Shown here: positions 1-64,000 of the stretch, in pieces
Layout: every line of letters starts with the position of its first letter
Position numbering within the stretch: position 1 is the stretch's first letter
Source of the DNA: Salinibacter ruber DSM 13855
GTDB lineage: Bacteria > Bacteroidota > Rhodothermia > Rhodothermales > Salinibacteraceae
DNA: 64,000 nucleotides
Assembly (NCBI RefSeq): GCF_000013045.1
Contig: NC_007677.1
Span: forward strand, 372,001 to 436,000
Direction: 5' to 3'
Notes under the pieces: model-generated
What the model was told of the DNA's origin: nothing
The model's input: the letters and a program-made list of their open reading frames with translations, nothing else
Databases searched by the model: none
Program-made: the position numbers and the translations under genes

Positions 1-1
1 G

Positions 2-508
2 GTGACGGCGACGGAGTTCGACGGCATGATGGAGGAGGCCCACACCCTGGCCCAGATCCACGACAACGTCGTCGTCAAAATCCCGCTCATCAAAGACGGC
101 ATCAAGGCGCTCCGCGCCCTGGACGAGGAGGGGATCAAGACAAACTGCACGCTCTGCTTCTCGCCGACGCAGGCGCTGCTGGCGGCGAAGGCGGGCGCCG
201 ACTACATCAGCCCCTTCATCGGGCGCATCGACGACATCTCGTCCGACGGCATGGGCCTGATCGAAGAGATCGTGCAGATCTACGACAACTACGGGTTTGA
301 GACCGAGATTCTCGCGGCGTCGATCCGGCACCCGACCCACGTGAAGCGGGCGGCCCTGGCGGGGGCCGACGTGGCGACGATGCCGTTCTCGGTGTTGACG
401 AACCTGCTGGAGCACCCGCTCACGGACCGCGGGCTGGAGCGCTTCCTGGCGGACTGGGAGGACTACAAGGAGGCCCGGGACGAGACCCCCGCGACCACGA
501 CGGCGTAA
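2..508 (+). CDS. Transaldolase, TalC/MipB type (5' end outside window)
   Basis: This is the C-terminal part of a small class I aldolase that moves a dihydroxyacetone unit between sugar phosphates in the non-oxidative pentose phosphate pathway, in the cytosol. The reading frame is open to base 1; the GTG at base 2 is most likely an internal valine, because family members are about 215-220 residues and only 168 are present. The Schiff-base lysine is visible in VVVKIPL near residue 26 of the fragment, followed by TNCTLCFS, the FIGRIDD phosphate-binding loop and the AASIRHP segment, all typical of the short TalC-type branch. It ends in TAA. A fructose-6-phosphate aldolase is the alternative reading; the two families cannot be separated on this fragment. 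Confidence 0.9.
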
Positions 509-585
509 GGCCCCCCTGCACGTCTCCGGCGGCCTGCCGACACGCTCACGGCCGCGCTGCTGGGAGCGAGCGCCGGCCCCGCAGC

Positions 586-2208
586 CTACCAGAAGAAGGC
601 GTAGAGCGCGGCGGTGATGGCGAGGATGCCGAAGGCCGCCACGTTGTAGATGGGATCCCGTTCGCGCTCGATGCCCCCGACGTCGATCGCCTTTGGGTGG
701 TCCTCCCCCTCGTTCTCCAGCAGGGAGATCGCGACGATCAGGGCGACGGAGATGAAGAACACGATCAGCATCCGGTTTAGGAACGCGACCCCCGGCGTCC
801 AGAACTTGAAGGCCGCCGAGAGCGGAATGCTCAGGACCGCCGACACCAGGGCCGCGTTCGGGGTGGCCTTGCTCCAGAATAGCCCCAGCACGAAGATGGC
901 GAGGACGCCCGGGCTCACAAACCCGGTGTACTCCTGAATGTACTGGAAGACCTGGTCGAGGTCGGCCAGCTGCGGGGCCAGGGCGGCGGCCACCACGATG
1001 CAGATCAGCGCGACCGCCCGCCCAATCCGTACCAGGCGCCGCTCGGACACGTCCTCCCGGCTCGTGTAGTTGCGGTAGAGGTCCATCGTGAAGATCGTGG
1101 AGGCGCTGTTCATCATCGACGCCAGCGAGGAGATGATCGCCGCCACCAGGGCCGCGAAGGCCAGCCCGCGAAAGCCCGACCCCACGTACTCCCCCAGCAG
1201 CCAGGGATAGGCCTCGTCGCCCCGCTGGATGGGGGCGTCCAGCGCAAACGCCACGATGCCCGGCACCACCACGATGAGGGGAAGGAGCAGCTTCAGGTAG
1301 CCGGCGAAGGCCAGGCCCCGCTGGGCCTCCTTCAGGCTCTTGGCGGCCAGGGCGCGCTGGATGATGTACTGGTTGCAGCCCCAGTAGAACAGGTTGGCCA
1401 CCCACAGGCCCCCAAACAGCACGCTCAGGCCGGGAAGGAGCTGGTAGGCGTCTTTCAGGGCGCCCTCGTCGTTGCGGTACATCAGCTCCCCCTCGAACAG
1501 GATCATGTTGAACCGGCCCGACGCGTCGCCCATCAGTTGCGTGAAGCCCCCGACGACCCCGGCCTCGCTGCCGCCGTAGGCGTCGAGCGCCACCCAGGTC
1601 GTGAGGAGCCCCCCGCCGACCAGCACCACCACCTGCACCACGTCGGTCCAGGCCACGGCCTTGAGGCCCCCGTACAGGCTGTAGGCGGTGGCGACCGCGG
1701 CTAGTCCAAGGACCGACGCCCAGAGCGGAAAGCCCATGATGACGTTGATCGACAGGCCGCCCATGTAGAGCACCGACGTCAGGTTCACGAACACGTACAC
1801 CAGCAGCCAAAAAATGGCGAGCAGCATCCGCACCCGCCCGTCGTAGCGCTCCTCCAGGAACTGCGGCATCGTGTAGATCTCCTTCTCCAGGTAGATCGGC
1901 AAGAAGAACCAGGCGATCACCAGCAGGGTCACGGCGGCCATCCACTCGTAGGAGGCGATGGCCAGGCCCACCCGGAAGCCCGAGCCGCTCATGCCGATGA
2001 ACTGCTCGGCGGAAATGTTGGCCGCGATCAGGGAGGAGCCGATGGCCCAGAACGGAAGCGCCTTGCTGGCCAGGAAGTAATCGGCGCTGTCCTTCTCCTC
2101 CCCTTCCTCCTCCTGGGAGACCCAGAGGCCGAGCCCGACGATGACAAACAGGTAGACGCCAAAGATGACGTAGTCCAGCGTCGTAAACGCGACGGCGGCG
2201 GAGTCCAT
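586..2208 (-). CDS. Sodium/solute symporter (SSS family, SGLT-like)
   Basis: A 540-residue inner-membrane transporter of the SSS family that uses the sodium gradient to import a small organic solute, probably a sugar. About 13-14 hydrophobic segments run the length of the protein. Family marks include the helix-1 segment TLDYVIFGVYLFVIVGLGLW, the loop WGCNQYIIQRALAAKSLKEA, and SSLASMMNSASTIFTMDLY, which carries the serines of the conserved sodium site. Length is normal for the family. The GC-rich coastline of a transaldolase and a symporter side by side hints at sugar use, but the genes are convergent, not an operon. The exact substrate cannot be read from sequence. Confidence 0.88.
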   Translation of the reverse strand: MDSAAVAFTTLDYVIFGVYLFVIVGLGLWVSQEEEGEEKDSADYFLASKALPFWAIGSSLIAANISAEQFIGMSGSGFRVGLAIASYEWMAAVTLLVIAWFFLPIYLEKEIYTMPQFLEERYDGRVRMLLAIFWLLVYVFVNLTSVLYMGGLSINVIMGFPLWASVLGLAAVATAYSLYGGLKAVAWTDVVQVVVLVGGGLLTTWVALDAYGGSEAGVVGGFTQLMGDASGRFNMILFEGELMYRNDEGALKDAYQLLPGLSVLFGGLWVANLFYWGCNQYIIQRALAAKSLKEAQRGLAFAGYLKLLLPLIVVVPGIVAFALDAPIQRGDEAYPWLLGEYVGSGFRGLAFAALVAAIISSLASMMNSASTIFTMDLYRNYTSREDVSERRLVRIGRAVALICIVVAAALAPQLADLDQVFQYIQEYTGFVSPGVLAIFVLGLFWSKATPNAALVSAVLSIPLSAAFKFWTPGVAFLNRMLIVFFISVALIVAISLLENEGEDHPKAIDVGGIERERDPIYNVAAFGILAITAALYAFFW

Positions 2209-2654
2209 GTATCAGTGCGCAGTGGTGAAACGGGCGGAGAGCAGGGAACGCGCGCTTCCGATTTGGAGCGAGCGCTCCTAAAAAAGCGCTCCCGAGGCGC
2301 AGGCGCAAGGCGACGGGCGGCCATTGAAGAGCACAAAACAGCGGTGCGGGCCCCAGGGCCGGGGCCACAGCGCGCAAAAACGAGTCGGTGCTCGTCGGCG
2401 AGGGCGTCGCACCGCCGGTGTGGATGCCTCGTGTGGAGCCCCATGCCCCTGCCCCCGAGGGAGGGCCTGCGGAAATGAAAATAGACGGAAGGCGGGGGCG
2501 TGCCCCAATCGGTCCCCCGTTCGACTGCCGACAGTGGCCCTCCTTGTCCCCGCCGATGGGCCCGCGGCGGCCGCCACGCGCCCTCGACGACGCGTTCGGG
2601 GGCGGCCGTGCCCGAACGGCGTCGGCCGGACTGGTGCGCCGGACGGCCCGCCGC
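2209..2654. other. Intergenic stretch with two inverted repeats
   Basis: No credible gene was found in these 446 bases. The segment lies upstream of the symporter and downstream of a membrane-protein gene on the same strand. It contains AGCGCT palindromes on either side of an A-run near 2270-2300, and a hairpin with 8-bp arms at 2593-2600 and 2611-2618 that could end transcription of the upstream gene, although no T-run follows it on the minus strand. Confidence 0.4.
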
Positions 2655-3644
2655 CTACCCCATTTCCTCGGGAATCGACAGGTCGTCGAGCTCCTCCACG
2701 TCGTCCCCCACGGCCTCGGCGGCGGTCGTGCCCGTGTAGACGAGGAAGTTGAGGCCGCGGTCGAGCAGGCTCTGGGCGAGGAGCATGCTGGCGAGGGGCG
2801 CTTCCGGAATCTGGAGCGGCCCGGACAGGCCCACGCCTGCGCTCATGAACACGAGGCCCCGGGACGGCACGAACGGGACCTGCTGGATCACGATGTACAG
2901 CGCGAGCAGCGTGATCCAGGTGCCCGCCGAGACCTCCGGGATGACCACGGCCCACTGCGTCACCTGCAGGCCGTTGTTGAGGACGAAGCGGGCAACGTGG
3001 CCGGCGGCGAAGAGCCCCAGCAGCGACGACGGAAGGGACAGAATGGAGCGCCGGAAGGCCACGACGGCGCTCACGAGGATGATCAGCACGGCCACGCCGG
3101 CCCCGAGCGTGTAGGCCTCCGACGGCAGGTACTGGCGGAGCAGCTCAATCTGGCCGGTGAGGAAGAAGACGGCCAGCAGCCCGAAGGCCACGCTGGTGGA
3201 CGCGACCGAGGAGATCACCACGTTGTCCTTCACGGTGCGGAGCACGGTTCCCGTGCCCAGGTTGGTCTCGCGGCGGGCCCACAGGTAGAAGTAGGCCTCC
3301 CCGGAGTAGCCGAGCACGTCGTTGTTCAGGACCCGTTTTCGGAAGAGGACCGGCAGGAGGTCGCGGTACTGGGCGCCCCAGGCCGTCCCGTAGAGAACCG
3401 CCTCGGTGAGGGGCAGGGTGCCGTACATGAGCAGCAGCAGGACGTAGAACCACGGCGTAACGGGGAGGGCGCGTGCCACTTCCCCCCACCCGATGGTCGT
3501 AAGTTCGTAGGCCAGGTACGCCACGATGCCCCCCACGAACAGCCAGCGGAGGCCGGTCCGAACCCACGCCCCCATGGGGCTTTCGGTGAACCGAGTCCAG
3601 CGGGCACGGAGGGTAGAAAGGGTCTCGTAGAACCGCTGGAGCAT
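2655..3644 (-). CDS. Multi-spanning membrane protein, possibly LPG-synthase-TM/flippase-like
   Basis: A 329-residue integral membrane protein with about 7-8 hydrophobic helices and an acidic cytosolic tail (EELDD). The segment around residues 105-160 (a conserved-looking VKDNVVISSVAS followed by long helices) and the overall layout recall the transmembrane domain of lysylphosphatidylglycerol synthase and its UPF0104 flippase-like relatives, but I could not find a decisive motif, so this is a weak family guess. It lies 46 bp downstream of the sulfotransferase gene on the same strand and is probably the last gene of the envelope cluster that runs from about 8200 down to 2655, which suggests a role in handling a lipid-linked or surface molecule. 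Confidence 0.6.
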   Translation of the reverse strand: MLQRFYETLSTLRARWTRFTESPMGAWVRTGLRWLFVGGIVAYLAYELTTIGWGEVARALPVTPWFYVLLLLMYGTLPLTEAVLYGTAWGAQYRDLLPVLFRKRVLNNDVLGYSGEAYFYLWARRETNLGTGTVLRTVKDNVVISSVASTSVAFGLLAVFFLTGQIELLRQYLPSEAYTLGAGVAVLIILVSAVVAFRRSILSLPSSLLGLFAAGHVARFVLNNGLQVTQWAVVIPEVSAGTWITLLALYIVIQQVPFVPSRGLVFMSAGVGLSGPLQIPEAPLASMLLAQSLLDRGLNFLVYTGTTAAEAVGDDVEELDDLSIPEEMG

Positions 3645-3690
3645 GAGGGCCCGAAGAGCCGAGCGAAAGAAGAGGAGAGAACTACCGAGG

Positions 3691-4764
3691 TCAAAGGGGG
3701 GCGCGCTGCTTCAACGTCTCGTGCAGCGCAGCGGCGCGCCGTCGCGTTTCCGAAGAGAGGGCGGCGGTCTCTACGGAATGGGAGCGGGGCGGACGCAACT
3801 GATCGGCCTGACCGGTGAGGGCAGATGGGTCTACAGAAATGAGATCGGCCAAACGAGAAAGGGCTGTGCGCGGTTCGTCAACGAGGCGGTCGTACGAGAG
3901 AAGGACAGTATTTTCGTCGGCGTGGGCCAGCACATGCTGGTAGGCCGCGATCCAGTACCGGACCCAGAAGGCAAGGCTCGTGGGCTCGGGGGCGTCGTCG
4001 ACCCAGCCGTCGAAGTTCACGGGGCGGAGGCCGTGCCCAAACTCATGGTGCCCGATGGCCTCCATGTACTCTCGCACGAAGTCATCGTCGTCGTGAAGCT
4101 GGAGGAAGCGTTCGTGCTGCTGCAGCATGGAGGCCGCCTGCTGGAATGGGGCGCGGAAAGGGACCACGAACGTACCGGCCTCAAGCGGCCGGGGGAGGGC
4201 CCCGAGACGGGCAATGTTGAGGTTGTTCTTCGAGAGGTAGCGCAAGTCGGCCGAGGGGGCGTCCCGCCGTACGGCCACGACCTTGCGCATGTGGGACTCG
4301 TAAAACGTGTCGAACGCAGGGTCGTGGTCGTCGTCCGACCAGGGCTGGATGCACCGTCCCCGATATGCATCCGGCCAGAAGTGCTTCCAGATCATTTCCT
4401 CGAAGGCTTCGGGGCTCTTGCCCGACACCTGAAGCCCGTCGCCGTGTGCCCGTTCGGTCGTCTGGGTCCCGCCGTCGAACTGATCGGAGAACCGGTCCCA
4501 GAACAAGGGACATAGTAGAAACGGCATGTCCTGATACGTGTGACTCGCGAACCGGCCCGTGTTCCACAGGAGGCGCAGCACAATGGTCGTGCCCGAGCGG
4601 GGGAGCGCCGTGATAAAAACCGGATCGTCGACCGAAATCGAGCTGAGGGTGTCCCGGTACAGAATGTTCTCTACGTCGGACAGGGCGTGCTGGGCCGTGC
4701 CGGCGCGGAAGGCCGTGCGGTGGAGAAGCCGATCGAGCCAGCCGTAGCGGTCCTCGAAAGTCAT
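3691..4764 (-). CDS. Sulfotransferase family protein
   Basis: A 357-residue cytosolic sulfotransferase-fold protein, predicted to transfer sulfate from PAPS to a hydroxyl or amine of a small molecule, lipid or glycan. The PAPS 5'-phosphosulfate loop is plain at about residues 52-62 (TALPRSGTTIVLRLL), in the expected position after a beta strand. The remainder is consistent with the Sulfotransfer_3-like group seen in bacteria. Its ATG overlaps the stop of the upstream membrane-protein gene in an ATGA arrangement, so the two are almost certainly co-translated. The neighbouring glycosyltransferase makes a surface glycan or glycolipid a reasonable acceptor; sulfated lipids are known in halophiles, but the acceptor here is inference. 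Confidence 0.85.
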   Translation of the reverse strand: MTFEDRYGWLDRLLHRTAFRAGTAQHALSDVENILYRDTLSSISVDDPVFITALPRSGTTIVLRLLWNTGRFASHTYQDMPFLLCPLFWDRFSDQFDGGTQTTERAHGDGLQVSGKSPEAFEEMIWKHFWPDAYRGRCIQPWSDDDHDPAFDTFYESHMRKVVAVRRDAPSADLRYLSKNNLNIARLGALPRPLEAGTFVVPFRAPFQQAASMLQQHERFLQLHDDDDFVREYMEAIGHHEFGHGLRPVNFDGWVDDAPEPTSLAFWVRYWIAAYQHVLAHADENTVLLSYDRLVDEPRTALSRLADLISVDPSALTGQADQLRPPRSHSVETAALSSETRRRAAALHETLKQRAPL

Positions 4765-5360
4765 GATGCACGGGTGCGTTGAACGAGGACGTATGCGAGC
4801 AGGCCGACCGCCGTCGTCACGGCGAGAAAATCAATGCGCTGAAGCGTGGCGAAGGTGCCGCTAAATGAGCCGACGCCCGCACGGCCAAGAAGCCAGACAC
4901 CCCCCAGAGGAAGCCCCAGTGCGAGGGCACTTCCCCCCACCAGTCGACCCAGGAGCCCGAAAAGCTCCCGGGCGCGATTCTGCAGGGCCGTTTCCTTCGC
5001 CGCGTCATCCAGGGAGTCGTCCCGAAGCACCCGAAGACAGGTGGTGCTGTGCCGCCCCACCTGGCGGGCGTGCCCGGGAAGGCGAAGGCGTTCGATGATG
5101 ACGGCAAAGCCGACCACGACGCCGGCGGCGAGGACAATGTTCATTCGGCCGAAGGATCTGCGTCCGAGGGAGAAGCCGCTGCGGTCGTGTACCCTGGGCT
5201 TCAAGAAGGTCGGGGGCTCGACCGTCGACCGGGCCTGCATCCATGCCTGCTTCAGAACGTCATTGGGAGGCACCCGGGCCGCCCGCACCGCGAAGCCAAT
5301 CAAAAAGGCCAGCAGTGCCACCGAGGCAACAAACCAAATTTTCGAAAATTTGCTCTGCAT
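4761..5360 (-). CDS. Membrane protein of unknown function, upstream of sulfotransferase
   Basis: I do not recognise this 199-residue protein. The start was placed at the ATG giving MQSKFSKIW, immediately followed by a hydrophobic helix; the longer frame upstream encodes an implausible arginine-rich leader. Hydrophobic segments are visible near residues 6-25, at about 80-100 and at two places towards the C terminus, with a soluble middle portion. The stop codon overlaps the sulfotransferase start (ATGA), so both products are probably made together and may act together, for example as a membrane platform or chain-length partner for the sulfated product. This functional link is inference from the overlap only. 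Confidence 0.7.
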   Translation of the reverse strand: MQSKFSKIWFVASVALLAFLIGFAVRAARVPPNDVLKQAWMQARSTVEPPTFLKPRVHDRSGFSLGRRSFGRMNIVLAAGVVVGFAVIIERLRLPGHARQVGRHSTTCLRVLRDDSLDDAAKETALQNRARELFGLLGRLVGGSALALGLPLGGVWLLGRAGVGSFSGTFATLQRIDFLAVTTAVGLLAYVLVQRTRAS

Positions 5361-5532
5361 CAGGTGAGATGAGAGGGAGGAGCGAATTCTGCGGAATCTG
5401 GGGCATCTCCGTGCCAAAAATACGTAAAGCAGAGCCACGAAGGCAACTGTTGTTACAGGGATGTTGTGTCCGTTCGCGGAGAAGACGAGGGGACGGCGGC
5501 CACTCGAACCGGGTCAGGTGGCGTTGAGCCCC

Positions 5533-6696
5533 CTACGGAAGGGGGCGATGCGATGCCACCTCCGACAGCAACGCGTGGACGTTCCGGGCCACCTCCTGCC
5601 AGTTGGCCGTGCGCAGGGTGCGCGTACGGCCCTGGCGCCCCAGGGTCGCGAGTTGCTCCGGGGCGTGCAGCAGAGAAGCGAGGGCGGAGGCCAGGGCGGT
5701 TGGGGCGGCCGGGGGCACGAGCAGGCCGGTCTCCCCATCCACGATCGCGTCGGGGACGCCCCCGGACCGCGCCCCGACGGCGGGGGTGCCGCAGGCATTG
5801 GCCTCCAGGAAGACGAGCCCGAATCCCTCCACGTCGGGCGGGGCCTCGCGGGCCGGCATTACGAAGAGGTCGGCCGCGGAGTAGTAGGAGGGCAACGCGT
5901 CGTCGGCCACGTGCCCGACAAAGTGCACACGGTCGCGCACCCCCTTCCGGACGGCCAGCCGCTCCAGCCGACTGCGGTCGGGGCCGGTGCCGGCGACCAT
6001 GTACTGCACCTCCGGCACGGAGGCGGCGATGCGGGGAAGGGCTCGGAGAACCGTGTCGACGCCCTTCCGCGGGACCAGGCGGCCCACCGTCAACAGCATC
6101 GGACGGCGGCCGATGCCGAGGCGGTCGCGGAGCGCCCTGCCCCCTCGGGGACGAAAGCGGTTCGGGTCCGTGCCGTTCGGAACCACGCGGAGACGGGCGG
6201 GCGGGACGCCGCGCTCCTGCAGGAGACGGGCTGTATACCGACTCACCGGGAGGAGGGCGTCGGGCTGCGCCAGCGACCACCGCCGAAACCGGTCGTAGGC
6301 AGCCCCAAGCCCGGAGCGGCCCGACAGCGGGTTGAAGAGCAATTCGCGCCCGTGGGCGGCACAGACGATGCGGCGCGGGTAGCCGGTGAGCCACCGGGCA
6401 AGTGCGGACGCCCCCACCGTCTGCCACTGGGCGTGGAGGGCCACGTCGGCCCGCAAACGAACGGCCCGCCGTGCGACAGTGAAGAGGGCCGTGACGGGCA
6501 GCAGGTCGGGGCGTCCGCGAACGCGGGTGACGGCGGGGGGCGCGGCCCGGTCGACCCTCGCGGCAGAGGGGCGGTGAGGGGCGATCACCTCGAGGGCCTC
6601 CACCCGCTCGGCCAGCCGGGTCGCGACCTCCCAGGAGTACGTCTGAATGCCGCCTACGTCCGGCGGGAAGTCCTGGGTGACAAACAGGAGGCGCAT
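5533..6696 (-). CDS. Glycosyltransferase, GT4 family
   Basis: A 387-residue GT-B glycosyltransferase that should transfer a sugar from a nucleotide-sugar donor to a lipid or glycan acceptor at the cytosolic face of the membrane. It opens with RLLFVTQDFPPDVGGIQTY, the classic GT4 N-terminal strand and glycine-rich loop. The donor-binding half has VGRLVPRKGVDTVLRAL near residue 205, and the E-x7-E type motif appears as MPAREAPPDVEGFGLVFLEA near residue 285, followed by GVPDAIVDGETGLLVPP. The ATG start sits right before the first beta strand. It is 53 bp downstream of the HTTM-like gene and belongs to the minus-strand envelope cluster. Confidence 0.92.
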   Translation of the reverse strand: MRLLFVTQDFPPDVGGIQTYSWEVATRLAERVEALEVIAPHRPSAARVDRAAPPAVTRVRGRPDLLPVTALFTVARRAVRLRADVALHAQWQTVGASALARWLTGYPRRIVCAAHGRELLFNPLSGRSGLGAAYDRFRRWSLAQPDALLPVSRYTARLLQERGVPPARLRVVPNGTDPNRFRPRGGRALRDRLGIGRRPMLLTVGRLVPRKGVDTVLRALPRIAASVPEVQYMVAGTGPDRSRLERLAVRKGVRDRVHFVGHVADDALPSYYSAADLFVMPAREAPPDVEGFGLVFLEANACGTPAVGARSGGVPDAIVDGETGLLVPPAAPTALASALASLLHAPEQLATLGRQGRTRTLRTANWQEVARNVHALLSEVASHRPLP

Positions 6697-6749
6697 ACGA
6701 AGGGCACGAACGCAAGGAGGCAGGGCGCGTCTCGCTCAGGGGGGTCGAC

Positions 6750-7646
6750 CTACGAGGACGCGACGGTGGCCGGCGCGCGGTCGAGGCCGTAGTCGATGAG
6801 CCGGTGCCACGGCAGGCCCAGCAGAATGAGAAGAATGGTCGAGGCCTGAAAAAAGATGTTCATGCTGAACAAGATGCCGAAGTGCATGCCCACCACGAGC
6901 ATAACCACGAGGTATCGGTACTTGCCCCACCACATGAGGAAGCTAACGGCCTCGGTGAGCAGGCCCACGAGCAGAATGAGCGTGCCGAAGTGGTAGTCGT
7001 AGAAGACCAGATCCTGGAGCATGGTGGCGTCAAAGCTTCCGAACCTGGAGAGGGTGTCGACCTTCCGTTCGCCAATCCACATGAGGAGGTGACGCCCGTC
7101 GGGCCACGTGATGCCGGTGCCGATGAGCTTGCAGACGGCGGCGGACGTGTAGCCGAGCCCGATGAAGAAGTACAGGAAGCCGAAGGTGAAGCGACGGCGC
7201 TGGCGTTCGCCCTGGAAGACAACGAGGGCCAGCCCCAGCCCGAGAACACCCATGCCGATGAGATTGGACCCGTGTGAGATCTCGCCCAGGGAGTACCGGG
7301 CCACGTACTGCAGGTGAAACGCAAGGAGGGCCAGCAGGTAGGCCGGCCGCCAGAGCCGGAAAAACCCGACGAGCCCGAGCATGCCGACCAAAACGGCATT
7401 GATGAGGGCCACGTTGTGGTCGAACATGAACGACACGTCGATGTAGTTCGCCAGTCCCAAGGGGAGCAGGACCGAGCTGATATTTTGCTGGATGTAGACG
7501 CCCCAGGTCCAGCAGAAGTAAACGGCGTACCCCATGATGAACAGCTCCAGCCCCCGAAAGAAGAGGCGACGCCCCTTTGTGTCCGGCGGTGTGTTCTCGA
7601 AGAGTTCGTAGCGGAGGGTGTGCGCGAAGCGGGCCAGTGTAGACAT
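6750..7646 (-). CDS. HTTM-like polytopic membrane protein
   Basis: A 298-residue membrane protein with about six to eight helices. The spacing of helices, the aromatic- and histidine-containing loops (HNVALINA, YDYHFGTLILL, and a GMHFGILFSMNIF segment near the C terminus) resemble the HTTM domain, the membrane part of vitamin-K-dependent gamma-carboxylase relatives found in many bacteria. In bacteria the reaction of such short HTTM proteins is unknown. It stands 47 bp downstream of a small protein carrying a WPFSIYPMFS motif, a combination I recall from other bacterial HTTM loci, so the two probably work as a pair. No catalytic assignment can be made. Confidence 0.65.
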   Translation of the reverse strand: MSTLARFAHTLRYELFENTPPDTKGRRLFFRGLELFIMGYAVYFCWTWGVYIQQNISSVLLPLGLANYIDVSFMFDHNVALINAVLVGMLGLVGFFRLWRPAYLLALLAFHLQYVARYSLGEISHGSNLIGMGVLGLGLALVVFQGERQRRRFTFGFLYFFIGLGYTSAAVCKLIGTGITWPDGRHLLMWIGERKVDTLSRFGSFDATMLQDLVFYDYHFGTLILLVGLLTEAVSFLMWWGKYRYLVVMLVVGMHFGILFSMNIFFQASTILLILLGLPWHRLIDYGLDRAPATVASS

Positions 7647-7693
7647 GGGGGAGGCAGAGGAAGACGGGCGAGACGCGGAGGTGGAAGGCGTTG

Positions 7694-8203
7694 CTACTCG
7701 GCAGGGGGGGAGCGTCCCGCCACGGTGCGGTCGCTGGGCGACGGGTTGAGATGACTGGCGCCGGGGGTGAACAGAAGGACGGGGGTGGCGGAGATGGAGA
7801 CGGAATCGGCCACCAGTTCGCCGCGCACGCGATACACGAGGAGCGAGGAATTCACCGACCGGTTCTTAAAGAAGAGGCTGCGGAGCCCCTGCACGCGTTC
7901 GTCGGACCACCGGTCGGTCTTCGACACGTAGTTGGCCACGTCGTTCTGGTTGATGCCCTTCGGCGCCAATGGGTAGGACGCGCCAGGAAGGCTCTGAAGC
8001 GATACCGCGTCCCACGAGAGGGTGTCGGGGTCGGTCTGGGATGGCATCTCGCGGACCATGGCCCGGGTCCAGGGATTGCCCGCCTGTGAGAACATCGGGT
8101 AGATGCTAAACGGCCAAAATTCACCGAGGTGGGTAGCTACGAGCAGGGCGTAGACCACCAACACCCCACCCACAATTTGGAGGGCGCGCTTGGGAAAGCC
8201 CAT
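7694..8203 (-). CDS. Single-pass protein with WPFSIYPMFS motif, HTTM partner
   Basis: A 169-residue protein with one N-terminal helix (about residues 8-27), then GEFWPFSIYPMFSQAGNPW and a soluble, probably periplasmic or membrane-adjacent domain. The ATG at 8203 was preferred over an in-frame TTG three codons earlier. I do not know a named function. Small proteins with this WPFS-x-YPMFS turn are recurrently found next to HTTM/carboxylase-like membrane proteins, here 47 bp downstream, and this pairing is the main clue. It appears to be the first gene of the minus-strand run ending at 2655, since the next 460 bases upstream are non-coding and separate it from a divergent gene. Confidence 0.65.
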   Translation of the reverse strand: MGFPKRALQIVGGVLVVYALLVATHLGEFWPFSIYPMFSQAGNPWTRAMVREMPSQTDPDTLSWDAVSLQSLPGASYPLAPKGINQNDVANYVSKTDRWSDERVQGLRSLFFKNRSVNSSLLVYRVRGELVADSVSISATPVLLFTPGASHLNPSPSDRTVAGRSPPAE

Positions 8204-8212
8204 GGGGCACAA

Positions 8213-8668
8213 AGTTGGCTACTGAGGGAAAGACCTATCGGAAGAAGGACGTCGTCGGCTTGGGGGGCGGCGTCCGGCGCTCTTCCGAACGGACCCACCA
8301 AGGAACGGTGCGTCCGCAGAAAAGGGCCGGTGGAATGCAGTGTAAATTTCGGCACAACGAGACGTAGAAGTCAAGCCGTCCGGGCTGCAGGCCGGCACGG
8401 AAAGGAGGACGTGTAGGACGAGGGCGAGTGTGCAATTGGTCTCGGAATTTGGTGTAAACGTTTCGGTGAGGGAGCACGCCGCAACCGTGTGTGTACCTGT
8501 GGGGCCTCTTTGGGGCTGCGCGGCTGGACCGAGACGGCATCCGGCACAGTTACTTCTGGAAGGCCGAACGCGGCGTCATGGACGGAGCGTGGCCGTGAAC
8601 GGAACGGACCAGAACGCGCGAAGAATGGGGGAGAAGGTGCTCACTCCTTTTCAACCAAATGCTCTCCT
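8213..8668. other. Divergent intergenic region
   Basis: About 455 bases separate the minus-strand envelope cluster from the plus-strand DUF3047 gene. No open frame here looks like a real protein. The segment must carry two divergent promoters; AT-richer patches lie near 8335-8360 and 8430-8465, but I could not assign a -10/-35 pair with confidence. Confidence 0.4.
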
Positions 8669-9445
8669 ATGCCCCACTCTATTCTTCCAACATACTCAGC
8701 GCTTTTTGGCGAGACGGTCCGTCGACTGGGACTGTGTGTCGGGGGGCTGGCTCTGGGGATTTCCCTCTCCGCCCCTGAGGCTGGGCACGCACAGGGGGCG
8801 ACCTCGAATGAGGGGGACCCGGTGATTGTCGACAACTTTGAAGACGACGCGCCGGGGACGTTTCCCGACGGATGGGTGTTCGTGAAGTCGGATGAGAACA
8901 TCCAGTCGTACGAGGAGAGCCGCGATCCGGGCGAGACCGTGGAGGTGCGGGAGGAGAACGGGAACCGCTACGTCCAGCTCATCACAGATGGGGAGGCGCT
9001 GCGGTACACGAAGCGAAACGGCGTCGATTTCGAATGGAACCTGAAGGATCATCCCCGCCTCAAGTGGCGCTGGCGGGCCCGCAAGCTGCCGGAGGGCGCC
9101 AGCGAACGGGACCAAAACGACACGGGGGGCGCGGTGTACGTGACGTTCGGGTCGGACTGGCTGGGGCGGCCGAAGAGCATCAAGTACACCTACAGCTCCT
9201 CCCTGCCGGTGGGCACGACCGTCTCCTTTGGCCCGCTGAAGGTCATCGTCGTCGACTCGGCCCGCGAGCCGCGCACGGGCGAGTGGGAGACGGTCCAGCG
9301 GCGCATCCGGGACGACTACCGGCAGGTGTTTGGCGAGGATCCCCCCGATCGCCCGGTGTCGATCACGCTGTGGAGCGACTCGGACACCACCGGTGACGAG
9401 GCAAAGGTCGACGTCGACGACATCGAATTGCTTCCGCCCCGGTGA
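8669..9445 (+). CDS. Secreted DUF3047 domain protein
   Basis: A 258-residue exported protein of unknown function. The start at 8669 gives a Sec signal peptide (basic MPHSILPTYSALFGETVRR, hydrophobic core, cleavage near GHAQG). The mature part fits DUF3047: VIVDNFEDDAPGTFPDGW, then DHPRLKWRWRARKLPEG, GGAVYVTFGSDW and KYTYSSSLPVGTT, and a C-terminal SITLWSDSDTTGDEAKVDV that looks like a calcium- or carbohydrate-binding jelly-roll edge. DUF3047 is known as a beta-sandwich-type periplasmic family without assigned activity. The longer in-frame extension upstream to 8489 lacks any signal peptide and is ignored. It is followed 95 bp later by a glycosyltransferase-like gene. Confidence 0.8.
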   Translation: MPHSILPTYSALFGETVRRLGLCVGGLALGISLSAPEAGHAQGATSNEGDPVIVDNFEDDAPGTFPDGWVFVKSDENIQSYEESRDPGETVEVREENGNRYVQLITDGEALRYTKRNGVDFEWNLKDHPRLKWRWRARKLPEGASERDQNDTGGAVYVTFGSDWLGRPKSIKYTYSSSLPVGTTVSFGPLKVIVVDSAREPRTGEWETVQRRIRDDYRQVFGEDPPDRPVSITLWSDSDTTGDEAKVDVDDIELLPPR

Positions 9446-9540
9446 GGCTCCACGTGGCCGGTCGCGAGACATGAACCAATCGACGGGGCCCGCGTCTTGA
9501 AGAGCATGTCCCGTCGAATCAGCTTGCCCTTTCTGTCTTC

Positions 9541-10545
9541 ATGTCCTCCCCCCGCGAAGGCTACGTCCTTCACAGCTACGGCCCCGATCGATACGTGAAG
9601 CACGTCGTGGCGTCGGTCCACACGCTTCGTCGGCACGATCCCGACCGGCCCGTGGCCCTCTTTTGCCCGGAGCACCACCGGGCCCTGCTGGAGCGTCGGG
9701 GGCTGGATGCGCACTTCGACGTGCTCGAGGACCTGCCCCGAGAGCACCGGTCGATCGTCGGGTTCAAGCACCATCTCCATCGCTTCAAGGCCTTCGAGCG
9801 GTCGCTCTTCGTGGACGCGGACATCATATGGTGCCGCAACCCGGATCCCCTCTGGCGGCAGTTCTCGGCCTTCCCGTTTACCGCCACCGGCCTGCAGAAC
9901 GCCGACCATTTTTTTGGGGGGCCGAAGGGGCTCGGGGTCGTCGTCGACGTGCTGCTGGGGCGCCGCCGCCGCACGCTACGTCGGCTTGGCCTTACCCAAC
10001 TGCCGCGCGTGCAGGCAGGCATGATCTACGCCCAGGACGACGCCTGCACCCGAGAGGTCGACGCGGCGGCCGCGTCCTTTCTCGATCGGGTGGGCAAGAC
10101 GCACTTCCGGAGCCGGCTCGACGAAGGGCGCAGTGAGGAGACCTGCGAGTGGAGCATCGCCCTGGCCATGAGCAAGCTCGACCTGCACGTATTTCCGTGG
10201 CTGCAGGGGCGCAACAGCCCGCAGCTCGACTACATCGACAGCCTGACCGACCACGACCCGGACTTCAAGGAGGTGTCGTATCGCCTCTACACCAACCGGT
10301 TCGTGTACAGCCTCCGCGGCATTTCGAACACGTCGCTGCGCAACGCCCTGCTGAGGGGGGCCGAGTCGTTGCCGAGGGCCGGCGAATACATGGAGGTGAC
10401 GCCCTACGCCCTTCACTTCGGGTGGCTCCACCAGAAAGAGACGTTTCGGGACTTCACCGAGCGCACCTGGGCCCGGCTCGCCGAGGAGCGCACCCGGCCC
10501 CGACAGGTGACGCCCCAAAACCCGGACTCGGCGTCCGCGGAGTGA
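9541..10545 (+). CDS. Glycosyltransferase-like protein, GT-A fold
   Basis: A 334-residue cytosolic protein that looks like a GT-A nucleotide-sugar transferase. After an N-terminal strand (EGYVLHSYGPDRYVKHVVAS) comes the metal-binding D-x-D motif in SLFVDADIIWC at about residues 92-96, directly after the KHHLHRFKAFERS helix, as in GT8-like enzymes. A downstream VQAGMIYAQDD is the usual acceptor-side strand. The rest of the sequence is divergent, so the sugar and acceptor are unknown. It has its own short 5' spacing and is followed by a DUF4385 gene with a clear ribosome binding site. Alternative: a generic capsular/surface glycan transferase. Confidence 0.7.
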   Translation: MSSPREGYVLHSYGPDRYVKHVVASVHTLRRHDPDRPVALFCPEHHRALLERRGLDAHFDVLEDLPREHRSIVGFKHHLHRFKAFERSLFVDADIIWCRNPDPLWRQFSAFPFTATGLQNADHFFGGPKGLGVVVDVLLGRRRRTLRRLGLTQLPRVQAGMIYAQDDACTREVDAAAASFLDRVGKTHFRSRLDEGRSEETCEWSIALAMSKLDLHVFPWLQGRNSPQLDYIDSLTDHDPDFKEVSYRLYTNRFVYSLRGISNTSLRNALLRGAESLPRAGEYMEVTPYALHFGWLHQKETFRDFTERTWARLAEERTRPRQVTPQNPDSASAE

Positions 10546-10587
10546 GACGGGACCCAGGACGTGCACGCAACGAGGAGGTCTGGATCC

Positions 10588-11052
10588 ATGGCAGGCGCGT
10601 ACGAGACTGACTTCCGGGCCCACCCGGAGGCCTACCGGTACGATTCCAGCGAGCAGGGCGTGTTCAAGGTCCAGCCGTACAAGGACGAGCTGCTTCCGGA
10701 CTGGGGCTTCAAGGACGAGGCCGCCGCGGAGGCCGCGGTGGAGGCCCTCCGGGAGGCCTACGAACGGTACCGGGCCGCGGACGACTTCGTGGGCATGGAC
10801 ATGGCACGGAAGTACCTGCAGATGGGCTTCACGCGGGCCATGCGGTACGCAAAGTATCCGGGCGGGCGAAAGTATGAAGACGACGGCACCGAGCGGGAGC
10901 CCGAGCAGTGGGCCGATCCCGAGAAGCGGGCGGCGGCCGTCGTCTTTCGGAACGCGTGGCAGGCCCTCACGGACGATCCCGCGTACGAGCGCCTGAAAGA
11001 ACACCACCAGAACGAGGTATACGATCCGGCCGCGAGTCCGATGGTGGATTGA
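10588..11052 (+). CDS. DUF4385 domain protein
   Basis: A 154-residue cytosolic protein matching DUF4385 along its length: YRYDSSEQGVFKVQPYKDEL, then DFVGMDMARKYLQMGFTRAM and YPGGRKYEDDG. The start was set by an AGGAGGT ribosome binding site at 10572-10578, nine bases before ATG, one of the few good Shine-Dalgarno sequences in this window; an upstream in-frame GTG at 10561 lies before that site and is rejected. The family has no known activity; members are found in bacteria, phages and some eukaryotes. Nothing in the neighbourhood suggests a function. Confidence 0.85.
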   Translation: MAGAYETDFRAHPEAYRYDSSEQGVFKVQPYKDELLPDWGFKDEAAAEAAVEALREAYERYRAADDFVGMDMARKYLQMGFTRAMRYAKYPGGRKYEDDGTEREPEQWADPEKRAAAVVFRNAWQALTDDPAYERLKEHHQNEVYDPAASPMVD

Positions 11053-11122
11053 GGGGAGAGAGTTGAGGGTTGGAGGGGTGAGGATTGGAGAGGTGGGCGG
11101 ACACGATGAAAGTGAGACAGTG

Positions 11123-12013
11123 ATGGAGAGCGATCCCACGAACCATTGCTCGGTGTCTCTTGAGCGGCACTGGGTCGACCGTGAAGGGGTGCGACTGCAT
11201 GTGCGGGCGGCGGGCCCCGAGGACGGCCCGCTCGTCGTGCTCCTGCACGGCTTCCCGGAGTTCTGGTACGGGTGGCGCCGTCAGATCCCGGCCCTCGCCG
11301 CGGCGGGCCACCGGGTCGTCGTGCCGGACCAGCGCGGCTACAACCACAGCGACGCGCCGCGGGCCGTCGCCGCCTACGACCTGGACCGTCTCGTGGACGA
11401 CGTGTGCGCGGTCGTCGACGCCACGGGCCGGGCTCGCGCCTCGGTCGTGGGGCACGACTGGGGCGCAATGGTGGCGTGGCACCTGGCCCACGCCCGCCCG
11501 GAGCGCCTGCGGCGCCTCGCGGTGCTCAACGTGCCCCATCCGCACGTCTTTCGGGACACGCTCCGCACGAGCCCCACCCAGCTGCTGCGGAGCACGTACG
11601 CGCTGTTCTTTCAGGTGCCCGGCCTGCCGGAGTGGCTGCTCGGGCGCAACGACGGCCAGGGCCTTGCCACGATGCTCCGGTGGAGCGGGCGCCCCGACAC
11701 GTTTGCCGACGCGGACCTCGCGGCCTACCGCCGGGCGTGGCGCCGGCCGGGCCGGCTTCGGGGCATGCTCAACTGGTACCGGGCCGCAGGCCGCCGAGCA
11801 CTGCGCAGTACTCCGCCGTCCGGGGCCGTCGACGTGCCGGCGCTCGTGGTGTGGGGCGCCCAGGACATCGCCCTCAGCCGGCAGATGGCGGCCCCCAGCG
11901 CCGCGATGTGTGCCGACGGGCGCCTCCGGATCATCGACGACGCCACCCACTGGGTGCAGCACGACGCCCCGGCGACCGTCAACCGGCTGCTGCTCGGCCA
12001 CCTGGAGGCGTAG
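11123..12013 (+). CDS. Alpha/beta hydrolase, epoxide hydrolase-like
   Basis: A 296-residue alpha/beta-hydrolase. The oxyanion loop is LLHGFPEFWYGW (residues 40-51), the nucleophile is aspartate 112 in VVGHDWGAMVAW, the acid lies in VVWGAQDIALS, and the histidine is in DDATHWVQHDAP near residue 277. An aspartate nucleophile in GHDWG after HGFPE is the pattern of epoxide hydrolases, which open epoxides to diols through an ester intermediate; haloalkane dehalogenases share the nucleophile but normally have other loops. Start chosen at MESDPTN because the upstream in-frame codons come from a purine-rich repetitive spacer (TTGAGG/TTGGAGG units). Likely detoxification or catabolism of epoxides. Confidence 0.88.
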   Translation: MESDPTNHCSVSLERHWVDREGVRLHVRAAGPEDGPLVVLLHGFPEFWYGWRRQIPALAAAGHRVVVPDQRGYNHSDAPRAVAAYDLDRLVDDVCAVVDATGRARASVVGHDWGAMVAWHLAHARPERLRRLAVLNVPHPHVFRDTLRTSPTQLLRSTYALFFQVPGLPEWLLGRNDGQGLATMLRWSGRPDTFADADLAAYRRAWRRPGRLRGMLNWYRAAGRRALRSTPPSGAVDVPALVVWGAQDIALSRQMAAPSAAMCADGRLRIIDDATHWVQHDAPATVNRLLLGHLEA

Positions 12014-12103
12014 GAGCGGAGGGCCATGCGGGTGTAACAGTGCAGGGGCCCGACCCGTGATAGGGGCCCACTCAAGAGTTCTCATTCGATCCGTCCTTTC
12101 CCC

Positions 12104-12421
12104 ATGCCGACCGTCCAAGGCGCAGTAGGGCCGGTCGTCCGGCGGCTTCGGGCCGTGCCGTTCGAGGCCGTCTTCTGGACGGCGGCCCTGCTCGCTGCGG
12201 CCAGCATCGCCCCCCAGGCCTCCGGCGGGATCAACCTGTGCCTGATCGAGCAGCTGGGCCTCCCGTGTCCGGGCGACGGCCTGGGGACGGCCATCGCGCA
12301 CCTGGCCCGTGGGCACTGGACGGCGTCGTGGAACGCGCACCCGCTGGCGGGCCCCGTCGTCGGCGTGCTCGCGGTGCACGTCGTGTCGCTGTGCCGGACG
12401 GCGCCCGCCCCGTCGCACTGA
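12104..12421 (+). CDS. DUF2752 membrane protein
   Basis: A 105-residue membrane protein with two or three helices. The family motif normally reads CPGCGLTRA followed by a helix and W...HPL; here it is LPCPGDGLGTAIAHLARGHW then NAHPLAGP, so the second cysteine of CPGCG is replaced by aspartate. The family is unassigned in function. It lies 36 bp upstream of a TM2-domain gene, a pairing common in Bacteroidota genomes, and the two genes are probably co-transcribed. Confidence 0.8.
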   Translation: MPTVQGAVGPVVRRLRAVPFEAVFWTAALLAAASIAPQASGGINLCLIEQLGLPCPGDGLGTAIAHLARGHWTASWNAHPLAGPVVGVLAVHVVSLCRTAPAPSH

Positions 12422-12457
12422 GCCTCCCATTCTCTCACACCCACCGCTTCTCCGCCC

Positions 12458-12832
12458 ATGTCCAACGTGCTCCGCTACCTCCCTGAACTCGAGGGCGACG
12501 AACAGGTCGAGGTCGCCCGCCTGCTCAACGACATGAGCGACGCGCAGGCCGAACACTTCGCGCGCATCTACCGGTCGCGCCGTCGCGACCCGGCCCACAT
12601 CCTGATTCTCGCAGCGGTGGGGTTTGTCGGCGCCGCGGGGCTACAGCGGCTCTACACGGGAAAGGTTGCCTTGGGGCTCGTCTATCTCTTCACGGGCGGG
12701 CTGTGCCTGATCGGGACGATCTACGACGTCATCAAGTACCAGGACCTCGCCTTCCGCTACAACCGGGACGTGGCGCTGGAGGTGGCCGAGACGGTCCGCA
12801 CCGTGTACGACACAGCGGACGACGGCGCATAG
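12458..12832 (+). CDS. TM2 domain membrane protein
   Basis: A 124-residue protein with a charged N-terminal helical part (residues 1-45) and a TM2 domain: two helices at about residues 50-65 and 72-92 joined by a short turn, with GAAGLQRLYTGKVALGLVYL and FTGGLCLIGTIYDVI. The usual DHFYLG-like turn of TM2 is QRLYTGK here. The function of bacterial TM2 proteins is not known. It probably forms a two-gene unit with the preceding DUF2752 gene. Confidence 0.85.
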   Translation: MSNVLRYLPELEGDEQVEVARLLNDMSDAQAEHFARIYRSRRRDPAHILILAAVGFVGAAGLQRLYTGKVALGLVYLFTGGLCLIGTIYDVIKYQDLAFRYNRDVALEVAETVRTVYDTADDGA

Positions 12833-12847
12833 AATCGTCCCGCCGGG

Positions 12848-14614
12848 TCAGTCCCGAATCTGCAGGCGCTGGCCCGGGCGGATGCGGGTGCCGCTGAGGT
12901 CGTTCCAGGCCTGGAGCTCCCGGATGGACACCCCGAACCGTTGCGCAATCTCCCCGAGCGTGTCGCCCCGGGTCACGCGGTAGGACGTGGGGGCGGAGGC
13001 GGCCGTTTGGGGGCTGGAGGCGGGGGATGCATCGGGCGGCCCGGACGTCGTGTCCGACGGGGCGCGGGCCGTCTCGATCGCGTCGAGCGGGCGCGTGGGG
13101 GGCGACGTGTCGTACTGCACGCGCAGGGGGCGCCGCTGGTCGGCCGCACTAAGGGCGCTCGCGTACTCCTGGACGGGCACCACCAGCCGGTCGCCCGGGC
13201 GGATGATGGCGCCGCTGATGCCGTTGAGCCGCTTCAGCGTGGCGGTGGAGGTGCCGAAGCGCACGGCAATCTCGGAGAGCGTATCGCCCCGGCGCACCGC
13301 GTAGGTGGTGGCCGGCTGCTTCTTCTCGTCCGGCAGCTCGGCGTAGTTCCAGGCGAACCGCGGGTAGCTGCCCAGCGGAATGCGCACGTAGTACCGCTCC
13401 TTGGAGGGCGGCACGCGGCCCCGCCGCAGTTCGGGGTTGAGCGACTCGATGGCACTGCGCGTGGTGTCGGCGAGGCGGGCCACGGTGCGGAGCGAGAGGC
13501 GGCTTCCGTGTATCGGGACGTAGTCGTAGGCGAGCGGCGAGGCCGGCTCGGGCGGGGCGAGGTCGAACGCCTCGGGGTTCTCCATCACGCGGGCCGCGGC
13601 GATGAACATGGGCACGTAGCCCTGCGTCTCGCGCGGCAGGTACTCGTGGGCGTCCCAGTACGACGGGTCCTCGGCGTCGGCCCGGCGGAGCGCGGAGCGC
13701 ACACAGCCGGCCCCACAGTTGAAGCCGGCCAGGGCGAGGTGCCAGTCGCCGAACTCGTCGTACAGGTCGCCCAGGTGCCGGGCGGCCGCCCGGGTGGCCT
13801 TTTCCGGGTCGCGCCGCTCGTCGACCCACGCGTTCACCGTAAGGCCGTACCGCCGGCCGGTGCCGGGCATGAACTGCCACATGCCCACGGCGCCGGCCCA
13901 GCTCCGGGCGTCGGGGTTGAGGCCGCTCTCGATCATGGCGAGGTACTTCAGCTCCTGCGGCACGCCCTCCTCCGCCAGAATGTGCTCGATCATGGGCCCG
14001 TACACCTGCACACGCCGCCGCCAATGGTTGACGTGCTCGCTGGGCTCCTCCTCGAGGGCGGTCGTGCTCTGCTTCACCAACCGGTTCGAGGTCATCGGAA
14101 TCTCGGTCCCCTCCACCTCGGCCTCCGGACGGACGGGGGCGCCCTCCAGAAGCGGATTTTCGACGTCCTCCAGCTCCGCGAACAAGCGGGCCCGGACGGA
14201 GAAAATCTGCCCCCGGGCCAGGAGCGTCGAGTCCGGGTCGCTGGGGTAGCCGTGGAAGCGCCGGTACTCGGCCGTGAGCCCCCCGTAGACCGACCGGACA
14301 GCACTCCGTTCGAGGGCGTCCGGCCGGGTGCGGAGCAGGGTGGCCAGCTCCGCCATGGCCTGGTTGAGGAGGTGGGCCCGGCGCGTACTGTCGTCCGCGG
14401 CCAGGAGCTCCGACTCCAGGGCGTACAGGCGTGCCACCTCCGGGTCGAGGGCGGTGGTGTCCGTGTCCGCCACCAGGATCGTATCCTCGGGCACCCGCTT
14501 CGGCTCGGGCGTCGGGGCGAGCGAAGAGAGCGAGCCGCCGCAGCCGGCGAGCACGAGCAGGGCGAGGCCGGCGCAGCCGCCGCGGAAGAGGGCACGGGAG
14601 AGAACGGTCGGCAT
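12848..14614 (-). CDS. Lytic transglycosylase lipoprotein with two LysM domains (MltD type)
   Basis: A 588-residue envelope lipoprotein that should cleave the glycan strands of peptidoglycan, forming 1,6-anhydro ends. The start at 14614 gives a lipoprotein signal ending in LAGC (cysteine 25); the frame continues upstream but without a signal. Domains: signal, a poorly conserved region to about residue 205, a soluble lytic transglycosylase domain with the catalytic glutamate in AMIESGLNPDARSW followed by GMWQFMPGTGRRYGL, then two LysM modules (YAVRRGDTLSEIAVRFG and YRVTRGDTLGEIAQRFG) that bind N-acetylglucosamine strands, the second ending at the C terminus. This is the MltD architecture. Probably monocistronic. 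Confidence 0.93.
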   Translation of the reverse strand: MPTVLSRALFRGGCAGLALLVLAGCGGSLSSLAPTPEPKRVPEDTILVADTDTTALDPEVARLYALESELLAADDSTRRAHLLNQAMAELATLLRTRPDALERSAVRSVYGGLTAEYRRFHGYPSDPDSTLLARGQIFSVRARLFAELEDVENPLLEGAPVRPEAEVEGTEIPMTSNRLVKQSTTALEEEPSEHVNHWRRRVQVYGPMIEHILAEEGVPQELKYLAMIESGLNPDARSWAGAVGMWQFMPGTGRRYGLTVNAWVDERRDPEKATRAAARHLGDLYDEFGDWHLALAGFNCGAGCVRSALRRADAEDPSYWDAHEYLPRETQGYVPMFIAAARVMENPEAFDLAPPEPASPLAYDYVPIHGSRLSLRTVARLADTTRSAIESLNPELRRGRVPPSKERYYVRIPLGSYPRFAWNYAELPDEKKQPATTYAVRRGDTLSEIAVRFGTSTATLKRLNGISGAIIRPGDRLVVPVQEYASALSAADQRRPLRVQYDTSPPTRPLDAIETARAPSDTTSGPPDASPASSPQTAASAPTSYRVTRGDTLGEIAQRFGVSIRELQAWNDLSGTRIRPGQRLQIRD

Positions 14615-14726
14615 GGAGGTGAAGATGGAACGAGGGAACAGCGGAAGGGGCCGAGGGCAGAATGATGGATACGGAATCCGTGGCCCATCGTCAATGCAGT
14701 GCGTCGGCGCCGACGGTGAATATTCT

Positions 14727-15716
14727 CTACGAGGGCGGACCGCCGGCCGCAGAGGCCCCCGAGTCCGATGCTCGCGTGCGGGCAATCGAGCCCGCCTCCA
14801 CAAAAATGTACCGGATGCTGGGGTGGGCCTTCCGAATGGCGCGCTCCAGCCGATCGACGGCGGCCTCCACGGTGTTGGCGTCGAGGTCGTCCCGGAAGCG
14901 GAGGTCCATGTTCAGGAGGAGGGCGCGAGGGCCCATGTGCATCGTGAGCAGGCGCTCGACCGACGCGATGTCCGCGTCGTCGTGGGCCATGCGACGAATG
15001 TCGTCCCGAATCTCGGGGGCCGCCGCCTCGCCGATCAGGAGCTTTTTGCTTTCCCAGATGAGAAAGGCGGCCACGCCACACAGGATGAGCCCGATGATGA
15101 TGGAGGCGATCCCGTCGATCACGGGCATGTGGAGTAGACTTGCAAGGTGAATGCCAACGAGCGCGACGACGAGGCCGGCCAGGGCGGCGGTGTCCTCGAA
15201 CACGACCGTGAAGGTCGTCGGGTCCTTGCTCGTCACGATGGCCTCGAAGAAGGGCGTGTCGCCGCGCTGCTTCTTGAACTCCTGAAGGGCGGTGCGCAGG
15301 GCGAGGCCCTCAAACACGATGGCGGCGCCGAGGACGACCGTGTTGAGCATGAGGCCGCCGACCGTGACGCCGAGGACGGAGGCGGTGCTGGCGCCGCCGT
15401 GGCCGGGGTCGAGCGTGTGGAGGATGCCTTCGTAGAGGGAGATGCCGCCCCCGAGCCCGAAGATAAGCACCGCGACGACGAGGGTGTAGAAGTAGAGCGA
15501 CTTGCCGTAGCCGTAGGGGTGGTTCTCGTCCGGGGGCCGCTTGCTGCGACGAAGGCCGAGCAGGAGCAGGCCGCCGTTGCCGGTGTCCACGAGCGAGTGG
15601 ATGCCCTCCGCCAGCATCGCGGAGCTGCCGCTGACGGCCGCCCCGAGAAACTTGGTGACGGCAATGGCGAAGTTGCCAAGGATGGCGGCGTAAATTGCCT
15701 TCTTCGACGAGGCCAT
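14727..15716 (-). CDS. Cation diffusion facilitator (CDF) family transporter
   Basis: A 329-residue inner-membrane exporter that exchanges a divalent cation such as zinc, iron or manganese for protons. The start at 15716 (MASSKKAIY) places helix 1 at once; the longer frame upstream is a low-complexity spacer. Six helices are visible; the metal site is given by EGIHSLVDTGNG in helix 2 and DGIASIIIGLIL in helix 5 (the paired H/D and D positions). A cytosolic domain of about 100 residues follows (from WESKKLLIG), with an acidic regulatory surface. The HPYGYGKSLYFY loop groups it with the ZnT9/YdfM-like branch rather than with FieF. Substrate metal is not decided by sequence. Confidence 0.9.
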   Translation of the reverse strand: MASSKKAIYAAILGNFAIAVTKFLGAAVSGSSAMLAEGIHSLVDTGNGGLLLLGLRRSKRPPDENHPYGYGKSLYFYTLVVAVLIFGLGGGISLYEGILHTLDPGHGGASTASVLGVTVGGLMLNTVVLGAAIVFEGLALRTALQEFKKQRGDTPFFEAIVTSKDPTTFTVVFEDTAALAGLVVALVGIHLASLLHMPVIDGIASIIIGLILCGVAAFLIWESKKLLIGEAAAPEIRDDIRRMAHDDADIASVERLLTMHMGPRALLLNMDLRFRDDLDANTVEAAVDRLERAIRKAHPSIRYIFVEAGSIARTRASDSGASAAGGPPS

Positions 15717-15916
15717 GTTGGTTTGGGCGCAGGGGAAGAATGCGTGGGCGTGAAGAGTGTAGGGGAGGAGAGCGCAGGAATGAAGAGTGAGAGAGTGCGA
15801 CGAGGGCCCGGCGGCGTGCGAGACGGCCAGGGTCCCGCGTGCTCCCGTGCTTCCACGCCCCCGCGCTCTCAATCCAGTTCGTAGGGAGCGGTTCGTCCCG
15901 TGAAGGAGCAACGCAC

Positions 15917-16060
15917 TCAACCCGCTTCGAAGCCCATCTCCGTGTGGCCTCCGTCACAGAGGGGCTTGCTTTCGGAAGCGCCGCAGCGGCAGAGGGCCAT
16001 CCGTGTATCGGCGAGGAGCGTCTCGCCGTCGCCCTCGTGGGGGCAGCCGTCGGTGTCCAT
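15917..16060 (-). CDS. Small CDGSH-type iron-sulfur protein (47 aa)
   Basis: A very short gene, easily missed because it is under 60 codons. Reading the minus strand from ATG at 16060 to TGA at 15917 gives 47 residues containing a complete CDGSH signature: Cys24-x-Cys26-x2-Ser29-x3-Pro33-x-Cys35-Asp36-Gly37-Gly38-His39. This pattern binds a [2Fe-2S] cluster with three cysteines and one histidine in mitoNEET-type proteins, and the flanking residues (MALCRCGASESKPLC, TEMGFEA) are also family-like. The usual single-motif bacterial protein is 60-80 residues, so the N-terminal part is reduced here. It lies 126 bp after the ABC ATPase stop and may belong to that transcript. A longer start using the GTG just before the ATG adds one residue only. 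Confidence 0.85.
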   Translation of the reverse strand: MDTDGCPHEGDGETLLADTRMALCRCGASESKPLCDGGHTEMGFEAG

Positions 16061-16186
16061 CACAGGGGGGGGTGTGAAGGCCAAGAGAATTGGTGCCGGT
16101 GGTACGAAGGGGGAGAAGAGGCGTTCGCCGGATGTCCGAGACCAGGTGTCGCCGGGAGGTCGCCCGGGCGCTCCTGTCGGCCTCGG

Positions 16187-16879
16187 CTACGAGCGGGCGG
16201 CCGCGTCGGCCCGGAGATACCCCATCTCCACGAGCTGGTCGTGGAGGGGGGCGTCGCCGTCGAGCGGAACGCACTGCTTCTGCCACAGGACGTACGCGTC
16301 GTCGGCGAGCGGTGTCACGTGCTGGTGGTAGTGGTCGGTGAGGAGGACGCCGGTCCCCTGTGCGGCCGCTTCCTCAATGCGCCGACCGATGGCGTCGATT
16401 AGGAGGGGCTCCACGCCCGTGAAGGGCTCGTCGAGCAGGACGTAGTCGCGCTCCAGCCCCAACACGATCGCGACTTCCAGAAGCCGCCGCTCGCCCCCGG
16501 AGAGGGTCCGCACCGTCCGGGTGGGGGAGGAGGCGAGTTGGTCGGGGACGTGGTGGGACGACAGCCCGGCACTCCGGACGAGGGTCCGCACGGTCACGTC
16601 CGGGGGAAGCATTGACTCCTGAGGCAGGTAGGCGATCGTCGAGAACCGTTTCCATTTCGACTGCTTGTGCAGCCGCGTGCCGTCGATGATGGTGAGGCCG
16701 CTGTTGGGTTGAATCTGCCCGGCGGCCACCTTCAGTAGGGTCGTCTTGCCGCTGCCGTTGCGCCCGAAGAGGCCGGTGATCGCTCCCGCGTGGGCCTTCA
16801 GGTGCACGCCCTGGAGGATGTCAAGGCTCGGGACCCGGTAGAACACCCCATCCAGAATGAGGGCCGAGTCGTCGTTCAT
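16187..16879 (-). CDS. ABC transporter ATP-binding protein
   Basis: A 230-residue ATPase subunit of an ABC system, located on the cytosolic side of the membrane. Walker A is GLFGRNGSGKTTLLK (about residue 37), Q-loop IAYLPQESML, signature TLSGGERRLLE, Walker B DYVLLDEPFTGVE, and H-loop TDHYHQH. All catalytic residues are present. It starts 7 bp after the stop of a 92-residue membrane protein, so these two are translationally linked; that small protein is the only visible candidate for a membrane partner, which is much smaller than a usual permease. The gene is at the end of the BlaI-headed run of minus-strand genes. Substrate unknown. Confidence 0.9.
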   Translation of the reverse strand: MNDDSALILDGVFYRVPSLDILQGVHLKAHAGAITGLFGRNGSGKTTLLKVAAGQIQPNSGLTIIDGTRLHKQSKWKRFSTIAYLPQESMLPPDVTVRTLVRSAGLSSHHVPDQLASSPTRTVRTLSGGERRLLEVAIVLGLERDYVLLDEPFTGVEPLLIDAIGRRIEEAAAQGTGVLLTDHYHQHVTPLADDAYVLWQKQCVPLDGDAPLHDQLVEMGYLRADAAARS

Positions 16880-16886
16880 GGTGGGG

Positions 16887-17165
16887 CTACAGGCAGAAGG
16901 CGAGCGTCAGGGTGAGCGGCTGGACCGCGAGGAACAGTGCCCCGAGCAAAATGACGGGCGGCCGTCGGAGGTTGTCGTACAGCGGCCACACCTGCTTTTT
17001 CCGGAAGCGCCAGTAGGTGTAGCCGGCCGCCGCCGCACTGCCCCAGAACAGAGCGGGCACGAGGGTCGCAGCTAGCGAACCGCCAAAGAGGACGGGAAGC
17101 AGGCCAAAGGCGGCCGCAAACACCAGCGTGTTCGCGAGGTACTTTTGCGCCAGATAGACGATCAT
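16887..17165 (-). CDS. Small membrane protein next to ABC ATPase
   Basis: A 92-residue protein with three hydrophobic stretches (about residues 10-28, 33-48 and 70-92) separated by a basic loop (YWRFRKKQVW). I do not recognise a family. It starts 22 bp after the second S41 protease stop and ends 7 bp before the ABC ATPase start, so it is surely in the same transcript. It could be a reduced membrane partner of the ATPase, or the true permease may lie elsewhere. Confidence 0.7.
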   Translation of the reverse strand: MIVYLAQKYLANTLVFAAAFGLLPVLFGGSLAATLVPALFWGSAAAAGYTYWRFRKKQVWPLYDNLRRPPVILLGALFLAVQPLTLTLAFCL

Positions 17166-17187
17166 GCTGCACAGCGGGGCGGTCGGA

Positions 17188-19107
17188 TCAGTTGGACGCG
17201 GTGGCCCCGCGCTCGCTGGATGGGGCCCGCCCGCTGGACCGGAGCACTTCTAGGGCTTTTTCCAGCACCTCGTCCCGCCCGTTCCGCACGCCCTCAATCG
17301 TGCGCTCGGCCTCGATGTCCGGCCGGATGCCGACGAGGTGGTGCTGGGAGCCGTCGTGCTTGCGGACGCGCATGCCGGTCCACCACACCTTGTAGCCGCC
17401 CGGAAGCTCAAAGGGGTTGACGTTTCCGTTCGCCCCGGCGGTCGGCTGGCCGACGATGGTGCCTAGCTCGTAGTGCTCCACGATGCCCATGATGGTCTCG
17501 GCGTAGCTGATGGCCCCCGGCCCGGTCAGAAACACTACGTCGCCGGTAATCTGTGGTTTTTCGGGGGGGAGCGTCCACCGCCCGGACGCGTCGTAGCCGA
17601 CGATCTTCTCCTGATCGGGGTAAATGAACTGTGGTTTCTGGAACCGGGCCGATCGGAGCGTGTCCCCGGACAGGTGGGGCAGAAGCTTGAGCGCACCGCC
17701 GGTTGGGTACCCCCGAAGATCGAAGACAACCCTGTCTGCGTCTGCAAGCTCCCCGATGTGCTGCCGGAGCGTAGGCCACACGGCCCGAGTGAGATCAACG
17801 TAGCGAACGCCGGCGCGGAGCGTATCTACTGTGTTCGGACGATCATCCACCTGAAGCTGTCGCCAGGGGATGCGCCGGTCGGAACGCGTCACCTTGCACG
17901 TGTTCTCGGCGTTCCCTCGCCGAACGGTGAGAGAGACAGGCGATCCTGGGTCTCCCCGCCCCAGCTTTTGCAGGGCCCGCCCCTCCGTCCACTGCGGCGA
18001 GCCGGAGATATACCGCTTCCTTTCCTGCAACCGCTGCTCGGGAGGACGACCACCGATCGACACGACCACGTCTCCGATGTCCGGACACAGAGTCCGATCG
18101 AGGTGCCCCGCGGTGTCTACGACGACGATCTCGTCCCCGATCCGACCAAACCGGACGGGCAGTCCGGAGGTGGAAGACGTTCCTGAGTGAACCACTCGGC
18201 CATGCCCGTCCTCCAGTTGGGCGACCATGCGACGAAGGGTCTGGACAAACTCGGTCGTCGACGTGTCATCGGCCAGGGCCCGTCGAAAGGTGCGCGTGAG
18301 CACTGCGTCCCAGTCGACGTCTACGGCCCCGAAGTACGGGTAGAAGTGCTGGAAGACGTTCCAGGCGATCGTCACGCCCGCGAGCCGAAGCGAGGAGGTA
18401 GTCTTAAGAATTGGGGTCTCGACGTGGCTGAGCGAGTCCCGCAGCGCAGACGGCGAGGGGGCGTTCGCCGGGCGGAGTGTCTGTCCGGCCTCCCCGTACA
18501 GAGCGAGCGGCAATTGAACAGACAAGCCTCGCCCCAGCGGCTTCGCCGTCATTTCCTTCGGGGCGGCGTGTGCCTCGAAAAGCCGGTCTCGCCCGGGGGG
18601 GCGATTGAGACGGATGCTACGGTATGTTCTGAGCGAGTCGTTCAATCGACGGACCTTGCTCGGAACGTTGCCTTGAGAGAAGCCGATCCCTTGGTGTTGC
18701 CAAGCCACGAGATTCAGCCCTGCCGTATCCGAGGGCGCAAGGACGTCGGCGGGCGTAGGCGGCTCGTTCCCAGTCCGGTACAGCTGGATCGTCGGCGCGA
18801 TCGGCTCGAAGAGCGCCTCCAGTTCGGCCCGCAGTTCGGCCCGGTTGGCGGCGTTCCTTACCTGCCGCACGCCGTGGATGGCAAACGCGTCCCAGTCGGT
18901 ATTCGCCGCCGCGTCGCTGGGGTGGAAGTAGCGGACGTAGCCGTAGAGGGTGGCGAAGGCACGAAGATTTTCAACCTGCTCGCCTCGTGGTGGGTCGGTT
19001 AGCCCGAGCGTGTCGCGGTACGTGTACGTAAGGGCGGCGGCCCCGGCGAGAAGCACGAGGCCCGCGGCAACCAGCGTAGATCGGCGCACTTTACTGAATA
19101 GAGCCAT
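17188..19107 (-). CDS. S41 family (tail-specific-type) peptidase, membrane-anchored
   Basis: A 639-residue envelope protease with an N-terminal signal-anchor (residues 9-28). Domains: an S41 N-terminal region (LYGYVRYFHPSDAAANTDWD), a PDZ-like part (VVVDTAGHLDRTLCPDIGDV), and the S41 catalytic core with the serine in GAISYAETIMGIVEHYELG and the strand VVFDLRGYPTGGAL. Length is normal. It is strikingly similar over its whole length to the C-terminal half of the preceding gene (17 bp upstream), for example AWNVFQHFYPYF, GHGRV, ISGSPQW, GANGNVNPF, SQHHLVGIRPD, so the two arose by tandem duplication. Compared with that paralogue it lacks an inserted beta-sandwich segment. Likely substrates are periplasmic or outer-membrane proteins. 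Confidence 0.88.
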   Translation of the reverse strand: MALFSKVRRSTLVAAGLVLLAGAAALTYTYRDTLGLTDPPRGEQVENLRAFATLYGYVRYFHPSDAAANTDWDAFAIHGVRQVRNAANRAELRAELEALFEPIAPTIQLYRTGNEPPTPADVLAPSDTAGLNLVAWQHQGIGFSQGNVPSKVRRLNDSLRTYRSIRLNRPPGRDRLFEAHAAPKEMTAKPLGRGLSVQLPLALYGEAGQTLRPANAPSPSALRDSLSHVETPILKTTSSLRLAGVTIAWNVFQHFYPYFGAVDVDWDAVLTRTFRRALADDTSTTEFVQTLRRMVAQLEDGHGRVVHSGTSSTSGLPVRFGRIGDEIVVVDTAGHLDRTLCPDIGDVVVSIGGRPPEQRLQERKRYISGSPQWTEGRALQKLGRGDPGSPVSLTVRRGNAENTCKVTRSDRRIPWRQLQVDDRPNTVDTLRAGVRYVDLTRAVWPTLRQHIGELADADRVVFDLRGYPTGGALKLLPHLSGDTLRSARFQKPQFIYPDQEKIVGYDASGRWTLPPEKPQITGDVVFLTGPGAISYAETIMGIVEHYELGTIVGQPTAGANGNVNPFELPGGYKVWWTGMRVRKHDGSQHHLVGIRPDIEAERTIEGVRNGRDEVLEKALEVLRSSGRAPSSERGATASN

Positions 19108-19124
19108 TGTGAGGGAGGAAGCGA

Positions 19125-22100
19125 CTACGGGGACCGTTCGAGAACGCGGAGCGCCGTCCGAAACACTTCGTCCGTACCGGCCCGCACCCCCTCGACGGTG
19201 CGCGTGGCCCGCACGTCCGGCCGGATGCCGACGAGGTGGTGCTGAGACCGGTCGTGCTTCTGGACGCGCATGCCCGTCCAGTAGACCTGGTATTGCCCGG
19301 GAAGCGTAAATGGATTCACGTTTCCGTTCGCCCCGGCGGTCGGCCGGCCGACGATGGTGCCCAGGTCGTAGTGCTCCACGATGCCCATGATGCTCTCGGC
19401 GTAGCTGATGGCGCGGGCATCCGTCAGGAACGCGACCTCACCGCTAAGCTGTGGCGACTTCGGCGGGAGGGTCCAGCGCCCGCCCGTGTAGCCGGCAATC
19501 TTGCGGCGATCAGGATAGATGATTTTCGGAATCTCGAAGTGGGCCGAGCGGAGCGTTTCGGACGAGAGGTGCTGGAGGAGCTCCTGGTTGCCGCCCTCGG
19601 GGTAGCCGCGCACGTCGAAGATCACCGACTCGGCCTGGGCGAGCGTATCGAGACGGGGGCGGAGTGCCTCCATCCCGACCCGTGTCAGGTCGACGTAGTG
19701 GGTGCCGCCCGGGAGCACGTCGATCGAATCGGGCCGGGGCTCGGCCTGGAGCCGGCGCCGCTTGCGCCTGCGGGTCGAGCTGTCGCTCGGTCGGGCAACC
19801 TGGCACGCCACCGCCTGTCCCTCCCGGCGAAGCTCAAGACGGGCAGTGGTTCCAGGCCGCCCCTCGCCAAGCTGCCGGAGGGCGCGGACCGTCCGCCACT
19901 GCGGGGAGCCGGAGATGGAGCGCATTTCTTCCTGAAGGGCCTCCTCGATCAGCGTGCCGTCGATGGCGGTCAGCACGTCTCCGGGCCGCGCGCAGCTTTG
20001 GGCCGCGGCGGAGGCGGCCGTGTCGGCGACCACCACATTTCCCTCCACCCGATCGAACTGGAGCGGGAGACCGGCCGTCAGGCTGTCGGCGGGGTGCGAC
20101 ACGCGCCCGTGCCCATCCTTCAGGGGCACCAGCATCCGCCGGAGCGTGCGCAGAAAGTCGCGACTGGACGTATCGGCCTCGGCGCGCTGGAGGGTTCGAG
20201 TCAGCACCTGGTCCCAGTTGGTGTCTACGACCTCGAAGTACGGGTAGAAGTGCTGGAAGACGTTCCAGGCGATGACGACGTCCGCGAGGCGCAGCGCCTC
20301 GTCCGCCGCGGAGAGCTTGCCCATCTGCACTGCGTCCAGCGTATTGTGGAGACGGTCCGGGGAGGGGACGCCGTCGGGGCGAAGCGTTTGGTCGTTGTGG
20401 CTGTAGAGCGCAAGCGGAATTTGGGCAGAGAGGTTGCGTCCGAGGGCCGTATTTGCCACTTCTCCCGAGGCAGGATGAGCGTCGAAAAGACTCGCCTCCG
20501 ACTGCGGCGAAATACGTAGCTCAAGGGAGCGTTCGCCCGCATCCACCTGCTCGGACGCTACCGCCACCTCCGCCCCTGACCGGCCAAATGTTCGCCAGCC
20601 GGCGGGCTGGCCGTTCTCTCCTTTGTTCTCGAAATTCGAATTGGTAATCTCAATTGGCGTCCAATCCTCCTCAGAGGAGCCTCGGACAGAAAGCTCCACT
20701 TGATCGATCCAGGCAGTTCCGGGTTTCCGGATGGTAGCCCCGACGGCAATCTGCCGTGCGTCCTGCGCCACAGTATCCAGGCGTGGCTTCACACGTGTCC
20801 AGTTCTTTGCCGAAATTGGCGAGTCATAAAGGTCTTCGGGCGAAGGGCGTTGGTTAGGACGGAGGATGGCGAGCCAGAGGTGCGCAAGGTTTGTGGTCGT
20901 GTCGGTCTTTACGGCTGCGTCAAGGCGAATCTGCTTCCCGCGGTGCGGGGTGGCGTCGAGCCCCTGCATGGCCTGTGCAATTGGCGGTCGGTTCGTGCTG
21001 TCTTCGTGTGCTCGATGAAGACGCGCGCTTTCGTACGGCCCGCGGTTGCCGAGGCCGAGGCCCTTGTGCTGCCAGGCGACGAGGTTGAGCGCTGAAGTGT
21101 CGGCGGCCGGAAGCACACGGTGCGGGGCGGGCGGGGGGGCGCCCGTCTCGTACCACTGGATCGTCGGGGCGATCGGTGTGAACAGCGAGTCCAGGGTCGA
21201 GCGCAACTCCGCCCGGCTGCTGGCGCCTGTCACCTGCCGCACGCCGTGGACGGCAAACGTCTCCCAGTCGACCTCCGCCGCCGCGTCGCTGGGGTGAAAG
21301 TAGCGGACGTAGCCGTAGAGGGTGGCGAAGGCCCGCAGATTTTGAATCTTCTGATTCGGCTCCGCGGCCCTGCGAGCCGACATCTCCGCGTCAGACACCG
21401 TGGTGGCAGCCAGGCTGCTCCCCGACCGCTCCGCACGGGGATACCAGTCGTTGGGAAGAGGGCGGACAGCCACCACCAACAGCGTCAGCACCAGGCCGAG
21501 CGTTCCGAGGAGCGCCCTGCGTCTGGGCGACCAGGACGCAACGTCGTCCCGGCCTACGATGGCGAGGATGCGCTCCTTAAGCCGCGTGGGCCGGGCGATC
21601 TGCAGGGCGGGGGTGGGGACGTGATTGCTCACCGCACGGCGCGCGGCCGCCAGCAGTTGATGGGCGTACGTCTCAGGATCTTCGCCCGCGGCGAGCACCG
21701 TCTCGTCGCAGGCCGCCTCGCGGGCCTGAAGCAGCTTCGACCACCCCGTCCAGGCCAGCGGATTGGGCCAGTGCAGCGCGCGCCCGAGCTGCCCGACAAG
21801 CCCCAAAAGCAGGTCCCTATGCTTCAGGTGGGCCATCTCGTGGAGAAGGACGAGCCGCTGTCGCTCGGGGGGCCACTCTCGGGCGGAATCTGGGAGGAGG
21901 ATCGTCGGGGAGAACAGCCCGAGCGACATCGGCGTCGCCCCCGGGTGAAACCGAATCTCGGCGGTACGCCCCGAGCCAAGCTGCTCCTGAACTTCTTGGA
22001 GGCGTTCGTCCCAGTCCGGGGCGTCGGCCCGGCGGGCCTGCCGGCGGAGGCGCCGGGATCGCAGATGACCGACCAGCAGGCGAGCCAGCAGCAACACCAC

Positions 22101-22610
22101 CCCGGTCCCCCAGACGCCGAGCAGGACCGGTCCCCACGCCCACCCCAGCAGCCAGGATGATTCGTCTGCACGGCCCTCGCCGAGCGCCGAGGTGGAGCGG
22201 CCCGGGGACGCGCCCGCCCCGCCCGACGCTCCGGCAGACGCGGAGGTGCGCCCCTCCCCAGAGGCCCCGGACGCCGACTTCGAATCGGACCACGGCTCGT
22301 CACGCCGTGAGGACGGCCGGCGGACCGCCGGCCCGTTGGCCGAATCGTCCGCGAGCCGTACGACCTCATCGACCGGGTCGGGGAGGGACGACTGCGGTAG
22401 AACCATCTGCCCGATCGGCAGCGCCAGAAGCGCCGCAAATGCCAGGCCCCAGGCGGCCCGCGGAAGCGAGGCCGGCGCCTCCCATCGGCGGAGTAGCGCA
22501 CTCGCCACGTGGGCAAGAAGCAAGAGGACTGCGCCCTTCAGCAAGACATCGAGAAGGAGGGTGCTCAGATGGGACGACGCAAGAGGGCGAACCATTGGGC
22601 TCGGTGCCAT
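19125..22610 (-). CDS. BlaR1-type M56 metallopeptidase fused to S41 peptidase
   Basis: A 1161-residue two-protease fusion. Residues 1-400 are a BlaR1/MecR1-type M56 membrane peptidase: helices near 15-40, 50-70 and 155-180, the zinc site HEMAH at 257-261 facing the cytosol, the third ligand in REAACDE (298-303), and a fourth helix at about 375-395. In BlaR1 the following extracellular part is a penicillin-binding sensor; here it is replaced by an S41 protease (from about 430: LYGYVRYFHPSDAAA) with an inserted galactose-binding-like segment (about 560-690, NSNFENKGENGQPAGW), a PDZ-like domain and the catalytic serine in ARAISYAESIMGIVEHY. It lies 30 bp downstream of a BlaI repressor gene, so it likely cleaves or controls that repressor in response to an envelope signal. 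The start could also be the internal ATG at residue 6. Confidence 0.88.
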   Translation of the reverse strand: MAPSPMVRPLASSHLSTLLLDVLLKGAVLLLLAHVASALLRRWEAPASLPRAAWGLAFAALLALPIGQMVLPQSSLPDPVDEVVRLADDSANGPAVRRPSSRRDEPWSDSKSASGASGEGRTSASAGASGGAGASPGRSTSALGEGRADESSWLLGWAWGPVLLGVWGTGVVLLLARLLVGHLRSRRLRRQARRADAPDWDERLQEVQEQLGSGRTAEIRFHPGATPMSLGLFSPTILLPDSAREWPPERQRLVLLHEMAHLKHRDLLLGLVGQLGRALHWPNPLAWTGWSKLLQAREAACDETVLAAGEDPETYAHQLLAAARRAVSNHVPTPALQIARPTRLKERILAIVGRDDVASWSPRRRALLGTLGLVLTLLVVAVRPLPNDWYPRAERSGSSLAATTVSDAEMSARRAAEPNQKIQNLRAFATLYGYVRYFHPSDAAAEVDWETFAVHGVRQVTGASSRAELRSTLDSLFTPIAPTIQWYETGAPPPAPHRVLPAADTSALNLVAWQHKGLGLGNRGPYESARLHRAHEDSTNRPPIAQAMQGLDATPHRGKQIRLDAAVKTDTTTNLAHLWLAILRPNQRPSPEDLYDSPISAKNWTRVKPRLDTVAQDARQIAVGATIRKPGTAWIDQVELSVRGSSEEDWTPIEITNSNFENKGENGQPAGWRTFGRSGAEVAVASEQVDAGERSLELRISPQSEASLFDAHPASGEVANTALGRNLSAQIPLALYSHNDQTLRPDGVPSPDRLHNTLDAVQMGKLSAADEALRLADVVIAWNVFQHFYPYFEVVDTNWDQVLTRTLQRAEADTSSRDFLRTLRRMLVPLKDGHGRVSHPADSLTAGLPLQFDRVEGNVVVADTAASAAAQSCARPGDVLTAIDGTLIEEALQEEMRSISGSPQWRTVRALRQLGEGRPGTTARLELRREGQAVACQVARPSDSSTRRRKRRRLQAEPRPDSIDVLPGGTHYVDLTRVGMEALRPRLDTLAQAESVIFDVRGYPEGGNQELLQHLSSETLRSAHFEIPKIIYPDRRKIAGYTGGRWTLPPKSPQLSGEVAFLTDARAISYAESIMGIVEHYDLGTIVGRPTAGANGNVNPFTLPGQYQVYWTGMRVQKHDRSQHHLVGIRPDVRATRTVEGVRAGTDEVFRTALRVLERSP

Positions 22611-22640
22611 CTGTTCGTTTGCAATGCGGTGCGAGGGAGG

Positions 22641-23075
22641 CTACGGGTCCCCTGAAGCATCCGTCTTGGACGAGCCGGCCTCCGAGGATTCAGACGAGTC
22701 GTGCGCATCCTCGACGATTTGCTCCAACTCTCGGAGCGTCTCGGGAGAGAGGTCCTCGCTTTTCGCCGAGAGAAGCGTCGCGACCGTTTCCGACAGCGAC
22801 CCGCCGAAAAACGTCTCCTGTAGGTGGTCCAACAACGACCGGCGCACCTCTTCCTTCGGCCGGGTGGGAAAGTAAACGTAGCGGCGCCCCTCCTGCCGGT
22901 GGTCGAGGTAGCCTTTTTCCTCCAGGTGGCGGAGCATCGACCGGGTCGCGGAGTTGGAGGGCGGGTCGGGGAGCCTGGTGCGGATCGTCTCGGCCCCGGC
23001 CTCCTCCAGCCGGTACACCACGTCCATGATTTGGCCCTCGCGGCGACCGAGTTCGTTGTACAGAGAACCGTTCAT
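22641..23075 (-). CDS. BlaI/MecI/CopY family transcriptional repressor
   Basis: A 144-residue winged-helix repressor. The N-terminal DNA-binding domain reads LGRREGQIMDVVYRLEEAGA, then SNSATRSMLRHLEEKGYLDH and RRYVYFP, which is the BlaI pattern; the C-terminal part (ETFFGGSLSETVATLLS) is the dimerisation region where BlaR1 cuts the homologue. The acidic tail after residue 120 is unusual but common in halophile proteins. It heads a run of minus-strand genes: BlaR1-S41 fusion (30 bp), S41 peptidase, small membrane protein, ABC ATPase. It presumably represses its own operon by binding the dyad just upstream. Confidence 0.93.
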   Translation of the reverse strand: MNGSLYNELGRREGQIMDVVYRLEEAGAETIRTRLPDPPSNSATRSMLRHLEEKGYLDHRQEGRRYVYFPTRPKEEVRRSLLDHLQETFFGGSLSETVATLLSAKSEDLSPETLRELEQIVEDAHDSSESSEAGSSKTDASGDP

Positions 23076-23094
23076 GGGGGCGGATTGCGAGGGA

Positions 23095-23126
23095 GTGTTG
23101 ATTCTTAAACGTTAACACATCAACAC
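23095..23126. promoter_or_regulatory. Candidate BlaI operator (inverted repeat)
   Basis: GTGTTGAT at 23095-23102 and ATCAACAC at 23119-23126 form a perfect 8-bp inverted repeat around a 16-base AT-rich centre, and a second GTTAACAC lies inside. It is 20-51 bases upstream of the blaI ATG, where a self-repressing operator is expected. BlaI-family repressors bind such dyads. Binding is inference. Confidence 0.6.
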
Positions 23127-23333
23127 CATACGTTTCGGCGGGCCAAAAAGTCAAGGGCGGGGCCGACGCTAAGAGCAGGCGATTTTCAAGTGCACGCGGG
23201 CATGCCATGATGCGAGACGTGTTAGGGGCCCGCAAGCAGCACGAACATTTCCGAAACGTCGTGTCGTAGGAGTGCGGGACGCCGTAGAAGATTGAGCCTC
23301 TGCCTCCGTGTTCTTCACAGCCGCCCCCGCTCG

Positions 23334-25157
23334 ATGGACGTCACCCACGCCGATCCCACGCACGTCCTCCAGTCCGTCTTCGGGTACGAGACGTTCCGCC
23401 CGTACCAGGAGCCGGTCGTGCAGCGGCTCGTCGACGGCGGGGACGCGCTCGTGCTGATGCCGACGGGCGGGGGGAAGTCGCTCTGCTACCAGATCCCGGC
23501 GATGGTGCGGGACGGCCCCGGCATCGTCGTCTCGCCCCTCATCTCGCTCATGCAGGACCAGGTCGACGCCCTGCAGCAGGTGGGGGTGAAGGCGGCGGTG
23601 CTCAACTCCAGCCTGGGCCGCAAGGAACGGGAGGCGGTGGAGCACCGGCTCACGGCGGGCGAGCTCGACCTCTGCTACGTGGCCCCCGAGCGGGCCACGC
23701 GCGACCGCTTCAAAACCCTGCTCTCGCGGGCCCGGCCCTCCCTGCTGGCCATCGACGAGGCGCACTGCATCTCGCAGTGGGGGCACGACTTCCGCCCCGA
23801 GTACCTGGCGCTGGCCGACCTTCGGGGCGACTTCGCGCAGATTCCCTGCATCGCCGTCACGGCCACCGCCGACCCGCCCACGCAGCGGGTCGTCCTCGAC
23901 CGCCTCGGCATGACGGATGAGGACCGGTTCGTGGCCGGCTTCGACCGCCCCAACATCCGCTACGTGGTGGAGCCGAAGGGAAACCGGCCCCGTCAACAAC
24001 TACACGAGTTTATCGAGCGGGAGCACCCCGGCCAGAACGGCATCGTGTACTGCCTCAGCCGCAACGGCGTGGAGACCACCGCCGACTGGCTGACCGACCA
24101 CGGCCACACCGCTGTGCCCTACCACGCCGGCCTCTCCGATCACAAGCGCAGCGAGCACCAGGACCGCTTCCTGCGCGAGGACGGCCTCATCGTGGTGGCC
24201 ACCGTCGCGTTCGGGATGGGCATCGACAAGCCCGATGTGCGCTTCGTGGCCCACCTCGACGTCCCGAAAACGCTGGAGGCCTACTACCAGGAGACCGGCC
24301 GCGCCGGACGCGACGGCCGCCCCGCCACCGCCTGGATGGCGTACCGCCGCGGGGACGTGGTCCGCATGCGACAGCTCATCGACGACTCCGCCGAGAACGA
24401 CGAGCACCGCTGGACCCAGCGCCACAAGCTGAACGCCCTGCTCGGCTACTGCGAGGCGCCGGACTGCCGCCGCAAGGTGCTCCTGAACTACTTCGGCGAG
24501 GACATGGGGGGCGACACGTGCGGCAACTGCGACAACTGCCTGCGCCCGCCCGACACCTGGGAGGGCACCACGGCCGCCCAGAAGGCGCTCTCCTGCATCG
24601 CCCGCACCGGCCAGCGCTTCGGCAGCGGCCACGTGACCGACGTGCTGCTGGGCAAGGACACCGAGAAAATTCAGCGCCACGACCACGACACCGTCTCCAC
24701 CTACGGCATCGGCGCCGACCGGTCGAAGGCCGAGTGGCGGTCCGTCCTCCGGCAGCTGGTGGCGAAGGGCATGGTGGAGGTGGACGTGATGGGGTACGGC
24801 GCGCTCACGCTCACCGAAGACTGCCGCCCGGTGCTGAAGGGCCGCGAGACGGTCGCCTTCCGCGACGGGGCCGCGGCGTCGGCCTCGCCCAACACCACGA
24901 AAACCGCGACCGACGATCCCCTCCCGGCCGACGGCCCGGAACGGGAGCTGTTTGAGGCCCTCCGGGAGCGCCGCACGCAGATCGCCACGGACCAAGAAGT
25001 GCCGCCCTACGTCATCTTCAACGACAAAACGCTCCGTGCCATGGTGGAGCACCGGCCGCAGTCCAAAAGCGACTTCCGCGCCCTCCACGGCGTGGGGGAC
25101 GTAAAGCTGGAACGGTACGGCCGGCAGTTCCTCGACACGATCCGCGAGCACACGTGA
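23334..25157 (+). CDS. recQ: ATP-dependent DNA helicase RecQ
   Basis: A 607-residue 3'-5' helicase for recombination repair and fork restart. Start at [10 protein letters not shown]; the 14 upstream in-frame codons are dropped because they add an arginine-rich, non-conserved leader. Motifs: [14 protein letters not shown] (RecQ motif 0), [15 protein letters not shown] (Walker A), [19 protein letters not shown] (Walker B plus aromatic loop), [14 protein letters not shown] and [12 protein letters not shown]. The zinc-binding region has CEAPDC and CGNCDNC with the family spacing, followed by the winged-helix domain. A single HRDC domain closes the protein (about residues 545-607). Divergent from the BlaI gene and not obviously in an operon. 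Confidence 0.96.
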
Positions 25158-25307
25158 ACGCACGAAGCACGTGGACGCACAGAAATAGCTCAGTGTCGTC
25201 TGCTCTCCAAAAAGGAGCCTGAGGGAGAGGGCGGTGTGACGAACTCGGGGCTCTGTGCGGCCATACGGATTCCAGAGCCGTTTCTCCCATTTGGATATCA
25301 AAGGCCC

Positions 25308-26693
25308 ATGCACCGAACCGTGTCTGCCGGGCTCCGGCTTGTGCTGCTCGTTGGCGTGCTGTTGATCACCGGAGTGAGTTCGGGACAGGCGCAGGCCCCC
25401 CGCGGGACGGGCGACGGGACGGCGGCCCTCGAAGGCTGGCCCCGCTCGCTGCCCACCCTCCTCGACGAGATGGGACAGGACGCGCCGTACCTGTTGCCCC
25501 GCATCGACTCGATGGCGCTCGACTACCGGTACGCCGCGACCGACACCACGTCGCGGTGGTCGTTCGTCGTCAACTGGCGCCCCGCCGAGCGGGTGCTCTA
25601 CGAAGGCGAAGTCTTGCCCTGGCGCGAGCGGCCGGCGGGCGTCCGCATGACGAACGTCGAGCTCCGGGCCAACGTGCGGGTGGACGGCGAGAAGCGCGCC
25701 GAGATGATCATCGGTGTCGACAGCATGGCGCTCCGCCCCGTCCCCGACCGGTTCGCGTTCAACGTGACCGTGCCTCACGAACGGGTTTTCCTCGACGTCT
25801 CCCCGACCGAGGCGCGTCGGATCCTCGCGGAGGGGGCGACGCTCGAAGGCCTCGTCGTGGAGCGGATGGGCTTCACGTCGGACGCGGCCGAGCGCACCCC
25901 CCGCACCGGAGACGGGGAGGCCCGCGAGCGCCGGCCGGAGCCGTCCCGATCGCCGAGCATCTACAGGCCCCGGTCGCGCATCTACATTGGCTGGCGGGTG
26001 GCGCCGCGCCCGTACTACGTCGGGGGGCAGGACGAGGATGATGATCGCACCCGACGCCCCCGGGGCGAAACGGTAGGCCGCTCGGCGGCGGACACGGAGC
26101 GGTCGGAGAAGACGGGCCGAGACGAACGAACGGAGGGGCGACGGGGCGCCAGGGATGATTCCGGGAAGGAGGGCGAGGACGATGAGGCAGACACGGAGGG
26201 CCGCTCTCGCGTTGAGGAGATTCTCTCGGACGAGGACGACGAGGAAGACGAGGACGAAGAGGAGACCGACCTTGGCATTCCTGCGCTCGGGGCGGCGGCC
26301 GCCGTGGGCATTGTCGCCTTCGCGGGGGGCACGGCCGGCCTCTACGGGCGGGGCGACACCCCCATCGGACTGGCCTCCGGCTACACGCATCCACGGGGCG
26401 GCGTCCAGCTCCAGGCGGCCGTCAACAGTGCCGTCCTGGAGGACGGCCCCGATCAGGAGCTCAGCGTCAGCGCCCTCGGCTTCTACGACGTGTTCGAATC
26501 GCGCGTCCAGCCGGCCCTGGGGCTCGGTGCGCACATCGATCCCCAGGCGGGGCGTGACTGGGATCCCGTCGTCTCGGCCGGGGTCGTGGGCAACCTCGGA
26601 CGGGTCGTGCTCTACGGCGGGCTCGACGTGGTGCACGGGACGCCCGAGGTTGGCATCTCGTACAACTTCCGCTACGACGGCGGGGACGAGTGA
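25308..26693 (+). CDS. Secreted protein of unknown function with acidic stretch
   Basis: A 461-residue exported protein I do not recognise. Start at 25308 gives a Sec signal peptide (MHRTVSAGLRLVLLVGVLLI, cleaved near GQAQA). The N-terminal half (to about residue 215) holds paired strands with repeated R/D-rich loops; then an arginine/proline-rich linker, a run of very acidic residues (about 305-320, DEDDEEDEDEEE), a glycine/alanine-rich helix (PALGAAAAVGIVAFAGGTAG) and a C-terminal half of beta-rich repeats ending DVVHGTPEVGISYNFRYDGG, which resembles an outer-membrane beta-barrel. The acidic run is consistent with salt adaptation. The gene stands alone after recQ. Confidence 0.75.
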   Translation: MHRTVSAGLRLVLLVGVLLITGVSSGQAQAPRGTGDGTAALEGWPRSLPTLLDEMGQDAPYLLPRIDSMALDYRYAATDTTSRWSFVVNWRPAERVLYEGEVLPWRERPAGVRMTNVELRANVRVDGEKRAEMIIGVDSMALRPVPDRFAFNVTVPHERVFLDVSPTEARRILAEGATLEGLVVERMGFTSDAAERTPRTGDGEARERRPEPSRSPSIYRPRSRIYIGWRVAPRPYYVGGQDEDDDRTRRPRGETVGRSAADTERSEKTGRDERTEGRRGARDDSGKEGEDDEADTEGRSRVEEILSDEDDEEDEDEEETDLGIPALGAAAAVGIVAFAGGTAGLYGRGDTPIGLASGYTHPRGGVQLQAAVNSAVLEDGPDQELSVSALGFYDVFESRVQPALGLGAHIDPQAGRDWDPVVSAGVVGNLGRVVLYGGLDVVHGTPEVGISYNFRYDGGDE

Positions 26694-26818
26694 GCGCCCG
26701 GGGCGGGACCAAGGAGACGCCCCTGTCTGCTAGGAGGGAGCTGGGCCAAAAACCGCGGTACGGCCCCCGTCCGTCCTGTCCACGCCGACCGGCGCCAAAA
26801 AGGAATCCCCGGCGTGAT

Positions 26819-26842
26819 CAATAACAGTAATAGAAAGCGGTC
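26819..26842 (+). repeat. 24-bp direct repeat, copy 1
   Basis: CAATAACAGTAATA followed by GAAA and GCGGTC. The same 24 bases, with two differences, recur in the same orientation 456 bases downstream. The AT-rich core stands out against the GC-rich surroundings, so chance is unlikely. Confidence 0.6.
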
Positions 26843-27274
26843 GCCTGGTGCGAGGGCTCTGACGTCGGTCCGTGGCCGAAAACCGTCCCGACCGCCCCGG
26901 ACGAGTCGGAGTCCAGACCACAGCGGGTTGGCGGAGGGCGTCCGGCAACGACGGCGTAGCCTGAGACGGCCCGGTGGAAAAGCAGCAGCCGAAGGCCTCT
27001 CGATTCGGACCACCACGGGAGAATTGTCGCTCCCGTATCCCCTGTGTTCGGGCACACGGTTGGGGAGGCATCGTCCCCACCCGCGTGAACGTTCGGTCGC
27101 CGGCCGCTGCAGACGAGAATTTTTCGTATGTGGAGCCCGTTCGAAGAGGAGACTCAGGCTCCGTGAGATTCCACGGCACCACAGACGAGGCGCACACGAA
27201 TCGAGGAATTCACAAAGCCACGTTCCCGCACGACCTCCACGCATCGGCGCTGAGGAAGGGTTTTCGCGGTGAAA

Positions 27275-27298
27275 CAATAACAGTAATAAACAGCGGTC
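27275..27298 (+). repeat. 24-bp direct repeat, copy 2
   Basis: CAATAACAGTAATA followed by AACA and GCGGTC, 22 of 24 bases identical to the copy at 26819. It lies about 100 bases upstream of the riboswitch, inside the AT-richer patch, where a promoter for nrdJ is expected. It may be a regulator site or the remains of a small insertion. Confidence 0.6.
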
Positions 27299-27394
27299 AT
27301 TTGATACTTTGGCGCCAGAAACCTACCGTACAAGACACGCTTAGTGAGCACGTGCTCTCCGGGGTCGTGCTGTCGTGGCATGGCGGCAGGAACG

Positions 27395-27483
27395 CGCCGA
27401 TGGGTGCTCCTGCGTCACGGGGAAAGTCCGGTGGAAGGCCGGCGCTGCCGCGCAACGGTTCCAGCCCGAATGCCCGCTCGGAG
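27395..27483 (+). ncRNA. Cobalamin (B12) riboswitch
   Basis: The conserved core of a cobalamin riboswitch is present in order: GGGTGCTCC, then GGGGAAAGTCCGGTGG, CCGGCGCTGCCGCGCAACGG and AGCCCGAATGCCCGC, matching the GGGAA..GGTG..CCGGxGCxGxCCCGCaACxGT consensus and the 3' A-box-like element. Short arms CCGA (27397-27400) and TCGG (27478-27481) can close P1. The gene about 230 bases downstream is the B12-dependent ribonucleotide reductase. A CCCTTG/CAAGGG inverted repeat at 27496-27541 may belong to the expression platform. Boundaries are approximate. Confidence 0.85.
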
Positions 27484-27714
27484 AGCGATCACGTCCCCTT
27501 GGGCCGCCGTGCCGGAGGGGGAGCCCTGCGCGTCTCAAGGGCATGTGGTCCGTGGCGTACGAGTTGATTGACGGCATTGGCCGGACCGTTCCGGGCAGTT
27601 CGCTCCTGCTGCCGGGGGCCGTCCTGTATTGCATCGCCTCTCTCAGCGCGCCCTGACCTTCGCGACGCGCGCCAACCGTCCGAGGTCCTTTTTCTACTAA
27701 CCGAGCGCTCAGCT

Positions 27715-30441
27715 ATGTCCCAGAACCCCTCCTCTACAGACTCTTCGGCGGCCGACGTGGCCGCCCCGGCCGAATCGACCAACGGGCACGCCTCCAACGG
27801 CCACCGCGTCAACACCCGGTCGGGACGAAACGGGTCGCACCAGTACCAGCTGTCCGAAAGCGACCTCATCACAGACGACCGGACGAACGACGACATTTTC
27901 GAGACCGAGATCTCCGAAGAGGTCTACGGGCAAAACTACCAGTACGGCACCGACGACCGGGTGCCGGACACCTGGTACCGCAACGCGCGGGCCATGGCCC
28001 AGGTCGAAGACGACACCGACATGTGGACCCAGCGCTTCTATCAGCTTCTGAGCGGGAAAGGCCTGGGCACCGGTCCCTTCCCCTTCACGCCCGGCGGACG
28101 CATCTTCGCCAACGCGGGCACCGGCCTCGGCAAGGCCACGCTCATCAACTGTTTCGTGTCGGGCTTTCAGGGCCACGACCAGGACTCGATGGACGAGATC
28201 CAGGCGGAGCTGACCCGCCAGGCCAAGATCCTGGCCTCGGAGGGCGGCTACGGGTTCTGCGCCCACATCATGCGGCCCCGCGGGGCCCGCATCGGCGGCG
28301 TCGGCTCCATGACGCCCGGCGCGGTGCAGATGCTCGACGTTTGGAATAAGCAGGCCGCCACCATCGTCGCCGGCTCCGGCATGAAGTCCGACCGCGACGA
28401 CGTGAAGGACAAGATCCGCAAGGGCGCCCAGATGGTGACCATGGGCATCTGGCACCCCGACATCATCGAGTTCATCGAGGCGAAGCAGGAGCCCGGGCGC
28501 CTCCACAAGTTCAACATGTCGGTCCTCATCACCGACGAGTTCATGGAGGCGGTCAAGAACGATGACACGTGGGCGCTTCGCTTCCCCGACTACGAGAACG
28601 AGAAGGAGTTTTACAAGCAGCACTGGGACGGCAACCTGAAGGCCTACCAGGAGAAGGGCGGCACGGTGAAGACGTGGACAGACCCGGCCACCGGCGAGCC
28701 CGCCGTCTACGAGGCGCGGGAGATCTGGAATCGAATTATGGATTCCACCTACAACCGCAACGAGCCCGGTGTCATCTTCGTCGACACCATCAACAAGGAG
28801 AACAACTTGGGCTACGTCGAGCACATCAACGCCACGAATCCGTGTGGCGAGCAGGTGCTGCCGGTCGGCGGCGTCTGCCTGCTGGGCAACCTGAACGTCA
28901 CGCAGCTCGTGGACCGGGAGGCGGGCACGATCGACTACGATCTCGTCGACGACCTCGTCCCGCTCGCGGTGCGCTTCCTCGACAACGTCAACGACCTCAG
29001 CTACGTCCCGCTGGAGGAGCAGCAGCGCAACCTGCAGGAGAAGCGCCGCATCGGCCTCGGCCACTACGGCGACGGCTCGGCCCTCATGATGATGAAGACC
29101 CGCTACGGCTCCGAGGAGGGCGCCCGCGTGATGCGCGAGTTCCAGGAGCACCTCGCCAACCAGGCCTACCAGGCCAGCGCGCGCCTCGCCGAGGAGAAGG
29201 GCGCGTTCCCGCTCTTCGACAAGGACGAGTACCTGTCGAGTCCGTTCGTCCAGCGCCTCTCGGACAAGACGAAGGAGATGATCGGCGACCTGGGGCTCCG
29301 CAACAGCCACCTGCTTAGCATCCAGCCGACGGGCAACACCTCCACGCTGGGCAACGCCCCGTCGAGCGGCATCGAGCCGGTGTTCATGCACAGCTACATC
29401 CGGACGTCGGAGCAGCCGGCCCTCCCCGACGGCATCAACCGCCCGCCGATGTCCCCGAACGCCTACGAGGTGGGGCAGGACATCGACGCCGACGGCACGG
29501 CCTGGACCGCCGAGGAGCAGGGCGACGAGACGGTGCTCCGCTGCCAGGAAGAGGGCCACACCCACTGGCAGATTCACCCGACCCGCGACATCTGCAAGGA
29601 CCAGGAGGTCAAGGACTACGCGGTGCGCCACATGGAGACGGACGGCACCTGGGACCCGGACGCCGACTGGGCCGTCACGACCCGCGACCTGGACGTGGAC
29701 GACCACCTCACCCAGATGAAGGCGCTGGCGCCGTTCGTGGACTCCTCGATGTCCAAGACGGTGAACGTCCCGAACGACTACCCCTTCGAGGACTTCAAGG
29801 AGCTCTACAAGAAGGCCCACGACACGGGCGTCATCAAGGGCGTGACCACGTACCGGGCCGGCACCATGAGTGCCGTGCTTTCCGGCGAGGACGACGGGGA
29901 CGACGACCGGACCGTGCCCCGCACCGAGGCGCCCGACCGCCCGGAGACCCTGCCGTGTGCCATCCACCGCGTGCGGTACCAGGGCGACCACTGGACCATC
30001 CTGGTCGGCTTCCTGGAGGACCACCCCTACGAGGTCTTCGCGTTCAAGTCGGAGGGCGAGGCCCCGCTCTTTGGCGATGACAGCGAGCGCGTCGACGAGG
30101 GCTACATCCGGAAGAACGAGAGCCGCCACTACTCGCTTCTGGGCCCGAACGGCACGGTCGTGATTGGCGACATCACCAGCCACATGCCGTCCGACGACGT
30201 GCGCGTGGAGACGCGGCTCGTGTCCACGGCGCTGCGCCACGGCTCCAAGATTGACTTCCTCGTGGAGCAGCTCGAGAAGGCGGAGGGCTCGATTGCCTCC
30301 TTCGGCCAGTCGATGGCGAAGGCCCTGCGCGCCCATGCCACCGACCACGAGGTCACCTGCGACAAGTGCGGGTCCGCGAACGTGCGCCACGTCGAGGGCT
30401 GCATGGAGTGCGCGGACTGCGGGCACTCGCGGTGCAGCTAG
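27715..30441 (+). CDS. nrdJ: Vitamin B12-dependent ribonucleotide reductase (class II)
   Basis: A 908-residue class II reductase that makes deoxyribonucleotides using adenosylcobalamin to generate the thiyl radical; it needs no oxygen and is not harmed by it. The start at MSQNPSST follows the riboswitch leader; the first 50 codons of the longer frame lie in that leader. The active-site NPCGEQ is at residues 375-380, preceded by the substrate cysteine in LINCFVSGFQG (about 140) and followed by GGVCLLGNLNVTQ. NSHLLSIQPTGNTSTLGNAP is the family loop 2 region. A C-terminal zinc-ribbon-like CDKCGSANVRHVEGCMEC ending CADCGHSRCS probably re-reduces the enzyme. Regulation by cobalamin is strongly suggested by the leader. 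No class I reductase is present in this window. Confidence 0.95.
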   Translation: MSQNPSSTDSSAADVAAPAESTNGHASNGHRVNTRSGRNGSHQYQLSESDLITDDRTNDDIFETEISEEVYGQNYQYGTDDRVPDTWYRNARAMAQVEDDTDMWTQRFYQLLSGKGLGTGPFPFTPGGRIFANAGTGLGKATLINCFVSGFQGHDQDSMDEIQAELTRQAKILASEGGYGFCAHIMRPRGARIGGVGSMTPGAVQMLDVWNKQAATIVAGSGMKSDRDDVKDKIRKGAQMVTMGIWHPDIIEFIEAKQEPGRLHKFNMSVLITDEFMEAVKNDDTWALRFPDYENEKEFYKQHWDGNLKAYQEKGGTVKTWTDPATGEPAVYEAREIWNRIMDSTYNRNEPGVIFVDTINKENNLGYVEHINATNPCGEQVLPVGGVCLLGNLNVTQLVDREAGTIDYDLVDDLVPLAVRFLDNVNDLSYVPLEEQQRNLQEKRRIGLGHYGDGSALMMMKTRYGSEEGARVMREFQEHLANQAYQASARLAEEKGAFPLFDKDEYLSSPFVQRLSDKTKEMIGDLGLRNSHLLSIQPTGNTSTLGNAPSSGIEPVFMHSYIRTSEQPALPDGINRPPMSPNAYEVGQDIDADGTAWTAEEQGDETVLRCQEEGHTHWQIHPTRDICKDQEVKDYAVRHMETDGTWDPDADWAVTTRDLDVDDHLTQMKALAPFVDSSMSKTVNVPNDYPFEDFKELYKKAHDTGVIKGVTTYRAGTMSAVLSGEDDGDDDRTVPRTEAPDRPETLPCAIHRVRYQGDHWTILVGFLEDHPYEVFAFKSEGEAPLFGDDSERVDEGYIRKNESRHYSLLGPNGTVVIGDITSHMPSDDVRVETRLVSTALRHGSKIDFLVEQLEKAEGSIASFGQSMAKALRAHATDHEVTCDKCGSANVRHVEGCMECADCGHSRCS

Positions 30442-30469
30442 GCCACGCGCCGGCGCGGCAGTGGGGGCG

Positions 30470-30492
30470 CGGGTCGGAACGAGACCGGCCCG
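30470..30492 (+). terminator. Hairpin just after nrdJ
   Basis: CGGGTCGG at 30470-30477 and CCGGCCCG at 30485-30492 pair over 8 bp with one G-U wobble around a 7-base loop, 28 bases after the nrdJ stop. No T-run follows, so it may only stabilise the 3' end of the transcript. Confidence 0.4.
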
Positions 30493-30541
30493 AAGTGCGC
30501 TCCTCACACGTGGTCGGGACGTACGAGACTGATTTTCGCGG

Positions 30542-30577
30542 CGCCCTCCCGATGTGGAGGGCGTCGCGTCGTTTTTT
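30542..30577 (+). terminator. Hairpin followed by T6 between nrdJ and lysC-lysA
   Basis: CGCCCTCC at 30542-30549 pairs perfectly with GGAGGGCG at 30556-30563; after eight bases comes TTTTTT at 30572-30577. It would work as an intrinsic terminator for nrdJ or as an attenuator in the lysC-lysA leader, whose ATG is 20 bases downstream. The gap between stem and T-run is longer than ideal. Confidence 0.5.
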
Positions 30578-30597
30578 GTGCAGAAGGGAGCTGAAGA

Positions 30598-33210
30598 ATG
30601 ATGCCAGCGTCAGGTCGTCCGTGGGTCGTCTGCAAATTTGGGGGCACGAGCGTGTCGAGCCGGGCCCGGTGGGACACGATTGTCGAGGTGGTACGCACGC
30701 ACCGGGCGGAGGGGCGCGCCCCCTTCCTCGTCTGTTCGGCCCTGCAGGGCATCTCGGATCAGCTGGAGGCGCTGTGTGCGCAGCTCGCGTCCGCCGAGCC
30801 CGGCGCCCCGGAATCGACGCTCAACACCATCCGGGAGCGGCACCGGGCACTGGGGCAGGACCTCGGCGTAGAGGCCGAGGCGGTGCTGTCGGGCGAGTTT
30901 GCGCGCCTGGAGCGGTGGGTCGACGAGATTCAGGCGACCGACGGGCCGTCGCCGCGGCAGCGGGCCGCCGTCCTGGCCACGGGCGAGCTGCTGTCGACCC
31001 GCCTCGGCGCGGCCTACCTGTCGGCGCAGGGGCTGCCGGCGGAGTGGCTCGACGCGCGCGAGTTCCTAAGGGCCACCGACGACCCGCACCTGCCGCCGCG
31101 GCGCCAGTATCTGGCCGCAAATTGCACGTCGCACGCCGACCCGGGGCTGCAGGCCCGTCTCGCCGACGCCCCGGAGACCGTCTACCTCACGCAGGGCTTC
31201 ATCGCGAGCAATGCCCTCGATGAGACCGTTCTGCTCGGGCGGGGCGGCTCGGACACGTCGGCGGCCCACTTTGCGGCCAAGCTGGAGGCCGAGCGGACCG
31301 AGGTATGGACCGACGTGCCGGGCCTGTTCACGGCGAACCCGGGCGAGGTGCCGTCGGGGCGGCTGCTGCGCCGCCTGGACTACGACGAGGCCCAGGAGCT
31401 GGCGACGATGGGCGCGCGGGTGCTCCACCCCCGCTGTCTCGACCCGGCGCGGCGCCACCAGATCCCCCTTCACGTCCGCAGCACCGAGGCCCCGTCCCTC
31501 GACGGCACGATCGTAAGCGGCGAGGGGCCCGACGTGGGGCCCCAGGTGAAGGCGATCTCGGCCAAGACCGACATTACGGCCGTGAGCATGGACACGCTCG
31601 GCATGTGGCAGGAGGTGGGCTTCCTGGCCGACGTCTTTCAGGTCTTCAAACACCACGGCCTGTCGGTCGACCTGATGGCCACCTCGGAGTCGAACGTAAC
31701 GGTGACGCTCGACCCGGTGGCCAATGCCCTCGACCCGGACATCCTCGACCGGCTGCTGCACGACCTGAACCGGTACTGCGACGCCGAGCTGATCGACCCG
31801 TGCGCCATCGTCAGCCTCGTGGGGCGCCACATCCGCTCCCTGCTGAGCGAGCTGGGCCCGGCGTTCGAGGTGTTCGACGAGCAGAAGGTCCACCTCGTCA
31901 CCCAGGCCGCGAGCGATCTCAACATGAGCTTCGTGGTGGACGAGGACCAGGCCTCACGCCTCGTCCGCGAGTTGCACGCGCAGTTCTTCGGCCACCGAGC
32001 CCCGGATGCCGTCTTTGGGCCGCGGTGGCAGGAGCTGGTCGAGGACGGCACGCCCGAGGAGACGCCGGACGTGTGGTGGCGGGAGCGCCGCGAGGCCCTG
32101 CTGCGCCTGGCGGACGACGAGTCGCCGCGCTACGTCTACGACCCGGAGGTGGTGACGGCCCGCAGCGACGAGGTGCAGGGGCTCGGGCCGATCGACCAAT
32201 CGTTTTACGCCGTGAAGGCCAACCCGCACCCCGAGGTGCTCCGCCTGCTGGAGCGGCGGGGCCTCGGCTTCGAGTGCGTCTCCCCCGGCGAGCTGGATCG
32301 CGTCTTCGAGGCGTGCCCGGGCCTCGACCCGGCGCGCGTCCTGTTCCAGCCCAATTTTGCGGCCCCCGCCGAGTATGCCGACGCCTTCGAGCGCGGCGTG
32401 CACGTGACGGTCGACAACGTGCAGCCCCTGGCCGAACACCCGGACGTGTTTGCGGGAGAGGAGTTGTTTGTGCGGGTGGACCCGGGACAGGGCGAGGGCC
32501 ATCACCGAAAGGTGCGCACGGCGGGGGCCCAGTCGAAGTTTGGGGTCGTCCCCGACGACCTGGGGCGGCTGCGCGCGGCCGTCGACCAGGCGGGGGCGAC
32601 CGTCGTCGGCCTGCACGCGCACGTCGGGAGCGGCATTACGGACGAGAGCACGTGGGCCGGCCTCGTGGACCTGCTGGCCAGCCTCGCCGCCGAGTTCCCC
32701 GCCGTCCGTGCGCTGAACGTGGGGGGCGGGCTGGGCGTGCCGAATGCCTCGGGCGGCCGCCCGCTCGACCTCGACGCGCTCGACGCTGCCCTGGGTAAGG
32801 CCGCCGCCCGGCACCCGCAGTACGACCTCTGGATGGAGCCGGGCCGCTACCTGGTGGCGGAGGCCGGCGTGCTGCTCGCCCGCGTCACACAGACGAAAAC
32901 GAAGGACGCGGCGGCGTACGTGGGGCTCGACACGGGCATGAATAGCCTCCTGCGTCCGGCCCTCTACGGCGCCCACCACGAGATCGTCAACCTCAGTCGC
33001 CTCGACGAACCGCCCGCCATGACGGCGGACGTGGTGGGGCCGGTGTGCGAGACCGGCGACGTGCTGGGCCACGACCGCCGCCTGCCGCCCACCGAGCCGG
33101 GCGACACGCTGCTCGTGGCGACGACGGGCGCCTACGGGGCGAGCATGAGCAACCGGTACAACCTGCGCGAGCCCGCCTCGGAGGTCATGCTGGCCCCCGA
33201 ACCGGCATGA
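30598..33210 (+). CDS. lysC-lysA: Bifunctional aspartate kinase / diaminopimelate decarboxylase
   Basis: An 870-residue fusion of the first and the last enzyme of lysine synthesis from aspartate. The N-terminal aspartate kinase starts with VVCKFGGTSVSS, has GRGGSDTSAAHFAAKL and the ACT-type regulatory part with VSMDTLGMWQEVGFLADVF and SVDLMATSESNVTVTLD, usually the lysine feedback site. From about residue 500 comes a fold-type III decarboxylase: the PLP lysine in FYAVKANPHPEVLRLLE, HAHVGSGITDES, and GGGLGVPNA with the C-terminal EPGRYLVAEAG and CETGDVLGHDR that binds the substrate. The same domain order is known in Xanthomonas and related groups. Start is the first of two adjacent ATGs. The two lysine steps are therefore made in equal amounts. 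Confidence 0.95.
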   Translation: MMPASGRPWVVCKFGGTSVSSRARWDTIVEVVRTHRAEGRAPFLVCSALQGISDQLEALCAQLASAEPGAPESTLNTIRERHRALGQDLGVEAEAVLSGEFARLERWVDEIQATDGPSPRQRAAVLATGELLSTRLGAAYLSAQGLPAEWLDAREFLRATDDPHLPPRRQYLAANCTSHADPGLQARLADAPETVYLTQGFIASNALDETVLLGRGGSDTSAAHFAAKLEAERTEVWTDVPGLFTANPGEVPSGRLLRRLDYDEAQELATMGARVLHPRCLDPARRHQIPLHVRSTEAPSLDGTIVSGEGPDVGPQVKAISAKTDITAVSMDTLGMWQEVGFLADVFQVFKHHGLSVDLMATSESNVTVTLDPVANALDPDILDRLLHDLNRYCDAELIDPCAIVSLVGRHIRSLLSELGPAFEVFDEQKVHLVTQAASDLNMSFVVDEDQASRLVRELHAQFFGHRAPDAVFGPRWQELVEDGTPEETPDVWWRERREALLRLADDESPRYVYDPEVVTARSDEVQGLGPIDQSFYAVKANPHPEVLRLLERRGLGFECVSPGELDRVFEACPGLDPARVLFQPNFAAPAEYADAFERGVHVTVDNVQPLAEHPDVFAGEELFVRVDPGQGEGHHRKVRTAGAQSKFGVVPDDLGRLRAAVDQAGATVVGLHAHVGSGITDESTWAGLVDLLASLAAEFPAVRALNVGGGLGVPNASGGRPLDLDALDAALGKAAARHPQYDLWMEPGRYLVAEAGVLLARVTQTKTKDAAAYVGLDTGMNSLLRPALYGAHHEIVNLSRLDEPPAMTADVVGPVCETGDVLGHDRRLPPTEPGDTLLVATTGAYGASMSNRYNLREPASEVMLAPEPA

Positions 33211-33234
33211 ATCGGCGTAGCCCCATGGTCTGCG

Positions 33235-33741
33235 CTAAAGCGTGTCTGGAAAGTCGGGGGCACGGTCCGACTGCTCCAGCTCCTCGTCCGCGAAGAAGTG
33301 AACGCGGCCCGTCTCATCCACGACCCACACCTCATCGGCCCCGGCGTCTCGATAGAGAGCAATTTTCTCCTCCATCTCGTCCCAGTCATTTGAGGCGCTC
33401 ATCACCTCGACGCAGACCTCCGGGGCAAGCGTCGGCGGCTCCCCGGTTTCCTCCATGTTTTCGAATCGGGTTTCCGATGCCCAGATCACGTCGGCCTGCT
33501 TTGTCCCACCGGCGGTTGCAATGGGCCATTCCGAAAACGCCTCTCCGGCGTCAAGAAGCGCGTCGAGCGTCTCCTGAATACGCTTTTGCTGGCGGGCGTG
33601 GTGTGTGGTGTGTGGACTCAAGACAATCTGGCCTCGATGATTGGTCTCGACCTTGTAGGGGAGGTCGCGGAGGATCGGATCGGCGACAATCTCCTGCCAT
33701 TGCTCCTGGTGCTCTTCCGCGTGGGTCTTGGTGGTGGGCAT
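33235..33741 (-). CDS. Uma2 family (DUF820) nuclease-like protein
   Basis: A 168-residue protein of the Uma2/DUF820 family, a PD-(D/E)xK nuclease-like fold that is very abundant in cyanobacteria and scattered in other phyla. Start at 33741 (MPTTKTHAEEHQ); upstream frame is antisense to the next gene. The fold-type residues are visible as KQADVIWAS, APEVCVEVMSASNDW and ALYRDAGADEVWVVD, the last being the typical C-terminal strand. Cellular role is not established. It is convergent with lysC-lysA and divergent from the TIGR00266 gene. Confidence 0.85.
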   Translation of the reverse strand: MPTTKTHAEEHQEQWQEIVADPILRDLPYKVETNHRGQIVLSPHTTHHARQQKRIQETLDALLDAGEAFSEWPIATAGGTKQADVIWASETRFENMEETGEPPTLAPEVCVEVMSASNDWDEMEEKIALYRDAGADEVWVVDETGRVHFFADEELEQSDRAPDFPDTL

Positions 33742-33954
33742 GGCGTCTGGGACCAGTCTTGGGTACGGCAATGGGGATGAGAACAAACGGTGAAGGTAGA
33801 GGATCCCCCTTTGTTCGAAGGGCCGTCGGTCCCGCGCACGGTTCATCGCCCCCCTTTCTTCCATCGCTGCTGCTTCGCATATTGAAAGCCCAAGCCGACC
33901 GCGGCCCATGGCGCAGCGGCACGTCCCCTCCCACGAATCAACCCCGCAGGTCCA

Positions 33955-34722
33955 ATGAGCACCATCCGCACCGACGGCATCGACTACGACATCATCGGCG
34001 ACGACATGCAACTCGTGGAGGTGGAGCTCGACCCCCAAGAAGGCGTGCGCGCCGAGGCCGGTACCATGATCTACATGGACGACGGCGTCCGCATGCAGAC
34101 CGATACCGGGGGCGGCCTCTTCAAGGGCTTCAAGCGGATGGTGTCCGGGGAGAGCTTCTTCATCACGACGTTCGTCCACGAGGGGCAGGGCAAGAGCCAT
34201 GTCGCATTTGCGGCCCCGTATCCCGGCAAGATTATTCCCGTTCAACTCGACGACTTTGGCGGCGAGTTCCTGTGTCAGAAGGACGCGTTCCTCTGCGCCA
34301 ACGCCAACGTCGAGATCGAGGTGGCCTTCACCAAGCGCATGGGCGCGGGCCTCTTCGGCGGCGAGGGGTTCATCCTGCAGCGCCTCACGGGGCAGGGCTG
34401 GACGTTCATCCACGCCGGGGGCACCGTCGTCGAGCGCACGCTCGAGGCCGGTGAGACACTGCGGATCGATACTGGTTGCCTCGCGGCGTTTTCCAGCAGC
34501 ATCGACTACGACATCGAGTTCATCGGCGGCTTCAAGAACGCGCTCTTTGGCGGCGAGGGCCTCTTCCTCACCACGCTCACCGGGCCCGGCACCGTGTACC
34601 TGCAGAGCCTTCCGTTCTCACGCCTTGCCGACCGCATCGTGGCCGGCGAGCTTGCCAACCGGGGAGAGAGTGAGGGCCCGGGCGGGACGGGCATCCTCGG
34701 CGACCTCATTTCCGGCAGCTAG
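33955..34722 (+). CDS. TIGR00266/AIM24 family protein
   Basis: A 255-residue beta-rich protein of the TIGR00266 (AIM24) family. Recognisable marks are LDPQEGVRAEAGTMIYMDD at the N terminus, FKGFKRMVSGESFFITTF in the middle, and the glycine-rich repeats GAGLFGGEGFILQRLTG and ALFGGEGLFLTTLTGPG. Bacterial members are cytosolic or membrane-associated with no proven reaction; eukaryotic AIM24 affects mitochondrial membrane organisation. Monocistronic by spacing. Confidence 0.88.
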   Translation: MSTIRTDGIDYDIIGDDMQLVEVELDPQEGVRAEAGTMIYMDDGVRMQTDTGGGLFKGFKRMVSGESFFITTFVHEGQGKSHVAFAAPYPGKIIPVQLDDFGGEFLCQKDAFLCANANVEIEVAFTKRMGAGLFGGEGFILQRLTGQGWTFIHAGGTVVERTLEAGETLRIDTGCLAAFSSSIDYDIEFIGGFKNALFGGEGLFLTTLTGPGTVYLQSLPFSRLADRIVAGELANRGESEGPGGTGILGDLISGS

Positions 34723-34855
34723 ACCCCTGTTTTCATGCAGGCCTCGGGGCCGCGAGCGGCCTCGCCTCTCCCGACGACCGGTCCGGGAAGGGGCCCTTCC
34801 GCGAGGGAACGTCGACATGCCAGGTTCTGAGGCGTGCGGGGACTGGGAGAAGGGA

Positions 34856-34870
34856 CATGTTTGAAATATG
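34856..34870. promoter_or_regulatory. Imperfect dyad upstream of umuD (possible LexA site)
   Basis: CATGTTTGAAATATG is palindromic in 12 of 15 positions (CAT-x-TTT-x-AAA-x-ATG). It lies 66-80 bases before the preferred umuD start and is the best candidate for a damage-responsive operator there; no LexA consensus for this lineage is available to test it against. Confidence 0.35.
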
Positions 34871-34935
34871 TGTGCTGGTTTGTATTGTGGTGGGGCATCG
34901 ACGCCATGCCCCGCTCAGCAGATCCCACCGCGCCC

Positions 34936-35418
34936 ATGTCGCTTTTGTGCAGTGCCGATGACCCGAACCACTCCTCTGTCCAGTCCGACGTCGTCGTGAC
35001 GGCCGCGCGTCCGGCCCGTCACACGCCGCGCCTACGCCAGCCCTTTTTCCTGACCCGGGTCGAGGCCGGCTTCCCGTCGCCCGCCTCCGACTACGTGGAA
35101 ACCGAGCTCGACCTGGCCGAGCACCTGATCGAGCACGAGGCCGCGACCTACTACCTCCGGGTGTCGGGGACGTCCATGACGCGGGCGGGCATTCACGACG
35201 GGGACATCCTGGTGGTCGACCGTGCCGTGGAGCCCGCGGACGGAGACGTCGTGGTGGCCGCGCTCGACGCCGAGCTGACCGTCAAGCGGCTCCGGACGCG
35301 CGACGGACGGGCCTTCCTCGTCCCCGAGAGTCAGCACCACGACCCCATTCCGGTCCGGGACGGGCAAGAGCTCGTGGTATGGGGCGTCGTGCAGCACGTG
35401 GTCCATGAAGTGTCGTGA
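34936..35418 (+). CDS. umuD: UmuD-like S24 autoprotease (error-prone polymerase subunit)
   Basis: A 160-residue LexA/UmuD-type protein that after self-cleavage acts with UmuC as an error-prone DNA polymerase during DNA damage. The cleavage site is RVEAGFPSPASDY, where EAG corresponds to the cysteine-glycine of E. coli UmuD; the serine is in VSGTSMTRAGI and the lysine in ELTVKRL. There is no helix-turn-helix before the cleavage site, so it is UmuD rather than LexA. The start at 34936 (MSLLCSADD) is preferred; an upstream ATG at 34906 would add ten residues and cannot be excluded. Its stop is 54 bp before umuC, an operon by spacing. Confidence 0.85.
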   Translation: MSLLCSADDPNHSSVQSDVVVTAARPARHTPRLRQPFFLTRVEAGFPSPASDYVETELDLAEHLIEHEAATYYLRVSGTSMTRAGIHDGDILVVDRAVEPADGDVVVAALDAELTVKRLRTRDGRAFLVPESQHHDPIPVRDGQELVVWGVVQHVVHEVS

Positions 35419-35472
35419 CGGCACGCCCCACGCGTCCTCGCGTCGTCCCGTCCAGTTTGCTGCCTCCTGCCC

Positions 35473-36753
35473 GTGGATTCCGTCATCGCCCTCATCGACT
35501 GCCAGGCCTTCTACGTCAGCTGCGAGCGCGTCTTCGACCCCGCGCTCCGCGGCCGCCCCACCGTCGTGCTGTCCAACAACGACGGCTGCATCATCGCCCG
35601 CTCCGCGTCGGTAAAGGCGGCGGGCGTGCCGATGGGCGCGCCGGTGTTCAAGTGGCGGGACGAGCTGGAGGCGATGGACGCGGCGGTCCTGTCGAGCAAC
35701 TACGCGCTCTACGCCGACCTGAGCCGTCGCGTGACCGCGGTGCTCGAGACGATGAGCATCGACCTGGAGCGGTACTCCATCGACGAGTGCTTCGTGACGC
35801 TGCCCGCGCTCGACCGCGACGCCCTCCGGGCGCTGGGCGAGCGCATCCGCCGTCGCGTGCGGGACTGGGTAGGGATCCCGGTGCGTGTGGCGATCGGGCC
35901 CACCAAGTCGCTCGCCAAAATCGCGGACGAGAAGGCCAAGGCCGACAAGCGGGCGGGCGACGGGACGGGGGTGTACGTGTGCCCGCCGGAGCCGGACCTC
36001 GACGTGCTGCTCTACCGCACCGACGTGGGGGACGTGTGGGGCATTGGGCCGAGCTACGAAGAGACGCTGCGCGAGCACGGGGTGACGACGGCGGCGGAAT
36101 TCCGGGCGCTGCCGGACCCGTGGATCCGGTCGACGATGACGGTGGTGGGGCTGCGCCTCGCCCGCGAGCTGCGGGGGCAGCGGTGTCTCGACCTGGACCT
36201 CGTGGGGCCCGACCGCCAATCCCTCGTCCGGTCGCGCTCGTTCGGCGCGCCCGTGGAGGCGAAGGCGGAGCTTCGACAGGCCCTCGCCAAGCATGCGCAG
36301 CGGGCCGCCGAGAAGCTGCGGGAGGAGGACCTCGTGGCCCGAGGGATCAGTGCGTTTATCACTACCAAGACGCACGGCCCGCCGCCCCACTACGCAGACG
36401 AGGCCCAGGCCACGCTCGACGAGCACACCGCGGCGGCCCCGCCCTTCGTCCGGTCGTCCCGTCGCCTTTTAGACGCCATATACCGGGCGGGCCCGGCCTA
36501 CCGAAAGGCCGGCGTCATGCTGTACGCGATCCGGCCCCGGCGCCCTCATCAGGGCAGCCTGTTCGGGCGTCCCGTTCAGGACGACGAGGCCCTCATGCAG
36601 GCCGTAGATCGGATCAACGGCACGATGGGGCGGGGCACCATCGGGGTCGCGGCGGCGGGCCTGCCGGGCGACCGCGACTGGACCATGACGCGCGACAACA
36701 CCTCCCAGCACTACACGACCCGGTGGGACGAGCTGCCGGTGGCGAGGGCGTGA
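35473..36753 (+). CDS. umuC: Y-family DNA polymerase UmuC
   Basis: A 426-residue translesion polymerase. The palm motifs are ALIDCQAFYVSCERVFDP (metal aspartate and steric-gate-like aromatic) and YSIDECFVTLP (second metal pair DE) with VAIGPTKSLAKIADEKAK (finger). A helix-hairpin-helix region (VWGIGPSYEETLREHGV) and little-finger domain follow, and the C terminus contains DRINGTMGRGTIGVAA with WTMTRDNTSQHYTTRWDELP, the UmuC-specific tail. It begins with GTG 54 bp after umuD. The fully typical UmuDC pair in an acidic proteome suggests SOS mutagenesis. Confidence 0.93.
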   Translation: MDSVIALIDCQAFYVSCERVFDPALRGRPTVVLSNNDGCIIARSASVKAAGVPMGAPVFKWRDELEAMDAAVLSSNYALYADLSRRVTAVLETMSIDLERYSIDECFVTLPALDRDALRALGERIRRRVRDWVGIPVRVAIGPTKSLAKIADEKAKADKRAGDGTGVYVCPPEPDLDVLLYRTDVGDVWGIGPSYEETLREHGVTTAAEFRALPDPWIRSTMTVVGLRLARELRGQRCLDLDLVGPDRQSLVRSRSFGAPVEAKAELRQALAKHAQRAAEKLREEDLVARGISAFITTKTHGPPPHYADEAQATLDEHTAAAPPFVRSSRRLLDAIYRAGPAYRKAGVMLYAIRPRRPHQGSLFGRPVQDDEALMQAVDRINGTMGRGTIGVAAAGLPGDRDWTMTRDNTSQHYTTRWDELPVARA

Positions 36754-36910
36754 AAACGTCGGGGCCCGTGCGCCTCCCGTACGCCCGGCTCGCACGACAG
36801 GGGAGTGGATGAGAGAAAATGAGTCGGGTCGAGGAACGAGCGTACGGTGAGGGCCCGTTGCCGCTCACCGATCATGCTAGACTGAACTTCCCGCCGAGCC
36901 GACGACACCC

Positions 36911-38557
36911 GTGGTCAACAGCTACTACACCCTCCGCGCCCTCGCCCGCGAATGGCACGCCGACCTGGAGGGCACGACGGTCCGGGACGTCTACTCGCAG
37001 ACGAAGAATGAGCTGACCGTCGCGCTGAGTGGAGCAGAGCAAGACTGGATGGTGCGCGGCTCGGTGCAGCGGCCGTTTCTGTACCTGTTTCGCCGCCCCG
37101 GATACCACAAGGCCCGCCGCAACGTCGCCACCCTCTTCGAGGGCACCATCGGCCAGTCCGTGGCGGGGGTGTCCATCGCCGACCGGGACCGGCTCGTGTC
37201 CATCGAGCTGGGCAGCGGGGGCCGGATTCTGTGGCAGCTCTTCGGCGCGCGGGCCAACGCCTTCCACGTGGCGCCCGACGACACGGTCGTTGCCGCCTTC
37301 CAGCGCCACGACGAGCTCACCGGAACGGCGGCGCCGGAGCCGTACGCCGCGCCGATGCCGGACACGTTCGAGGCGTTCGAGGACCGATGGAAGCCCAGCC
37401 GCAACAAGACGCGCCAGGCGGTCCAGTCGGCCGTGTCGCTCTTTGGGGGCGACCTGGCGCGAGAGACGCTGCACCGGGCGGGCGTGACGACCGACGCGCC
37501 GGCAGACTGCACGGCGGCCGAGCGGCGGGCCCTCTTCGAGGCGTCGATGGCCCTCCGCGAGGCGCTACAGGACCCGGCCCCCGTACTCTACGGCGCGGGG
37601 CAGTTCCCGGACGCGTTCTCGCTCATCCCGCTGCGTCACCGCGAAGACGAGCCTGCGGAACGGTTCGACACGGTGGACGCTGCGGTGGCCGACTTTGTGC
37701 GGCGCACGCTGGCCGAGCAGCACTTCCACCGCCTCTACGATCCGCTGGAGGAGGCCCTCGAATCGGCGGCCGAGCACGAACGCCGCAGCGCCGAGCGCAT
37801 GGTGGAGGAGCTTCAGAGCGAGAGCCGGGCCGGGCGCTACGAGCGATGGGGCCACCTCCTCATGGCCCAGCAGGACCAGGTGCCCGACGGGGCGGAGGAG
37901 GTCGAGTTGCCCGACCTGTTCGAGGACGGGGCGCCCGTCACCATTCCGGTCGACCCCGCCAAGTCGCCCGTCGAGAACGCGGAGCACTACTACGACCGGG
38001 CCCGGAGCACGCGGCGGTCGCGGGAGGAAGCGGAGGGCCGACTGGACGACACGATCGAGCAGGCCGAACGGGCCGAGGCGCTCCTCCAGGCCCTCCGCGA
38101 GATCGACACGCTCGACGGCATCAAGGCCTTCCGGGACGAGCGGGAGGCCGAGCTGCTGCCGTTCGTGGAGCGGGACGACGCGGACGTGGACGACTTCCCG
38201 TTCCGCCGGTTCGACCTCGGGGAGGGCTTCGAGGTGTGGGTCGGCAAAAACGCGCGCCAGAACCACGACCTCACGTTCCACGCCAGCCAGCCCTACGACC
38301 TGTGGCTGCACGCGCGCGGCGTGCCGGGCGCCCACACCGTGCTCCACCGCCCAAACCGCGACGCCGAGCCCGGCAAGCGCCGCCGCTACGTCGCCGCGGC
38401 CATCGCCGCCCACTACAGCAAATCTAAGGGCAGCGACGTAGCCCCCGTCATGATCACCGAGCGCAAGTACGTCACCAGCCCGACCGGCGCGGACCCCGGC
38501 GTGGTGCGCGTCGACCGCGAGGACGTGCTCATGGTGGAGCCGGGCCTTCCGGAGTGA
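36911..38557 (+). CDS. rqcH: NFACT family protein RqcH
   Basis: A 548-residue NFACT protein, homologue of RqcH/Rqc2, which binds stalled 50S subunits and adds C-terminal alanine tails to mark nascent chains for destruction. It begins with MVNSYYTLRALAREWHADLE, the usual NFACT-N start; the middle has NFACT coiled-coil-rich segments (HYYDRARSTRRSREEAEG) and the C-terminal NFACT-R domain reads EVWVGKNARQNHDLTFHAS, YDLWLHARGVPGAHTVL and KYVTSPTGADPGVVRV. GTG start is preferred because it aligns with the conserved N terminus. The usual C-terminal domain is complete here. It stands alone between umuC and a convergent gene. Confidence 0.9.
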   Translation: MVNSYYTLRALAREWHADLEGTTVRDVYSQTKNELTVALSGAEQDWMVRGSVQRPFLYLFRRPGYHKARRNVATLFEGTIGQSVAGVSIADRDRLVSIELGSGGRILWQLFGARANAFHVAPDDTVVAAFQRHDELTGTAAPEPYAAPMPDTFEAFEDRWKPSRNKTRQAVQSAVSLFGGDLARETLHRAGVTTDAPADCTAAERRALFEASMALREALQDPAPVLYGAGQFPDAFSLIPLRHREDEPAERFDTVDAAVADFVRRTLAEQHFHRLYDPLEEALESAAEHERRSAERMVEELQSESRAGRYERWGHLLMAQQDQVPDGAEEVELPDLFEDGAPVTIPVDPAKSPVENAEHYYDRARSTRRSREEAEGRLDDTIEQAERAEALLQALREIDTLDGIKAFRDEREAELLPFVERDDADVDDFPFRRFDLGEGFEVWVGKNARQNHDLTFHASQPYDLWLHARGVPGAHTVLHRPNRDAEPGKRRRYVAAAIAAHYSKSKGSDVAPVMITERKYVTSPTGADPGVVRVDREDVLMVEPGLPE

Positions 38558-38571
38558 GGTGTTGGCGCGTC

Positions 38572-38596
38572 GGAGCGTTGAACGTCAAAACGCTCC
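38572..38596. terminator. Convergent hairpin terminator
   Basis: GGAGCGTT at 38572-38579 and AACGCTCC at 38589-38596 form a perfect 8-bp stem with a 9-base loop, placed between the convergent ends of the rqcH gene and the outer-membrane protein gene. It can act in both directions, although T-runs are short. Confidence 0.55.
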
Positions 38597-38615
38597 AACG
38601 TCAAACGTACCACCG

Positions 38616-41600
38616 CTAAAACCCCGGTGAGATGCGAAAGCCCAACTCCCAGGTCGTGTCGCGGCGCTGGAAGGGACGGGCGTAGTAGGTCTCCAGCAGA
38701 AGGCTCCCTAAGATGTTGAAGCGGGCGGACACTCCCGCGCTCACCACCGGAATGGTCGTGTCGGCGCTGTCGGTGTCGAACGTAAAGAGGTCCGGTCCCT
38801 CGTCGTTCGTCCAGGTCACGCCGGCGTCGACGAAGGGGGCCAGCGTGGTGGGCAGGTACCGGAACGGGATGAGGCTAAGGCGCTCCGGGCCCAGAAGGGG
38901 AATTCGAATCTCGGCCCGCGTCGTGAGGGCCCGCGTGCCGAAGAGGCGGTCGATCTCGGCGCACGGCGACGTGGTGGGGGCGTTGTCGACCCGGGTGCAG
39001 CCGCCGTTCTCCCGGATGCCGTTCGCGATGCTCTGCACGCTGTAGCCGCGCACGAAGCCCTGACCGTAGGGGTAGCCGATGTACTCGTTCCCGATGCCAA
39101 ACTCGTCGTTGAACGAAGCGCCGTAATTGCCGACGTGGAGCGCCTGGAAGGCGAACGTGAACGGCTCGGCGTAGAAATACCGGCGCACGTCGGCCCGGGC
39201 CGTGACGAAATTCTGCGAGCCGAGGGTGGGGGACACCTCCAGCCGCCACCGCCCGCCCTGGAGGGGGCCCGTAAGGCCGTTCGTCGTGAAGTCGCGCACG
39301 TACGCCGCACTCGCTGTTGCTAGGTATTTCGGGGTGCGGTCCCCGAATTGATCCTGCAACGCTTGCTCCGCGCCGTCGGGGGCGAGGCCCGCCGTGCGCA
39401 CATTTGTCCCGAATCCGTAGCGCGTACCGCCGAGTGAAAACTCGAACCGTCGGGTGGGGCTCAGCGGGTAGGAGGCGTTGCCACTGGCGGAGGTGATGTA
39501 GGCGCGCTGCACCACACTTCCGAGGCCGACGAGCCGTCCGGCGTCGTTCCGAAATGGAACCGTGTTGGCGGAAAAGATGAGCGGCGTGTGGCTCAGGGAG
39601 CCGCCCCAGTTGAGTTGGCCGCGCTGGTTCATGTACGACACCCCACCGCCAATGTCGCGGAAGGTGCCCTGGGCCTGCACGGCCACCCCGAGGGTGCGGT
39701 GCCCTAGCATGTCGCCAAACCGGAGCCCGATGCCGCCGGCCAGGCCGCCCCCGAACGGGCCGCCGACGGAGACGCCAATGCCGCTGGCCCGGGAAATGGA
39801 CTCCAGCGACAGCGTCGGGTCGTAAGGGTCGGCGTCGTAGTGGGTGGAGTCGGGCGGAAGGCCGGTGGTGGCGTCGCGGAGGTTCGAGGCGATGAGGCCG
39901 TCCCTCGCGGCGGCGGGGGAGGGGAGGAGACCGGCGACGCGCGAGGTGTCGGCGGATTGCGTGCCCGCCTCGTCCGTCGTCGTGTCGGCCGCGGCCGGAA
40001 CGCGAGCAGCGGAGGCCCCCCCTGCCGTGGAGGCGGCCCTCAGGGGCGTGCCCTGCGCCTCGGGGGCGGGCCGACGGACCCCGGTGTAATTGCCGTCCGC
40101 GAAGACCGACAGCATCATGTCGCCGCTCTGGGAGGCGATGGATAGCGCCGGGGACAGCGCCGTAATGCCGCTCACGCCCGTTTTGAGGCGGGTTACGCGG
40201 AAGCGGTCGCCGCTCGACAGGTCCATGCGGTACACGTCCTTGAACCCGTCCTGGTCGCTGATGAAGTAGAGGCTCTGCCCGTCCGGGGCGAACTGCGGGT
40301 TGTGGTGCAGGGCGTCCCCGAACGGCGCCCGGACCGTCACCTCCCCGCTCGACACGTCCACCAGCCCGAGGTCCATGTTCGAGGACGGACTCAGCGTCTC
40401 CAAATTCGTCTCCGCCCGGTCGGTCGCAAAGGCGATCGTCTCCCCGTCGGGCGCCCACGTCGGCTGGAGGTCCGCGTAGCGGTCGTTGGTGAGCTGCCGC
40501 ACCGACTCCGTCTCCAGGTTCAGCACGTAGAGGTCGCTGATGCCCCCGTCGGTGCCCGCGAAGGCGAGCCGTGTGCCGTCGGGGGACCACGCCGGGTTCT
40601 TCATCGACGTGACGCCGTCCACCGAAAAGCTGCGCTCAATTTCCTCGTCCACGACGTTCCAGACCGTGATTTGATTGTCGCCGTCCTCGGAGCTGACGAA
40701 AGCGAGGCGCCGCCCGTCGGGCGACCACGTACCGGAGGAGCTGATGAAGCGCAGGGCATTGAAGTGGCCAGTCGTGCCGGCCCGGTCCAGCTCCGCGATG
40801 ACCTCCCCGGTCTCGGCGTCCGCCACGTACAGGTTGAAGGAAAACAGCTCCCGCTCCGAGATGAACGCGACGTAGCGCCCGTCCGGGCTCAGGGACGGGG
40901 CGATGTTGATGCGTCCGCCGTTCGTTTCCGGGGCGAGGACCGTCTGCCCGGCGGAGTCGGGCGGCGTGCGGCCCTTCATGAGCGGCTCGTATGCATCGCG
41001 GGTGGCCTCGGCCCACTCGTTGGTGAGGGAGTCCGCCGACACGCCGAAGAGCTCGACGTAGGCGGAGTCGAGCCCCACCTGTCCGCCGCGCTTAAACAGG
41101 TCCGGAACGGCCTGATCGCCGTACTTGCCACCGATGTACGCGAGGTACGCCTGGCCGTAGCGGTAGGGGAAGTACTCGCGGGGATTGGCGAGCCCCTCGA
41201 ACGAGGGCATGTCGTCCCGGCGCACCGCGTCGCGCATCCACATGGCCGTGTGCGAGTCCTGCCGCCCCACCGACAAGTACTCGGCCATCCCTTCGATGAG
41301 CCACGTCGGGAGATTGCCAAGCTGAATGCCCAGGCTGTCCGCGTTGAGGCCAAGGTCGAACTGAAAGGAGTGCACCAGCTCGTGGCCCAGCACGTGGTCC
41401 GTCTCCCCGTACGACGACGCGAACGGCATGACCACGCGCTCCCGCAGCGGCTCGGTGAGCCCGCCGGTGCCCTGGCTGATCGGCTGCGGCGTCACGTTGG
41501 TCTGCTGAAAGTCCGCGTCGTTGGCGTAGAAGATAATCGGCTTCTTCTCGTCGAAGCGGTGCAGAAAGACCTCCGTGTGGCGGTCGTACCAGCGCTCGGC

Positions 41601-41807
41601 CATCCGCGCGGCATCGCGCACGGCCTGCTCCTCCTCCGGGTAGAAGTGGAAGACGAAGTGCTCCGTCTCCAGCGTCCGAAAGTCGAACTGGTCGTACTGC
41701 ACCTTATTCTGCCCGAAGTACTGCGCCCGGGCGTCCGGCACGCCGAGGAGCGCAAGGCCTGCGAGGACGAACGCAAACAGGGAGGCAACGGGGGCAACAG
41801 ATCGCAT
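38616..41807 (-). CDS. Outer-membrane protein: gluzincin peptidase, TolB propeller, beta-barrel
   Basis: A 1063-residue exported protein with an unusual domain string. A Sec signal peptide (residues 1-28) is followed by a gluzincin metallopeptidase-like domain with the zinc motif HELVH at 142-146 and the third ligand in WLIEGMAEYL, then a TolB/WD40-like propeller with repeated SPDGxxLAF blades (GTWSPDGRRLAFVSS, PAWSPDGTRLAFAGT, PTWAPDGETIAFATD), and from about residue 690 an outer-membrane barrel of the bacterial-surface-antigen type (GGLAGGIGLRFGD, ending in GFRISPGF with a terminal phenylalanine). I know each block from separate families; the combination is found in some Bacteroidota. It may anchor a peptidase and propeller to the outer membrane. 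Confidence 0.8.
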   Translation of the reverse strand: MRSVAPVASLFAFVLAGLALLGVPDARAQYFGQNKVQYDQFDFRTLETEHFVFHFYPEEEQAVRDAARMAERWYDRHTEVFLHRFDEKKPIIFYANDADFQQTNVTPQPISQGTGGLTEPLRERVVMPFASSYGETDHVLGHELVHSFQFDLGLNADSLGIQLGNLPTWLIEGMAEYLSVGRQDSHTAMWMRDAVRRDDMPSFEGLANPREYFPYRYGQAYLAYIGGKYGDQAVPDLFKRGGQVGLDSAYVELFGVSADSLTNEWAEATRDAYEPLMKGRTPPDSAGQTVLAPETNGGRINIAPSLSPDGRYVAFISERELFSFNLYVADAETGEVIAELDRAGTTGHFNALRFISSSGTWSPDGRRLAFVSSEDGDNQITVWNVVDEEIERSFSVDGVTSMKNPAWSPDGTRLAFAGTDGGISDLYVLNLETESVRQLTNDRYADLQPTWAPDGETIAFATDRAETNLETLSPSSNMDLGLVDVSSGEVTVRAPFGDALHHNPQFAPDGQSLYFISDQDGFKDVYRMDLSSGDRFRVTRLKTGVSGITALSPALSIASQSGDMMLSVFADGNYTGVRRPAPEAQGTPLRAASTAGGASAARVPAAADTTTDEAGTQSADTSRVAGLLPSPAAARDGLIASNLRDATTGLPPDSTHYDADPYDPTLSLESISRASGIGVSVGGPFGGGLAGGIGLRFGDMLGHRTLGVAVQAQGTFRDIGGGVSYMNQRGQLNWGGSLSHTPLIFSANTVPFRNDAGRLVGLGSVVQRAYITSASGNASYPLSPTRRFEFSLGGTRYGFGTNVRTAGLAPDGAEQALQDQFGDRTPKYLATASAAYVRDFTTNGLTGPLQGGRWRLEVSPTLGSQNFVTARADVRRYFYAEPFTFAFQALHVGNYGASFNDEFGIGNEYIGYPYGQGFVRGYSVQSIANGIRENGGCTRVDNAPTTSPCAEIDRLFGTRALTTRAEIRIPLLGPERLSLIPFRYLPTTLAPFVDAGVTWTNDEGPDLFTFDTDSADTTIPVVSAGVSARFNILGSLLLETYYARPFQRRDTTWELGFRISPGF

Positions 41808-42050
41808 GTCGGGGTAGGGGCCTGCGACAGAGCAATCGCGTGGGATGCCTTCGTCGTCAAGGAAAAACCAACGTGCGCGGCGGGGGCAGTATTATTGTGG
41901 GAGCATGGGGGTGTGGCCCGTGGGTGTGCATGGACGGAGCATCGTTACGGCACGGCCAATCTCATGCCTCCGGCGCCGAGGAAAGGGCCTCGTCTCTCCT
42001 GTGGGCGGAGTGCAAAGACAATGTCAATCAGTGCTGCACATCCCCCGGAG

Positions 42051-42064
42051 TTGAGATAGATCAA
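42051..42064. promoter_or_regulatory. Fnr/Dnr-type site upstream of nosZ
   Basis: TTGAGATAGATCAA matches the Fnr/Dnr half-sites TTGAT-N4-ATCAA in nine of ten positions. A TAGCAT -10-like hexamer at 42087-42092 puts a start near 42099, so the site would be centred at -41.5, the class II activator geometry. A cysteine-free Crp/Fnr regulator is encoded 6 kb downstream at the end of the nos genes. The leader before the nosZ ATG would be about 230 bases. Confidence 0.65.
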
Positions 42065-42291
42065 GGCGGCTCTCGGACAATTCCGATAGCATAAACCCCG
42101 AATTGCCTAACGACCTCCCCATTCCTCCCGTGCACCCCCGATATCCGGTCGTGCCGCTTCGCACCGCCGACGTCGGGACGATCTGCGGCGCTGCAGACAG
42201 GCCGTTGCCACTCGGGGCGGGACGGAGGGGGGCGTGCTGGCAGACACGTTCCGTGGAAGGCCCGCTTTTCCTTCTGGGGTAAAAAATTGTT

Positions 42292-42316
42292 TCGTATCTT
42301 TTTGTCTAAAATACGA
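42292..42316. repeat. Dyad just before nosZ start
   Basis: TCGTAT at 42292-42297 and ATACGA at 42311-42316 are inverted around 13 bases, ending 12 bases before the ATG. Could be a repressor site or an mRNA stem that affects initiation. Confidence 0.35.
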
Positions 42317-42328
42317 CCCCCGATACCT

Positions 42329-44176
42329 ATGCGATCACTCACATACCTCTTCCTGCTCGTCCTCCCGCTGGGCCTGTTGGGCTGTGGCGGGTCGTCGGCT
42401 TCTGACGACGGCGCGCCCGCCTCGTACGTCCCCCCCGGCGAGAAGGACGACTACTACCTCTTTTACTCCGGCGGCCACTCCGGCCAGGTCTTCGTGGCCG
42501 GCCTGCCGTCCCTTCGCGAGATTCAAGAGATCCCCGTCTTTACCCCCTCCCCCGGCCACGGCTACGGCTTCAGCAAGAAGTCGAAGAAGATGATGGGCGA
42601 GTACCGATGGGGCGACGTGCACCACCCCGGCCTCTCGAAGACGGACGGCACGTACGACGGCCGCTGGCTCTTCGTGAACGACAACGCCAACAACCGGGTC
42701 GCGCGCATCAGCCTGCGGGACTTTAAGACGAAACAGATCCTCGGCCCCATCCCCAACTCGATGGGGAACCACGGCTCCTCCTTCGTCACGCCGAACACCG
42801 AGTACCTGCTCGTCGCCACCCGCTTCTCGGTGCCGCTGCCGAAGGGCACACACGCCCCCGTTGAGACCTACGAGGAGAATTTCAACGGCATCGTCAGTGG
42901 CGTGGACATCGACCCGGAGACGGGCGAAATGGAGGTGGGGTGGCAGGTCAAAACGCCCCCGTTCAACTGGGACCTCGGCTCCACCGGCAAGGGGCCGAGT
43001 GACGGCTGGGCGTTTTGGACCTCCTACAACACCGAGATGGCGCACGACTCCCTGGAGATCAACGCCAGCCAGCGCGACCGCGACTACGCCGCGTTCGTGA
43101 ACTGGGAGCGCGCCGAGGAGGTCGTCGAGAACAACGAGGGCCTGAACCGTCGCAACGGGGTGCCGCTCATCGATCCGGCCGAACACGAGGGCGTCATGTA
43201 CTTCGTGCCGGTCAGCAAGTCCCCCCACGGCATCGACGCCTCGCCGTCGGGCCGCTGGATCGCGGCCTCCGGCAAGCTGCAACCGACCACCACGGTGTTC
43301 GACTTCAAGCAGTTCAAGACCGCGATCGAAAACGAAGACTTTCAGGGTGAATTCCGCGGTGTACCCGTTGTGAACTACGACGCCGTCGTGGAAGGCGAGG
43401 TGCCGGTCGGCCAGGGCCCGCTCCACACGCAGTTCGACGGCGAGGGCAACGCCTACACGTCGCTCTTCATCGAGTCGAGCGTGACGAAGTGGAAACTGCC
43501 GCCCTGGGACAAAGAGACCACGGAGGACATGAGCAAGGCCGTGACGGACAAGATCAGTGTTCACTACAACATCGGCCACCTCGTCATCCCGGGCAGTGAC
43601 ACGAAGGAGCCGTACGGGAACTGGCTCGTGGCGATGAACAAGCTCCAGAAGGGCCGCGGGCTTAACGTCGGCCCCGAGAAGCCGGAGACGAGCCAGCTCA
43701 TCGACATCTCGGGGGAGGAGATGGAGATGATCGAGGAAGACTACACCCGGCCCGAGCCGCACTTTGCGCAGGCCGTGCCGGCGGACGTGATCAACCCCAT
43801 CGAGGTCTACAAGAAGGAGAACAACGACCACCCCGACGCCCGCTGGGACCCGGAGAACACCGGCGTGGAGCGCACCGGCCCAGACGAGGTCACCGTCCAC
43901 ATGATCGCCAAGCGCAGCCAGTACTACCCGGACAAGGTCGAGGTGCAACAGGGCGACAAGGTCACGTTCCACCTGACGAACATCGAGCAGGTGTCGGACA
44001 TGATCCACGGCTTCGGCATCGCCCAGTACAACATGAACGGAGTGGTGCCCCCCGGTGACACGCAGACGTTCACCATCACGGCCGACGAGGCAGGGGTGTA
44101 TCCCTTCTACTGCACCAACTTCTGCTCGGCGCTCCATCAGGAGATGCAGGGGTACCTGGAGGTGAAGCCGCGGTAG
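42329..44176 (+). CDS. nosZ: Nitrous-oxide reductase, clade II lipoprotein type
   Basis: A 615-residue periplasmic copper enzyme that reduces N2O to N2, the last step of denitrification. The start at MRSLTYLFLL gives a lipoprotein signal with LGLLGC (cysteine 17), so it is Sec-exported and membrane-anchored, as in clade II NosZ; there is no twin-arginine motif. The propeller carries the CuZ histidines (DVHHPG, GNHGSSFVTPN, KSPHGIDASPSGRW, HYNIGHL). The C-terminal cupredoxin holds CuA as CTNFCSALHQEMQGYL (C-x3-C-x3-H-x2-M). Next is a membrane protein, then NosD, NosF and NosY. The long leader with an Fnr-type site suggests induction by nitrogen oxides or low oxygen. Confidence 0.95.
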   Translation: MRSLTYLFLLVLPLGLLGCGGSSASDDGAPASYVPPGEKDDYYLFYSGGHSGQVFVAGLPSLREIQEIPVFTPSPGHGYGFSKKSKKMMGEYRWGDVHHPGLSKTDGTYDGRWLFVNDNANNRVARISLRDFKTKQILGPIPNSMGNHGSSFVTPNTEYLLVATRFSVPLPKGTHAPVETYEENFNGIVSGVDIDPETGEMEVGWQVKTPPFNWDLGSTGKGPSDGWAFWTSYNTEMAHDSLEINASQRDRDYAAFVNWERAEEVVENNEGLNRRNGVPLIDPAEHEGVMYFVPVSKSPHGIDASPSGRWIAASGKLQPTTTVFDFKQFKTAIENEDFQGEFRGVPVVNYDAVVEGEVPVGQGPLHTQFDGEGNAYTSLFIESSVTKWKLPPWDKETTEDMSKAVTDKISVHYNIGHLVIPGSDTKEPYGNWLVAMNKLQKGRGLNVGPEKPETSQLIDISGEEMEMIEEDYTRPEPHFAQAVPADVINPIEVYKKENNDHPDARWDPENTGVERTGPDEVTVHMIAKRSQYYPDKVEVQQGDKVTFHLTNIEQVSDMIHGFGIAQYNMNGVVPPGDTQTFTITADEAGVYPFYCTNFCSALHQEMQGYLEVKPR

Positions 44177-44287
44177 GTGAGGGATGCGCGGAAGGGGGAA
44201 GGGAGAGGGGGCGTGTCCGCCTCCTCTCTCTTTCGTGCTTCCGCGGTGTTGCCGTCGCGTATTCACGCATCCATGTGCTTGGCCGCA

Positions 44288-44959
44288 ATGTTTGACTTTA
44301 TTGACCGCATTCCGAAGCTCATTGACCGGCGGGTGCCCGGGCGCGGGCGACTCTTGCTCGTGGTGGGGGCTGCGCTGCTCGGGGCCGCCATCTTTTTGCC
44401 GCTGTGGCAGATCCACCTGGTGGCCCCGCAGTATCAGGAGGGGCTCGACCTCTACATTCACAGCTACAAGCTGGAGGCCGGCAACGAGGGGCAGGACCTC
44501 AAGGAAATTAACGGCCTGAACCACTACATCGGGATGGCGCCGATCAAGGAGGAGGACTTTGCGGAGATGACGTTTATCCCGTTTCTCCTTGGCGGCTTTT
44601 CGCTGCTGGCCCTGCGGGGGGCCTTCTTCGGCACCGTGAAGTCGGTGGTCGACACGCTCGTGCTGTTCGTGTACTTCGGAGCGTTTTCGATGTGGCGGTT
44701 CTACCATCAGCTGTACACGTACGCCCACAACCTCGACCCGCGGGCGCCGATGGACATTGAGCCCTTCACGCCCATCCTGATCGGGTGGAAGAAGATTGCC
44801 AACTTCACGCAGTACAGCTATCCGCGGGAGGGCTCGGCCCTGCTTCTGGGAGCCGTCGTCTGCTTCGGAACGGCCATCTGGATGGGCGTGCGTTCCGGGC
44901 GTGAGACGGCCGCCCCTGACGCCGACGAGCGGTCCGACGCTGAAGCGATGTCCGCATAA
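44288..44959 (+). CDS. nosB: NosB-like membrane protein of the nos cluster
   Basis: A 223-residue membrane protein with about four or five helices. Between the first helix and the next is a soluble loop PQYQEGLDLYIHSYKLEAG then GLNHYIGMAPIKEEDF, which I associate with the NosB-type protein found right after nosZ in clade II clusters. Its exact job is unknown; it is needed with NosZ in some epsilonproteobacteria. The start is set at MFDFIDRIP; an ATG five codons earlier is possible. It follows nosZ by 111 bp and precedes nosD by 90 bp, in the middle of the operon. Confidence 0.7.
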   Translation: MFDFIDRIPKLIDRRVPGRGRLLLVVGAALLGAAIFLPLWQIHLVAPQYQEGLDLYIHSYKLEAGNEGQDLKEINGLNHYIGMAPIKEEDFAEMTFIPFLLGGFSLLALRGAFFGTVKSVVDTLVLFVYFGAFSMWRFYHQLYTYAHNLDPRAPMDIEPFTPILIGWKKIANFTQYSYPREGSALLLGAVVCFGTAIWMGVRSGRETAAPDADERSDAEAMSA

Positions 44960-44982
44960 CGTACTCGGGGGGAGCGTTGCGC

Positions 44983-45021
44983 GTTGAGGGTTGGTTGAGG
45001 ACGAACCACCCACCGCTCAAC
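44983..45021 (+). other. Hairpin between nosB and nosD
   Basis: Nested arms GTTGAG (44983-44988) with CTCAAC (45016-45021) and TGGTT (44992-44996) with AACCA (45004-45008) can fold into a stem. It may tune expression of downstream nos genes; no T-run follows. Confidence 0.35.
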
Positions 45022-45049
45022 CGGCACCCCAAAAACTTTCAAACCACAC

Positions 45050-46447
45050 ATGAGGGTCGTCCGCTGGCTAATTACATTTTGCCTGCTGGCTGGTGTCGCG
45101 CCTGGCTCCGCGTGGGGCCAGTCGCTGCAGGCCCGGATTGGGGCCGCCGCGCCCGGGGACACGATCGTCGTGACGGGCGGGGTGCACGAGGGGCCGTTCG
45201 TCGTCGACATCCCGCTGGTCCTGCGGGGGCGCAACCGCCCGCACCTGAAGGGCGACGAGCAGACGCACGTCGTTGCGGTGGACGCCGCCGACGTCACCAT
45301 TGAGGGATTTCGCATTTCCGGGTCGGGCACGGACCTGGGCGACGACCACGCCGGCGTGATGGTGCGGGCGCCGCGAGCGACCATCCGGGACAATCACCTG
45401 TCCGACGTGCTGCACGGGGTGTACGTGAAAGGAGCGGACCGGGCGGTTGTCGTGGAGAACGTGATCGAGGGACCGCCCACCGTCACGCGGCGGGTGTCCC
45501 CCGAGGAGGCCCGGCGCCACGACTGCTCGGTGCCGCCGGGGGGCGGCGACTGTGCCGTCCCCCTTCCGGTCCCGCAGCGGGGCAACGGCATTCACCTGTG
45601 GAGCTCGCTCCACAATACGGTGACGCACAACACCGTGCACCACACGCGGGACGGGGTCTATTTCTCACACTCCAACCACACCTACGCGGCCCGCAACACG
45701 ATTCACGACGTGCGCTACGGCCTGCACTACATGTATTCGGACGACAACACGTTCGAGCACAATCGCTTCTTCGACAACGAGTCCAGGTCGGCGCTCATGT
45801 ACTCCACGCGGATCGCGGTGCGGCACAACGTCTTCCGGGACAACCGGTCGCAGCGGGGCTACGGGCTGCTCCTGCAGACCGTGAGCAAGAGCCGGTTCGC
45901 GCACAACCGCATGATCCAGAACGGCACGGGCGTCTACCTCGAAAACAGCACGCGCAATACGTTTGCGGACAACGTCGTGGCCTCCAACTATCGGGGGATC
46001 CGGGTTACCGGAAGCTCGATGGAAAACCGGTTTGGGCGCAACGTTATCCGGGGCAACCTGAACACGGCCACGGTGTCCGGGGCCCGTGCCACGAACGCGT
46101 GGCACGTCGACGGGCGCGGCAACTACTGGGGCCCGCGCGGCCTGCTCGACCTGAATGCCGATGGGGTGAGCGAGCTGCCGCACCGGACGGTCGACCTGTT
46201 TGGGGAGCGGCGCGAGGACTTCCCGTACGTCGACCTGCTGGCGGGCAGCCCCGGCCTCTCGCTCCTCGCCGACGCCCTGGCGCGCGTGCCGGGCACGGGC
46301 ATCCCGACGATCACCGACGAGCACCCGCTCGTGGCGCCCCCTTCGCCCCCTGAGGAAGAGGGCGCAACCGGGCTCGGGTCCCTCTTCACGCTTGGCATTG
46401 TCTTGTTGACCGTCGGTGCGGTTGCGCTGCGGAGGCGAGTGGTATGA
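45050..46447 (+). CDS. nosD: Periplasmic copper-site assembly protein NosD
   Basis: A 465-residue periplasmic protein needed for building the CuZ centre of NosZ together with NosF and NosY. It has a Sec signal peptide (MRVVRWLITFCLLAGVAP, cleaved at AWGQ) and then a right-handed beta-helix of CASH repeats with many asparagine-histidine turns (HNTVHHTRDGVYFSHSN, YMYSDDNTFEHNRFFDNES, RHNVFRDNRSQRGYGLLL). The C terminus ends in a hydrophobic helix (SLFTLGIVLLTVGAVALRR), so it is tethered at the inner membrane. The stop overlaps the nosF start (ATGA). Confidence 0.93.
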   Translation: MRVVRWLITFCLLAGVAPGSAWGQSLQARIGAAAPGDTIVVTGGVHEGPFVVDIPLVLRGRNRPHLKGDEQTHVVAVDAADVTIEGFRISGSGTDLGDDHAGVMVRAPRATIRDNHLSDVLHGVYVKGADRAVVVENVIEGPPTVTRRVSPEEARRHDCSVPPGGGDCAVPLPVPQRGNGIHLWSSLHNTVTHNTVHHTRDGVYFSHSNHTYAARNTIHDVRYGLHYMYSDDNTFEHNRFFDNESRSALMYSTRIAVRHNVFRDNRSQRGYGLLLQTVSKSRFAHNRMIQNGTGVYLENSTRNTFADNVVASNYRGIRVTGSSMENRFGRNVIRGNLNTATVSGARATNAWHVDGRGNYWGPRGLLDLNADGVSELPHRTVDLFGERREDFPYVDLLAGSPGLSLLADALARVPGTGIPTITDEHPLVAPPSPPEEEGATGLGSLFTLGIVLLTVGAVALRRRVV

Positions 46448-47124
46448 TTGAGGTAGCAGATCTCTACAAGTCGTTCGGGGACGCGGCGGTCCTGCAGGGC
46501 GCGTCGTTCTCGGCGGCCCCGGGTACCGCGACGGTGCTGGTGGGCCCCAACGGATCGGGCAAAACGACGACCCTGCACGTGCTCGCGGGGCTCGTGACGC
46601 CGGACGCCGGGACGGCCCGGATCGACGGGACGGACGTGACGACCGACCGGACCGCGGCGCAGGAACGACTCGCGTTTCTGCCGCAGGACGTGCGCTTCCA
46701 CGATGCCCTCACGCCCCGCCAGGTGCTACGGTTCTATGCGGGACTCCGCGACGCCCCCGACGCGCGCCTCGACGCGCTGCTCGACGACGTGGGGCTCGCC
46801 GACGCCGCCCAGAAGTCGTGCGGGGCGCTCTCGGGGGGCATGCGGCAGCGGCTCGGGATTGCGGTCTTCGAACTGGCCCGGGCGCCCGTGCTCCTGCTCG
46901 ACGAGCCGGGGCTGAGCCTGGACCCGAAGTGGCGGGGCTTCCTCATGGACCGCCTCCGGGCGCGGGTGGAGGAGGGGGCGGCGGTGCTCATGGCCACGCA
47001 CCTGCTGGACGTGTGGCGCCCCCTGGCCGACCGCGTGCTCCGCTGTGAGGGCGGGACGGTCCGGGAAGTGGAGCCGACGACTGGGGCTGTCGCCTCCGTC
47101 GACGAGAACGCCTCCGCGGTGTGA
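46444..47124 (+). CDS. nosF: ABC ATPase NosF
   Basis: A 226-residue cytosolic ATPase that pairs with NosY to supply a sulfur-containing compound for the copper centre of NosZ. Walker A is VGPNGSGKTTTLHVLAG (about residue 33), the Q-loop is FLPQDVRF, the signature is LSGGMRQRLG and Walker B is VLLLDEPGLSLDPK. The overlap with nosD (four bases) and the position before NosY leave little doubt. A spacer of 112 bp with small repeats separates it from nosY. Confidence 0.93.
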   Translation: MIEVADLYKSFGDAAVLQGASFSAAPGTATVLVGPNGSGKTTTLHVLAGLVTPDAGTARIDGTDVTTDRTAAQERLAFLPQDVRFHDALTPRQVLRFYAGLRDAPDARLDALLDDVGLADAAQKSCGALSGGMRQRLGIAVFELARAPVLLLDEPGLSLDPKWRGFLMDRLRARVEEGAAVLMATHLLDVWRPLADRVLRCEGGTVREVEPTTGAVASVDENASAV

Positions 47125-47131
47125 CTCGGGG

Positions 47132-47170
47132 TGCGTCGTTCGGATTGCGTCGTTCGGATTGCGTCGTCCG
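47132..47170 (+). repeat. Short tandem repeat of 14 bp between nosF and nosY
   Basis: TGCGTCGTTCGGAT occurs twice in a row (47132-47145 and 47146-47159) and again as the partial TGCGTCGTCCG (47160-47170). Similar degenerate runs follow near 47180-47205 (TACGCAAT-type units). Possible slippage-prone spacer that sets the distance between nosF and nosY. Confidence 0.6.
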
Positions 47171-47236
47171 TGGTAGAACAAATACGCAATACGCACTACG
47201 CAATGATCTCTTGACCCTCAAATTCTCGACCCCACC

Positions 47237-48031
47237 ATGCATCTTGCCAGACTGCCAGCTTCGGTCTACCGGGCCCTCATCCGGCGCGAAGTTGTCACCA
47301 CGTTTCACAACCGGTTCGTGCAGATTTTTGCGGTCGTCGCGTGGGCGGGGAGCATCGCCGTTGCGGCCCTGAGCGGGCGCCCCGAGGCCGTGCCGTACGG
47401 GCTGCTGCTGTTGTTCTTGTATCTGGTGCCGCTCTTTGGGCTGCTCGTCGGCGTAAGCGCCGCCCACGAGGAGCGCGACGAGCGGGCGTTTTTGTGGAGC
47501 CAGCCGGTGCCGCGGGCCGCGTTCGTGCTGGGCAAGGCGGTCACGCTCATCGTGGCCCTGGCGGCCGTGCTCCTCGGGGCACTCGTGGCGGGGGCCGTGG
47601 TGGGGGCGAGCGCGGGCACGCTGGCGCTCCTGTGGGGCTTGGGGACGGGGCTCGTGCTGGTCAGCGTGAGTGCCGGCCTCGCCGCGGGGCAATACACGAC
47701 GAGCCGGGCGCGCGGGCTCATGGTCGTTCTCGTGGTGTGGGTCGTGGTCTTTGCGCTCTACGACGCGGCCGCGCTGGGGCTGTCGGGGCTCGGGGCGATG
47801 CAGGCCGTGCCCGCGTTCTGGGTCGGCCTCTTGCTCCTCAACCCGATCGATGCGGTGCGGCTGGCCGGCCTCTTTGCCCTCGAAGACGTGCCGTTTTCGG
47901 CGCCGGGGGACGCGGCGTGGATGGGAGACCTGATGGCGGGGCTGCCGGCCTGGGTGGCGGTGCTCACGGCGGTGTGGACGGGCGGGCTGCTCCTGCTGGC
48001 CTGTCGGCGCCTCCGTCGGCTCGACCTGTGA
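47237..48031 (+). CDS. nosY: ABC permease NosY
   Basis: A 264-residue inner-membrane protein with six helices, the permease partner of NosF in the maturation of the NosZ copper centre. Typical family traits: an N-terminal amphipathic region (YRALIRREVVTTFHNRFVQ), the cytosolic loop SAAHEERDERAFLWSQPVPR, and helices such as AVLLGALVAGAVVGA. It ends two bases before the convergent end of the Crp/Fnr-type gene. This cluster contains no nosL, nosG or nosH in the sequence seen. Confidence 0.88.
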   Translation: MHLARLPASVYRALIRREVVTTFHNRFVQIFAVVAWAGSIAVAALSGRPEAVPYGLLLLFLYLVPLFGLLVGVSAAHEERDERAFLWSQPVPRAAFVLGKAVTLIVALAAVLLGALVAGAVVGASAGTLALLWGLGTGLVLVSVSAGLAAGQYTTSRARGLMVVLVVWVVVFALYDAAALGLSGLGAMQAVPAFWVGLLLLNPIDAVRLAGLFALEDVPFSAPGDAAWMGDLMAGLPAWVAVLTAVWTGGLLLLACRRLRRLDL

Positions 48032-48033
48032 GA

Positions 48034-48744
48034 TCAGGCGGAATCCACGAGGTGCCGCAGGCCCCGCACGTCCGTCAGGACAATGTCCGCGTCCTCCGTC
48101 CGGATGAGGTCCTTGTCCTGCAGGGTCCGAAGCGCCCGCGAGAGCGTCTCGGGGACGGTGCCCAGCTCGGCGGCGAGGACGGACTTGGGAATGTCGAGCT
48201 CGACGGTGGGCACGGTGGGGGGGTTGTCCGGGACCGTGGGCACCTGCTCGACGAGATAGCGGGCCAGGCGCTCCGTCACGTCCTGGAGCGACACGGCGTC
48301 GAGCTGGCGCACTGCGCTGCGCAGCCCCCCGGCCATCTGGCCCAGCATGTGCAGGGCCGACCGCGGATGGGCGTCGACGAACGAGAGAAAGGCGTCGGCC
48401 GGGAAGAAGAAGAGAGCACTGTCCGTGAGCGTCTCGGCGGTGGCCGGGTACGTGTCGCCGGCGTCCGTTTCGAACAGGGGAACCTCGGCGAACGACTCGC
48501 CGGGGCGGATGACGTGCAGCACCAGCATCCGGCCCTCCGGGCTCAGCCGATAAACGTGGACGCCGCCCTCGACGAGAAGGTAGAATCCCCGATACGCGTC
48601 TCCGCGCTGGAACAGGATCGTGCCGCTCGCCGCCGTACGGGCCTGTCCGAGGTCGATGAGGCGCTCGCGCTCCTCCGTGGACACGCCCCCAAAGAAGGGA
48701 TGATCACGCATTGCGTCGGTGATGTCGGCGGGCGACACGTCCAT
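48034..48744 (-). CDS. Crp/Fnr family regulator, cysteine-free (Dnr/NnrR-like)
   Basis: A 236-residue transcription factor with an N-terminal cyclic-nucleotide-type fold (GTILFQRGDAYRGFYLLVEG, GESFAEVPLF), a long dimer helix and a C-terminal winged helix whose recognition helix ELGTVPETLSRALRTLQ carries the E-x2-S-R pattern that reads TTGA half-sites. The protein contains no cysteine at all, so it cannot bear the Fnr iron-sulfur cluster; members of the Dnr/NnrR branch, which sense NO through haem, fit better. It is convergent with nosY (2 bp) and would be the natural activator of the TTGAG-N4-ATCAA site before nosZ. Sensing of NO is inference. Confidence 0.85.
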   Translation of the reverse strand: MDVSPADITDAMRDHPFFGGVSTEERERLIDLGQARTAASGTILFQRGDAYRGFYLLVEGGVHVYRLSPEGRMLVLHVIRPGESFAEVPLFETDAGDTYPATAETLTDSALFFFPADAFLSFVDAHPRSALHMLGQMAGGLRSAVRQLDAVSLQDVTERLARYLVEQVPTVPDNPPTVPTVELDIPKSVLAAELGTVPETLSRALRTLQDKDLIRTEDADIVLTDVRGLRHLVDSA

Positions 48745-48851
48745 GGGGCCAATGGCGACAGGGACCAGTCCGCTTCGGCCGGAGCGGGGACGCCGGGGGC
48801 TGGAGGCCGATGTACTGCTCGGGTCGTACAGAATAAAACATTCGCGCTTCC

Positions 48852-49160
48852 ATGTCCACCACCGTCCCCACGATTCTCGACGTCCGCCCCCTGCAGGCGG
48901 AGCGGAAGTTCGAGTCGGTGCTCGTGGTCCTCGATGGGCTCGATGCGGGCGAGTCGTTCGTGCTCGTGGACGACGTAGACCCGAGAACGTTGCGCCTGCG
49001 GATCAGGGATGAGCGCTCAGGGGCGGTCCGGTGGGCATACCTCAAGAAGGGCCCCCGCGTCTGGTGTGTGCGCGTGGAGCGGGGCCCGGCCGCCCTCCAG
49101 GAAGGCGTGCGCGGAGAGGGGGAGTGGGGGAACGCCCCACCCGATCGTTCAAGAGCGTAG
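48852..49160 (+). CDS. DUF2249 domain protein
   Basis: A 102-residue cytosolic protein matching DUF2249: ILDVRPLQAERKFESVLVVL, then GESFVLVDDVDPRTLRLRI and RWAYLKKGPRVWCVRVE. DUF2249 proteins are common next to denitrification and oxidase genes and are presumed to act in redox or sulfur handling, but no activity is proven. The C-terminal 20 residues are not conserved. It begins 107 bp from the divergent regulator gene. Confidence 0.85.
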   Translation: MSTTVPTILDVRPLQAERKFESVLVVLDGLDAGESFVLVDDVDPRTLRLRIRDERSGAVRWAYLKKGPRVWCVRVERGPAALQEGVRGEGEWGNAPPDRSRA

Positions 49161-49278
49161 GGTTGCGGGAGGAGATGCTGAATCGTACCATAGTTGTGAG
49201 AAATACGGCACGTGTGCCTGTTGGGGCCGCGTCGGCCGCTTCCGTTCGCCGTTCTCCCGAATTGTGTGTCTGCTCTTC

Positions 49279-49482
49279 ATGCCGACCGATGAGTCCGACG
49301 CCTCGACCGACGGTGCTGCGGCGGGGGACGACTCGGGCAAGGCCCGAGACATTTCCCTCGACGAGTTCCAGCCCTACGGGACCCTCGCGGTCACGGGGGC
49401 ATATTTCATTCTTCTGCTCGTGCTGTACGCGCTGCTGTACTTTGTCGAGTTTGCCACGCACGCCCCCCACATCATTGAGTAA
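49279..49482 (+). CDS. cbaD: ba3-type cytochrome c oxidase subunit IIa
   Basis: A 67-residue single-pass protein. After a hydrophilic N-terminal 30 residues comes FQPYGTLAVTGAYFILLLVL and a second half of the helix, the P-x-GTL pattern of the CoxIIa family, the small helix that replaces the first helix of subunit II in ba3 oxidases. Start chosen by position: the frame extends upstream but with unlike sequence. It ends 13 bp before subunit II. Confidence 0.8.
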   Translation: MPTDESDASTDGAAAGDDSGKARDISLDEFQPYGTLAVTGAYFILLLVLYALLYFVEFATHAPHIIE

Positions 49483-49495
49483 GCCCTGATCGACC

Positions 49496-50017
49496 ATGCA
49501 CGTTCATCGTTTTGAGAAGCTCTGGATCGGGCTCTCCCTGCTCCTCATCGCCGCCTTTATCGGGATTGTGCTCTTCGGGTTCACGGTGATGAACCTGAAG
49601 GTGCCCGGCGTAGAAACGGGCGAGACCGTCGACCCGGCGACCGTCCTGTCGGAGGGGCCGTTTGCAAAGCCCGGGGTGCGGAAGATCAGTGACGACCACT
49701 ACGAGGTGTACATGCTGGCCCAGCAGTTTATCTTTCGCCCCGGAAGCACCCGGCCTCTGACCCTGCCGGCCGATACCAAGATCACCTTTCACATGACGAG
49801 CCCGGACGTCATGCACGGGTTCGAGGTGCCGGGAAGCGGCCTGAACTCGACGGTCATCCCGGGGCAGGTCGCGACCTTCACGACCCGGTTTCCGGAGGCC
49901 AAAAGCTACGGCATCATCTGCCATCAGTACTGTGGCTCGGCCCACCACAACATGCAGGGAGAAATCAAGGTCGTCCCCCCATCCGAGTTTGACGAGAGCA
50001 ACTTGATATCGCAATGA
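49496..50017 (+). CDS. cbaB: ba3-type cytochrome c oxidase subunit II (CuA)
   Basis: A 173-residue subunit with one N-terminal helix (about 12-34) and a periplasmic cupredoxin domain. CuA ligands are CHQYCGSAHHNM (C-x3-C-x3-H-x2-M) and the first histidine in VMHGFEVPGS. The short size and single helix match B-type oxidases. It accepts electrons from a small copper protein or cytochrome c. Its stop overlaps the subunit I start (ATGA). Confidence 0.92.
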   Translation: MHVHRFEKLWIGLSLLLIAAFIGIVLFGFTVMNLKVPGVETGETVDPATVLSEGPFAKPGVRKISDDHYEVYMLAQQFIFRPGSTRPLTLPADTKITFHMTSPDVMHGFEVPGSGLNSTVIPGQVATFTTRFPEAKSYGIICHQYCGSAHHNMQGEIKVVPPSEFDESNLISQ

Positions 50018-51687
50018 CGTTTGTTGACCACTACCCGAAAGCGGCGCGCATCGTCAAGGCCAACCTGATCGTCGCGTTCGTGGCCCTCGGCATCGGGGGC
50101 TTCTTCGGCCTCATTCAGGCGCTACACCGCACAGATGTCTTTCGGGGCTTCGTCTCCTCGGTGCAGTACTACGACGTGCTCACCGGCCACGGCGTCCTGC
50201 TGGCCCTCGTGTTCACCACCTTCTTCATCACAGGGCTGTACCAGTGGGGCGTCACGCGCACCATGGAGCGTGAGCCGGAGAGCTCCGCGTTCTCGTGGAC
50301 GTGGTTCGCGATGATGGGAGTGGGGACGACCATGACGGCCACGGCCATCCTCGGCGGGCTCGTGCCGGGCAGCGGCCTGAGCGCGGCGGTGCTTTACACG
50401 TTCTACCCGCCGCTGCAGGCGCATCCGCTCTTCTACATCGGCGCGGCGCTTCTGGTCGTGGGCTCGTGGCTGGCCGGGGCGGACTGGTTCTGGACGTACC
50501 GGAAGTGGCGGGCCGACAACCCCGACGCCCGGATCCCACTGCAGACCTACATGGTGATCTTCACGTGGCTCATGTGGTACCTCTGCTCGCTGGGGCTGGC
50601 GCTGGAGGTGGTCGTGCTCCTCATCCCGTGGTCGCTCGGGTTCGTCGAGAAGATTGATCCGCTGCTGCCCCGCACGCTCTTCTGGTACTTCGGGCACGCG
50701 GTGGTGTACTTCTGGCTGTTGCCGGCCTACTTCGTGTGGTACTCCATTCTGCCGAAGCTCTCGGGCGGCCGTCTCTTCAGCGACCCGCTCGCCCGCGTCG
50801 TCTTCATCTTCTTCCTGCTCTTGTCCACGCCCATCGGCTACCACCACCAGTACGCGGACCCGGGCATCACCCTGGTGTACAAGATGTGGGCGCTCATCAT
50901 GACGCTCGTCATTCTGCTGCCGAGCCTCATGACGGCCTTCACGGTGATCTCGTCCATGGAGCACGGGGCGCGGCAGCGCGGCGGCAGCGGCTACTTCGCC
51001 TGGATGGGGGCGCTGCCGTGGGGCCAGCCCGCCTTCGTGGGCTGTGCGCTGGCCGGCATCATGTTCGCCGCGGGCGGCTTTAGCGGCATGATTAACGCCT
51101 CGCTCAACATCGACATGCTGGTCCACAACACCGCGTGGATCCCCGGCCACTTCCACCTCACGGTGGGCACGGCGGTGGCCCTCACCTTCATGGCCATCAC
51201 CTACTGGCTGCTGCCGCAGTTGACGGGGAAGGCGCTCAAGTTCAAAAACCTGGCCCTGGCCCAGCCCTACACCTGGTTCATCGGGATGACGCTGATGTCC
51301 AACGCGCTTCACCGGCAGGGCCTGGCGGGCGTGCCGCGCCGCGTGGCGGAGCCCCAGTACGCGGGCATCGACTACGAGGTGCCGTTCGGCACGATGGCGG
51401 AGATGGACTGGCAGGTGGCCATCGGGGGCACCATTCTCTTCGTGTCGATGGTGCTCTTCCTCGTGGTCATCGGGGGCACGTGGTGGAGCGGCGCCCCCGC
51501 CACCGACGTGGACGACGTGATCCCGCCCGCCCTCTCGGGGCCGGAGCACTCGCCGAAGATCCTGGACAACCTGAAATTGTGGATGGGGGTGGCCGTGGCG
51601 CTGGTCCTTATCGCCTACACGCTGCCGCTGGCCGAGATGGTCATGGACGGGCTCTTCTCGCCGGGGGCGTTCCCGGCGCCGATGTAG
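50014..51687 (+). CDS. cbaA: ba3-type cytochrome c oxidase subunit I
   Basis: A 557-residue haem-copper oxygen reductase of the B type. Low-spin haem ligands are in DVLTGHGVLLALVF and HLTVGTAVALTF region; the CuB site is FGHAVVYFWLLPAYFVWY with the cross-linked tyrosine four positions after histidine, plus HH in GYHHQYADPG; the haem a3-type ligand is in NTAWIPGHFHLTVG. No K-channel glutamate of A-type enzymes (HPEVYIL) is present; the V-Y-F-W motif is that of ba3. High oxygen affinity is expected. The gene overlaps subunit II and precedes an unknown membrane-anchored protein. Confidence 0.93.
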   Translation: MTFVDHYPKAARIVKANLIVAFVALGIGGFFGLIQALHRTDVFRGFVSSVQYYDVLTGHGVLLALVFTTFFITGLYQWGVTRTMEREPESSAFSWTWFAMMGVGTTMTATAILGGLVPGSGLSAAVLYTFYPPLQAHPLFYIGAALLVVGSWLAGADWFWTYRKWRADNPDARIPLQTYMVIFTWLMWYLCSLGLALEVVVLLIPWSLGFVEKIDPLLPRTLFWYFGHAVVYFWLLPAYFVWYSILPKLSGGRLFSDPLARVVFIFFLLLSTPIGYHHQYADPGITLVYKMWALIMTLVILLPSLMTAFTVISSMEHGARQRGGSGYFAWMGALPWGQPAFVGCALAGIMFAAGGFSGMINASLNIDMLVHNTAWIPGHFHLTVGTAVALTFMAITYWLLPQLTGKALKFKNLALAQPYTWFIGMTLMSNALHRQGLAGVPRRVAEPQYAGIDYEVPFGTMAEMDWQVAIGGTILFVSMVLFLVVIGGTWWSGAPATDVDDVIPPALSGPEHSPKILDNLKLWMGVAVALVLIAYTLPLAEMVMDGLFSPGAFPAPM

Positions 51688-51801
51688 ACGCGCATGGGCG
51701 CCAGAACGGCGGCGCCCGGCGCGCCTGGGCTGGGGCGGGGCCCGGAGGCCCGAACTGAACCCGTCCGGTGGCTGTCTCGACGATTCCCGGCCTTCTGTTC
51801 G

Positions 51802-52419
51802 ATGGACGATCCCTCTTCTTCCGAGACGGACGATGCTCCGTCCCCGTCTGCGCCCGACGCGCCCGACGAGGTCAACCCCTGGGTGGTCCGCTTCTTTCTC
51901 ATTCTCGCGTTCGGGCTGGCGTTCGGGATTGAGGGCATGACCCTGGTGCGTAGCTACCTGCTGAGTGGAGAGGGGGAGTCGAAGACCGTGGCCGAGAAAC
52001 AGGAGGCCCCGACGGGCGCACGAGGGCCACAAGCGTCCGACGCCCCCCTCCGGATCGGCGACGACCTTCTGCCGGCCACCGACGTAACGGAGCGCGTGGT
52101 GGAAATGCAGGTGCGGGCCCAGTCGTCCGGGCCCTGGACCTTCCGGCTCGCCGTCGCGGTGGACAACCGCACGGACACGCCCTACCGCCTTACCCTGCGG
52201 GCCCTGGAGACGGACGACGGCACGGTGCTCGACGAGAGGCGGACGGCGACGTGGCCCCCCGGCGACTCGACGCGGTTCCGGGCCGCCTGGCCGATGGGGG
52301 CCGACGCCCGCCCGCAGTCACTCATCGCCGAGGCGCAGCTGCAATACGCCGCGGATTCCACCCGCACCGTGCGCCGGCGCATTTCGTTCGGGCACGTGCC
52401 GGTGCAGATGGAGCGCTAG
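51802..52419 (+). CDS. Membrane-anchored protein of unknown function downstream of ba3 oxidase
   Basis: A 205-residue protein I do not recognise. The start at 51802 (MDDPSSSETDD) gives an acidic, disordered N terminus, one helix (VVRFFLILAFGLAFGIEGMT, about 28-47) and a periplasmic beta-rich domain with DVTERVVEMQVRAQ and FRLAVAVDNRTDTPYRL, resembling a fibronectin-III or DUF-type sandwich that measures bonds between a membrane complex and its surroundings. It follows the ba3 subunit I gene by 114 bp on the same strand, so it may be an accessory subunit or assembly factor. No functional motif is visible. Confidence 0.65.
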   Translation: MDDPSSSETDDAPSPSAPDAPDEVNPWVVRFFLILAFGLAFGIEGMTLVRSYLLSGEGESKTVAEKQEAPTGARGPQASDAPLRIGDDLLPATDVTERVVEMQVRAQSSGPWTFRLAVAVDNRTDTPYRLTLRALETDDGTVLDERRTATWPPGDSTRFRAAWPMGADARPQSLIAEAQLQYAADSTRTVRRRISFGHVPVQMER

Positions 52420-52641
52420 TCGGTGGGAGCGATCCGTTTTCCACCGTGAAATGCCCCAGGCCCGGAATTTGTCTTTTTCCCCGAGGCTCGGTGGCTCCCG
52501 GGACGGGGCGACCGAGCCGATTCTGACGAGGCGAGGCGGGCACGCCTCCCCCGAGTAGGGATCTTCCCCTATGTTCTCCTGTTGTGACATGGCCACTCTC
52601 TTGGCCCCACGCACTGTCGTCACCACCAGACGAGACCTTTC

Positions 52642-53451
52642 ATGGAGCTTGAGTCGGGACGCCCGCGCCACGAACAGATCAGCGACTGGCTGCGCGAGCA
52701 GATTGAGCAGGACACGTACGAGGTCGACGAAAAACTCCCCTCCGAAAAGCAACTGGGGGACCGGTTCGACGTGAGCCGGGTGACGGTGCGGCGGGCCCTG
52801 CAGACGCTTGAGAATGAGGACTACATCTACCGCCAGCAGGGGCTCGGCTCGTTCGTCAAGGAGCGCCGGGCCGCGCAGGGCCTCGTGCGCCTCACGGACT
52901 TTGCGCAGGACATGGCACAGGCGGGCCTCGAAGCGTCCTCTCAGGTCGAGCATCACGCCCCGGAGTCCCCCCCGCCCGCGGTTGCCGTCCACCTGGATAC
53001 GGACGACCAGACGGTGATGCGACTCGACCGCCTTCGCCTCGGAGACGGGCGGCCCGTTGCGTTCGACCGGACGTGGCTCCCCATGTTCTACGCGCAGCTC
53101 CTGGAGGGCCACGACCTGGAGGAGGAGACGATCTACCATATTCTCGAAGCGGAGTACGACATTCCCGTCCTGCGCGGCCACTACCGCATCACGGCCGCCA
53201 ACGCGGACGCGCCCATTGCGGACCTGCTCGGCGTGGACGCCGGGCAGGCGCTGCTCCTCATCGAGCGCCTGTCGCTGACGGAGGGCGACAAGCGCGTCTA
53301 CTTCCAGCGGCGGTACTACCGCAGTGACCGGGTGGCCTACGAGCTCGAACTGGCCCGCGACACCACCCGGCACGATGCGGGAGAGCACGGCATGCCCCTC
53401 CGTGAGTTTGAGCCCGTCTTCGACGATGATGTGGACGCGCACCAGGAGTAG
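52642..53451 (+). CDS. GntR family regulator with UTRA domain
   Basis: A 269-residue transcription factor. Residues 5-70 are a GntR winged helix (EKLPSEKQLGDRFDVSRVTV, RRALQTLENEDYIYRQQGLG), and the rest is a UTRA ligand-binding domain (RLRLGDGRPVAFDRTWLPMF, LLGVDAGQALLLIERLSL, YFQRRYYRSDRVAYELEL), the HutC subfamily. Ligands are usually small metabolites such as sugars, amino sugars or urocanate; none can be assigned here. It stands between the ba3 and the sulfide oxidation genes, with a 222-bp upstream gap. Confidence 0.9.
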   Translation: MELESGRPRHEQISDWLREQIEQDTYEVDEKLPSEKQLGDRFDVSRVTVRRALQTLENEDYIYRQQGLGSFVKERRAAQGLVRLTDFAQDMAQAGLEASSQVEHHAPESPPPAVAVHLDTDDQTVMRLDRLRLGDGRPVAFDRTWLPMFYAQLLEGHDLEEETIYHILEAEYDIPVLRGHYRITAANADAPIADLLGVDAGQALLLIERLSLTEGDKRVYFQRRYYRSDRVAYELELARDTTRHDAGEHGMPLREFEPVFDDDVDAHQE

Positions 53452-53512
53452 GCGTCATGTTGCGGGACGGGGAGAAGGCACACATCCGCCGGCGGCCGGG
53501 TGCCCACGGCGA

Positions 53513-54712
53513 CTACATCCGCCCCTTCAGCATGCCGTTCCAGTACATGCGGGGCAGGCCGTAGGCCTTCAGGGCATACATGCTGTACCGCTCTTCCGTC
53601 TGGTCGAACGGAAAGCTTTCCTCCGGCTCCTTGTCATAATCGAACTCGGCGAGCACCAGCTTGCCGTAGCCGGTCACCAACGGACAGGACGTGTAGCCGC
53701 TGTAGGTGCCATTGGCGGAGGCGGCGTCGTTGGTCGTGGCCATCAGATGATCCACCAGCACGGGGGCCTGTTTCCGAATGGCCGCCCCGGTCTTCGAGGT
53801 CGGCAGATTCGAGTTGTCGCCGAGCGCAAACACAGTGTCGTACCGCGTGTGCTGGAGTGTGCCCGGATCCACGTCCACCCACCCCTCCTCGTCGGAGAGG
53901 GGACTGTCGGCAATGAAGTCGGGCGCGGACATCGGGGGCACCACGTGGATCAGGTCGTAGTCGATCGTCTCCTCCTCGCCGGATTCCAGGTGCTGAAACG
54001 TCGCCTGCTTTTTCGAAGGCTCCAATGCCGTCAGTTCGGTCATGAGGTTGAGGTCGATGTCCTTCCGCTCAACCACGTCGTAGAGCGTCTCCTCGTAGGG
54101 CGGGGAGGAGAAGAGACTCCCTTTCGCCTTCATGAACGCGATGCGGCTGCCCGCGCGCACATTCTGGCGGCGGAAGGCATCGTCGGAGAGGTACATGATT
54201 TTCTGCGGGGCCCCGCCGCACTTGACGCCCGTCGTGGGCTCGGTAAACAGGGCGGTGCCGCCCTTCGGAAAATTCTGAATCGCGTCCCAGGTGGTCTCGC
54301 AGGTGTCGTACGAGTAGTTGCTCACCACCCCCGTGCCGGGCTGGCCCACGGACGCGGCGAGCCCCGGAATGCCGTCCCAGTCGATCTGGATGCCGGCGGC
54401 CATAACGAGGCGGTCGTAGCCGTGGGTGTCGCCGCCCCGAGTGGTGACGGTGCCGCCCTCGGGGTCGACCTCCGCGGCGGCGTCCTGGATCCAGGTTGCG
54501 CCGCTCGGCATCACCTCGCCCATGGGACGGGCGGATTCCTCTTTGTCGAAGACCCCGCCCCCGATGAGGGTCCAGAGGGGCTGGTAGTAGTGGGTGTCGG
54601 CGGGCTCAAGGACGGCCACCTCGGGGGCGTCGTCCCGAGAGAGAAGCTGGGAGGCAACGGTAAGGCCGCCGGTGCCGCCTCCAACGATGAGAACCTGATG
54701 GGTGTCGGTCAT
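53513..54712 (-). CDS. sqr: Sulfide:quinone oxidoreductase
   Basis: A 399-residue FAD flavoprotein that oxidises hydrogen sulfide and passes electrons to the quinone pool at the inner face of the membrane. It has an N-terminal Rossmann fold QVLIVGGGTGGLTVASQL, a second nucleotide motif in the middle, and the redox cysteines expected for SQR: TCETTWDA near 145, GVKCGGAPQKIMYLSDD near 160 and YTSCPLVTGYGKLVLAEFD near 350, the last with the SQR-type C-terminal region FALGDNSNLPTSKTGAAIRK. The C terminus has KAYGLPRMYWNGMLKGRM as a membrane anchor. It is 72 bp downstream of a DUF1641 gene on the same strand. Confidence 0.9.
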   Translation of the reverse strand: MTDTHQVLIVGGGTGGLTVASQLLSRDDAPEVAVLEPADTHYYQPLWTLIGGGVFDKEESARPMGEVMPSGATWIQDAAAEVDPEGGTVTTRGGDTHGYDRLVMAAGIQIDWDGIPGLAASVGQPGTGVVSNYSYDTCETTWDAIQNFPKGGTALFTEPTTGVKCGGAPQKIMYLSDDAFRRQNVRAGSRIAFMKAKGSLFSSPPYEETLYDVVERKDIDLNLMTELTALEPSKKQATFQHLESGEEETIDYDLIHVVPPMSAPDFIADSPLSDEEGWVDVDPGTLQHTRYDTVFALGDNSNLPTSKTGAAIRKQAPVLVDHLMATTNDAASANGTYSGYTSCPLVTGYGKLVLAEFDYDKEPEESFPFDQTEERYSMYALKAYGLPRMYWNGMLKGRM

Positions 54713-54784
54713 GGGTCTGAAGGGGGTGCGTGTGCGAAATCGAACGGACGAAGTCCCGTGGGCATCTGAGGCACAGGGCCTGAC

Positions 54785-55705
54785 TCACGAGCGGAGGTTC
54801 CCCCCGAACTTTTTAGCAAAGGTGGTGATGAAGCCGACGGCCCGCTGCACGTCGGGGTCGCGAAGGGCGCCGAGCAGGCCGAAGACCCCCTGGGATGGGG
54901 TGTCTCCGCGCTGCGCCTCCTTTTGGGTGTCGACGAGCGCCGAGCCGAGGCTGCCGACGGCCTCGAGGGCCTCGGGGTCGAGCACACCGGAGTGGAGGAG
55001 GGCCTCGAACTCGTCGGTCTGGAACAGCGTCCCGAGCCGGCTCAGGGCGCCGAAGGCCTGACGGAGGGTGCGCTCCGGGTCGTATCCCTGCGCGGCGGCC
55101 CGGGCGTATTCGGCATCGAGGATGTCGACGACCGTGGCGATGGCGTCGGGGGCCTTCTCGGCGAGGGCCGCCAACTCGTCGATCTGGTCGGACCGGTCCA
55201 GAAGGTGCTCAAGTGCCGCGGCGGTCTCAGGCTCTGTCAGTTTTTCGAGCAGCCGGAGGCCCTCCCGAGCCCGCTCGTCAACGACCACGCCCCGGTCGGC
55301 GGCGCGCGTGAGCGCCTCATCGATCGTGTCTACCGTGACGGTGGCGGCCGCGGGGACCTGCTCGGCCAGGTCGGCGAGATCGTCGAGGTGGTCGAGCCGG
55401 TCGATAAGGGCCGACAGTACCTCGACGGTCTCCGGCTCCGTCAGCTTCTCTGCGAGCCGCAGCGCCTCGCCGGCCCGTTCGTCGAGCACCACACCGCGGT
55501 CCGCCGCCCGGGTCAACTCGTCGTCGACCACGTCGGCGGTGGTCTGAAGGAGAGGGGGCACCTCGCCCTCGATGCGGTCGAGCCGGTCGAGGGCCGCCTC
55601 GATCGTATCGAGCTTGTCGAGGAGACGGTGAAGCGTCTGACGAGTGTCGCGGTCTTGTAAGCGCTTTTCTAGGGAGGGGGCGCCGTCTGTGTGTACGTCG
55701 TCCAT
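54785..55705 (-). CDS. DUF1641 domain protein, SQR partner
   Basis: A 306-residue protein with long amphipathic helices and three repeated blocks of the type EALTRAADRGVVVDERAREG ... LLEKLTEPETAA, ending in FGLLGALRDPDVQRAVGFIT, the conserved DUF1641 end. The family is known mainly from SQR operons in Bacteria and Archaea and may hold SQR at the membrane or pass quinone. The triplicated helical repeat is well visible and makes this member longer than usual. It has a CTTGT-like dyad about 70 bases upstream of its start. Confidence 0.88.
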   Translation of the reverse strand: MDDVHTDGAPSLEKRLQDRDTRQTLHRLLDKLDTIEAALDRLDRIEGEVPPLLQTTADVVDDELTRAADRGVVLDERAGEALRLAEKLTEPETVEVLSALIDRLDHLDDLADLAEQVPAAATVTVDTIDEALTRAADRGVVVDERAREGLRLLEKLTEPETAAALEHLLDRSDQIDELAALAEKAPDAIATVVDILDAEYARAAAQGYDPERTLRQAFGALSRLGTLFQTDEFEALLHSGVLDPEALEAVGSLGSALVDTQKEAQRGDTPSQGVFGLLGALRDPDVQRAVGFITTFAKKFGGNLRS

Positions 55706-55771
55706 GGGCCCTTCGGGTCGGCTGTCAACGGGAGAGGCGAACGGTCACCGATGTCCTCGTTTCGGTATTTA

Positions 55772-55785
55772 CCTGTATTTACAAC
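55772..55785. promoter_or_regulatory. CCTGT-N4-ACAAC dyad upstream of the DUF1641-sqr operon
   Basis: CCTGTATTTACAAC agrees with CTTGT-N4-ACAAG at eight of ten arm positions and contains the palindrome TGTA-TT-TACA. It lies 67-80 bases before the DUF1641 start. Comparable sites occur before the cbb3 operon and before the persulfide dioxygenase gene. Confidence 0.4.
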
Positions 55786-55841
55786 TAGGGCCAGTGTTTC
55801 AGGACCGTTGCAAGGTGGTCCCTAGAAGGCGCACAGGCTAC

Positions 55842-56438
55842 TTAAAATGCATCCCCGGTGCTCGTATCCGGGACGAAGACTGCGTAGATGCCCCGCAGGT
55901 CTCCGTCTTCGAACCCGTAGGCCCGGTCCTCGGGATAGTCCTTCTTGACGAACGCGGGGCGCTCGTCTTTGGGGCCGTGGCACGCCAGGCAGGACGGCTG
56001 TACCGTAATTCGGCGGGCGTAGCGCCAGCCCTCGTGGCCGCTGCGGGTGGTTCGGATCCACCGCTCGGTGAGCTCGGGGGACGTGACAAACTCCTCGTGG
56101 AGGCGGCGTGCCTCCGCGTCGGGCTCGTGGGCGGGATTTCGATACTTCGTGGCGAGCTGTTGCACCTCCCATCCGCGGTCCGCGCCGAGTTGCCTGGCGC
56201 GCTTCCCCACGGGGGCGCACACGCGCTTGAACGTGCGCCTGTCGACCGCGGACGTGTCGATGGTCGCGGCCAGGGACTCGCGCATCTCGTTCAGCGACGC
56301 GATGGACTGCTCCACGTCCCGACGGACGGCGTCGGGCGGCGTCTGGGAGCTGGTGGGGGCCGAATCGGACCCGCCGCATCCGACGATGAGAAGAGGGACG
56401 CTGAGGATCAAAAGCCGAAGAACCGAGGGCGAACGCAT
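55842..56438 (-). CDS. DUF3365 c-type haem lipoprotein
   Basis: A 198-residue lipoprotein with signal ending LLIVGC (cysteine 21). The mature part fits DUF3365 (Tll0287-like): a helical N-terminal sensor-like region and a single haem-binding CLACHG near residue 150 followed by GPKDERPAF and YGFEDGDLRGIYAV. Family members are periplasmic haem sensors or electron carriers. It lies divergent from the cbb3 operon with a shared 136-bp region that holds two dyads, so it may sense redox state for oxidase control or carry electrons to the oxidase. This is inference. Confidence 0.85.
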   Translation of the reverse strand: MRSPSVLRLLILSVPLLIVGCGGSDSAPTSSQTPPDAVRRDVEQSIASLNEMRESLAATIDTSAVDRRTFKRVCAPVGKRARQLGADRGWEVQQLATKYRNPAHEPDAEARRLHEEFVTSPELTERWIRTTRSGHEGWRYARRITVQPSCLACHGPKDERPAFVKKDYPEDRAYGFEDGDLRGIYAVFVPDTSTGDAF

Positions 56439-56520
56439 CGGTTGGGGAGAAAAATGATCTGGCCGTGAAGATCAGCAGGACGACCGCCATCGTGGATCCT
56501 TCCGGGGGCGTTCGCCTTCA

Positions 56521-56534
56521 ACGTACTGGTACGT
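56521..56534. promoter_or_regulatory. Perfect dyad ACGTAC-TG-GTACGT
   Basis: ACGTACTGGTACGT is a perfect 6-bp inverted repeat around TG in the shared region between the DUF3365 gene and the cbb3 operon. It directly abuts the next dyad. A regulator is not assigned. Confidence 0.4.
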
Positions 56535-56535
56535 A

Positions 56536-56549
56536 CTTGTAAACACAAG
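56536..56549. promoter_or_regulatory. CTTGT-N4-ACAAG dyad at the cbb3 promoter
   Basis: CTTGTAAACACAAG is a perfect 5-bp inverted repeat with four central bases, the arrangement of Crp/Fnr-family sites but with altered half-site. It lies 26-39 bases before the first cbb3-operon gene and 98-111 before the divergent DUF3365 gene. Weaker copies precede DUF1641-sqr and the persulfide dioxygenase gene. Confidence 0.5.
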
Positions 56550-56574
56550 CAGTAGGGCCGCCGTCTTGCATCCC

Positions 56575-56796
56575 ATGTCCGATCCGCAGTTCGACGTTGA
56601 GCGGGCCACGGCCGGTCTCGTCCTGGCCCTTTTCCTTGCCGCTTCTCTGCTGGTGGGGGCGATGTACTACTTCGTCCTGCGCGACATGGAGGAGCGCGCC
56701 GGTGCGTCCAATGCGTCTCAGGCCGTGCGCGTCGAGCACCCGTCGGCAGGGCCCCCTGCCTCAGCGTCCATCCCTGTGTCCGAACACCACGCATGA
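56575..56796 (+). CDS. Small membrane protein heading the cbb3 operon
   Basis: A 73-residue protein with one helix (about residues 12-34, ATAGLVLALFLAASLLVGAM) and a soluble tail rich in alanine, proline and histidine. I do not recognise it; by place it could be a stand-in for the small CcoQ or CcoH type protein. Start at 56575 (MSDPQFD) was chosen over an in-frame TTG three codons earlier. The stop overlaps the ccoS start by four bases. Confidence 0.6.
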   Translation: MSDPQFDVERATAGLVLALFLAASLLVGAMYYFVLRDMEERAGASNASQAVRVEHPSAGPPASASIPVSEHHA

Positions 56797-57011
56797 GCTA
56801 CACGCCTTTGTTGACCATTCTGCTCGTTCTGGTGGTCGGCGCCGCGATTACCCTGACGGTGCTGTTCTATGCCCAGCGGAAGGGGCACTTTGACAATCTG
56901 AAGTCGGAGGCCTACGTCATCTTCGACGACGATGAGCCGGTGGGGGAGCCACAGGATCAGGTGTTCGACGCCCCAGACGAGCCGACCGGCGCGCCTGATC
57001 CGGAGGCCTGA
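56793..57011 (+). CDS. ccoS: cbb3 oxidase assembly protein CcoS
   Basis: A 72-residue single-pass protein matching CcoS: a helix (TPLLTILLVLVVGAAITLTV) and then LFYAQRKGHFDNLKSEAYVI followed by FDDDEP. CcoS is required for cofactor insertion into the cbb3 oxidase. It overlaps the gene before it and is followed 30 bp later by ccoN. Confidence 0.85.
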   Translation: MSYTPLLTILLVLVVGAAITLTVLFYAQRKGHFDNLKSEAYVIFDDDEPVGEPQDQVFDAPDEPTGAPDPEA

Positions 57012-57041
57012 CCCGTTTCTTCCCAACGTTCTTCCTGTGCG

Positions 57042-58556
57042 ATGCCCGACGATTCGTCCACGCCCGCGCCTTCGGCGGGCACGTCCCAATCAGAGGTCAA
57101 GTGGCGTCGCGTCGTCGACGCGTCGACGCGCTGGCCCGTCATCGCGTTCGTTGTGAGCGGGACCTTCTGGCTCGTCGCGGGCTCCCTGCTGGCCCTCATC
57201 GCCAGCTTCAAGTTCCAGTTTCCGGACTGGTGGACCCATCAGGCGTGGCTCACCTTCGGCCGCGTGCGGCCCGCCCACCTTAACACGATGATCTACGGCT
57301 GGATTTCGATGGCGGGCGTGGGGGTGAGTTCATGGCTCTGGGCCCGTCTGTTGAAGACCAAGCTTCGGGGCCGCGGGCTCCTGCTTCTCAGTGCGGCGCT
57401 CTGGAACGTGGGGGTGCTGGTGGGCACCATCGGCATCCTGGCGGGCTACTCCCGCGCCATCGAATGGGTGGAGATGCCCTATGTCGCGTTCGCGTTTATC
57501 GTCCCGGCCATGGGGCTGTTGGTCGTGTCGTTTGTCCGCACCCTGTGGCACCGGCACGCGCGACACCTGTACATCTCCGTCTGGTACCTGGGCGCGGCCA
57601 TCCTGTGGGGCCCGCTCCTCGTGATCGCCATTCTGCTTCCCATTTACAGCGGGGTGCCGGAGGCGACGGCCAACTGGTGGTACGCCCACAACATCCTGGG
57701 CCTCTGGATCACCCCGCCGGGCCTGGCAGCCGCCTACTACCTGATTCCGAAGGTCATCGGGCGGCCCGTGCACAGCTACCACCTGTCGTACCTGGGCTTC
57801 TGGACGCTGGCCCTCTTCTACAACTGGGCCGGCGTGCATCACCTGGTCGGGGGGCCCGCGCCGCAGTGGGTGGCGACCGTGTCGATCGTGTTCAGCGCGA
57901 TGATGATCATTCCGGTCATCGTGGTGGCGGTCAACCACCACCTCACCGTCGTGGGGCACTTCAAGAAGCTGAAGTACAGCCCGACGCTCCGGTTCGTGGT
58001 CTTCGGGGCCATGAGCTACACGGCCGTTAGCCTGCAGGGCTCGCTCCAGTCGTTCCGGTACTGGCAAGAGGTCACTCACTTTACGCACTACACCATTGCG
58101 CACGCGCATTTGGGGGTCTACGCGTTTGCGACGATGATCGCATTCGGGGCCATCTACTACATCATGCCGCGCGTGACGAACTGGGAGTGGGGGAGCAAGC
58201 GCCTCGTGAGCCTGCACTTCTGGACCACGGGCCTCGGCATTGGGGCGTACGTTACGGCCCTCACCATCGGCGGCGTCATTCAGGGCCTGCAGCTGCTCGA
58301 TCCCGACGTGGCCTTCCTGACGATCGTGGAGGACACCAAGCCCTGGCTCGTCGTGCGGTCGGTGTCCGGCACGCTCATGACGGTGGGGCACCTCGTGTTT
58401 GCGTACCTGCTCGCCAAAATCGTCGTGCAGAGCGGCGAGCGCCCGGACGGCCCCACGTACTTCCACCCGGTGCCGGCGGGCACCTTCGAGCATGTCGGCG
58501 GGGACGGGGCCCGCTCCGTCCCGTCGGGCCCGGCGGGGGAGGAGAGTGCACGCTAG
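57042..58556 (+). CDS. ccoN: cbb3-type cytochrome c oxidase subunit I
   Basis: A 504-residue catalytic subunit of the C-type haem-copper oxidase, with very high oxygen affinity. Twelve helices; haem ligands are in RPAHLNTMIYGWISMAGVG and TIAHAHLGVYAFATMIAF; the CuB histidine is in WWYAHNILGLWITPPGLAAA, with HHLVGGPAPQW the two further histidines and an SF..YW pattern before the haem b3 ligand. The C-terminal acidic tail (GDGARSVPSGPAGEE) is longer than usual. Separate ccoO and mono-haem ccoP-like genes follow. Confidence 0.94.
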   Translation: MPDDSSTPAPSAGTSQSEVKWRRVVDASTRWPVIAFVVSGTFWLVAGSLLALIASFKFQFPDWWTHQAWLTFGRVRPAHLNTMIYGWISMAGVGVSSWLWARLLKTKLRGRGLLLLSAALWNVGVLVGTIGILAGYSRAIEWVEMPYVAFAFIVPAMGLLVVSFVRTLWHRHARHLYISVWYLGAAILWGPLLVIAILLPIYSGVPEATANWWYAHNILGLWITPPGLAAAYYLIPKVIGRPVHSYHLSYLGFWTLALFYNWAGVHHLVGGPAPQWVATVSIVFSAMMIIPVIVVAVNHHLTVVGHFKKLKYSPTLRFVVFGAMSYTAVSLQGSLQSFRYWQEVTHFTHYTIAHAHLGVYAFATMIAFGAIYYIMPRVTNWEWGSKRLVSLHFWTTGLGIGAYVTALTIGGVIQGLQLLDPDVAFLTIVEDTKPWLVVRSVSGTLMTVGHLVFAYLLAKIVVQSGERPDGPTYFHPVPAGTFEHVGGDGARSVPSGPAGEESAR

Positions 58557-58600
58557 GCCCGCCTCACGCTGCGTTTTGCACCACGAACTTCCCGTTCACG

Positions 58601-59197
58601 ATGACTCGGATTGCACTGATTTTTCTGGGGGCGTTTGCGGCAATCGCGATGAGCTTTACGGCCCTCACGCTGCTGCCTCGCCTGCAGCTCTCAACGGTCG
58701 AGCCCACACCGGGCACCACCGACTACACCTATTCCGAACAGCTGGGGCGCGACGTCTACAAGCAGGAGGGCTGTATGTACTGCCACAGCCAGCAGGTGCG
58801 GCCGGAGGGCTTCGGGTCCGACGTGGCCCGCGGATGGGGGCCGCGGGGGTCCCGTCCCGGCGACTACGTGTACGACGAGACCCATCAACTGGGCACGATG
58901 CGGACGGGGCCGGACCTCCACGACATCGCCAGCCGCCAGCCCAGTCGCGACTGGCACCTGGCCCACCTCTACCAGCCCCGCTCGGTGAGCCCGGGCTCGG
59001 TGATGCCGGCCTACCCCTACCTCTTTGAGGTGAAGAAGAAGTCGAGCGTCATGGCGTCAGAGACGACGGTGCCAATCAGTCCAGAATACGCGCCGCCGGG
59101 CGACAGCGTGGTGGTGGCCACCGAAAGAGCCCTCGCCCTCTACGACTACCTCATGACCCTGAAGCTTGAACCCATGGATCGTGAGTCGTCCAACTGA
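58601..59197 (+). CDS. ccoO: cbb3-type cytochrome c oxidase subunit II (mono-haem)
   Basis: A 198-residue membrane-anchored cytochrome c that passes electrons to CcoN. A signal-anchor helix (about 3-25) is followed by the family block GRDVYKQEGCMYCHSQQVRP, with haem-binding C58-x2-C61-H62 and the characteristic RPEGFGSDVARGWGPRGSRP loop. It starts with ATG at 58601, 44 bp after ccoN. Confidence 0.93.
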   Translation: MTRIALIFLGAFAAIAMSFTALTLLPRLQLSTVEPTPGTTDYTYSEQLGRDVYKQEGCMYCHSQQVRPEGFGSDVARGWGPRGSRPGDYVYDETHQLGTMRTGPDLHDIASRQPSRDWHLAHLYQPRSVSPGSVMPAYPYLFEVKKKSSVMASETTVPISPEYAPPGDSVVVATERALALYDYLMTLKLEPMDRESSN

Positions 59198-59253
59198 TCC
59201 GGCACCGCGACGCCGCGTCGATCAATCCACTCTTCCCCTCTCCTCAACGCATC

Positions 59254-60033
59254 ATGGCCGACGACTCTTCGTCCCTGCCCGAGCCGGACCCGGAGCAGCG
59301 CAGCGACCCTGACCCGTCGCCCGAGCCGATTGACATGCTGCGCCCCCTCTTCCGCGAGGAGCCCCTGCCGCCGGAAGGGGGCGAGCCCCCGAAGATGTGG
59401 CTCTGGATTTTGATCTTCGGCGTCCTGCTCTTCAGTACGTTCTACCTGGGGGCCTACATGGGCGACTTCAGCCCCGATCCGTGGCTCCAGTCCCCGGAGC
59501 CCGTGGCCCAGCGCACCGGGCCGCCCGAGCCGGAGCCGGTGAGCGGCGCGCAGGTGTACAGCGCCCGCTGCGCGAGCTGTCACCAGTCCAACGGACAGGG
59601 CATCTCGGGGGCATTCCCGACGCTGATCGGGACGCGGTGGGTGGAAAACAAGGGCCAGGTGATCCGCATCCTGCTCCACGGCCTGCAGGGCGAAATTGAA
59701 GTCCAAGGGGCGACCTACAACGGCAACATGCCCGCCTGGGGCTCCACGCTCAGCGACAAGGAGATCGCTGCGGTCATTACGCACATCCGGCAGTCCTGGG
59801 ACAATGACTACGGGGAGGTAACCCCCGACGAGGTGGCGTCCGTGCGGGCGGCGACCGAGGGACGGTCCGACACGTGGTCGCCCGAAGAACTGAAGGCCTC
59901 CGAGAATCAGACCGTGCCCGGCGGCAATGACGACACCGCCGCCCGGGGCCCGTCGGGAGCGGTCGGCCCGGCCCTGTACGACCGTCTCGTCGCGCAGGCG
60001 TCGCCGAACCGGATGCCCGCCCCTGCCCGATAG
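59254..60033 (+). CDS. ccoP: Mono-haem membrane cytochrome c, CcoP-like
   Basis: A 259-residue cytochrome c with an acidic, proline-rich N terminus (1-45), a helix (ILIFGVLLFSTFYLGAYMG, about 52-70) and one haem-binding motif, C106-x2-C109-H110 (ARCASCHQ), with the axial methionine in NGNMPAWGSTL. Usual CcoP proteins have two haem motifs; only one CxxCH is present here, so it resembles a shortened CcoP or the fused subunit III of mono-haem systems. It sits in the usual place between ccoO and ccoI. The C-terminal tail after about residue 180 is low-complexity and acidic. Confidence 0.85.
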   Translation: MADDSSSLPEPDPEQRSDPDPSPEPIDMLRPLFREEPLPPEGGEPPKMWLWILIFGVLLFSTFYLGAYMGDFSPDPWLQSPEPVAQRTGPPEPEPVSGAQVYSARCASCHQSNGQGISGAFPTLIGTRWVENKGQVIRILLHGLQGEIEVQGATYNGNMPAWGSTLSDKEIAAVITHIRQSWDNDYGEVTPDEVASVRAATEGRSDTWSPEELKASENQTVPGGNDDTAARGPSGAVGPALYDRLVAQASPNRMPAPAR

Positions 60034-60078
60034 CGCCTCTCCCCGCTTGCCGTCCGACCCTCGCACGCCGATTGTCTC

Positions 60079-62214
60079 ATGCAGCGCTGCGACCACTGTG
60101 ACATGCCCATCTCCGGGACGGAGGACACCGCCGTTTCCGGCGTGGCCGGCCGCACGCACTACTGCTGCTACGGGTGTCGCATGCGGGCCGAGACGCTTGG
60201 CGACGACGAGGAGGCGACCCGTTCGGATGAGCAGCAGACCCTCCTCGTGCGGCTCTTCGCCGGCGTCCTCATGGCGGGGTTCGTCATGGTCTTCAGCCTG
60301 GCCATCAGCTCGGGGTACGGGTTCGGGGCCCTGCAGCGGCTGGAGCACGAGGTGGGAACGGCCCACTGGGTGTTGCTGCTGGCGGCCGTGCCGGCGCTTC
60401 TGTTGCTCGGGCCGCCGCTCCTCCGCTCCGCCTGGGACGACCTGAGAGGAGGAGGGCTCACCCTGAACGTGCTGTTTACGCTCGGCACCACGAGCGCAGT
60501 CGTCGTAAGCGGGGTGAGCTACGCCCGGGGCACCGGCCCCATCTACCTCGAAACGGCCGTCATGCTGCTGGCGCTCTACACGCTGGGCCGCTACCTCACG
60601 GCCCGTGCCAAGGACACCACGACCCACGTGCTGCGCCGCCTCCTAGAGGTGCCCGACACCACGTACGTGCGCCTGGGCCCCGACGCTGGGGAGGTCGCCC
60701 CCGACGACCTGCGGGTGGACGACCGGATTCGGGTGCCGGCGGGGGACGTCATCCCGGTGGACGGAACGGTGGTGGAGGGGCGGAGCTACGTGGACGAGAG
60801 CAGCCTGACGGGCGAGTCGCAGCCGGTCGTCAAAGAGGCGGGCGACACGGTGTACGCCGGCACGACGGCCCAGGACGGGGCCCTAACGATCGACGCGACG
60901 GCGGTGGCGGAGGACCGGCGCCTCGCCCGCGTGGCGCAAATGATGCACCGGGCCCTGGAGCAGCCCCCACGCCTCGCCCGCCTCACCGATCGCATTCTCC
61001 GGTGGCTCATTCCCGGCGTCGTGGGGCTGGCGCTCGTCGCGTTTGCGGGCTGGTGGGGGGCGGTCGGGTTCTCAAAGGCGCTCTACGTGGCGCTCAGCGT
61101 CGTCCTCATTGCCTGCCCCTGTGCCCTCGGGATCGCCATCCCCCTGTCGCTCACCGTGGCCCTGGAGCAGGCCGGGCGGAAGGGAGTGCTGGTGCGCTCG
61201 GGCCGCACGCTGCTGGACCTCGCCCGGGCCACGGCCGTGACGTTCGACAAGACGGGCACGCTGAGCACACTCACGGCGCCCTCGGTGCGGGTGCTGCGCC
61301 CGGAGACGGTTCCTGTGGAGGAAGCTCCGGCGCCAGCGGACGACGCCGTGCTCCGGCGGGCCGCCGCCGTGGAGCAGGGCACGAACCACGCCCTCGCGAC
61401 GGCCGTCGTGGAGGCGGCGGCGGATCGGGACCTGTCGCTCCCGGCGGTCGCCGACGTGACGACACACCCCGGGGCGGGCGTGGTGGGCCGGGTGCAGGTG
61501 GACGGGCGGATGCGTCGGGTGGGCGTGGGCAACGAGCGACTGCTCGATGCGCTGGGCGTGACCGGTCCGCCGCGTCTCCACGAGGCGTTTGCCGACGAGG
61601 CGGACGCGGGGCGCACCCCGCTCTACGTGGTGGACGAGACCGCCGTGGTGGGCCTCCTGAGCATCGAGGAGCGCGTGGCGCCGCACGCTGAGGCCGTGGT
61701 GGGGGCCGTCCGGGAGCGATCCGAGGCCGTATCGGTGCTTACGGGCGACCGGCCCGCGGCGGCGCGGCGGCTGGAGGACCGGCTCGGGGTGCGCGCGGAG
61801 GCGGGGCTTGCCCCGGATGAGAAGGTCGACCGGCTCGCGGCCCTTCGAGACGCGCACGGGCCGGTCGTGATGGTGGGCGACGGGATCAACGACGCGGCCG
61901 CGCTGGCCAAGGCAGACGTGGGCATCGCGCTGTCGTCGGGGGCCTCGGTGTCCATGGAGGCCGCGGACGTGACCCTCTACAACCCCGACCTCCGGCTCGT
62001 CCCGTGGCTCCAGCACCTCGGCCGCCGCACCCACCGCGTGATCCAGCAGAATCTGTGGTGGACGTTCGGCTACAACGCCATCGGCCTCGGCCTCGCCGTC
62101 GCGGGCCTGTTGCATCCGATTGCCGCGGTCGTCATTATGACGCTGAGCAGTATTCTCGTGACGGGCAACGCCTTTCGGCTGCGACGAATAGCCTCCCCGG
62201 AGGCACTCCCGTAG
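60079..62214 (+). CDS. ccoI: Copper-exporting P-type ATPase for oxidase assembly (CcoI/FixI type)
   Basis: A 711-residue P1B ATPase that moves copper out of the cytosol for the cbb3 oxidase. It starts with a cysteine-rich domain (MQRCDHCDMPISGTEDT, then HYCCYGCRM) like that of CcoI rather than the GMTCxxC domain of CopA. Other marks: TGES (DESSLTGESQPV), the metal-binding CPC in IACPCALGIAIP near residue 344, the phosphorylated aspartate 390 in TFDKTGTLS, and VVMVGDGINDAAALAKADVG. It ends the cbb3 operon 45 bp after the ccoP-like gene. Confidence 0.92.
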   Translation: MQRCDHCDMPISGTEDTAVSGVAGRTHYCCYGCRMRAETLGDDEEATRSDEQQTLLVRLFAGVLMAGFVMVFSLAISSGYGFGALQRLEHEVGTAHWVLLLAAVPALLLLGPPLLRSAWDDLRGGGLTLNVLFTLGTTSAVVVSGVSYARGTGPIYLETAVMLLALYTLGRYLTARAKDTTTHVLRRLLEVPDTTYVRLGPDAGEVAPDDLRVDDRIRVPAGDVIPVDGTVVEGRSYVDESSLTGESQPVVKEAGDTVYAGTTAQDGALTIDATAVAEDRRLARVAQMMHRALEQPPRLARLTDRILRWLIPGVVGLALVAFAGWWGAVGFSKALYVALSVVLIACPCALGIAIPLSLTVALEQAGRKGVLVRSGRTLLDLARATAVTFDKTGTLSTLTAPSVRVLRPETVPVEEAPAPADDAVLRRAAAVEQGTNHALATAVVEAAADRDLSLPAVADVTTHPGAGVVGRVQVDGRMRRVGVGNERLLDALGVTGPPRLHEAFADEADAGRTPLYVVDETAVVGLLSIEERVAPHAEAVVGAVRERSEAVSVLTGDRPAAARRLEDRLGVRAEAGLAPDEKVDRLAALRDAHGPVVMVGDGINDAAALAKADVGIALSSGASVSMEAADVTLYNPDLRLVPWLQHLGRRTHRVIQQNLWWTFGYNAIGLGLAVAGLLHPIAAVVIMTLSSILVTGNAFRLRRIASPEALP

Positions 62215-62550
62215 GAGAGGGGCTTCACCCGTGACCGGAACCATTTCCATCCTCCCAAAATACGATTGCGCGAACTTGTGCTTGTTAATACATGAAACAA
62301 CATACTGGCAGGCCGACCCACCGCGTGGTGGCCGCGCGCGTTTTCGGTAGAAATGGACCGGGGCCTCGGACACGACGAAGGGGGACCTGGAGTTGAGTGG
62401 GATGGGGGGCGTGGCCCCTGAGTGGGCCGTGTGGGACGGATGCCCCTACGCTTCACGACACGACGTGCGGAGGGGGGCTCCGCGCGTCGCCCCCTGTCCA
62501 TTGTTTCATGCCCCCTCTTCTGCCCTTCCGAACCCAACCAATTCTCTCCC
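62215..62550. other. Regulatory gap before the persulfide dioxygenase gene
   Basis: 336 bases with no convincing gene. It includes CTTGTTAATACATG at 62281-62294, a likely regulator site, an inverted repeat TTGTT/AACAA around it, and a short CCACC/GGTGG hairpin at 62318-62331 that could end ccoI transcription. Nothing else was recognised. Confidence 0.5.
62281..62294. promoter_or_regulatory. CTTGT-N4-ACATG site upstream of persulfide dioxygenase
   Basis: CTTGTTAATACATG fits CTTGT-N4-ACAAG at nine of ten arm positions. It lies 257-270 bases before the dioxygenase start, so a promoter further upstream than usual would be needed. By itself this match is not statistically strong. Confidence 0.35.
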
Positions 62551-64000
62551 ATGCTATTCCGACAGATCAACGACGCGAAGCTCGCGCAGTACGCCTACCT
62601 CATCGGGTGCCAAGAGACCGGCGAGGCGCTTTTGGTGGACCCGGAGCGCGACATCGACCGCTACCTCGACCTTGCCGAACGCGAGGGCCTCGAAATTACG
62701 GCCGTCACCGAAACCCACATCCACGCCGACTTCCTGTCCGGCGCCCGCGAGCTGGCCGAGCGGTTCGACACGACGCTTTACCTCTCGGACGAGGGGGACG
62801 AGAACTGGAAGTACGAGTGGGCACAGGGGCCGAAACAAGGCGGCGGGGACTACGACGTGACGTGGCTCCACGACGGCGATACGTTCCAGGTGGGCAGCGT
62901 CGAGGTTACGGCCCTCCACACCCCCGGCCACACGCCGGAGCACCTGTCCTTCCTCGTGACCGACCGCGGCGGCGGGGCGGACGAGCCGATGGGCCTCCTG
63001 ACCGGTGACTTTGTGTTCGTCGGCGACCTCGGGCGGCCGGACCTCTTGGAGTCGGCGGCGCAGGTGGAAGGGGCGATGGAGCCGTCGGCGCGCACCCTGT
63101 ACACGTCGGTGCAGCGCGTGCTGGAGATGCCGGACCACCTGCAGGTGTGGCCCGCGCACGGGGCCGGATCGGCCTGCGGCAAGGCCCTCGGCGCGGTGCC
63201 GCAGTCCACGCTCGGGTATGAGAAGCAGTTCAACCCGATGATCGACGCGGCCCGCGAGGGGGAAGATGCGTTCGTCGAGGCGATCCTGGCCGACCAGCCG
63301 GAGCCGCAGATCTACTTCGCCCGCATGAAGCGGGACAACAAGGAGGGAATGCCGGTGCTCGGCTCGCTGCCCGCCCCGCGCGAGCTGACGGTGCGCGAAC
63401 TCGAGGACGCCGCCGCGGACGAGGCGCCCCTCGTCATCGACACGCGGCTCGACCGGTCGGCCTACATGGCCAACCACATTCCCGGCAGCCTCTATGCGCC
63501 GATGAACGACACCTTCAACACGGTGGTCGGCTCGCTGGTGGAGGACGAGACCACCCCCATCGTGCTGATCGCGGACGAAGGGGACGTAGAGGAGGCCGTT
63601 CGCGACCTGGTGCGCATCGGCTACGACAACGTGACGGGCTTTGCAGAGATCGACACGCTCCAGCGCTACTTCCAGGCGGGCGGCCCGAGCGAGACGATCG
63701 ACGAGATCACGTTTGCGGACTTCGACGCCGAGCTGCAGGACGAAGCGACGGGCGTGCTCGACGTGCGCTACCGCTCGGAGTATGAGGAGGGACACGTGGA
63801 GGGGGCGTTGAACGCGTCCTACACCCGCATGCCGGAGTACGAGACGGAGCTGCCCACCGACAAGACGCTGCTCGTGCACTGCGGCAGCGGGGCGCGGGCG
63901 GCGGCCGCCTCCTCGTACCTGGCGCGGACGGGGCACTCGGTCAAGTACGTGAACGACCACTTTGCAAACTACGAAGCGGCCTCCGAAGAGGCCGTGGCGG
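62551..64000 (+). CDS. Metallo-beta-lactamase / rhodanese persulfide dioxygenase (3' end outside window)
   Basis: At least 483 residues, open to the end of the window. The N-terminal metallo-beta-lactamase domain has the metal-binding ETHIHADF (H56-x-H58-x-D60), HTPGHTPEH, LLTGDFVFVGDLGRPD and WPAHGAGSACG, all of the ETHE1/CstB-type mono-iron persulfide dioxygenase. Two rhodanese domains follow (about 280-375 and 390 to the window end). The second has its active cysteine 444 in LLVHCGSGARA; in the first the cysteine place reads IVLIADEGD, so it is inactive. Such fusions oxidise persulfide and release sulfite or thiosulfate. With sqr 8 kb away it completes a sulfide oxidation path. Start ATG at 62551 is the first in the domain. 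Confidence 0.92.
   Translation, partial: MLFRQINDAKLAQYAYLIGCQETGEALLVDPERDIDRYLDLAEREGLEITAVTETHIHADFLSGARELAERFDTTLYLSDEGDENWKYEWAQGPKQGGGDYDVTWLHDGDTFQVGSVEVTALHTPGHTPEHLSFLVTDRGGGADEPMGLLTGDFVFVGDLGRPDLLESAAQVEGAMEPSARTLYTSVQRVLEMPDHLQVWPAHGAGSACGKALGAVPQSTLGYEKQFNPMIDAAREGEDAFVEAILADQPEPQIYFARMKRDNKEGMPVLGSLPAPRELTVRELEDAAADEAPLVIDTRLDRSAYMANHIPGSLYAPMNDTFNTVVGSLVEDETTPIVLIADEGDVEEAVRDLVRIGYDNVTGFAEIDTLQRYFQAGGPSETIDEITFADFDAELQDEATGVLDVRYRSEYEEGHVEGALNASYTRMPEYETELPTDKTLLVHCGSGARAAAASSYLARTGHSVKYVNDHFANYEAASEEAVA

Follow-up and report, generated by a model that had tools for sequence, protein, structure and literature searches.

A BlaI-headed operon of Salinibacter ruber encodes an M56–S41 peptidase fusion and may constitute a peptide-responsive BlaR1-type circuit

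Results

Gene content of the operon

The window analysed here, a 64,000-nucleotide stretch of Salinibacter ruber DSM 13855 (NC_007677.1, positions 372,001 to 436,000), was predicted from its letters to contain a five-gene operon headed by blaI, and all five ORFs were confirmed on the minus strand. They encode a BlaI-type repressor, an M56–S41 fusion protein, a second S41 protease, a small membrane protein and an ABC ATPase (Table 1), with intergenic gaps, counted from blaI, of 30, 17, 22 and 7 bases. A terminator scan was uninformative, as five candidates were found against 5.1 expected.

Table 1. Features of the BlaI-headed operon and its upstream region (positions refer to the window)
Feature	Position	Strand	Description
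Promoter-like TTGACT-18-TATGGT before blaI	23125-23154	-	9/12 matches
Operator-like half-sites GTGTTGAT, GTGTTAAC, ATCAACAC	23095-23126	-	Weak match to 18-bp palindrome
BlaI-type repressor	22641-23075	-	144 aa; PF03965
M56–S41 fusion receptor (putative)	19125-22610	-	1161 aa
M56 part, fusion residues 1-395	21426-22610	-	Four hydrophobic segments; HEMAH 257-261, E298, D302
Jellyroll domain, fusion residues 538-702	20505-20999	-	From structure model; lower GC
S41 peptidase core, fusion residues 767-1161	19125-20312	-	Pfam and model; His834, Ser1069
Second S41 peptidase	17188-19107	-	639 aa; Peptidase_S41
Small membrane protein	16887-17165	-	92 aa; no Pfam family above cut-off
ABC ATPase	16187-16879	-	230 aa; ABC_tran

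The repressor matched Pfam Penicillinase_R at 84.4 bits (cut-off 22.6) and was 93% identical to its counterpart in a second genome of the genus (G003), with a dN/dS of 0.09. The second S41 protein, which matched Peptidase_S41 at 50.7 bits and starts with a hydrophobic segment, is by sequence comparison a paralogue of the fused S41 part that lacks the jellyroll domain. The ATPase (ABC_tran, 87.1 bits; cut-off 25) retains all motifs of its family (Walker A GRNGSGKT, signature LSGG and Walker B VLLDE), and homologues of the small membrane protein were observed directly upstream of the ATPase gene in six other genomes. In the four genomes outside the genus that were recovered by ATPase searches, one of them represented by a 6.4-kb contig only, the fetched stretch held this pair without S41 or blaI; the proposal that the operon brings its own transporter is therefore left as plausible.

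The M56–S41 fusion is a single, conserved protein

Both enzymatic parts of the fusion were recognized above their curated cut-offs, Peptidase_M56 (PF05569) at 107.1 bits (cut-off 31) across residues 162–351 and Peptidase_S41 at 39.9 bits (cut-off 24) across residues 979–1134. A sequencing frameshift at about position 21300 could have joined two separate genes, and was excluded because G003 encodes an equivalent stop-free fusion and both parts are under purifying selection. The open frame of G003 spans 1177 aa, shares 73% identity over residues 3–1161 and lies in the same operon order, while dN/dS values of 0.34 for the M56 part and 0.23 for the S41 core, with 0.51 at the junction (residues 401–520), are indicative of such selection on both parts.

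The HEMAH motif noted originally was located in the M56 part, where HExxH and a downstream Glu ligand, as expected of a BlaR1-type peptidase, are both present; H257, E258, H261, E298 and D302 were each found in 26/26 rows of the M56 alignment. Hydropathy and charges fit a topology of four transmembrane segments in which the zinc domain would lie inside and the S41 part outside, the extracellular position assumed for it previously; the structure model of the M56 part is of low confidence. The NCBIfam model blaR1_generic matched residues 162–361 only (67.8 bits versus a cut-off of 400), and the fusion holds S41 and jellyroll domains where a penicillin-binding sensor domain was looked for.

Structure of the predicted outer part

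Structure prediction, which had been proposed as a check for residues 400–1161, yielded an outer part with pLDDT values mostly over 90, in which helical, jellyroll and S41 domains are predicted. In the model, the S41 core resembles the CPAF fold (Z 22.4, 376 residues, rmsd 3.1–3.2), so that S41 membership is indicated by fold as well as by the Pfam domain. Ser1069 and His834 are conserved and align with the Ser and His of CPAF, whose triad residue roles we take as the basis of these assignments. The position of the CPAF Glu, however, is occupied by His1125, and likewise by His in most of the 14 aligned relatives. The Ser/His/Glu triad of CPAF and tricorn is thus absent from the fusion, its acid being replaced by His, and S41 catalysis is therefore not assured; of the 'intact-looking' protease originally described, the conserved Ser and His stand but the third triad position does not. 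The Ser/Lys dyad of S41A peptidases was not found either: 25 residues past Ser1069, presumably where the catalytic lysine of Ctp would lie, none of the 14 sequences has Lys.

The jellyroll domain resembles jellyroll glucanases in the model (Z 9.6, the domain not having been folded alone). Its coding region has a lower GC content and it differs sharply between the focal species and G003; it appears to have been exchanged in the focal species. The nearest sequence is the G003 fusion itself (44%), and no closer donor was found among 100 relatives. Rapid divergence in place may be an alternative to exchange, and residues 661–720 are poorly conserved between G003 and Salinivenus (G007) as well.

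Distribution of the fusion and its S41 relatives

Searches for the fusion, which cover the focal S41 subfamily, recovered it in G003 with the same operon neighbours and nowhere else. It is present in 2 of the 13 genus genomes searched (G000, the focal genome, and G003; some genomes are incomplete), and a whole-fusion search of 60 relatives returned G003 only besides the focal window. When 296 genomes of the phylum were searched with the S41 part, 36 had a match at 1e-20, and outside the focal genome (1171 aa) no open frame exceeded 946 aa; among 200 genomes of the Gemmatimonadota, the phylum of locus L135, 13 had a match (largest open frame 904 aa). Among 80 further S41 loci, kept from a contig scan of 315 relatives, none contained an M56–S41 fusion.

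In Salinivenus (L034 and L125), a standalone S41 gene (58–59% identical) occupies the same locus as in the focal genome, beside a recQ-like gene, and is accompanied by genes for the membrane protein (70% identical) and the ABC ATPase (75%). The blaI, M56 and second S41 genes are missing from the fetched stretch, and therefore blaI–M56 was probably added to a pre-existing locus of S41, membrane protein and ATPase genes.

Separate blaI and M56 genes were observed upstream of an S41 relative in Pseudozobellia (L195, gap of 99 bases) and in G264 (L109, gap of 645 bases). About 0.03 such two-lineage adjacencies would be expected by a rough estimate, this adjacency having been noticed after the fact among 96 loci that include duplicates. 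The S41 gene of L109 is broken by a stop, and the M56 protein of L195 ends in its own TonB domains, so the S41 protein is not the sensor there. Elsewhere, an S41 relative was found inside a lanthipeptide-type gene cluster (L117), the only locus among L109–L204 with a lanthipeptide-leader pattern. Locus L202, from an Ignavibacteria-type genome, has next to its S41 gene an ABC ATPase that shares 41% identity with the focal one and follows a hydrophobic ORF of 94 aa.

Promoter-like and operator-like sequences before blaI

The promoter-like element upstream of blaI is one of two such sites in 7.7 kb on both strands (shuffle mean 0.4), and the operator-like half-sites run downstream from the end of its -10 hexamer; this block is retained in G003. 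TACA...TGTA is the operator type of BlaI/MecI repressors, and none was detected upstream of blaI, either in 276 bases of the focal genome or in 240 bases of G003.

BLAST matched the focal BlaI at 34 loci; motif discovery was performed on 24 of them, whose BlaI is 37–54% identical to the focal one, and an 18-bp palindrome scoring at least 15 bits was found before blaI in 18 of these 24 blaI–M56 operons of the order (15–26 bits; 16/24 in leave-one-out analysis), compared with 4 of 163490 positions elsewhere in those loci. The EM likelihood was 183.9 versus 26–36 in eight shuffles, plain shuffling being substituted where the dinucleotide walk fails. The ten loci left out (L061, L064–L068, L070, L074, L076 and L078; BlaI identity 28–39%) were scored afterwards and none reached 15 bits, giving 18 of the 34 blaI operons related to the focal one; L068, the second blaI–M56 pair of the focal genome, scored -0.2 bits.

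The best focal intergenic match reached 2.4 bits, a score equalled or exceeded at 8 of 63983 window positions at the quoted motif width of 18 (ranks of 22, 16, 8, 13 and 6 for widths of 16 to 20), and that of G003 6.9 bits (2 of 18984 positions as high). In both species, the weak match overlaps the focal promoter. Of the BlaI control originally envisaged, the conserved promoter-like DNA is thus in place, and the operator-like match is a candidate only.

Discussion

Comparison with known systems

The focal operon resembles BlaR1/MecR1–BlaI/MecI systems in that a BlaI-type gene adjoins a membrane-segmented M56 peptidase with a C-terminal serine-hydrolase-type domain predicted outside. In bla systems, receptor, repressor and an enzyme related to the sensor occur together, and in the focal operon, too, one enzyme belongs to the same family as the putative sensor. 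The operon differs in that sensor, where an S41 peptidase accompanied by a jellyroll and helical domains takes the place of a penicillin-binding domain, in its lack of the TACA/TGTA operator, and in that none of its five genes encodes a beta-lactamase or penicillin-binding protein. The remaining blaI–M56 operons known from the order share the gene order and related BlaI and M56 proteins, whereas no S41 match was found in 20 other M56 proteins scanned (one each from the focal genome and Pseudozobellia, 18 from elsewhere in the order); the C-terminal parts of 12 of these matched HEAT, DUF4097, GH115_C or TonB_C, and eight had no convincing family. CPAF/tricorn-type S41 peptidases share fold and Ser/His with the focal S41, which is in contrast joined to a membrane zinc peptidase. 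No description of an M56–S41 fusion or of this operon was found in literature titles and abstract openings, a search with most subscription journals outside its scope.

A proposed circuit and its alternatives

We give about an even chance to a BlaR1-type circuit in which a periplasmic S41 receptor senses peptides or polypeptides and induces a paralogous protease and a transporter. As known for the family, BlaI would repress by binding across the transcription start, and the fusion would sit in the inner membrane with its zinc peptidase inside and the helical, jellyroll and S41 domains, whose fold is predicted, outside. A peptide or unfolded polypeptide would bind the outer part, perhaps acylating Ser1069, and activate the M56 part, which would then cut BlaI, again as in the family, and allow expression of the operon. 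The induced second S41 would break down the ligand, much as the inducer of the bla system is destroyed by beta-lactamase, and the membrane protein/ABC pair would clear or export the ligand. The circuit builds on the genes, the fusion, its conserved catalytic residues and a promoter-like and weak operator-like block present in two species; what we propose on the ligand, on catalysis as signal and on the transporter's role is pure inference. The palindrome of the related operons, the blaI and M56 genes adjoining an S41 relative in two other lineages, the paralogy of the two S41 proteins and the neighbourhoods of L117 and L202 speak for the circuit. The low score of the focal operator, set against those of the other operons, counts against it, as do the ten more distant blaI operons below 15 bits, the replaced triad acid, the low-confidence M56 model and the ABC pairs found outside the genus with no S41 in the fetched stretch. 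A more specific version, in which the signal is an acyl-enzyme formed on a foreign peptide (e.g. a peptide antibiotic of neighbours), the free S41 plays the beta-lactamase role, the peptide is cleared by the ABC pair, the jellyroll serves as a recognition module open to exchange and the receptor is one of a wider plug-in set of BlaI–M56 receptors, is doubtful.

The original prediction favoured envelope quality control, in which the S41 part would detect envelope proteins that are misfolded or unprocessed and the operon would remove them; the S41 part would then act much like DegS or Prc. Ctp/Prc-type S41 peptidases are known as envelope proteases, the modelled fold also matches CtpA, CtpB and Prc (less well than CPAF), and a PDZ-like stretch was detected in the fused part (15.3 bits, below the cut-off of 27). 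We nevertheless consider this possible but unlikely, given the missing Ctp lysine in the 14 aligned sequences (at the spacing expected of Ctp), an operon without any envelope-biogenesis gene, a distribution within the genus that, incomplete genomes included, is patchy for a housekeeping function, and a jellyroll strongly divergent between the two species. Since sensor and second protease are paralogues, a circuit that responds to peptides is no worse a fit.

It is rather improbable that the M56–BlaI switch answers another cue and that the S41 part is a merely tethered effector enzyme. The unrelated ends of other M56 proteins of the order and the separate S41 genes adjoining M56 in L195 and L109 would suit such tethering, but an anchored S41 would presumably gain little when a free paralogue is already in the operon, and in BlaR1/MecR1 sensing is the task of the outer domain at the C-terminus (PMC7593790). 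A chance or decaying fusion with no signalling function would accord with its rarity and with G006 of the same genus, which retains S41 gene fragments only and no close ATPase in the corresponding neighbourhood, yet is very improbable in view of the dN/dS values, the retention of all M56 motifs and the shared operon order.

Implications

BlaR1-type receptors have been studied almost only as beta-lactam sensors. In this halophile, a whole protease takes the place of the penicillin-sensing part, and the operon supplies the protease in free form as well, along with a small putative transporter, so that the focal receptor probably senses peptides or proteins rather than antibiotics. If the proposed circuit is true, the induced free S41 would parallel beta-lactamase, and in its more specific version an acylated S41 would parallel acylated BlaR1. 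The conserved fusion, in which S41 takes the place of the sensor, and its paralogue in the operon suggest that BlaI–M56 is a general signalling chassis that takes varied outer domains, an idea that can be tested in culturable bacteria through the shared palindrome and the outer domains listed here.

Operon layout and anatomy of the fusion protein

The five genes of the blaI-headed operon and the gaps separating them (30, 17, 22 and 7 bases, in order) were borne out as originally predicted in the window (372001-436000 of the 3551823-base contig), with ORFs as stated and Pfam domain matches present. The M56–S41 fusion was shown to be real, as a second species of the genus (G003) encodes a full-length fusion within the same operon and neighbourhood (73% identity over residues 3-1161, without stops, in a relative search with the whole fusion), with gaps of 30, 41 and 22 bases from blaI through fusion and second S41 gene to the membrane protein gene. 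It was the only other genome among 60 relatives to harbour a full-length fusion. Between the two species, dN/dS values were 0.09 for BlaI, 0.28 for the ABC ATPase and 0.30 for the second S41. Within the fusion, the M56 part gave 0.34, the junction (residues 401-520) 0.51, the jellyroll 0.31 (at dS 1.9) and the S41 core 0.23.

The zinc residues of the M56 part are present, and hydropathy analysis predicted segments at residues 22-40, 53-71, 158-176 and 367-385, whose charges point to an inner position for the zinc domain and an outer one for the C-terminal part. The structure model of the fusion (mean pLDDT 73) was poor for the M56 part and good from about residue 420 (pLDDT mostly >90), and the outer part was predicted to adopt CPAF-like S41 and jellyroll folds. 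Modelled residues 767-1161 matched CPAF (Z 22.4) and a Bacteroides protease (4ghn; Z 25.4 over 366 residues), and residues 538-702, modelled as part of the longer chain, matched jellyroll glucanases at a moderate Z of 9.6 over 139 residues. In a profile alignment to S41 proteins of solved structure, His834 and Ser1069 coincide with the histidine and serine of CPAF, residues nearly invariant in a 14-protein alignment, whereas the position of the CPAF Glu is occupied by His1125.

Coordinates of features in the window and in fetched loci (L numbers; G numbers, genomes searched)
Feature	Source	Coordinates	Strand
blaI, M56–S41, S41, 92-aa membrane protein, ABC ATPase	Window	16187-23075	minus
Best palindrome-like site upstream of blaI	Window	23126-23109	
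Divergent gene bounding the operon upstream, recQ-like by eye	Window	start ~23292	
Palindrome of at least 15 bits upstream of blaI, 18 blaI–M56 operons of the order	L042-L052, L056, L057, L059, L060, L062, L063, L072		
Second blaI–M56 pair of the window's own genome, TonB_C end, no palindrome site	L068	2585-4682	
Single blaI, then two M56 genes in tandem	L067 (G024)	1349-5648	
Small hydrophobic ORF, ABC ATPase (41%), two S41 genes in a row	L202 (Ignavibacteria-type genome)	2251-9229	
S41 relative within a lanthipeptide-type cluster	L117 (G086)	41-8644	
S41 gene fragments left in the corresponding neighbourhood	L041 (G006)	about 8000-8520	
S41 of the second type, elsewhere	L037 (G006)		

Origin of the fusion and probable exchange of the jellyroll

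At the corresponding position in G007 (Salinivenus, L125), of the same genus, a standalone S41 of 800 aa is accompanied only by the membrane protein and the ATPase, with no blaI or M56 found in the fetched stretch, while G014 and G021, other genomes of the family, carry a standalone S41 alone. A tree built from 21 S41 proteins, six of them deviating in composition, joins the two fused domains as a pair (97/98) and places them with the standalone S41 of G007 (91/90); the second S41 proteins of both species form a separate clade with one S41 of G006 (100/99). Most simply, the S41 would have duplicated first, and a blaI–M56 module would then have become fused ahead of a secreted S41; alternatively, blaI and M56 may have been lost in G007.

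The jellyroll of the fusion has probably been exchanged, judging from base composition and identity. Third-position identity between the window and G003 was 0.68-0.83 up to residue 540, 0.27-0.42 in residues 541-720 and 0.47-0.86 thereafter, and residues 541-720 of the window's fusion exhibited lower GC (0.56-0.63), with GC3 of 0.60-0.68 compared with 0.72-0.90 elsewhere. Over residues 525-700, the domains of G003 and G007 are 62% identical, and those of the window and G003 36%. Counter to an exchange, G003 and G007 likewise diverge markedly over residues 661-720 (0.40). The second S41 of G003 keeps a jellyroll and that of the window has none; a search of 100 relatives yielded no donor.

Relatives of the M56 and S41 parts

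A search for M56–S41 fusions and their neighbours revealed none fused among 80 loci around S41 relatives (the best 80 of 315), with M56 nearby in two of these 80: L195 (Pseudozobellia) carries a blaI–M56–S41 row in which 99 bases separate S41 from the preceding gene, and L196 has M56 near S41 on the other strand. In a second such row, in G264 (L109), the gap is 645 bases and a stop interrupts the S41 frame; by rough estimate, chance alone would give 0.03 rows in the 96 loci, which include duplicates. A Pfam scan of 20 M56 proteins gave no S41 match; 12 exceeded the cut-off for HEAT repeats (7), DUF4097 (4), GH115_C (2) or TonB_C (2), some with two, and the other eight showed no convincing C-terminal family. 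C-terminal parts differ widely across the blaI–M56 operons of the order (L042-L079), some having 'KYGVD'-form repeats of no convincing family.

Homologues of the membrane protein immediately precede the ATPase in G003, G007, G026, G054, G250 and G332 (the last a weak match, E 0.001). An S41 adjoins this pair in the window, G003, G007 and L202, but no S41 was seen in the fetched stretches of G026 (a 6.4-kb contig), G054, G250 and G332. In L202 the position of the membrane protein is occupied by a hydrophobic ORF of 94 aa that gave no BLAST match to it, and the locus has no blaI or M56 match. The lanthipeptide-type cluster of L117 encodes a LanM-like protein (268.4 bits against a cut-off of 304), an exporter, an HlyD-like protein, an S8 peptidase and a pair of precursor-like peptides, of which one exceeds the cut-off for the pinensin leader.

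A palindrome upstream of blaI

A blaI match was present in 34 of the loci L042-L079, and the 24 closer genes, excluding the window and G003, were subjected to an expectation-maximisation search. This identified an 18-base palindrome, RTGCTAA-N4-TTAGCAY, upstream of blaI (likelihood 183.9, compared with 26-36 in eight shuffles), with a half-site resembling that of CIRCE. Sites of at least 15 bits occurred in 18/24 loci (16/24 on leave-one-out), against four in 163490 positions elsewhere in those loci, and 14/24 have paired sites 54-62 bases apart. No such site occurs in the ten remaining loci, whose blaI is more distant; this narrows the palindrome to operons with closer BlaI and leaves the relative likelihood of the readings of the operon as it was.

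The best site upstream of the focal blaI is weak (2.4 bits) and begins in the -10 hexamer of a promoter-like TTGACT-18-TATGGT. In the window, 8/63983 positions score as high, so that the intergenic region should hold about 0.03 such sites; in G003 the corresponding site reaches 6.9 bits (2/18984 positions as high). The promoter/operator-like block is kept between both species, and the site is read as a degenerate putative operator.

A possible peptide-response circuit

According to one account (PMC7593790), the outer domain of BlaR1 is a sensor whose serine is acylated by the drug, after which the M56 domain cleaves BlaI. The outer domain of the fusion is, by fold and residues, likewise a serine hydrolase, and a free S41 paralogue of this sensor is present in the operon, as is the beta-lactamase in the bla system. 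That the S41 part would serve envelope quality control, as the original prediction suggested, is less probable than a peptide response, and that it is merely tethered to an M56–BlaI switch, slightly less probable again. Because the outer serine hydrolase and its free paralogue parallel BlaR1 and beta-lactamase, the operon is best explained, by analogy, as a bla-like peptide-response circuit, in which the outer S41 part would sense peptides or polypeptides.
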